Assembly (NCBI RefSeq): GCF_000150955.2
Contig: NW_002238013.1
Location: forward strand, 1 to 33,557
Reading direction: 5' to 3'
DNA from: Phaeodactylum tricornutum CCAP 1055/1
Lineage: Eukaryota; Bacillariophyta; Bacillariophyceae; Surirellales; Neidiaceae
Length of the DNA: 33,557 nucleotides
Within the stretch, counting starts at the first letter, position 1; every line of letters begins with the position of its first letter. The notes under the pieces were generated by a model that saw only the letters and a program-made list of their open reading frames with translations, was not told the DNA's origin and did not search any database. Below, piece after piece: positions 1 through 33,557 of this stretch. A program made the translations under genes and the position numbers.

Positions 1-480
1 TTGATCCATCAAAAGCAAGGGAGAAAGCCCATACTTGCGATATAACGTCTGAGAGTATTTGCAGCAAAGCTGCACATACAATACAAGTGTAATTTCAAGC
101 CATGACGTCATTGCAGCCACCAAATACAGACATGCCAGACTTATCTCTGGTGCAAGCCATGAGACGGGATGCCATTCGGAAGGATGCACCGCAAGCCACA
201 AACGGGATGAGAAGCTGGAACCTCTTCCTACTTGACCACAACTTCGTAGAGATCTTGACCGGCAATGTCACCATTTGATGGGTCGACTTCCTCAAGCTTT
301 TTGAAAAGATGCAGAGCCCTGTCAACACCTTCAACATTGTCCGGGTGAAAGAGGAGATCACCCACAATGACCTCGACAATAGATGAATTTAGTTGAAAAA
401 AGAGTGGATGTTCGACTTCCAGGTGGGCATCCAAAGTGTTGACAAAGGGAGCTCGAATTTTGGAAAAGAAATCTTCTTTT
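1..480 (-). mobile_element. hAT-like transposase remnant, N-terminal part, cut by the window edge
   Basis: Read on the minus strand this stretch gives broken transposase coding sequence. Positions 434-228 encode an open segment ending in KKLEEVDPSNGDIAGQDLYE. After stops and frame changes the part nearest position 1 reads WAFSLALDGSTHQ, which matches the 'LDGST' region near the start of the catalytic domain in many hAT-type transposases. The same sequence occurs at 8,035-8,185 and 9,306-9,507, so it is a repeat family. The element continues beyond the left edge. It is a relic with several stops and no product is expected. The family call rests on motif recognition, strengthened by the hAT dimerisation domain found in the related copies. 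Confidence 0.6.
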
Positions 481-908
481 GCATTTGCATCAAGAATACC
501 TTGAGATTATTTCCAAACTTCTGCATCAGACCCAGTGTTCTAAGCTGAGGTAGCGGGATCAAAGGTAGGGTGATTCGTTGTGAGTTGAGTGTTTGAAGTG
601 ATCACCAAGTCCAATAGCGCCTGGGGAGGAAAAGCTAAAATACCTGGCTCTTCATGTTGTTGTTGAGTCGCCGAAGCCTGCAGAGGCCTGGAATATACTG
701 TCAGTTTCTCGTAATGGTCCATGTGGTAGACATTTTGATTGGTAACTGGGTTTCGTATCCGTCTAACGGTCTGAAACAAGGCAAAATCTCCATGGTGGGA
801 CGCTTCCATGGATCTCTTCATCTACCAAAGGAGGTGCATTGCACAAGAATTTATTGTTTGCTAAAAGCTCGGATCCAAGCTTTATCCATGTGTGGATGAT
901 AAGTAGTT
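481..908. other. No gene recognised between hAT remnant and copia element
   Basis: About 430 bp with only short overlapping open frames on both strands. None has a recognisable domain or a codon pattern that stands out. It may contain the outer part of the hAT remnant and its junction with the copia element, but I could not place either boundary. Confidence 0.5.
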
Positions 909-1134
909 TGTTGGCATGGAACATTTACTTATACAGCAACAATTATTGGACTTGTACCAAACGGTAATCGTGGATCCTCCACTCTGATAGATATCAGCCA
1001 AATATCTTGTATTATGGGTTGCAACATGAAAATAGTGTTTGTCGCATTTTATTGAAATGGTTCTCAAACGGTATTCAGTATCAATATCACTTATATGGTA
1101 TTTATGTGGTGTTCACATGTGATGTTATCAGAGA
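909..1134 (+). mobile_element. Possible copia 5' LTR end and primer-binding site
   Basis: The segment starts TGTTGG at 909 and reaches TTCACA at 1112-1117, compatible with TG...CA ends of an LTR of about 209 bp. At 1123-1134 the sequence TGTTATCAGAGA matches 10 of 12 bases of the initiator-Met primer-binding site (TGGTATCAGAGC) used by many copia elements. It lies about 110 bp before the gag start, the expected order. No second LTR is available for comparison, because the other half of the element ends in the telomere, so the limits are tentative. Confidence 0.3.
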
Positions 1135-1241
1135 TCAATAATTCTCGTGTTCACGTGGTGCAGAAAGAACACTGAATGTTGTCAAACCAGCCTACAAAGT
1201 TTTATGAAATTTAAGACAGGTGAAGGAGACAAAAGTTGACC

Positions 1242-3028
1242 ATGGCAGCTGCTTTCGCTCAAGTTTGAAATGCTTTACAAGCAATTGGCATTGTTGATGT
1301 CAAACAACGCGATGCTATCACGGATTCAATTACGTCTATGGATGTTTTCGAGATCGCAACGGATGATTTCATCAAGGACATGTGTAAGAACATCCGTCGT
1401 CCTGGGAGTACGCTTCCGAATCCTAACGCAGAACAACCTGGAGCCCCGGCTATGATTCCTCGCAATGGTGTAGCAATTTCACCCACTGCGGAGGAGCGCC
1501 TTGTGTTGTTGGCATACTATGTTTGTCATCTCAAGCACACTTCTTGGCCTTATCCGGCTCAGTTCAATGCGGCGCGTATTTTCTTGATGATCAAGATCAA
1601 GAAGCGTGAGAAGGAAGACAAAGAGTTAGCAAAAGACCTTGTTGCTCCTGGACAAATTGAAGACCTGAAGAAAATCCGTGATGCCTTTGAAAATATTGCG
1701 GAATATTTGCTCCAAATTCGAGGAACAACGGGAGTTCCATTGGCTTATGTCATTCGTGAAGACGAAGAAGTTCCTGAAGGTCCGGATAATGACTATCAAG
1801 ATGCGTTTGAAGAAATGATAGCGCACTGTCCTCATGAAGAAGAGTCCTATGCAGCAGATAATGCTCAAGTATGGTCTATTATTCGCGTTTGTGCTCATGG
1901 TGGTCCTACTTGGAGTTGGGCGTCGGCTTATGCTCGAGCTCGTAATGGTCGTGCGGCTTGGTTTGCACTTCGCTCGCATTATTTGGGACCAACTAATCAG
2001 TTGAAGATTATGACGCGTGCTGAAGGTGATCTTGAGTCAAAGTTTTACAATGGAGAGCATCATAACTTTACCTTTGAACGTTTTGCTGAGATTCATCAGC
2101 GGGCTCATACAGATCTGGAAGAGTTTGGAGAGCCATTGACAGAGGCTGCAAAAGTTCGGAAATTTTTGAAACGGACTCAGGCGTCATTTCTCAATTCTGC
2201 AATTGCCACTGTTCATGCTAACCCATCCTTGAAAAATGATTTTGAAGCCACAGTGAATTTCCTCAGTGAGTCTATTGAAGAACAGAATCAAGCTCAGCTT
2301 CGGAGTATTTTGTCAGGTTGATCTGGTCACGGTCAAGGACAAGGTAGAGGATCAGGTCATGGTAATAAAGGTCGCGGTGGACGCGGTGATAAAGGTGTCT
2401 TCAACAAAGGTTCTACCAAAGGCATGGTGGATAAGTATTATACCTTTGATGAATACAAGAGTATGAATGCTGAACAGAAGCGTCACATACATACATTACG
2501 TCAAGAAGCTGGTGGTAAACGCAATGCTTCTACTGTTGATTCTCAAGAAAAGGAGGATGACAAGAAATCAAAGACGAGTTGTGATGATACAAGCTCGCTT
2601 ACTTCGAAGTTGTCGGCAGGTCGAAATATGTCACACAGAAGTTCGAATATGTCAGTGGTATCAACACGTTCTATCTCTATACAGTCACTCGAGAGTGCAT
2701 TTACATCACACACAGAGTTAGATTCTCATGCGGATACTTGTTGCATTGGAAAGAACGCTTATATATTTTACGAAACCTCTCGAACGGTTGATGTTTCTGC
2801 ATTTTTATCTACATTGGGACAAGCCCGGTCTATACCAATTGTCTCTGCTGCTCTTGCATATGATCATCCTTACACATATGAGACTTTTATTTTAATTGTT
2901 CATCAGGCCTTGCACTTTCCTACCATGGAACATAATTTGTTAAATCCAAATCAGCTCTGGTTAAACAATGTGCAGGTCCATGATTGTCCAAGATTTTTAA
3001 TTGAAAACCCCACAAATTTGTCACATTC
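1242..3028 (+). pseudogene. Copia-type retrotransposon, gag and protease half (decayed)
   Basis: One reading frame runs from the ATG at 1242 to about 3028, interrupted only by TGA at 1266-1268 and TGA at 2319-2321. The first 350 or so codons form a helical gag-like protein. They are followed by a Gly/Arg-rich stretch (GHGQGQGRGSGHGNKGRGG) typical of a nucleic-acid-binding tail. The protease active-site region follows as ELDSHADTCCIGKN at about 2718-2760, a form seen in diatom copia polyproteins (a D-S-x-A-type aspartic protease motif). The frame breaks off in codons for S-H-S-I at 3021, exactly where the integrase half at 31,949 begins. Reverse transcriptase and RNase H are absent from both halves. 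The element cannot move by itself. Confidence 0.8.
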
Positions 3029-3037
3029 CATTACAAA

Positions 3038-3721
3038 TTGTGTTCATTTGTCACGACCGCATACCTGCTACCTTGACTGTCAGTTCTCACGCACAGAGCC
3101 ATCCAAAGCAAACATGCACAATCGCCTATAATGGTACTTCTGTGTGTAAAGGAAGCAGCAACGACGACGATGTCAATCGGCAAGCAACCAATGCGGGAAT
3201 GACTGTCTCTTCTGCTTTGTCGGATTCCACCTGTGGCAAGTACTTGGCACCCTCCACCATTCCTGGTGCAGGCGTGGGGATATTTACGGCGGTGGAGAAG
3301 CAAATTGGGGATACGGTAGGACGTGGAGATATTTGCATTCCCGTCATTGATATGTACTGGCAAGCCGACGGCATCATGCAACCCTTTTCGGACTATTTCT
3401 GGTCCGGAGACACCATGGGCATGTCACACAAAACCGACTCCTACAACATTAAAGCACTTTATCCGGGGTTGGACTGTGCCATGAACTGCCATCTTGTACT
3501 CCTTAATGTGGAGAAAGCCGACTCCGTCTAGACGCTACACAGATTCCGCGATCCTGGAACCGGCACCTTTTCTCCATACCACATCGGAACCACATACATG
3601 TCCCAACACATTCCAGGGGGAGGAAAATTGTTCAAGTTCTTGGGGATCATTGGTTCCAAACAAGACCTTGTGTTGGTGGCCTGCTTGTACTGTCGGAGAA
3701 TTACGAAACAGCGGAAGACAT
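3038..3721 (+). pseudogene. Truncated, decayed copy of the SET-domain gene at 10,738-12,744
   Basis: Positions 3038-3721 align with 10,804-11,504 of the intact gene in the same orientation. The copy covers the end of the signal peptide and the first SET-like half. It lacks the first codons, so it has no native start. The frame closes at 3529-3531 (TAG), where a short deletion removes bases present in the parent just before the 'HRxRDPGTG' stretch; the later part is shifted. Many parental CG dinucleotides are TG or CA here. It abuts the copia half with only a 9-bp filler (3029-3037). It is a dead gene fragment with no expected product. Confidence 0.85.
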
Positions 3722-4160
3722 CTCTTGCAATGGTCGGATTTGAGGTTCCCCAAGGTTAAGACTACAACCTTTTTGTGATACTTGTACCACTGTACAATAT
3801 GTACAATCAGACCGTTTATACTGTTAATGTATATTATTGGAAAATCCACTATTTGGGATGAGCAGGGATGAAATTTACACTCTTTGGGGAAACTTGAACT
3901 GGTTCTACCATTAATACATCAAACCAGTCTTGTAGTTGGCGCAGTAAAATGTAAGCAAAAAAGCGTTTGTGGACGAAGATGGGCATTTCATGGAGGCAAC
4001 TATAACTTTGAAATGTGATATCAAACAGTATCTGTGAATAATCTCAATTAAAATATTTGCCAGGGAAGTCTTCTCCGCAAGAATAAAATACTTTAACCCA
4101 ATTCATTTTTCACAAATAACGAAATTTTGAGCCAAGTCGGATATGGCAAATAGCATTACC
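3722..4160. other. Intergenic, no gene seen
   Basis: About 440 bp, AT-rich, without a credible coding frame. It holds a small perfect inverted repeat around 3755-3775 (AAGGTT ... AACCTT) and would include the 3' untranslated region of the cysteine-rich gene on the minus strand. Confidence 0.5.
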
Positions 4161-5003
4161 TCAGGGAATGACAGGAGAAGACGTAGCCATTGCAACAGGA
4201 GAGGAAGTGGCCATAACAACGGGAGAAGGAGTGGCCATTGCAACAGGAGAAGATGTGGCCATTGCGACAGGAGAAGAAGTGGCCATTGCAACAGGAGAAG
4301 ACGTGGCCATTGCGACAGGAGAAGAAGTGGCCATTACCACAGGAGAAGAAGTGGCCATTGCGACAGGAGAAGAAGTGGCCATCGCAACAGGAGAAGAAGT
4401 GGCCATCGAAACAGGAGAAGACGTGGCCATTGGATCGTAACAAAAGTCCGCACGACTGGCCACATCCTCACCTCCGTTGCAACCAGGTACAGCCTCACCT
4501 CCATCTCTCATGAAGCACTTTAAACTTCCTTCGCAGTCGCTGTCCTTGTCACAGTCACCCTGGCAGACCTTCAAGGGAAAAGCAGACAATGGTGTACCAT
4601 TGTCTCCCACAACTACCACATCGGGTCCCACAGCAGAGGGCATTGCAATAGGAGAAGAAGTGGGCATCGGATCATAGCAAAAGTCCGCACGACTGGCCAC
4701 ATCCTCACCTCCACTGCAACCGGGTACGGCCTCACCTCCATTTCTCATGAAGCACTTTAAACTTCCTTCGCAGTCGCTGTCCTTGTCACAGTCACCTTGG
4801 CAGATCTTCAAGGGAAAAGCAGATGATGGTGTTCCATTGTCTCCCACAACTACCAATGCAGGTAACTTTAGTCGACGCAAATGAACCCGAAGCTGCTCCG
4901 TCGTGGAATCAGTCCCTTGGCGAGTCACATCATCACCCTGATGTGCTACCGAGTAAGGGGCAGAAGCGATGGTAAAGGCTAGAGAAAGGAGCTTGATCTT
5001 CAT
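4161..5003 (-). CDS. Secreted cysteine-rich protein with two tandem modules and a MATSSPVA repeat tail
   Basis: A 280-residue protein of unknown function. Residues 1-20 (MKIKLLSLAFTIASAPYSVA) look like a cleavable signal peptide. Two nearly identical modules follow, each about 75 residues, starting VVVGDNGTP and containing six cysteines in the order C-x3-C-x5-C-x5-C-x9-C-x12-C (for example CQGDCDKDSDC, then KCF, then VPGC, then DFCYDP). Even spacing and even number suggest disulfides. I recall similar cysteine modules in other stramenopile secreted proteins, but have no family name for it. The C-terminus is eleven copies of the octapeptide MATSSPVx, a Ser/Thr/Pro-rich stalk that could be O-glycosylated. 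Start and stop are clean and codons intact, unlike the neighbouring relics. Extracellular or wall location is inference. Confidence 0.85.
   Translation of the reverse strand: MKIKLLSLAFTIASAPYSVAHQGDDVTRQGTDSTTEQLRVHLRRLKLPALVVVGDNGTPSSAFPLKICQGDCDKDSDCEGSLKCFMRNGGEAVPGCSGGEDVASRADFCYDPMPTSSPIAMPSAVGPDVVVVGDNGTPLSAFPLKVCQGDCDKDSDCEGSLKCFMRDGGEAVPGCNGGEDVASRADFCYDPMATSSPVSMATSSPVAMATSSPVAMATSSPVVMATSSPVAMATSSPVAMATSSPVAMATSSPVAMATPSPVVMATSSPVAMATSSPVIP
4168..4440. repeat. 24-bp coding minisatellite (about 11 units)
   Basis: Head-to-tail 24-bp units of the type GGAGAAGAAGTGGCCATTGC, differing at a few positions. They encode the MATSSPVx tail of the minus-strand gene. Because 24 is a multiple of three, copy-number change keeps the reading frame, and the array is open in several frames on both strands, which creates false coding calls. 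Confidence 0.95.
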
Positions 5004-5569
5004 TTTTCAAACGTTTTCTTAAATGGAGATACACCCTCACTGTCACTAGAAATTGTGAGCTTATCCCTGAGATTGCGGAGGTATGTTTGAGTTTTCTCTG
5101 TACTGTTACCTTTCCTATAGTTGAACCGTACGTTCCTGGTACATAGTCCCGTAGAATAGTATTTCACAGACTCCGGGCAACTTTCGCTGTCGGCGATACG
5201 ATTGATGCTCCGCGAAAACAAGAAGCAGTTGGATGACTGTAAGCAAAGTTCTGAAGAACGATTTACTGTCCGTTCTACTTTATACAAAGTGTATGAAGCC
5301 AGCTACACAAAAGCGAAAAACATTTTTTTTAAAATTACACTAGTGTATTTCTTACCTGATTAACACATTTACGTTGAGTCTATGTACTTATCTATTTTTT
5401 CCTTCTTTTACTTGTAAATGGTTCTCAAATAACAATATCAGCACATCGAATCAAAGAGCATTTATCACATGGCTACTGGGAACCTGGCCTCTTATCCCCT
5501 GGCTGTGCTAAGGATAGAGACTAGGCCAACCAATACACTCAGTTCTGCCTCCGATTGTCACGGAGCACT
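5004..5569. other. Upstream region of the cysteine-rich gene, no gene seen
   Basis: About 570 bp, containing T-rich and A-rich runs around 5320-5410. It must hold the promoter of the minus-strand secreted-protein gene. No TATA-like or other element stands out enough to call. Confidence 0.45.
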
Positions 5570-5800
5570 ACCAAAGCGCACCGTGGGACAAATTGCTCTG
5601 GAAAACGGAGTCTGGAAAGACTCTAGTGGGCTTTATTGCAAACGAACTGCAATACACCTTACAGTAAGCAAATTTAGGGAGTGCAAAACTCTACGTGTTA
5701 GCGACGCTCCCCTCGTGGTGGACATTGGGTACAAGGACCTATTCGACAAAGGCGGTACGGATCAAAGATGTTACAAAACAAAGATAGAAGATTAAATAAT
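5570..5800 (-). repeat. Copy E3 of an unclassified interspersed repeat
   Basis: Positions of about 5570-5800 align base by base, with gaps, to 8,210-8,420 in the same orientation (shared blocks around GCAATACAC, GCGACGCTC, GTACAAGGA/ATACAAGGA, GATCAAAGATG/GATCATAGCAT). They also align to 10,190-10,300 in the opposite orientation. No conserved reading frame survives among the three copies. The strand given follows the arbitrary orientation in which copy E2 is plus. The copy is partial; the left limit is approximate. Confidence 0.55.
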
Positions 5801-6454
5801 ATAAAATAGCACTTCTTGCCAGATCGTGTCCATATTTGATTGCAGAACCGGCAACTAGACCGCTTCTAAACCTGAATTTTCCTTTGTCACAGTCCATATA
5901 CTGCAATTTCCGTTTTTGCATACTGATTGCGGAACCATAAGTATCTTTTGTAACACACATGATACGAAAAATAGATCGTGTCAATTTACATCCGTTTGCC
6001 TTGTGTTTCCATCCAAATGACTCTGTTTGTTGAAGCCAGCTGAATCTCTTTTGTCGAATATGAAGTCTTTGTACCGGAACAGAGCCTTAAAGTACGTAGG
6101 AAGTTGTGGACATCTGTAGCCATGCCTCTTCTGAATATGCCAAAATTTGACAGAAGAGGAAATTTGCTATTCGGGCCTCGTCCAGGCCGCAGTTCCGAAT
6201 TTTCGGCCAAATCTGAGATTTTCGAATATAAGTCGCTTTAACTGTAAAAACCCTGCGACAATCATATGGGGGTTCAATATCTCTAACAGTAAATTGTGTG
6301 GCATGTTTATAAGTTTTGTTTTACGTCTTTTTATCGTATCTACAATCCTTTGGTCCCACAGACACGTTTTAGCCTGTTATTGTTGGAGTTTCCTAAAAGT
6401 AGCAAAACCAATCAAGTGTATTCCATTATATTTGTCTATAGTCATGTCCAGGCA
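5801..6454. other. Noncoding, no feature recognised
   Basis: About 650 bp with only short open frames and no recognisable domain. No alignment to the repeat families described elsewhere in the window was seen by eye. Confidence 0.45.
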
Positions 6455-8185
6455 TCCTTAAATGCGGTATTACCGCAAACAACCGCAAAAAGCTTATTTG
6501 CGGTGGATTTCACACCATGATTGCGGCTATTTCCGGTATTCCTTACTATACTTAACAGCTTCTTATCATATCTATATTTGACAATATATAATATTTAAAT
6601 GAAAGCATTCTTCGCTTTGTTTGGATAGTTTTATCTTAGTTTTCATGTAGATTATTCCACAATGAGAGTGGAGAGGGTCTTTGGTCATTTTCACTGTATT
6701 GTTTACAATGCAAGATGCCTTCCAGGGAAAAGTCAGTGAGATCTTGTTGGCTGGGATAGTTCTCCTAGTTGATAGGAGAGAAATTCAATTGGTGCAGTAT
6801 TGGAAAATGCAGATGCCAACCCACCACAGAATTTCTGCACAAGTGGGAAATGTCCATGTGTTACTGCCCAACTCTCCAAGAAGCCTCTCTTCTCCATATT
6901 GGAATGCAGTAAAGCTTGTTGGAATAAAGGCTCTTCTCAATAGGCCCGAAGAAATGAGCAGAACTTTGGCTGATCAACTTCTTCATCTGAAAATTAAAAC
7001 TGCAGTCGCATCCAATGCATGTGAATAGACTTCACAAAATCTCTCATGTCAGTTACAGCAAGCTCATATGGAAGCACAGGTGATAGCTCCGCATCCGGTG
7101 CCTCATTTCCACTACAAACAATTACAAGGTTTGCAATGCTTTTGGCAGCAGCGAAGAGCTTTCCAATACTAGCCAACAACCAAGAAAACTTGCCTGTATC
7201 CAACTCCAATTCTTGAAGTGTCTCAATTACCCACATTCCAAGACCATCCAATCCTTGATGGACTTGCTTGTGAGGAATTACAAAGCTCCCAACTGTCTCT
7301 GCTGGCTCTGTTGCAGTTATTGCATCAATCTGGTCTTGCTTGAGAGGACCAGCCATCCCAGCCTTTGACAATAGGTGCCCACTAGACAATTGAGTGCAGC
7401 TTGTTGCTACAATGCTAATGTTTTCGCAACCTGGAGGGCAACAAATACAGCTTTGGCCTCTTTTGCAAAAGCATCCACTGCATATAGAAAAATGCTTCAT
7501 GACTTTGATGGGCTGCGTTCTTCTTGTTCAAGTACATTAGAAGCCAATATCTTTTGGTACAAAGCCAGGTTGTTGTGCATCCCATTGATAACCAGCGGTA
7601 TCTGCAACTTTTGGGCGCGTAGAGCGTATTTCTCTAATAAGATTCTGCTGATGGCGGAGGTGACCAATCAATGTGGTCAATCCAAGTAGAACTCATTTTC
7701 TAGGGCAGGCTTATAAATTTCTTGCATTGCCAATCTAATTGGCGCAATCTGCACCAGATTCTGATGATTTCAGACAAGCACACCTGCTTTATGTGGCTCA
7801 TTAAGCCTTGAACTCTGCTGGTCATGTTTTTTGCCCCGTTGGTAGACACACTGATACAAGTGTGCTTTTTTAATGGTTCACTAAGATAGCATCAAGAAAC
7901 TTTATCAACACTCACAATTAGTTTTCACCAGTGTGCCTATCAAACAAAGGGATTGCAATCATGTGAACGTTGCAGAGAACATCCAACCAAACAAAGCGCA
8001 CCTGCACATCAAGTTATGACATGCCCTGATGCGTTGATCCATCAAGAGCAATGGAGAAAGCCCACTAGAGAATGTTGGACAGATTTTGTAGCGAAGCTAC
8101 ACAAATGATGCGTGTATGGGTCAAAGCCAATACATTGCTGAATCTGCCAAATACAGACATTCCGGATTCATCCTGAGTTCAATCA
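6455..8185 (-). pseudogene. hAT-like DNA transposon remnant, body and C-terminal end
   Basis: Reading the minus strand from 8185 leftwards gives, through stops and frame changes, the LDGSTHQ region (about 8040) and LDVQVRFVWLDVLCNVHMI. Next come a degenerate 'TNGAKNMTSR' block and a 'WCxxxQLD' block near 7700-7860, both familiar from hAT transposases. The open segment 7500-6994 is the central region, and 7028-6690 is the C-terminal dimerisation region, broken by a frameshift but alignable to the copy at 31,500-31,890. The left end (6455-6540), rich in GCGGT/ACCGC motifs, is shared with 31,365-31,420 and probably represents the 3' terminal region. The coding sequence is dead. Family assignment is by motif order. 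Confidence 0.65.
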
Positions 8186-9299
8186 ATCTTACATAATACA
8201 ACCAATGTACGTACATAGGACAGTAACGCTGTTTGACAGTGCGTGGTAAACACTGGTTGGGCGTTATGACAAACAACCTGCAATACACGTAAGCGAACCT
8301 AGGCACTAATAAACTCACTTGCTGACGACGCTCACCACGGGTTAGACAGCAGATACAAGGATCTATGCTATTACGCAATCTTTGGATCATAGCATTTCTA
8401 AAACAATGAGAAGAAGATTACATTTTATTAACTAGTTGATCTCGCGAAGTCTGTTCAATCCAGTGAACAGTCGTACAAAAAAACATAGCCAATCTTGAAT
8501 CTTCCCACATGTGCATAAAACCTGTAAATATAAATTCCATACAGAATACCATGGTGAGTAATGAATCTTGCTCCTTACTTGTCATGTGATTTGTGAGACT
8601 GGTTTTGTATCTTTTCCTAACTGCCATTTGTATGTATCCTGTATTCATGACTTTAGGATACAAATGATTCCGTATGTAATGCAAATACGGTGAATTTGAG
8701 CAATAAGGCCGACACAAACTCCACACGTGTCAACTGGAATGACAGTTTTGAGTACCGGTTAGCGCAATGGCGCGCACTACTTGGGTTGTGGCACCCAAGG
8801 CAAGCCTGTCGAAACTAATCTTGTGTGTTTGGCCACAAATCCCAACACGGATGGTTTTGGACAGGTGCAATCCCAGCTGAGTATTCAGAAACATGATGTG
8901 ACTGTTTCGAGACTCGATCGTTGCCATGCTAAGGAGCATTATAACTATGATGAATGTGCCCACGGTGCCGTGTATAACACCGTGGAGAATAGTGAAACGG
9001 ACCACAATGGCGCTTGGCAGATTGTGGGGCCAAATGGAAAGTGAACAGATTAGCTCTTTAATTTAGAGTTTATAAATCTTAACAACACTTGTGTGAAAAC
9101 CATTTTCGTTAGTTTGTATCTCTTTGTTAGAAGCCAGACAAGTCTTGATCACCTTGTGCTGTCTTCAGAAGGCAGGAGATACTTGACATTGACAACACAT
9201 AGCATGTAAACGCTGCACCCATCGGATTGGCTCACACTTCCGTTTTCCATACTAAGTTGCATATATCCAAGGGACACGTCGCAAGGTGGTGTGCCGTGA
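8186..9299 (-). mobile_element. Copy E1 of the unclassified repeat, inserted in the hAT remnant
   Basis: This 1.1-kb block interrupts the hAT remnant. The flanks at 8,160-8,185 and 9,300-9,330 join to match the continuous hAT sequence at about 130-180. The 6-mer CAATCA occurs at both borders (8,180-8,185 and 9,300-9,305), consistent with a target-site duplication. The end near 9,299, read on the minus strand, starts TCACGGCACACCACCTTGCG; the same end occurs at about 9,509 and 31,906. No terminal inverted repeats and no intact protein were seen. The block is an inverted relative of copy E2 (9,509-10,345). Confidence 0.5.
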
Positions 9300-9305
9300 C
9301 AATCA

Positions 9306-9507
9306 TGAGAGACGATGCCATTCAAAATGATGTTCCATAAGCGCGACAAACCTAACAAGAAGCTGAAACCGCTTTCTTGTCTTCACCACAACCTTGTTAA
9401 TATCTTGGCCAGCAATTGTTCCATTTGCCGGTTCAGCTTCCTCCAGTTTTTGAAAATCTGTATTTCTCAGTCATGTGTTACAACTTCAATATCATCAGGA
9501 TGAAAGT
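9306..9507 (-). pseudogene. hAT-like remnant, N-terminal piece separated by the E1 insertion
   Basis: On the minus strand this piece corresponds to about 160-350 of the hAT fragment at the left edge. Shared peptide blocks include KRFQLL and KLEEAEPANGTIAGQD (compare KLEEVDPSNGDIAGQD), with frame changes. It continues the remnant at 6,455-8,185 once the E1 insertion is removed. The right border at about 9,508 is where copy E2 starts. Confidence 0.55.
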
Positions 9508-9508
9508 G

Positions 9509-10345
9509 CTACAGTACACTACCTTGCGGCATGTCCCTTGGATAGCTTCCACTTTGTAAGGAAAATGTAAGTGTGAGCCAATCCGATGGACGCAATGTTT
9601 ACGTGTCATGTATGGAGTTTGTGTTGGCCTTATTGTGCACATCCCACATATTTGGGTTACCCTGTTATAGTGTACCTCCTTGCAACATGAGCTGTGAACA
9701 TAAATCACTAAGCATGGATGGTGCAAGTGTGAATCAAAAGTATACAGATGGAGCAAAGGAGGCCTGCACAGAAATGATACCACAGCCTTGTTCTGTGGCC
9801 ATGTGGACTCACAATAATCAAAGCATTTGAACAATTGATATGTTTTCAGAACCGCAGGTGCTTAGTCTCCACTTGTTGGTTTACACAATTAAAGTAATCT
9901 GGGATACAGTTGGAATATAGGAGATACAACTGGGACATAGAAAATACAATTGAGGCAACATAGGGGGGCATCACAAGACACATGGTGGGCCTGAAGAAGA
10001 ACCTCTATTCACCACAGGTGTTTTGCATGGGACTCATAGCTCTGAAGGTATATATATACATGTGTGAGAAAGGCTGCCTATGCCTATTGAGATTGTGGAA
10101 GTTGTGGAAGATTGAAGATGAGGTGGCACTTTGTGGGGTTGTTCACTGGACTGTACAACAGATTGACTAGTATGTAGAATGTAATCTTCCTCTCAGTGTT
10201 ATAGAAATTCTTTGATCCAAATTGCATTCTACGCATAGGTCCTTGTATCTGCTGTCTGACCCGTGGGGAATGTCAACAACAAGTTGAGTTTTATAATCCT
10301 TAAGTCTCTTAGGTGTATCACAGGTCATTGCTCTACTTGACTCGC
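9509..10345 (+). mobile_element. Copy E2 of the unclassified repeat
   Basis: It begins CTACAGTACACTACCTTGCG, matching the E1 end in inverted orientation. It shares the following AGTGTGAGCCAATCCGATGG block, the 'TTTTGCATGG/TTCTGTATGG' block near 10,020, and the stretch around CCTTGTATCTGCTGTCTGAC near 10,240. The order of blocks is the same as in E1, so E1 and E2 form two diverged inverted arms. A second diverged copy of the beginning (around 9,660-9,745) suggests internal duplication. Open frames in it are short and not shared between copies. The right boundary is approximate. Confidence 0.5.
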
Positions 10346-10737
10346 TAGAGATACTAATAGAAGTATGCTTTACCTAGAACAATTGTTGGCCTGTTAGTGC
10401 CGTACAAGATGCTCTTTTTTCCGATTGGTGATTACCAACCAGAAGTGGGAAAAGAGCTCTCGCAGTATTTCTTAGAGTAGTTATCCTTTACATGTTACTA
10501 GAACCAACAAATGGCTTCCATAGTTGCACAGACAAAGGAAAGTAGCGACGGATGACACACGCACCGTCTGCGTCATCTGGCGACATTCCAAAGTGTCTCG
10601 TGTGCTACATACAGAATTCTAACAATGATGCTAACTGGAACCCGGAATTGGTTACGAGAAGTAGACGCCGCCTACCCCGTTCTTCGATCGCTTTCACCGT
10701 GTGTATTCTGCAATATTCGCAACGTAACACACAAAAG
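10346..10737 (+). promoter_or_regulatory. Upstream region of the SET-domain gene
   Basis: About 390 bp between repeat E2 and the preferred start of the SET-domain gene. The reading frame is open back to an ATG at 10,552, so part of it could be coding, but residues 1-62 of that longer version would bury the signal peptide. No core promoter motif can be named. Confidence 0.35.
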
Positions 10738-12744
10738 ATGATGCGAAGTATAGAGCGACGACAATGTCTATTCCACCGGACGGCGGGCTTGGACACGAAG
10801 ACCTTGTGTTCATTTGTCACGACCGCATACTTGCTACTGACAGTGACCGTCGGTTCTCACGCACAGAGCCATCCGAAGCAAACGTGCACAATTGCCTATG
10901 ATGGTACTTCCGCGTGTAAAGAAAGCAGCAACGACGACGATGTCAATCGGCAAGCAATTAATGCGGGAATGACTGTCTCTTCTGCTTTGTCGGATTCCAC
11001 CTGTGGCTTGTATTTGGCACCCTCCACCATTCCTGGTGCAGGCGTGGGGATATTTACGGCGGTGGAGAAGCAAATTGGGGATACGGTAGGACGTGGAGAT
11101 ATTTGCATTCCCGTCATTGATATGTACTGGCACGCCGACGGCATCACGCAACCCTTTTCGGACTATTTCTGGTCCGGAGACACCATGGGCATGTCGCACG
11201 AAACCGACTCGGACGACGTTGAAGCACTCTGTCCGGGGTTGGACTGTGCCATCAACTGTCATCTTGCACTCGTTAACGTGGAGAAAGCCGTCCCCGTCTA
11301 CGACGACTTTGGAGCGCTACACCGATCCCGCGATCCTGGAACCGGCGCCTTTTCCCCGTACCACAACGGAACCACCTACGTGTCCCGACACATTCCAGCG
11401 GGAGGAGAATTGTTCAAGTTCTATGGGGATCACTGGTTCCAAACAAGACCTCATGTTTTTGGCCTGATCCCACTTTCGGAGGATTACGAAACGGCGGAAG
11501 ACATGAATGAAAAAATGGTGCTGCTACTGCAACGAGCTTTGGGTACCCGCGATGGCGTCAACGTCAGCAGTGGCAACAATCTGTTGGAGGACTGGTTTGG
11601 TTTGCTACAGAAAATTAATGCCGGTGCCTTTGAATCGCGCACCCTCAATGCCTTGCCCCAGTCTTGGGCCGACGCCACGTTGGCCGCCAAAGACACAATA
11701 TCCGCCCTACACCAACCATCCGCGACGCGGGATGTGGCCTGGCTGGAAAAACACGGACGATGCATAGATCATGTAGAACCGCGAACGAGTACCATCGTAC
11801 CGCAAGCCGGGCGTGGAGCGTTTGCCGTGCGAAGCTTGCTGCGTGACCAAGTCATCACCACCACGCCTCTGCTGCACGTGGCGGATGCTGATTTCTTCAA
11901 TCTGTACAATGTCACCTCGATGTTTGACGAAAACGACAATGAACACTATCAGAAACATGTTGACACTGTGGTGGGATCCCAGATCCTTTTGAACTATTGC
12001 TTTGGACACGAAGAGACGACCGTTATATTGTGTCCTTACGGATCCGGTATCAACTACATTAATCACGACGCAACACTCGCCAATGTAAAAATCAGATGGG
12101 CGGTCGATTTTGACGTCGTTCACGACGATGAAGTTGTACAATCATGGACGGTGGAAGATTTGGAAAACGATACTAAGCCACGTCTTGCCTTGGATTACTT
12201 CGCAACGAGGGACATCGAGCCCGGTGAGGAACTCTTACTTGACTACGGCGCCGTATGGGAAGAAGCGTGGCGGGAACACGTCGACACATGGCAGCCGTAC
12301 AATGGGGTCGTGGATGCTATAAGCTACGGTAGTGCCACCACAATGAATGAAGTCGCCCGCGAAACCCCACTGCGGACGCAAGACGAACAAAGGTTCGATC
12401 CGTATCCAGGCAATTTGCAAATTCGGTGCCATTACGCTCTCAAGAATACCATAAATCGCGAGGAGGCCTACGTTTTCCATTGGCGGGACACTGATTACGG
12501 CTACGCATGTCACATTCTTGATCGGTTTATTGAAGACAACAAGGACTGGTACACGGTCGAGCTGGAATTGACGGTCGATCCCGACGCCGAAACCGCTGTA
12601 AGAACAGAGCGAACGGATGTACCCCGATCGGCGATGCAATTTTTCCCGGCCCCCGGAACGAGTGATTTACAGTTGCCCAACGCTTTTCGACACTTGATCG
12701 GTCTACCGGACGAACTTCTTCCCCCGCAATGGCGCAACTTGTAG
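10738..12744 (+). CDS. Signal-peptide protein with one degenerate and one better-conserved SET domain
   Basis: I prefer the ATG at 10,738 (or the next codon) because it places a hydrophobic stretch (TTAYLLLTVTVGSHA, then QS) as an N-terminal signal peptide; the same frame is open to an ATG at 10,552, giving 730 residues. Numbered from 10,552, a first SET-like half spans about 160-310: GAGVGIFTA near 164, INCHLALVN, and GGELFKFYG near 283. A second spans about 420-610: GRGAFAVRS, GSGINYINHD near 496, and GEELLLDYG near 557, corresponding to the SET substrate/cofactor 'NH' and 'GEEL..DY' motifs. SET enzymes methylate lysines, but secretory targeting is unusual for a histone methyltransferase, so the substrate is unknown. 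No intron is needed. The partial copy at 3,038 shows this locus has been duplicated. Confidence 0.8.
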   Translation: MMRSIERRQCLFHRTAGLDTKTLCSFVTTAYLLLTVTVGSHAQSHPKQTCTIAYDGTSACKESSNDDDVNRQAINAGMTVSSALSDSTCGLYLAPSTIPGAGVGIFTAVEKQIGDTVGRGDICIPVIDMYWHADGITQPFSDYFWSGDTMGMSHETDSDDVEALCPGLDCAINCHLALVNVEKAVPVYDDFGALHRSRDPGTGAFSPYHNGTTYVSRHIPAGGELFKFYGDHWFQTRPHVFGLIPLSEDYETAEDMNEKMVLLLQRALGTRDGVNVSSGNNLLEDWFGLLQKINAGAFESRTLNALPQSWADATLAAKDTISALHQPSATRDVAWLEKHGRCIDHVEPRTSTIVPQAGRGAFAVRSLLRDQVITTTPLLHVADADFFNLYNVTSMFDENDNEHYQKHVDTVVGSQILLNYCFGHEETTVILCPYGSGINYINHDATLANVKIRWAVDFDVVHDDEVVQSWTVEDLENDTKPRLALDYFATRDIEPGEELLLDYGAVWEEAWREHVDTWQPYNGVVDAISYGSATTMNEVARETPLRTQDEQRFDPYPGNLQIRCHYALKNTINREEAYVFHWRDTDYGYACHILDRFIEDNKDWYTVELELTVDPDAETAVRTERTDVPRSAMQFFPAPGTSDLQLPNAFRHLIGLPDELLPPQWRNL

Positions 12745-12985
12745 CTAGAATAGATTACGTGCGTGTCTCTAAACAAATTGCCCCTCTATACAGGCTCGGT
12801 GTGTGTGGCCTGCTATGAGTTGCCGGACGGAATGAACTAATTGGTCGAGTGTAATAGTACGTAAACAGTTCGTAATATTTTGCGGTAGGGGGCTAATGTC
12901 GTTACATTAGTACGCATGCAGAAGCATATATAGTAGAATTAGAATGTAGAGCGTCTTTGTACGAGACTTGTTGCGATTCGTTTCC
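12745..12985. other. Convergent 3' region
   Basis: About 240 bp between two genes that point at each other. It should hold both 3' untranslated regions; nothing else is seen. Confidence 0.4.
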
Positions 12986-13849
12986 TCAGCAAACGATGGC
13001 GTGGCATCGGCAATAGTAGCCATAGTCCTCCTCCTCGTCCTGGCTTTCTGGCTTCTTGTCGTTGACTTTTGGCTGCTCGCCATGATACATTTCGTCGTCA
13101 CGCAATTCGACAACGTCGTCGACGTCACGCGTATCACAGAACAGCTGGTAGACCCCATGCAGAACCACCAGACTACACAACGCCAAAAGCGATACGAGGA
13201 GCACTGTAAATCCCCACAGAGCTTGTCCAAATAAGACGAGACCCAGCACAATGTTGAGCAAGATTTCGGGGACCAACAACAAGACAACGTTGGTAACTCG
13301 ACATTCCTGCAAGGTCAGACGGTACAACCAGGTTGAAATGGCAAAGAGCGCAATAGTGGCGTTCACGACGGGCCAGTGATCAACCAACGCTACGGTAATC
13401 TTGGGCACGCTGGTCGATTCACTGTTAGTGGTGTTGTTGTTGTTCGAAATCGACCAAAAGACGATTCCGAATTGAATGGCAATCAGCGCCGGAAAGATCA
13501 GCAACAAGAACGTTGTATCTTGACAAGTCACCACGGAAACATCGCCACTGTTTGTGTGTGACTGCTTGTACCGGTATTTGTGCTGGTGCTGGTGGGGGAG
13601 CTTGTCGCGATCTAAACCCATGGAAATGGTACAGGAACACGCTGGATCGTCGGTGTCGTCCTTGTGGTAGGATTCGTTGCTTTCTACAATCGTTGTGTCT
13701 GGGTCGCGGTCGTCTTCCCCATTCCTACCGATGACGGCACTTGCGGGCGGCGCCTTTACGCCGGATCCTTGGGGTAGAAGGGGTTCCGTCAGATCGTTCG
13801 CGTTGTGGGGTGTTGCGGTACAAATGGAAGTAAAGGTCATTGCGTGCAC
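12986..13849 (-). CDS. Predicted four-helix membrane protein, function unknown
   Basis: A 287-residue protein without a family I recognise. The first 110 residues are hydrophilic, with acidic and His/Lys-rich patches (HQHQHKYRYK) and a short Cys motif (CSCT). Hydrophobic segments follow: TTFLLLIFPALIAIQFGIVF, VVNATIALFAISTWLYRL, NVVLLLVPEILLNIVLGLVL and FTVLLVSLLALCSLVVLHGV. An acidic soluble tail ends in a CRCHAIVC cysteine cluster that might be lipidated, which is inference. There is no signal peptide. The protein is convergent with the SET-domain gene. The start is the first ATG in frame; a second Met three codons later is possible. Confidence 0.75.
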   Translation of the reverse strand: MHAMTFTSICTATPHNANDLTEPLLPQGSGVKAPPASAVIGRNGEDDRDPDTTIVESNESYHKDDTDDPACSCTISMGLDRDKLPHQHQHKYRYKQSHTNSGDVSVVTCQDTTFLLLIFPALIAIQFGIVFWSISNNNNTTNSESTSVPKITVALVDHWPVVNATIALFAISTWLYRLTLQECRVTNVVLLLVPEILLNIVLGLVLFGQALWGFTVLLVSLLALCSLVVLHGVYQLFCDTRDVDDVVELRDDEMYHGEQPKVNDKKPESQDEEEDYGYYCRCHAIVC

Positions 13850-14788
13850 TCCTTTTACATAAACCGAATGTGAGAATATTTTTGTCTTGGATTGGGGGGA
13901 AGGAGGTGAATGGGGATGGTGTCACACTACTACTCGGTCCAGTAGAGTCAATGTGGTGGTGAGCAAATTTCGGACACACAAGATATGATGGATGGAACGA
14001 AATTTTAGTAGCAAGGCGGGAGGAATCGACGATAGGATACGGTGTATAGGGTACTAACTACCGTTGCTGGTGATGCCCCCGTAATCCAAACACACGGCAG
14101 CTATTCTTGGCTCTTACCAGTTTCCTATCTTTGGTCACGCTTGGCAATCGCGGATGAAACGTATATAGAGAGAAATGGCGGCTTATTATTGTTTCTTATT
14201 CCGACGTTAATTGCATTCACTCTTCTGAGGAACATACAAAATAGCCCAGCCCAGCGTCTTGAATCACTAGAGAAGAGCGGCCTCATACGACTACTACGAA
14301 AATGGAGGTACTCCATTTTTGTTGGATCAAATATGCCTATCGTGTCCATTCTACTTATCCGTACAAAAATTCTACTATTGTAAGTACTATGTGTGCTATT
14401 GGTATTGAATTTTACATAATTGCTGTTCACTTTGGATCTTCAACGAAATACGGATACCGCAAGTCTGTATTTACTTATATAAATAGTACAATCGAACGTG
14501 CTGTTTGGCGTACCAGTAGCCGTTGAGAGTGGGAGTGTCTGTTTTGGAACGAGATAACTGTAAAGCAAGTGACCGGGATGGTACCTCTTTGACGGTGCAC
14601 ACACGGACACGGACACGGACAAATCTGCACAGCCTTGCTCACAATGCACTAGTACTAGAGTGTTCCTAACAAACTGTAACGCAATTATTAATACCGGTCG
14701 TTCGCAAAACAGTCAGAAATATAAGCATTGTACGGGTTGTGGTACTAACTGTCTTAAAGTTCAAGGAGCTGTAGGGAAATGATTTATT
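13850..14788. other. Intergenic, no gene supported
   Basis: About 940 bp upstream of the membrane-protein gene. The longest open stretch (14,042-14,383 on the plus strand) has no domain, no signal and no homolog I recognise, so I do not call it. The region probably contains the promoter of the minus-strand membrane-protein gene. Confidence 0.45.
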
Positions 14789-15070
14789 CTATGCAGAAAA
14801 TCGCTCGGCCAACTTGTGTTTTAACCCTCCAGCGGAACGGGTAACCTCATCGCAGCAGGCCTGACAGAAGCCAGCCGAACCGAGATGGACGAGCCAGAGC
14901 AACAGGGTAACGATGAGGTGATGGCTTGCAAAGCAACGCAAGATTCCTAGCACGTCGATTCGAGTGGTCAAATCGAATATTCTACGGCAAATTTCGACTT
15001 GCCGAGCGTGAGTTATCGGAGAAGAGCTACTTACAGTCAATTCCTGACGTCCTATGGTCAGTTTGGACAA
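14789..15070 (-). CDS. Possible short gene or last exon, hypothetical
   Basis: A 93-codon frame on the minus strand whose C-terminal half looks protein-like: a hydrophobic stretch (HHLIVTLLLWLVHLGSAGF) followed by CQACCDEV and a basic end. A GTAAGT at about 15,035 and a GCAAG just before the hydrophobic part raise the possibility that the first half is intronic and that an upstream exon exists. No family is recognised and no start is secure. It could equally be chance. Confidence 0.22.
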   Translation of the reverse strand: MSKLTIGRQELTVSSSSPITHARQVEICRRIFDLTTRIDVLGILRCFASHHLIVTLLLWLVHLGSAGFCQACCDEVTRSAGGLKHKLAERFSA

Positions 15071-15282
15071 CCCCTACGATCACACACTCCAAGGCGACAT
15101 CGAATGGTTGCTTCCTAATTTCTAATCAAAAACGTTTTCTCTAATCAAAAGCGATCCCGATCTGGATGAGAGGAGGAGCTGTAGCGTTCTAACTGTAAGT
15201 AATTGATCTAAACTTTAGAACCCAACCGCAAAGTGCAGGAACGTGGCACATTCACGAAATTTCGAGCTCTTGTAGTAGCAGC

Positions 15283-16526
15283 CTACTCGTCGTTCTGAGC
15301 GTCGTCGCTATCTTCCTCGGATGGCTTGTACGTTGGCCAATCGGTGTAACCTTTGGCGCCAACGTGTTGCCACCAGTGCTGATAAGCAGCTTCAGGTTCT
15401 AGAGGCCAGTCATTGGCGAAACGTTCGACCAGATCGGGATTGCTAATGTACAAACGTCCAAAGCAGGCCAGATCAGCGGCACCCGAGCGAATCATCCCTT
15501 CGGCAATTTCTTTCGTAAGTCCAACGTTGCAAATAATGGGACCGTCAAAGACTTTACGGATATCGGCAGCCGTAACTGCCGGACATAATCCATGGTATCC
15601 AAAGCCGAGACCATCCATAAGATGCAGGTAGGCCACCTTGAGTTTACTCATTTCGGCCGCCACAAAGGTAAACATCTGGGCGTTGTCCTCACTACCCATG
15701 TCTCCAAAGACTCCGTTGGGCGAGATTCGAAAGCCAATCCGATTCGAGGGGTAGGCTCCGCTGTCCACGACACCTTGCACAATTTCCTTCAAAAAGCGAA
15801 AGCGGTTTTCCATGCTTCCGCCGTATTGGTCCGCGCGTTTGTTGGTCTTGGACTGCAAGAATTGATCAATCAAATATCCGTTGGCGGAGTGGATCTCGAT
15901 TCCGTCAAAGCCTGCCTGACAAGCGAGTTTGGCACCGTGTACGTAATCTGCGACCACACTTTGAATCTCGTCCACCGTCAAGGGAACGGGTGTTTCGGGC
16001 GGTACATCTTCAAAGGTTGATGTCTTGACCTTGAAAGAGTCGGCCATGGGAATGTCGGACGCCGAAACTACGCGTTGGGATTCGACGTGAAAAGACGAAT
16101 GGGCTTGTCGACCCATATTCCAAAATTGGACATAAATCTTGGATCCCTTGGCGTGTACTTTATCCACGATCTTTTTCCATGCTTCCATTTGTGCTTCGGT
16201 ACGAAGCTCTGGACTGTTGAGCCAGCCGTAGCCCTCTTCAGAAACGGCAGTGGCTTCCGTAATGATGAGACCCGCCGACGCACGTTGTTCATAGTAAGTC
16301 GCCATGAGGTCGTTCGGTGTCCGGGAGACGGTATCGAGCGGATCTTCGGTAGGTGTGCAGCTATAGAATTGAAATACGAGTACAGTGAGTAATCGTGTTC
16401 GACACTGGGCACAAAATAGTTCGTTCTTGCCGCTTACCGAGCGCGGGTCAAAGGGGCCAGAACGACACGGTTCTGTAGCTCCTGTCCACCAACGGTGAAC
16501 TTGGAAAGTATCTGCAGATTGCTCAT
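15283..16526 (-). CDS. Old yellow enzyme / NADH:flavin oxidoreductase (two exons)
   Basis: An FMN-dependent ene-reductase of the OYE/12-oxophytodienoate-reductase family, which reduces activated C=C bonds with NAD(P)H. The continuous frame is wrong at its N-terminus. Splicing out 16,361-16,437 (77 bp, GTAAGC...TATAG) joins 16,526-16,438 to 16,360-15,283 and gives 388 residues, a normal length. The start then reads MSNLQILSKFTVGGQELQNR, with the family-typical LAPLTRARCTPTEDP across the junction. YYEQRASAGLIITEAT follows at about 52-67. The active-site HSAN is at 187-190, with the Tyr proton donor at 192. DQYGGSMENRFRF and the FMN-phosphate loop CNVG...ACFGRLYISNP (about 307-338) are present. 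There is no targeting presequence, so a cytosolic location is likely. The gene is divergent from eIF2-beta. Confidence 0.93.
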
Positions 16527-17117
16527 GATCTGGACTTTCCGTAGAGTGAATAACGTGTGTGTGCTTTAGGATGGCACACGAGTGCAACGATTATGAGATC
16601 GAGGAGATCGATGTTGTAGGAAGCCGCTACGAGGTTTCCCTGGGATCGGCAGGTTCGTGGCCATCGGCATCGGCAGAAAAGGACAAGACATCGTAGCGGG
16701 AACCGATGGGAACAAATTCGAAGCTCGTGGAAACTGGGGATTTTCGTTTGTTCGGAGAAATAGTCGTGTCATTAGACGTATACTATGGAGTACATTTAAT
16801 GTTTTGCGACGAAGCGTCACCCAAAACCAAGTGACGTTCTTAAATCCACTGAGTCAGTTTAGTGTCGTGGACTTGTTGCAGCCGAGACACCTGAAGAATG
16901 AACTTCATTTCTTCTTCCTAGATTCCGGATGCCAGTCGTATTTCGGCCCAGACGAGCACAGTCCAGACGATCCAGGTTGACCCCACGTCTGTCTGTCTTT
17001 TTGCTCCAGCGGCAGGCACGTTTAGGAGCCTGTCGGGTTTGCCCCACGATGGGAGGTGTCGATACGATCGACCATACTTGGTAACCACTTTCCGAGCAAA
17101 CACCTATCAGTGCCATT
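16527..17117. promoter_or_regulatory. Shared divergent promoter region (flavin oxidoreductase / eIF2-beta)
   Basis: About 590 bp between the two start codons, the only space available for both promoters. An open stretch on the minus strand (16,566-16,820) has no domain and is not called. No specific motif is claimed. Confidence 0.45.
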
Positions 17118-17837
17118 ATGACCGAAGAAGAGCAAGAGACTATGAGCGACGTCGAAGAAGAGGCTGACGTCGCTGCCATGTTGGACCTGAGCAAGAAAAA
17201 GAAGAAGAAAAAGAAAAAGACGTCGTCCTCCAAATCCAAGACTACCGACGAGGACGACACGAACGCTCCCGACCTTTCGGGACAGCAGCGGCTCTTACAA
17301 GAACAAGACGAAGCCCAAGAAATGGAAGATGTTGATGACCGCAAGGCCGAGTACACGTACGAAGAACTCCTGGATCGGGTCGTGGATTTGCTGCAAGCCA
17401 ACAATCCAGACTTGGTTGAAAAGAAGCGGACCCGCATCAAGCCTCCGCAACTCCAGCTGTTGTCCAGCAAGAAGACTCTCTGGGTTAACTACCAAGAGAT
17501 CTGCTCTATGATGCAGCGCGATCCTCTGCATGTTTACCAATTCTTCATGGCAGAACTTGGGACCGAAGGTTCCATGGACGGAAATCAGCGTCTCATTATT
17601 CGAGGCAAGTACCTCTCCAAGTACATTGAAAGTCTACTGCGGAAATACGTCATCGAATACGTGACGTGCGAAATGTGCCGTTCGCCCAATACTGATCTCG
17701 TCAAAAATCAAGCCTCTCGTCTCTACTTTTGTACCTGCCGCGACTGCGGGAGCTCCCGATCCGTAGCCCCCATTCGGTCCGGGTACCACGCCACCTCTCG
17801 CGCCGATCGTCGGGCTGCCCGAAACGCCAAGGGTTAA
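17118..17837 (+). CDS. Translation initiation factor eIF2, beta subunit
   Basis: The beta subunit of the eIF2-GTP-initiator tRNA complex, acting in cytosolic translation start. The 239-residue protein has an acidic N-terminus with one lysine run (about 26-34). In animal and yeast eIF2-beta three such K-boxes bind eIF5 and eIF2B-epsilon, so one is a reduction. YTYEELLDRVVDLLQANNPD at about 79-98 and the central domain follow. The C-terminal zinc ribbon has Cys 184, 187, 207 and 210 (CEMC ... CRDC), followed by a basic tail. No intron is required. It converges on the next gene with 121 bp between stops. Confidence 0.96.
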   Translation: MTEEEQETMSDVEEEADVAAMLDLSKKKKKKKKKTSSSKSKTTDEDDTNAPDLSGQQRLLQEQDEAQEMEDVDDRKAEYTYEELLDRVVDLLQANNPDLVEKKRTRIKPPQLQLLSSKKTLWVNYQEICSMMQRDPLHVYQFFMAELGTEGSMDGNQRLIIRGKYLSKYIESLLRKYVIEYVTCEMCRSPNTDLVKNQASRLYFCTCRDCGSSRSVAPIRSGYHATSRADRRAARNAKG

Positions 17838-17958
17838 CAAATCGAAACGCAACTGTAACCAAGGGCTATTTCAATTCAGTCAAAATGCAGCCAAACTTAC
17901 TACGTTGCCTACCAGTAATGCTACAGCGTTTAATGTAAAATCGTCTTGTCAGGAATGT

Positions 17959-19449
17959 TTAGGACTGACGAGGACTTCGGCAAAATATGACACGCAACAC
18001 ATTGATTGCTGGTCGATCCATTAATTGCTGTTTGCGGTCCGTCAGCAGTAAACTTTCATCCGTTAGCAACGATCGAAGATCGTCATCCTCGTTTGTCTTG
18101 CCTTCTTCCGCAAAGGCAAAGGGAGTATACGAAACCATCTCCGTGACCGCTTTGCGCTGGTGACGATTAGAAAGTGCGGTGGAATGGATAGGGTCGGGAT
18201 TACCCGTGCGAGTAATTTTTGACGTTTCGTCCAATCGATTCATTCTGAGCTGCAGCAGGTTCAAGCAATCCTGAATGTCTTTCAATTGCTCGCCAAAATG
18301 TTCTGTAGCCACGACAATCGCTTCCTTTTGCAAGTCTTGGAGTCGATGCAAAATCCGCCGCTCAACTCCTCTCACGTGTGCTTTCATTGCTTTTTCCTTC
18401 ATATCCAGCGCAATCAATTGGGTTCGAAAGTGACGGGTTGACGTTTCCTGCCATGCCCGCAAGGCTGTTGCGTCGCGAGGGAAAGGCTGTGCGACTGAAG
18501 GAGAGGAAGATGGATCGGTGCCTTTTAGACCAGACTCTTCTCTGTCTGATATCAAGGTCTGGAAATCTATGATGAGTTTTCGTTGACTTTTTAGAACCGC
18601 CAAGCAGAGCATTTTCAGATTTTCCATTTCAAGGCGTCCTGCTGAAAAATGATCGGTGGTACTTTTGTCGGATGCGAAAGGCGCCGTGCGATAGGTACAC
18701 GGGTTCTCCTCTCTCAATTGCGCCATGGCAGATTCTGTGGCATCACAGAAACTGCGCATCGAATTGACTGGTGACGAGTTCAGTAGCGACATTGGCCACG
18801 GTCGCGTTGCGGCGGGTTGCTGCAAATTCGAGAATATTTTTTTCGTGGTTCGTTGTGTGCGTGTATTGGCGGATCGGAGCAAGGGGATTGTCACATCGCT
18901 CCTCGCTGTCGACTGGCTTTCAGTAACTGGCGACGGTTGATAGGCTGGAGGTGTATTGGTGCTGGTCAGCCAATCACTGAGAGGACGGGATAGCAATGAA
19001 AGCAATTCCGGTTCGTTGGCTCGAAAGCGCTTGGCGTACGAAAGAGGATCCCATCGCGATTCTGGATTGGTTTTTATCAGGGCCAAAGGGCAGGCCTGGA
19101 TCACAACTCTGATAATTTCAACGTTGCAGGAGCTCTGTACAGCTACTTGCAACGGTGACAGCCCTTGTTTGGGAACAGACGCAACTCTGGGGTTGATCTG
19201 AATCATGGAAGCGATGATGTCAACGGAAGCATGATGTTTCAAAGCCAAACACAACATGTGGTAAGTCATGAGGGACGGGTTGGAATACAACAAGGCTTTG
19301 GATTTTTGCCAGTGTGTTACAGCGAATACCCTTGACAGTGATAGAAGTGACGCCGTAAGGTTGGTGCTATTCAAGGCATCGTCCTCCGTGGCCACGTCGC
19401 GATATTTTGCTTTTTGGCTTGTCGTTGTTGTTGCTGTCGTCCGGGACAT
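17959..19449 (-). CDS. Ankyrin-like repeat and coiled-coil protein, function unknown
   Basis: A 496-residue protein. Residues about 60-155 resemble degenerate ankyrin repeats (GLSPLQVAVQ, then VVIQACPLALIKTNPES), a style common in diatom proteins. A low-complexity Ser/Thr-rich middle follows. About 250-420 is a charged helical region with coiled-coil character (MEKAMKAHVRGVERRILHRL-like heptads, LRMNRLDE). There is no signal peptide and no transmembrane segment. A protein-interaction role is the most that can be said. No intron is needed. The start is the first Met of the open frame. Confidence 0.75.
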   Translation of the reverse strand: MSRTTATTTTSQKAKYRDVATEDDALNSTNLTASLLSLSRVFAVTHWQKSKALLYSNPSLMTYHMLCLALKHHASVDIIASMIQINPRVASVPKQGLSPLQVAVQSSCNVEIIRVVIQACPLALIKTNPESRWDPLSYAKRFRANEPELLSLLSRPLSDWLTSTNTPPAYQPSPVTESQSTARSDVTIPLLRSANTRTQRTTKKIFSNLQQPAATRPWPMSLLNSSPVNSMRSFCDATESAMAQLREENPCTYRTAPFASDKSTTDHFSAGRLEMENLKMLCLAVLKSQRKLIIDFQTLISDREESGLKGTDPSSSPSVAQPFPRDATALRAWQETSTRHFRTQLIALDMKEKAMKAHVRGVERRILHRLQDLQKEAIVVATEHFGEQLKDIQDCLNLLQLRMNRLDETSKITRTGNPDPIHSTALSNRHQRKAVTEMVSYTPFAFAEEGKTNEDDDLRSLLTDESLLLTDRKQQLMDRPAINVLRVIFCRSPRQS

Positions 19450-19983
19450 GATGTGGAAGTGGGCAGATGTCTCTGTTCCAGGATTTTGTGTGGGAGAGGG
19501 AACAGATCTTTCACTCTTCGTCGTTGAGAAACTAGCGGCACCTTATTTCTCGGAGGCGCTCCATTGTGTCAGGTTTTTCTTGTGCATTTCTCCGACTCGG
19601 CCACCGTGGATGAAACGCGTCTCTATCCGTTGGAGTGGAGTAGTGTTGCGTTGCGTTGTCTCTATGGCTGACTGCACCGCTCACGGTCAATACATAAGTA
19701 TGATGCAAAGAGGGCAAGAACCAATTCCAATCAAGTTTTCGTGAACCTTGGAACGTTCGCGAAGTGAGTGTGAATGTCTGGACGACATGATAGTCTACAT
19801 CACCTCTCGTCAACAATGAAAGTCTGTCCGCTATACGACCTTGTCACAACAAAATTTGACTCCGTTACCGAATCGAAAGCGAAAACTCCGCCATCAACAG
19901 GTAAAAGATCGCTTCACCATTTGTAGGAGTCTTCAATCCGGCAAAGAACTCTGTGGTAGAACATTGTTTCGTTTATTGGAAGA
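19450..19983. promoter_or_regulatory. Divergent promoter region
   Basis: About 530 bp between the start codons of the ankyrin-like gene (minus) and the DUF1415-type gene (plus). Small open frames on both strands overlap each other and are not supported as genes. Confidence 0.4.
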
Positions 19984-22009
19984 ATGTGGAAGAAACTTTT
20001 TCAACAGTGGCTCTTAGTAGTGGCAATTACGCGGAACATGGCCTCTGCTTTTGCGTTCCAGCCGCAACACCGACGGCGGAGTGAGAGCCATCACCTTCGT
20101 ACAGGCAGTGTCCAGCAGAAGCGGCCGTCGTCCTTTGTAGGGTCGCACGCCCCTTACACTAGTTCAAGGACAACGTTGAAAGGTATCGTAAATCCAGATT
20201 CCTTCTTCACCGATGACGAATGGCATCCACACGATCCTGCCTTTACCACGCCCCAGCTATTGGCCGGCGTCTGGGATCAAATTGCGCATGCTGGAACCAT
20301 GTCGAAAGGAGTAAGTCTGCGTCGCGCTATAGATTGGCAAAGAAATTGATACGCAGGAATTGAGGGTTGACGGATTGGTCTCGTCTTTACATGCTGCTCG
20401 TCAAAACTTTTGTTCTATCTGCACCGACACAAAGATTCATTCCGTCTCATGTGTTTCCTGATCAATTCCTTTTTGTCCCCTGACTTAGGAAACAAATACG
20501 GTGATTTATCCGCAAATTCAAGATAAATTCACACCCCGCTATCTCAATCTACTCATGGGCCATCTGGACTTTTGCAAAGACGTTTGCGACCACTTTGGTA
20601 TCTCAACGGCACTGGTGCCGTACCAGAAAGACGGCAAGATTGTCGGATTTACTGTGAAAAGCTTCAGGAACAGCGAAAGTAAAGAAGACGAGTACGAGTT
20701 TGGCTACGATCCCTTTTGGGATGATGGGACGGATTTTGATAACCTCTACGCGGGTGTAGATGACGACGATATGGCCAAGGATCCTTATCCGGCGATTGAA
20801 GTAGTCGTTCCGGACGATGACGAAGACATTATTGACATTACTAAAGCATGGGTCGGTAAGATGATGACAGATATGGGACTTTGTCCGTTTACTGCTGGTC
20901 CTGAACAAGCCGGTTTGCCGATGGGCAACGTGCACTACGAAGTCGATCGTAGCACGGGAGTCGAAGAGATGTACGCCAAATACTGGCACGAGGTGGTTCG
21001 GGTCGAGCAAAACAAGGAAAAAGACATTTCCACCACGCTACTGATCGTCCCTGAGTTCATGAGAGACAACGTAGAGCTTTTTGAGTCGTTTTCGAATACT
21101 TTGACGCAACCCTTGACGGCCTTAGACGTCGAAGATTTGCTGCAACTGGTCTTTTTCCATCCTCAGTGGGTGTTTAGGGATGGCAATGCTCGTGCTGGTG
21201 AAGCCCAGGCTGGCAACTATGCTCGAAGATCACCTTGGCCCATGATCAATATATTACGGACCAGCCAAGTACGGGCCGCCCAAAAGGGCATTCCGACTGG
21301 TCTCGTCTACAAACAAAATGAAAAGACATTGTCGTCTCTTGGCGTCGACCAGTTGGAAACTATGCTACGACTACGAGATTGGAGTGGGATTGCTGATTTC
21401 AAGGTCAATCGCCGGGAATATGATGCACTCAAAATTGCACAGGACTATCAAAGAACAGGAAAGCTTTCTGAGGAAGACATGTCGCTGGCAAGCGATTGTA
21501 CCCCCGCCGCCAACAAGATCGACCGATCTCAGGTGGAGCAAGGTAATCTTGTCAATGTCTTGTTGCAAGCCCTGGAAAAACGATTGGGAAAGAGCGAAGG
21601 TGGCGTAATTTCACCCTTGAGCGGACCCGAGACCAGTGCCACGGCAATGGCTGGTGATGTCTTAATTGAAGAATTGGATAGGATTGCTTCGAGAGGCACC
21701 ACTCCTATCGCAAACGTTGAAGAAATAGTACTATCCAAAACAGAACCAATTCAGCTGGAAGAGGACCAAGTAGTGAGACAGGATACAGAACAGGAAGGCG
21801 TCCCGAAAGAAGTAGAATTGGCACGGAAAAAACGAACCGAAGCGGCTCGAAGAGCTATGCTGGACGATATTGATGAAGAACCGTCTGCTTCCGGACGAGA
21901 AGCTATTGGTGGAGACCCATTGACCGATGCCTTGTTTGGAAGAGGCGGCATTCCCGATGTTGCGGACGATGATGAGTTAAAAGGTGTGGACCCTAGCTCT
22001 TTATTCTAA
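19984..22009 (+). CDS. Plastid-targeted protein with a DUF1415-type domain (two exons)
   Basis: Exon 1 is 19,984-20,310 and exon 2 is 20,489-22,009; the 178-bp intron begins GTAAGT and ends TTAG in phase 0. The product is 615 residues. The N-terminus has a hydrophobic signal peptide followed by ASAFAF at 20-25, then a Ser/Arg/His-rich stretch. This is the bipartite plastid presequence of diatoms, with Phe at +1. The middle, about 225-365, matches the DUF1415 pattern: WVGKMMTDMGLCPFTAG near 230, TTLLIVPEF, LVFFHPQWVF, and NYARRSPWPMINILR near 352. The last 150 residues are an acidic, low-complexity extension. The biochemical role of DUF1415 is unknown to me. Plastid location is inferred from the presequence. 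Confidence 0.88.
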
Positions 22010-22220
22010 TTAATGCATCCACCACGCAGTATGTCTTTTCGAGGCGTTATGCTACCCACGAAATCATTTTCGTTCGCGATGACGCACTTGCAAATCGTTG
22101 GCGGCATAGCACATCATTGCATCGTTGGCTATCGAAATGATACAAGCGTTAGATTGATTGATTAACGGTAAAGCAACATGTAAAGATTTACTCGTCGAAA
22201 GCCGCGGTGTGGAGTTCTCG

Positions 22221-22278
22221 ATCAGTCGCCATTTTACCGTATTCACGCAAAGCAAGATAGGTACCCTGATGACATCAT
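22221..22278 (-). promoter_or_regulatory. Candidate SECIS element in the 3' UTR of the selenoprotein gene
   Basis: It starts 16 nt after the stop codon. On the minus strand an ATGAT (from 22,278) and a CTGATC (to 22,221) can form the SECIS quartet, UGAU against UGAU, giving U-U, G-A, A-G and U-U pairs. Next to it GTCATCAGGGTACC can face GGTAAAATGGCGAC: ten pairs (one G-U), an A-C mismatch and a GGG/AAA internal mismatch. If the top two C-G pairs open, the apical loop is about 25 nt and starts with CC; CC replaces the usual AA in some SelM SECIS elements. The GGG/AAA mismatch is a weakness. The fold was found by eye. Confidence 0.45.
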
Positions 22279-22293
22279 TCAGCCCTCTATACC

Positions 22294-22989
22294 TTACATC
22301 ACCGAAACACTTTTCCATTTTTGAAATCCAGCATCACCCTTACGAACTTCGCCTATTGTCATTGTACGTCGTCTTCGTGTTCTACGTCGTCGAACACTTG
22401 TACACGATGCCGTTGCCAAGATCGTTGCCAGGAGTCCTCCGTATAGCAAAAACAGAGAGGTAACGGTGGGTGCGGTTTTCCCCAATAAATCTCGCTCTGC
22501 TAGCTTTGGTTCCCTGTGTCTCTGCTGTTTCCTGAGTGTAGCTTCTTTCAGCGCCGGTTCCTGGTCTCGATTCATAATTTTGCGAGGCTTTCGCGGGCGT
22601 CGCCATTCTCGCGCCCCTGCTTGTCTCTCTTCGTGTGGCATCTCTACTGCTTCCTCCGACTTTTTGACATATCCTTCTTCTGCCATCAAAGCATGCAATG
22701 CTTTTTTCGTCTGCAACTTACTTACAGTTAAATCAATGACCTCCACTTTGCTCCCTCCTTCGTTATATATGTGCATGACCGCTCGACGACCCGTAACGTA
22801 GGTCACATTAACCCCCACATACCATTCTGCTTCGCCGTCTTTGAGAAAGCTTTTGAGCTCGGGCATGCGGTTTAACATTCATCCTCCACAGGAAACGATG
22901 TCGGCTTCCGGGCTGGCGAATGAGTAAGCAAGGAAGCAAAACGCCAGCAAATGAGCGCACCTGAAAAGACTCGTGATTCTATTTTTCAT
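22294..22989 (-). CDS. SelM/Sep15-type selenoprotein with in-frame TGA (Sec37)
   Basis: Starting at the ATG at 22,989 the frame reads a signal peptide (MKNRITSLFRCAHLLAFCFL AYSFAS region, 1-26), then SPEADIVSCGGU, with TGA at 22,879-22,881 as codon 37, then MLNRMPELKSFL. This mirrors selenoprotein M, whose redox motif is CGGU followed by QLNRL and a 'KxF' helix. Residues about 34-110 continue the SelM/Sep15 thioredoxin-like fold (YVGVNVTYVTGRRAVMHIYN, then VEVIDLTVSKLQTKKAL). The full protein is 231 residues, longer than a typical SelM (about 145). The extra part is a basic linker, a hydrophobic segment at about 175-196 (SLFLLYGGLLATILATASC) and an Arg-rich tail. Likely an ER thiol-disulfide oxidoreductase. 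A model starting after the TGA would lose the signal peptide and active site. Confidence 0.88.
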
Positions 22990-23410
22990 CTTTCTGTGTT
23001 TCGCTGGGTTGTTATTCACTTTCACTATTCGCTGCACTGCTCTGTGGCGTTTCCAGGAAAGTACAACAATCTTTCGAAGTTATGGCACAATTTCGGTTGA
23101 TGTCTCAAGGTAGGAGGAACGACCGCTTTGAAAGTTCCTTGTAGTGTTAGGAAAACTGTCAGGCGATCGCTGTGCTGGCCCTTTTTTTACGTTGATACAC
23201 GACAACCGATCGGACCAACTGTAGCTGGCTGGGTATGAAAACACTAGCAGTAACACTAGTTAAACTCGGCGCAAAGTGTGAACTTTTGGCGTCTGCATAC
23301 AGCACTGGCTTCTGAAAGTTCCATACTGTAGATTATTACAATCTACCTTATCCATTTGCGAGATTGACTAACCACAAATTACAGGCCAATCTCATTTCCA
23401 CTTTCCCACC
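22990..23410. promoter_or_regulatory. Upstream region of the selenoprotein gene
   Basis: About 420 bp between the stop of the upstream minus-strand gene and the selenoprotein start, the only room for its promoter. No motif is claimed. An intron in the 5' leader cannot be excluded. Confidence 0.4.
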
Positions 23411-25442
23411 CTATGCAGTAGAAAGTCTTTCAACCAGCTCTGCCTTGCGTCCACTAACAGGCAAGCCGGCCTCCTTAAGTTTTCCTTTCAACTCAGCCAC
23501 TGTTAGAGACTCTAGGTTGGCCCCTGTCACTAATACCGATTCAGAGCTGGATTGCGACTCCCCTTCATCCGCAATGGCGCCTTCATTGAAAAAGTCGTCC
23601 ATCGCTGACGACAGAACTTCGTCCTCGATTTCGCTGTCCTCCAAAGCACCATATCCATTTTCCTGTTTGTACTGCACAGGGATCCTCTGAGATGGCCGGT
23701 CGACTACAACAGAGTATTCGTCGACGGTAATGGACCATTCACGGGTGCGATCATCAATTGAAATTGAAAAGTTGTCTCTGAGCTCATCGCGGACTTCATC
23801 CGCTGCCTCGTAGTCTCTATTTGTCTTGTGCACTAGCCGCGATGCAAGTTGCTTTTGAATGTAGACAATCGTGTCCTCGTCAAATCCATGATCCCCGCCC
23901 GCCAGAGGTGAAAAGACGTAGTCATCCGACATGACTCGCCATTCTCGTGAACGATCATCTACTTTGACAGAAAAGCGAGCTTCCAGCTCGTCTCTAATTT
24001 CGTCGGCAGTCGCAAAATCACGCTTACCCTTTGCCTGATCACGCTCCTCAACCAGGGAAGTCACGATTGCCACTTCTTCGTCGGATAACTCACCGCCACC
24101 ACGACGAGCAAAAGGGCGATTCTTATCATTGCTTTTTGATGGTAGCCCAAATTCTCCACCAATTGACCATTCTCGTAAGCGATCGTTGACAGCAACATTG
24201 AAGTTGTCCATTAAGTTATCTCGAATGGCGTCGGCAGTCTCAAAGTCACGAGATTTCTTGGCTTCGGACCGCTTTTCCAACTCGGTAATAATCAAGGCCT
24301 CATCCGCCGGCGTAACAGGCTGCGAATGTGCAGATATTGTGTATGAGCGATTCATATCGTCGAATCCAGGCTGATCAGGACCAAAATCTCCTCCGACAGA
24401 CCACTGACGAAGACGGTCTTCAATAAACACATTAAAATCATTTTTCAATTCGTCACGAATGTCGTCAGCCACACGATAGTTACGGGTCTGTTTAGCTCCG
24501 GAACGACGGGAAAGCAGATTTTCAATACTTTGCAGCTGCTCCGACGTCAGAACCTTCGCCATCAGAGTATTCCGATTGGGCGTATGGGCGATTGCGGTCG
24601 CTGCGCGAGCCTCGTTCACGGCTCGGTTTGCCCCCTTCGTTCGCGTAATCACCAAACATGACACCGTCAGCCCGCCATTCTTTACGAGCGTCGTGGACGT
24701 ACACACCGTTGGACAAGAGCTGTTCTTGCACTCGATCGGCGTCCTGGAATTGTCGAGACATTTTGTACTGTAGTCGCTCCGCCAAAAGAGCGTGTATCTC
24801 GTCTTCAGTGATGGCTGAAGACACGGGACCGGCATCGGACGACGCCGTGTAGTCGTGCCCGAGTGGACCAAAATCCTTGGGCTCACGGGTTCGTCGACCT
24901 CCACGATCCCCGCGACCAGAACTCTGTTCTCGGCCACCAGATCGTCGCATCCCCGATCCACTCTCGCTACATCCACTGCGCCACGTTTTTTCACGGTCCC
25001 ACACGGACACACCATGGATTTTCAACAAGTCGTCACGGATACCGTCCGCTTCTTCAAATTGTCCCGTTTTCCGGGCTTGCAAGCGCGCCGCGATGAGAGA
25101 GTTTACGGTTTCCAGATCAACGCTGGAGCTGTCCCTTGACGTATCACGTTCATAGTCATGACTGCCAGCCGCAGAGAAACCATCAGCTCCTCCACGTCGG
25201 CCGCGATCACTGTACGCATCTTGTGCGTAGCGACGACCGTCGGTGTAGTCCGCACTAGGATCAAAATCGTTGTAGAAGTCGTCGTATTCATCGCGTTCGG
25301 TGGCGAAAAACGAATAGCGTTGATCGCTCCTAGCACTCGGCGCGGTGCCCACTGTTGTGATAGACAAAGGCGTCGGAATCGTGAAAGCTTGGGAATTCCG
25401 AGCCACCACGACTACGATCAAGACAGCACATTTCCAGTACAT
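23411..25442 (-). CDS. Plastid-targeted protein with six CysRS-tail-like repeats and a SAP domain
   Basis: The ATG at 25,442 gives MYWKCAVLIVVVVARNSQAF, a signal peptide ending in an ASAFAP-like SQA-F site, so plastid import is likely; the frame is open to 25,529. Two overlapping frames (down to 24,522; up from below 24,650) must be joined. A 52-bp intron at 24,601-24,652 (GTGATT...GCGCAG) restores one frame of 659 residues; a 109-bp intron at 24,554-24,662 or a 1-base error would also do so. Six units of about 50 residues follow the pattern 'L..R..AK..RDFE.AD.IRDEL...F.V.V.DR.REW' (two before the join, four after), resembling the C-terminal helical motif of cysteinyl-tRNA synthetase. The last 35 residues (LTVAELKGKLKEAGLPVSGR) are a SAP domain, usually nucleic-acid binding. 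A plastid nucleic-acid role is inference. Confidence 0.82.
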
Positions 25443-25896
25443 AATTAACAACCGTAATTGGTAACGAAAACGATACACAATAACAGCACTCCGTCGAGAA
25501 AAGAATTTGTAGAAGGAAGTCTTTGTCAAGGATCAGAGGAATTGATGAATGGACTGACTGTGATCGTTTGAGAGAAATGGTTCATGGATGGGTAAGATTT
25601 GCTTGGTTGTCAATACATTCTCTATCTGAGTGGGTCCCAAATGTCTGCCGTACGTCGTCGTTTCCGACAAATGTCCTTACGCTACCCGAGTCGCCGACTG
25701 CTACTCGGCAGCGAAAAGAGTTTCGTGATGGCAGCCTAAAGAATAACACCGTCGACATACGCTGTCACAACAGCTTCACAGTCAGCTTGGACATCACGGA
25801 AGCAATTGACTTTGAACATGAAACATCGTCATAAAAGGGACGGTAATCACTATTCGAGACTAGGTTAACAAGCCGCTACCAGAGCCAAAAATTGCT
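25443..25896. promoter_or_regulatory. Divergent promoter region
   Basis: About 450 bp between the start of the repeat/SAP gene (minus) and the GUCD1-type gene (plus). An open stretch at 25,523-25,834 on the plus strand has no domain and is not called. Confidence 0.4.
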
Positions 25897-26853
25897 ATGT
25901 CTTGGAAGAACTGGTGGAGACCTTCAATATGTAGACAAGACCCACCCAGCGCCAGTAGTACGTCTTTAGACGGAGAAACGCGGACATTGCGATCATTCGA
26001 CTGCGAATTGCCAGATCCCGATGCCGATTCACAGCTAGAAGAAAAGGCGGAAAATGCAGCAGTACGCGATTTCGATGTCAAAAGGGCCGAGCTACTAGGA
26101 ATAAGACGGCGACGCATGTTGCACAGGATGGAACCACAGTCTACTTCCGATACCTTTCCTCACGTTTGCCAAGGGGAATCATGGGACTGCGGTATTGCAT
26201 GCATTGAGATGGTATACTTGTGGTGCTGTCAAAGCTGTAGAGTTGACGCTTTTCCGCTGTCAGCAGTACGAGACTGGATGGTTCGCTTTGCTTCGACACA
26301 ATCCATTTGGACCGTGGACCTTGTCATTCTTTTGCAAGGATTAAAAGACAAACTGCAGCTTCCAATTAACTTATTGTTTTGTTCCGATACGTTGCGAGTC
26401 AATACAGCCTTGGCCGCTCTTGACTATTATCAATCCACGTTCGACAAGGACCGGAAACGAGTCCAGCATCGTTTGCAGGCCGTATCCAAAATGAATATTC
26501 CAGTTCATCAAGGCGAGTTGCGAGTGGATGATCTCGTTGCAATACTGTCGGATGACAATGCTGTTGCCATAGTTTTAGTCAACAATGCAATGCTAATTGA
26601 TCAAGATGTCCCTGGCCAGCTAGGTAGAGAAAGCTGTTATACCGGGCATTATCTCGTTCTGTCGGGAGTTTCCAGCAATCCCCAACATGTGACCGCGTGT
26701 CATGATGCCTGGAGGGAAAACAGCCCCAGCTGGTGCTTTATAGCACACAACCCGGCGTCGGACGAAAAAGTCACTTTTCTAAATCCAGTAACGCTGGAGC
26801 TGGCTTGGGACTCGATAGGAACGGACCATGATATAATATTCATCGTGAAGTAA
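25897..26853 (+). CDS. Guanylyl cyclase domain-containing protein 1-like (GUCD1 family)
   Basis: A 318-residue protein of the family named after plant 'guanylyl cyclase 1' and animal GUCD1. The fold is like papain/C39 peptidases, and genuine cyclase activity is doubtful for the family as a whole. The family landmarks are present in order: HVCQGESWDCGIACIEM at 89-105, with the putative nucleophile Cys98; RVNTALAALDYYQ in the middle; YTGHYLVLSGV near 249, with the His; HNPASDEKVTFLNP; and the end GTDHDIIFI. The first 85 residues are acidic and variable. No signal peptide is seen, so it is probably cytosolic. No intron is needed. Confidence 0.88.
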   Translation: MSWKNWWRPSICRQDPPSASSTSLDGETRTLRSFDCELPDPDADSQLEEKAENAAVRDFDVKRAELLGIRRRRMLHRMEPQSTSDTFPHVCQGESWDCGIACIEMVYLWCCQSCRVDAFPLSAVRDWMVRFASTQSIWTVDLVILLQGLKDKLQLPINLLFCSDTLRVNTALAALDYYQSTFDKDRKRVQHRLQAVSKMNIPVHQGELRVDDLVAILSDDNAVAIVLVNNAMLIDQDVPGQLGRESCYTGHYLVLSGVSSNPQHVTACHDAWRENSPSWCFIAHNPASDEKVTFLNPVTLELAWDSIGTDHDIIFIVK

Positions 26854-27465
26854 ATTAGAATGTGACCATAATGGCTTCTTGAGTTTGTAGTACTTGCACT
26901 TCACAAACAACCATACTATCAGCACAGACGAATAAAGCCCTGCTAAAAGATGGTGTGACGCTTCAATACAGCGGCGTCTCATATTATGTCAAAATGGTGC
27001 AACGCCATTCGAAGTCCAAGACAACCACACCAATATCGACAACACTACCAATGGCATAGATGCGTGGAAATTATTTGGCGAAGTCTCATACACGTATGAA
27101 CTCAATTATCTAACATTTGCCACAACGACAATTATAGAACGTATTTTCCTTTGCATTGCATGCGCCTAAGATACACGATTGTTTTCCGAAGATGCTTGTT
27201 GAGCAAATGGCGTCCTGCTATAAGCAGTGCTTTCCATTCTCATATATGTCTATTGACTGCTATACTATATAGCCCATCCCTATGTACAACAAGAGTGGAA
27301 TTTAATTGTCGTCCCCGCTCTTGTTTCCAGATAACTATTGTTCAACTGGCCACTCAGGTACTCCTCTCAATCTTGGCACTTTTTCCAAATTCCAAAACAT
27401 AAATTATACTTTAGAGTAGCGATTCCATTCACTGCCTGTTAATACGTTGCAGCCAAGGTTCTTTG
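26854..27465. other. Convergent intergenic region, no gene seen
   Basis: About 610 bp between two convergent genes. Only short frames without domains occur. It is somewhat AT-rich and should contain both 3' untranslated regions. Confidence 0.45.
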
Positions 27466-29137
27466 CTACTTGCTCTCTTCCAAGTCCTTCCACTCACTGT
27501 CAAGGTTCTTCAGAGGCCGTGTAGAAAAGCGCCTAGATGCATACTGCATTTTTTGCTCCTTCGACATACGTTGCTGCTCATTGTTCACCTCATCAAATGC
27601 TTCACCACACCCACTAAGAAAAGTACAGAACTCAATGAAATCGACGCTCCCAGAAGCATCAATATCCAATGCACACCACAGGGCATTGAAATCGGCATCC
27701 GAAATTTTTCCTATCTTCCCATCATCCATCCACTGTTTGAGTTCTGTAAAAGGAAGTTGTGTAAGCAGCATATCATCACTCTACGCAGCTCACCAGGTTT
27801 GTTCATTTATGGTTTGCTTGTAACTTACCAGCCTTGTCAATGGTACCTCCCTTGTCTTTGTCAATGTGTTGGAATTCTTCTACCAACTTCTCATGAGACA
27901 GGGCACCAGCAGTGGGAGTTATTGAAATGTTTCTGGCAATACCACGGATGAACCGTTCCTTGATACGACGCTCCTGCTCTGCAATGATATGGCGATGCAG
28001 TGCGTATAACAGACCGAATAGCACTACAAGACCAAAGATGACGAATCCCGCAATTGCGCCAGTCTTTAACTCCGCATTAGGTTCTTGGTACGGAGATATA
28101 GTACATGTTGGATCATTTCCAATGCCTCCACACCATTCTTCCTCGGTTGGGTACGAAGCTGGATCCAAGGTGAAAGTCTGGAAAGGAACAGGGAGCCGGT
28201 CGATTTCTTGGATGTTGTGCTCAATGTAGGCTTCCTTGATAGCAGTAATCCACTCGCTTTCCTCCATTCTGATCATTCTTGCAAGAGCAGCGCCCTGTCT
28301 CACACTTCTGACTAAGTCAATAACGTTTTGGTTTAACAACGCTGTGTTGTTGTCAAGGAATACAAACGGATTGTTCTGGCTGAAAATCCCGTCCACAGTA
28401 TTGCTTCCCCACAGAGTACTAGAGTCAATCCAACTTAGCTGTCCCGATGGAATCAGATCGACGATTGAGTTACCAGGAAGCGCACTGTAGCTAACACGAA
28501 ACATCTCAAGGTCGCCTGGTCAAAACATGATAAGGGCAGTTGAGAGATGCAGCTCTTTAAATAAGGGAATATCACACTGATGGATAACATCTATCCCTTT
28601 CCCAAACAGATATAACAGAATTCTTGCCTCAGTCTTACCTCGGTTCTCGTGAGTGCTAGTCCCATACTGACCGACAGCAAGAACAATCCCATTGACGCCG
28701 CAGACTCCTGAGCCAATGATGTTTTGGAATGGCGGGTTGAAAGTTTGATTGCAGAAAGATTCAGGAGCTGGGCCGTACAAAGAGTAAGAAGTGAGCACGG
28801 CTCTCGAGCCATCAAGTGTGAAGTTCGAAAAAGTTACATATTCGCTTTGGGCGTAAGGAACACCCCATTCGTAGTTTCCCGGGAAATATGGTTTAGGCTG
28901 CGCTGGGACTGCCTCATCTTCAAAATTCTTTCCGACTACTTTCCACAATCCTTCGAATTGCTTCCAGTTGGATTCTTGTTCCACAATGGATTTAGGGAAA
29001 TTCGCATCGTAGCGAGTATCCGTCTCGCTAAGGCAAGGTTTCGTGAGCGACCCACCGCACTTTGATGGCTTAAGTGCATCCGAATGGGGAAGGATCACCG
29101 TTGCGATAACGCTCACAAAAAGAACAAGAAATTTCAT
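27466..29137 (-). CDS. Signal peptide, one transmembrane helix and cytosolic EF-hand pair (three exons)
   Basis: Three consecutive minus-strand frames join through two introns: 28,516-28,638 (123 bp, GTAAGA...CCAG) and 27,744-27,828 (85 bp, GTAAGT...ACAG). Exons 29,137-28,639, 28,515-27,829 and 27,743-27,466 give 487 residues. Residues 1-22 (MKFLVLFVSVIATVILPHSDA) are a signal peptide. Residues 23-317 are a lumenal or extracellular domain with several N-glycosylation motifs and scattered Cys, with no family recognised. The single helix is at about 318-339 (GAIAGFVIFGLVVLFGLLYA). EF-hand 1 at 385-396 (DKDKGGTIDKAE) spans the second intron; EF-hand 2 is at 422-433 (DIDASGSVDFIE). Both have acidic residues at 1, 3, 9 and 12, although position 5 of the first is Gly. 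A calcium-responsive membrane protein is the likely class; the ligand is unknown. Confidence 0.9.
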
Positions 29138-29254
29138 GTCTGGCTTTGATTGTGCAAAAGCTCTCTAGTGGAATTTATGGGCTGAAACGAGAATATGAAT
29201 GAAGGGTTGGCCTCAATCTGTGCTCACAATCAGCGGCTTGGCATGGTCACATTG

Positions 29255-29955
29255 AATTTGAGAAGGTGTTGCACGACAACCTACTAATCGGTTGACAACA
29301 TTTATGTATAGACACATATTATTCAAGCTCTCCGGTAAGCATTTGCGACATTGCTAGAACTCTAGTTGAAAGGACCTCTTTTACCGTCTGGTATCCCTAG
29401 TTAGATGGAAGCAATGTTGGTGAGAACACCAGTATCTGGCAACGGCTCCACTTTATGGTGACGAATTTCAAAAAACGGTATTGACATGAAAGCTTTGCCA
29501 GTTGCTGTGTACCAGTTAAATTTCAATCATGACAACCTGGTAGAGAAGGTTTTACCCCGACAACCAACTATTCGGTTGACAACATTTATGTATAGACACA
29601 TATTATTCAAGCTCTCCGGTAATCATTTGCGACATTGCTAGAACTCTAGTTGAAAGGACCTCTTTTACCGTCTGGTATCCCTAGTTAGATGGAAGCAATG
29701 TTGGTGAGAACACCAGTATCTGGCAACGGCTCCACTTTATGGTGACGAATTTAAAAAAACGGTATTGACATGAAAGCTTTGCCAGTAGCTGTGTACCAGT
29801 TAAATTTCAATCATGACAACCTGGAAGCAATGAATTTGAGAAGGGGTTGCCCCGACAACCTACTATTTAGTTGACAATATACGTGTATATATAAATTTTT
29901 CGACCTCTTCGGTAAGTTATTGCGACATTGCTAGAACTCTAGTTGAGATTTCCTA
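29255..29955. repeat. Tandem repeat, period about 284-295 bp, two full and one partial copy
   Basis: The block starting CGACAACCTACTA and containing GACATTGCTAGAACTCTAG occurs at about 29,275, 29,559 and 29,854. The first two copies are nearly identical over about 265 bp (CAGTATCTGGCAACGGCTCC and CATGAAAGCTTTGCCAGT are shared); the third keeps only about 100 bp and is more diverged. The repeats lie just upstream of the EF-hand gene. No reading frame is conserved. Confidence 0.9.
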
Positions 29956-30013
29956 CTTTTACCATCCAACGGCAATGTGTATCCAATCAAAGTCACGAAA
30001 AAAATATTATATA

Positions 30014-30110
30014 ATTCCACTGGGATATCACATTCTATATAATGATTTCCACTGGGATATCACATTCTATATAAGGATTTCCACCGGTATATCAACAAAT
30101 CCCACCAAGA
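30014..30110. repeat. 32-bp tandem repeat, three units
   Basis: Units begin TTTCCACTGGGATATCACAT at about 30,014, 30,046 and 30,078; the first two are almost identical and the third is diverged. Related partial motifs (ATCCCACCAAGATAT, ATCCACATGGATACC) follow to about 30,150, then two copies of GGGAGGGAGATCCC-like sequence at 30,154-30,182. Confidence 0.85.
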
Positions 30111-30227
30111 TATGAAACAGGGTTATAGAAAATCCACATGGATACCTAAGGGAAGGGAGATCCCTAAGGGGAGGGAGATCCCAGAGTAGTATAAGCCTCC
30201 AATGCTGAATATGATTTATCAAAAAAC

Positions 30228-30385
30228 TACGCCTAAGTAATTACGCTGGGATCTATCCGACGTCTAAGGAGTTAGTCTGGGATCAGTACCGGGCCTCATA
30301 GTAATTACTCTGGGATCTATCCGACTTCTAAGTAATTACTCTGGGATCAGTACCGGACCTCATAGTAATTACTCTGGGATCTGTC
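30228..30385. repeat. 65-bp tandem repeat with 32-bp subunits
   Basis: A 65-bp unit starting CTAAG at 30,263 and 30,328 contains GGGATCAGTACCGG and TCATAGTAATTACTCTGGGA. Each unit is itself two copies of a TAATTACTCTGGGATC motif, preceded by one more partial unit at 30,228-30,262. A noncoding subtelomeric array. Confidence 0.88.
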
Positions 30386-31364
30386 GTCGCTTCGCAACCT
30401 TATTCGATTGTCTGTTCCAATAGAATTCGGTACCCGATGAACTCTTATCAGTGTGTCTGAGCCTCCCGTTTCTGTCTCCCCGCTTCAGCAATATTCGATT
30501 GTCCGAACTCTACGATCCGCCTCAAATGTTTGGAAATTCGCAGTTTCAGTCAGTGTCACCATCAGTACAAGTTGCGTTTCCATGAAAGATTTTTTTCCTT
30601 CTACAGTAAACGTGTTTGGGGTTTTCGTTCTGTCATGCTGTAGAGTACTGCCATGGACTTATGAGTCCTGGCAACTCCAAGAAGCCGCCATGGAGAATGG
30701 CTTAATGCAAATGGAACAGTGATTGTCCGCTTTGAGGAGTCCTGGCGTGTGTACGTTGCGCAGTGAGAAGACCGCACTGGATTGGAAAGTTGCTCGGCTC
30801 GAAACGAATGTTTAACGGGAATGAAAACTCGTTACACGACTTCATCCACGTCATACTCAGAAATGCTTTCGATCCGGCCATTCACAATCAACAGAGAAAG
30901 AACATTTCAGGTACAGCAGCTCATTTGCTTGTTATCAGGAAACTGCAACAATAACAGGCTAAAACGTGTCTATGGGACCAAGGGATTGTAGACACAATAG
31001 TAAAAAATGTAAAACAAAACTTATAAACTTATTCGCTTGTAACAGGGATATCAAACCCCATATGCTTATCGTAGGGTTTTCCTATTGCCCTCACATTGAC
31101 TGTGAGACCATGAATAGAGGAAACTGCAACAGTAACGGGCTAAAACGTGTCTATACTTGTTGTAGGATTTTTCTGAAATATAGACTTGGTGAAATGTGTC
31201 CCCTCAAAACCACAATGGGAAAAATAGGGAACCAAATAAAAATAAAACTTTGACACTGCATGCATTGATAAATATTATGCAAATGCAATTTGTCCCAACA
31301 CTGAACCTATTGAGAACAGGAAAGGTGGCAAACCCTTCTTGTAACATGAACAGGCTGCCTTTAA
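30386..31364. other. Subtelomeric noncoding DNA with a short direct repeat
   Basis: About 980 bp with no credible gene. The block AGGAAACTGCAACAATAACA, continuing GGCTAAAACGTGTCTAT at about 30,938-30,974, recurs with one or two changes at about 31,119-31,155. Both copies are followed by diverged related sequence, so this is a direct repeat with a period near 180 bp. The open frames here are short and unsupported. Confidence 0.5.
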
Positions 31365-31905
31365 TATGGTTTTCCCGCAAGCAACCGCAAAGAGCTTGTT
31401 TGTGGTGAATTTGAAATCTTTAATGCTGCTCGTTGCGGTAACCCTAACTATAACCCTAAAATATACCGCTTAAGTCCATGAATACTATGGTTTTACGTAT
31501 GATTACTCCTGAATTAGAGCCGAGAGGACCTTCAGATTGTTGTATTGTTTACAATGCAAAATGCCTTCGAGCGAGAAGTCTGTAAGATGTTGCCTTGTGT
31601 TGTCTTTCTTCCAATTAATGACGGAAAAGTCAGACTCAAACTGTCGCTGTATTTGGAAATGCCAATGCCAACCCGCCGCAGAATTTCTGAACAAGCGAAA
31701 ATTGTCCACGAGTTACTGCCCAACTCTCTGAGAAATTACTCTTCTGATTATGAGAATGCAACAAAGCGTCTTGGAACAAGGGTTCTTCTCGGTACGCTCG
31801 GAGAAATATGCTAAACTCTTGACTAAGTTGGTCAATTTCTTTGTCTGAAAACTGTAATTGTTCGGTGCTTCTGAATTGTCTTGACAAAATCTTGCATGTT
31901 GCTTG
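31365..31905 (-). pseudogene. hAT-like remnant, C-terminal dimerisation region
   Basis: On the minus strand from 31,887 the frame reads ...LRAYREEPLFQDALLHSHNQ..., then after one frame change ESDFSVINWKKDNTRQHL, then TDFSLEGILHCKQ near 31,550. The 'ESDFS.I..EKD..R..LTD.SLEGILH.KQ' pattern is a form of the hAT C-terminal dimerisation domain that I recognise from stramenopile elements. The left part (31,365-31,420) matches the end of the remnant at 6,455. The transposase body between this domain and the N-terminal region is missing, so it is an internally deleted relic. Confidence 0.7.
31439..31460. repeat. Short interstitial telomere-like motif (CCCTAA orientation)
   Basis: TAACCCTAA and TAACCCTAAA occur three bases apart, in the opposite orientation to the terminal TTAGGG array. 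They lie 1.8 kb from the chromosome end, beside the terminal region of the hAT remnant. Confidence 0.6.
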
Positions 31906-31937
31906 TCATGGTACACTACCTTGCGACGTGTCCCTTA
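31906..31937 (+). repeat. Terminal fragment of repeat E
   Basis: TCATGGTACACTACCTTGCG and the following ACGTGTCCCTTA match the ends of copies E1 (9,299 inward) and E2 (9,509 onward). The fragment is inserted in, or joined to, the hAT remnant on its left and stops within about 12 bp of the copia half on its right. Confidence 0.6.
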
Positions 31938-31948
31938 GGGGAGGGGTA

Positions 31949-33238
31949 TCACATTCGATTTATTTTCCAAACGAGAATCTTAAATTGCATCGGCAATTAG
32001 ATGGTGTGATTTCGTATTTGCCAGTGCGAAAGCCGTCTCCGGAGGAGTTTCGAAATTTTCACAAGTTGACTCTCACATATGACAATCCCATTTGGGATCC
32101 TTATTTGACGGATTTTACTCGTCAGGAGGAGAAGTATACCGATAGCAAAGGTATTTTGGCAACGAGACAATCCGGTCATGCAAACATTCAAATGATTTCG
32201 TCACACGAAAGTACAGTATCAGTTGTGTTGTCTAGTATTTCGGTGTCACTCGATGAACAGCATTTTGTCGAAGCACTTGAGAAGACATGTCTGGTGAGTG
32301 TTGCTCAGTCGTCGAATTACAGGTACAGAGTTACTCCGGAAGAGTTAGCCAGACATTGGAATATCGGTTTATCTGCAGCAAAACGAACTTTATTGGCTAC
32401 GACTCAGAGAGGAGTCAAGGATATTGCCAGTCGGTCTTTAACACAGAGAGTCAAGCCAACTACCAGTCAGCTCAGATACCAACATCTCCGTACACAACGG
32501 ATACAATGTTTTCTTGTGTAATGTCTTTGAGCAGAAACACCTGTGCCCAAATTTACGTCAACAATCTTGATTGGACACGTGCTTATGCTATGAAGTCAAA
32601 AGGTAATGCCCATGAGACATTGGATTTGTTGTTTCACCGAGAACGTGTTCCAGCCGAGATTATTTCGGATGGCGTGAAAGAATTGGTGCAGGGTGAATTC
32701 AGACGGAAGGTTCGTGCGGCAGGATCTCATGCTAGACAAATTGAACCTTACTCACCGTGGTTAAATTGAGCTGAGACTGCAATCAGAGCATTGAAACGCA
32801 TGACCAACATGGCTATGAAAAAGTCATCTGCACCGTTATATCTATGGGATTTTTGCCTGGAGTTGCAAAGTATAATTTGATCGTCAATTGCCCATAACAT
32901 TTATGCATTGAATGACAATGTACCGAACACGGCAGTGTCAGGTGATATGACGGATATCAGTCACTTATGTGAATTTGCTTGGTATGATTGGATATGGTAT
33001 TTGGACCCAGTCGACTTTCCGGTAGACAAACGGAATCTAGGTCGCTGGCTTGGTCCTGCACATGACATTGGTGATGTTATGTGTGCGCGTATACTTGTTC
33101 AAAGTGGTCAAGTGGTATCTCGAACTTCTTACTCGCCACTTTCTACAGCTGATCTTAATTCCAGGGAGGTGCAATCAGACAAGTCCTCATTTGACGCAAC
33201 TTTGAGCTATAATAACTGTGATGATGCTATTGCCCCTG
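31949..33238 (+). pseudogene. Copia-type retrotransposon, integrase half (decayed), running into the telomere
   Basis: The frame opens at SHSIYFPNENLKL and continues through pre-integrase sequence (VTPEELARHWNIGL). A frameshift at about 32,490 moves it to the frame with the integrase core: the first Asp in TDTMFSCVMSL, the second in IISDGVKEL, and the Glu in AETAIRALKR, i.e. a D,D,E triad. In-frame TGA codons sit at 32,767-32,769 (between PWLN and AETAIR) and 32,878-32,880. The C-terminal part (LCEFAWYDWIWY, LGRWLGPAHDIG) is typical of diatom copia integrases. Reverse transcriptase would follow, but the telomere starts at 33,239. The N-terminal border matches the end of the gag/protease half at 3,028. 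Confidence 0.85.
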
Positions 33239-33557
33239 TTAGGGTTAGGGTTAGGGTTAGGGGTTAGGGTTAGGGGTTAGGGTTAGGGTTAGGGTTAGGG
33301 TTAGGGTTAGGGTTAGGGTTAGGGTTAGGGTTAGGGTTAGGGTTAGGGTTAGGGTTAGGGTTAGGGTTAGGGTTAGGGTTAGGGTTAGGGTTAGGGTTAG
33401 GGTTAGGGTTAGGGTTAGGGTTAGGGTTAGGGTTAGGGTTAGGGTTAGGGTTAGGGTTAGGGTTAGGGTTAGGGTTAGGGTTAGGGTTAGGGTTAGGGTT
33501 AGGGTTAGGGTTAGGGTTAGGGTTAGGGTTAGGGTTAGGGTTAGGGTTAGGGTTAGG
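33239..33557 (+). repeat. Telomere, TTAGGG repeat array
   Basis: About 53 head-to-tail TTAGGG units running to the end of the window, G-rich strand 5'->3' towards the end, as expected for a right-hand chromosome terminus. Two TTAGGGG variants occur near the inner edge (33,257-33,263 and 33,270-33,276); the rest appears perfect. The array starts directly after copia integrase sequence. Confidence 0.98.

Follow-up and report, generated by a model that had tools for sequence, protein, structure and literature searches.

Selenoprotein M (SelM, SELENOM) has been described in a review as a thiol-disulfide oxidoreductase of the ER lumen with a C-terminal ER-retention signal; its redox motif is C-x-x-U, in contrast to Sep15 (SELENOF), which has a C-x-U motif and an N-terminal Cys-rich domain (PMC10650576). 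According to the same review, structures have been solved for mouse SelM and Drosophila Sep15, which presumably correspond to PDB entries 2a2p and 2a4h, respectively. SelM is a kind of protein already known from a diatom and widely from algae. Two SelM genes were reported for Thalassiosira pseudonana (PMC2375036), and algal SELENOM fusions include pVHL in Aureococcus and ShKT in Emiliania (PMC7539508).

The DNA analysed here is the whole of a 33,557-nucleotide contig of Phaeodactylum tricornutum (the window; contig C88 of the 88 contigs, 27,450,724 bases in all, that were searched as the genome). On its minus strand, a frame opens at an ATG at 22989 and runs through 36 codons to a TGA at 22881-22879 (codon 37), followed by 194 codons and a TAA at 22296-22294. 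The translation is exactly as the first-pass annotation had described it, and the motif around the TGA is SCGG-U-MLNRMPELK. Taken as a whole, the evidence is best explained if the locus encodes selenoprotein M with the UGA of codon 37 decoded as selenocysteine (Sec), a reading that we hold with high confidence. The features of the gene, all on the minus strand, are as follows.

22294..22989, minus strand: read-through CDS of the predicted selenoprotein M, 231 residues with Sec37, stop codon TAA (translation, Pfam, PDB match)
22879..22881, minus strand: in-frame TGA, codon 37, putative selenocysteine of the CGGU motif (present in both haplotypes)
22294..22878, minus strand: 194-aa ORF given instead by ordinary ORF calling (ORF list)
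22705..22902, minus strand: Sep15/SelM redox domain, residues 30-95 (PF08806, 42.9 bits; 39.7 bits in the genome search, with one TGA inside)
22912..22989, minus strand: signal peptide-like N-terminal segment, residues about 1-26 (hydropathy)
22402..22464, minus strand: predicted transmembrane segment, residues about 176-196 (Kyte-Doolittle)
22366..22392, minus strand: Arg-rich stretch RRRRTRRRR, residues 200-208, after the membrane segment (sequence)

The Pfam profile Sep15_SelM (PF08806; cut-off 26 bits) matches the 231-residue read-through protein with 42.9 bits over residues 30-95, spanning the TGA, and the ORF downstream of the TGA alone scores 31.6 bits, i.e. 11 bits less. Among PDB sequences, the protein matched SelM 2a2p (E 5.6e-6, residues 31-127), and the alignment across the site (CGGC-LNR-E-K-F) places the TGA at the Sec position of CxxU, the second redox residue. 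The assignment to a SelM family with CGGU followed by LNR, proposed from the sequence at first pass, was thus borne out by both comparisons. The Sep15 structure 2a4h gave a weaker match (E 0.038). Together with the CxxU motif and the absence of a Cys-rich domain, this value sets the diatom protein apart from Sep15, with which it has the Pfam family in common. The fold downstream of the TGA would be the same as in SelM, as judged by these alignments; an AlphaFold model built from two sequences (mean pLDDT 42.6, pTM 0.25) was too poor to use. NCBIfam profiles gave no match to the protein up to E 1, and single-sequence scans of viral and genome contig collections, in which only close relatives are detectable, returned no homologue.

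A genome search with the Sep15_SelM profile found one locus, represented by two haplotypes, above the cut-off, as compared with the two SelM genes reported for T. pseudonana in PMC2375036. The likeness to the latter is that of a diatom SelM by name only. A literature search gave no paper on Phaeodactylum SelM among the matches listed, and no claim is made that the gene is unpublished.

In the ORF list of the window, which has a minimum length of at least 120 aa, the sole entry at the locus is 22878-22294 (194 aa), opening at the ATG directly 3' of the TGA. This is precisely the false gene call, starting at the Met after the TGA, that had been anticipated. A layout of ATG, at least 30 codons, TGA and at least 150 codons occurs in three frames of the window and in none of 200 mononucleotide shuffles. 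With three such frames present, the geometry alone is not diagnostic, and it is the homology that carries the case. The other two such frames, at 1338-3131 (plus strand) and 27803-29137 (minus strand), each have two long ORFs separated by an in-frame TGA; their four ATG-started fragments gave no Pfam match above the cut-off.

The protein resembles SELENOM (PF08806, 2a2p) in the CxxU motif, a Sep15_SelM domain that spans the Sec position and the hydrophobic N-terminal leader, in which hydropathy windows exceed 1.4 between residues 5 and 32. Residues 1-33 include only two Cys, both in the leader, and hence no Sep15-type N-terminal Cys-rich domain. It differs from vertebrate SelM in having a basic linker, a predicted transmembrane segment (Kyte-Doolittle mean 1.83 at residues 176-194) and an Arg-rich tail, the last residue of whose RRRRTRRRR stretch (208) is replaced by His in the second haplotype, as well as in lacking an ER-retention signal. 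The C-terminal end, which lies downstream of the predicted membrane segment, is KSVSVM, without a KDEL-like sequence. This signal is treated here as typical of vertebrate SELENOM rather than as defining the family. The redox domain would face the ER lumen, with the membrane helix in place of the retention signal. Like the algal SELENOM fusions, the protein is an algal SelM with an added region, but what is added is a predicted membrane segment with a basic tail, in which no Pfam domain exceeds the cut-off, as opposed to pVHL or ShKT. The unusual points of the gene are the predicted C-terminal membrane anchor and the fact that no insertion signal is recognised (see below), and the tail may make it a SelM variant.

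The P. tricornutum reference (27.4 Mbp) comprises 33 chromosome scaffolds plus 55 that are unplaced (the 'bottom drawer') and were predicted to be gap fillers or alternative haplotypes (PMC8147415). Positions 10622-26969 of the window match C8:19795-3476 with 99.0% identity, the end of the window (33238-33557) consists of TTAGGG repeats, and C8 starts with CCCTAA repeats. Because of this identity and the telomere-type repeats at the contig ends, the window and the telomeric end of C8 are taken to be two haplotypes of one chromosome end. Elsewhere in the window, matches to the first 30 kb of C8 are shorter and more diverged pieces. The stretch at 31947-33239 is a 1.3 kb repeat. Other parts of the genome have at least about 20 matches to it, complete or partial, with 88-96% identity, besides further ones near 76%, the C8 haplotype not being shown among the 38 of 278 candidates scored. 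An ORF at 4161-5003 (minus strand) matches a WAP-type domain with 24.7 bits (cut-off 20.8), and its stretch also matches C8 at about 23.5-27 kb.

The second haplotype of the SelM gene (L002, on C8) is identical to that of the window (L001) at 3136 of 3198 positions of the compared stretch, with 22 gap positions, and retains the TGA; the otherwise open frames have 231 and 227 codons. These data bear on the alternative that the TGA is a real stop, with the locus being either a decaying SelM gene or one in which translation is limited to the 194-aa ORF downstream of the TGA. The ATG that opens this ORF directly 3' of the TGA would suit such a reading, as would the lack of a convincing SECIS and the codon differences between the haplotypes, of which 8 are non-synonymous and 2 synonymous. 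However, non-synonymous differences equal or exceed synonymous ones in all six neighbouring ORFs compared; hence the ratio is no sign of decay, nor is it a test of constraint. Codons 1-105 show no differences between the haplotypes, both of which keep the same TGA in a frame that is open elsewhere, and the changes are confined to codons 106-231, with 11 substitutions and one 12-nt gap (4 residues) in the membrane segment, C8 being the shorter; this indel is in frame. Moreover, the product of the downstream ORF would be devoid of the putative signal peptide and of both redox residues. Termination at codon 37 is considered very improbable, and the apparent stop most likely specifies Sec.

The reading of the TGA as Sec, made at first pass, gains further support from genes for the Sec machinery and from TGA codons in GPx and SelT genes. 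The machinery search covered tRNA-Sec, SepSecS, selD and eEFSec domain III. Two tRNA-Sec genes with the anticodon TCA were found with 78.7 and 66.5 bits (gathering score 47), and both were independently assigned as tRNA-Sec by ARAGORN.

G000:C21:401878-401963, minus strand: tRNA-Sec (L003)
G000:C9:702978-703065, plus strand: tRNA-Sec (L004)

The two tRNA-Sec(UCA) genes are clearly different, having the start of the acceptor stem in common and differing in the anticodon stem and variable arm. L004, which lies about 30 bases 3' of an RNase MRP RNA match, has more mispaired positions than L003. SepSecS (best exon 256.9 bits), selD (240.5 bits, cut-off 125) and domain III of eEFSec, the eukaryotic SelB (92.1 bits, cut-off 27), were matched as well. 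When the same models were applied to 14 control prokaryotes, matches above the cut-off were obtained in 5 for tRNA-Sec, 3 (including Bacillus subtilis) for SepSecS, 2 for selD and none for eukaryotic SelB; hence the specificity of the tRNA-Sec and SepSecS models is incomplete. Besides the fuller SepSecS match at C5:919039-920423 (L007, L008), there is a partial, SepSecS-like one ~5 kb away at C5:914004-914586 (L009, L010); it consists of two matches, one of which contains a single in-frame TGA.

Two of the three GPx matches in the genome hold one TGA (context ASK-TGA-G), as does one of the three Rdx matches, SelT (CNG-TGA-G), at positions that we take to be those where GPx and SelT usually have Sec. 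No TGA was found inside the matches to SelO (four) and MsrA (nine).

A further alternative is that the TGA is spliced out or that a Cys codon was misread in sequencing; SelM-like proteins may have Cys at the position of Sec. There is hardly any probability left for such an explanation, even with a reference assembly built from Sanger reads (PMC8147415), given that the homology is continuous on both sides of the TGA, so that an intron there would cut into the CGG-x-xLNR block, that the same TGA stands on two contigs that are 98-99% identical, and that other redox genes of the genome have TGA at Sec sites.

Selenocysteine at codon 37 would call for a SECIS in the 3' region, where the ORF of the convergent neighbour ends at 22009 and thus leaves about 284 bases. 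The Rfam model SECIS_1 gave no match either in the window or near the gene and, in the genome, two matches below the cut-off (20.4 and 19.1 bits) and none above it among the 133 of 383 candidates scored. This model also misses the element after the GPx gene L013, though the latter is clearly SECIS-shaped (ATGA-AAAA-TGAA); hence its silence at the SelM gene says little. A scored SECIS descriptor was then applied to about 340 bases of 3' sequence per gene, with 300 shuffles each. The best score was 22.3 for the SelM gene (equalled in 15 of 300 shuffles) and 21.0 for its other haplotype (28 of 300). The control genes gave 33.4 for GPx L013 (0 of 300), no candidate for GPx L012 and 15.0 for SelT L016 (142 of 300), the last being nothing convincing. 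As the scan recognises one of the three control genes, it cannot decide on a SECIS at the SelM gene. A first fold scan, a SECISearch-like scan and the scored descriptor gave only weak candidates there, none of them clearly above chance, of which two are given below.

22222..22277, minus strand: weak SECIS candidate ATGA ... CC ... TGAT (Y-shaped fold; identical in both haplotypes; not separated from chance)
22070..22116, minus strand: second weak SECIS candidate ATGA ... AA ... CGAA (G of the 3' GA altered in the other haplotype)

Y-shaped folds are filtered out in the SECISearch practice published in PMC2375036 ('Searches for SECIS elements'). A CC in the apical loop of SelM SECIS elements is documented in PMC3316567, among vertebrates, for placental mammals only, so the CC of the candidate at 22277-22222 lends little support. 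A stem around 22066-22034 was rejected as the second haplotype does not preserve its 3' GA, and a candidate at 22336-22286, which overlaps the stop codon, was ordinary, within the upper 37% of background anchors. Two stretches of the 3' region, when folded, showed no extra stability over shuffles (z 0.06 and 0.68). The diatom gene thus differs from SELENOM in that a SECIS is not recognised, and the failure to detect an element behind two other likely selenoprotein genes would fit a diatom SECIS that differs from the animal consensus in general.

The frame, the homology across the TGA, its conservation in both alleles and several machinery genes were established directly, and the following mechanism may be drawn from them. 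The putative signal peptide would direct the protein into the ER, where the thioredoxin-like domain with its Cys34-Gly-Gly-Sec37 redox pair would act as a thiol-disulfide oxidoreductase. Sec would be inserted at UGA codon 37 by tRNA-Sec and eEFSec, together with a SECIS-binding protein that works through a putative SECIS in the 3' UTR. Unlike vertebrate SelM, the protein would probably be held in the ER by its C-terminal transmembrane helix, with the Arg-rich tail predicted on the cytosolic side. The full combination of a membrane-anchored SelM, a cytosolic Arg-rich tail and Sec insertion via a SECIS that departs from the Rfam/SECISearch-type consensus is put forward tentatively, and it is more doubtful than not.

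The locus adds to the diatom genome a probable selenoprotein gene that is easily mis-called as a 194-aa ORF; the second haplotype has been located too, as have several genes of the Sec machinery. In its predicted membrane-anchored tail the protein departs from vertebrate SelM in a small and testable way, and the difficulty of finding SECIS elements in this genome with existing models is a practical warning for annotation.

Two further structures were observed at the control genes. A hairpin 3' of the GPx gene on C18 (L012:2186-2221, plus strand), ATGAC-AGTATCTGGC-TTTCAAC-GCCAGATATT-CGAA, with -12.7 kcal/mol for stem and loop, was spotted by eye and resembles a SECIS stem, except that the AA sits on the wrong loop side. 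A stable stem of the SelT gene (L016:1856-1892, minus strand) starts about ten bases past the Sec TGA (1899-1897), and its descriptor score of 28.8 is higher than those of all 258 window anchors; this stem may be due to coding chance or may be a stimulatory element.
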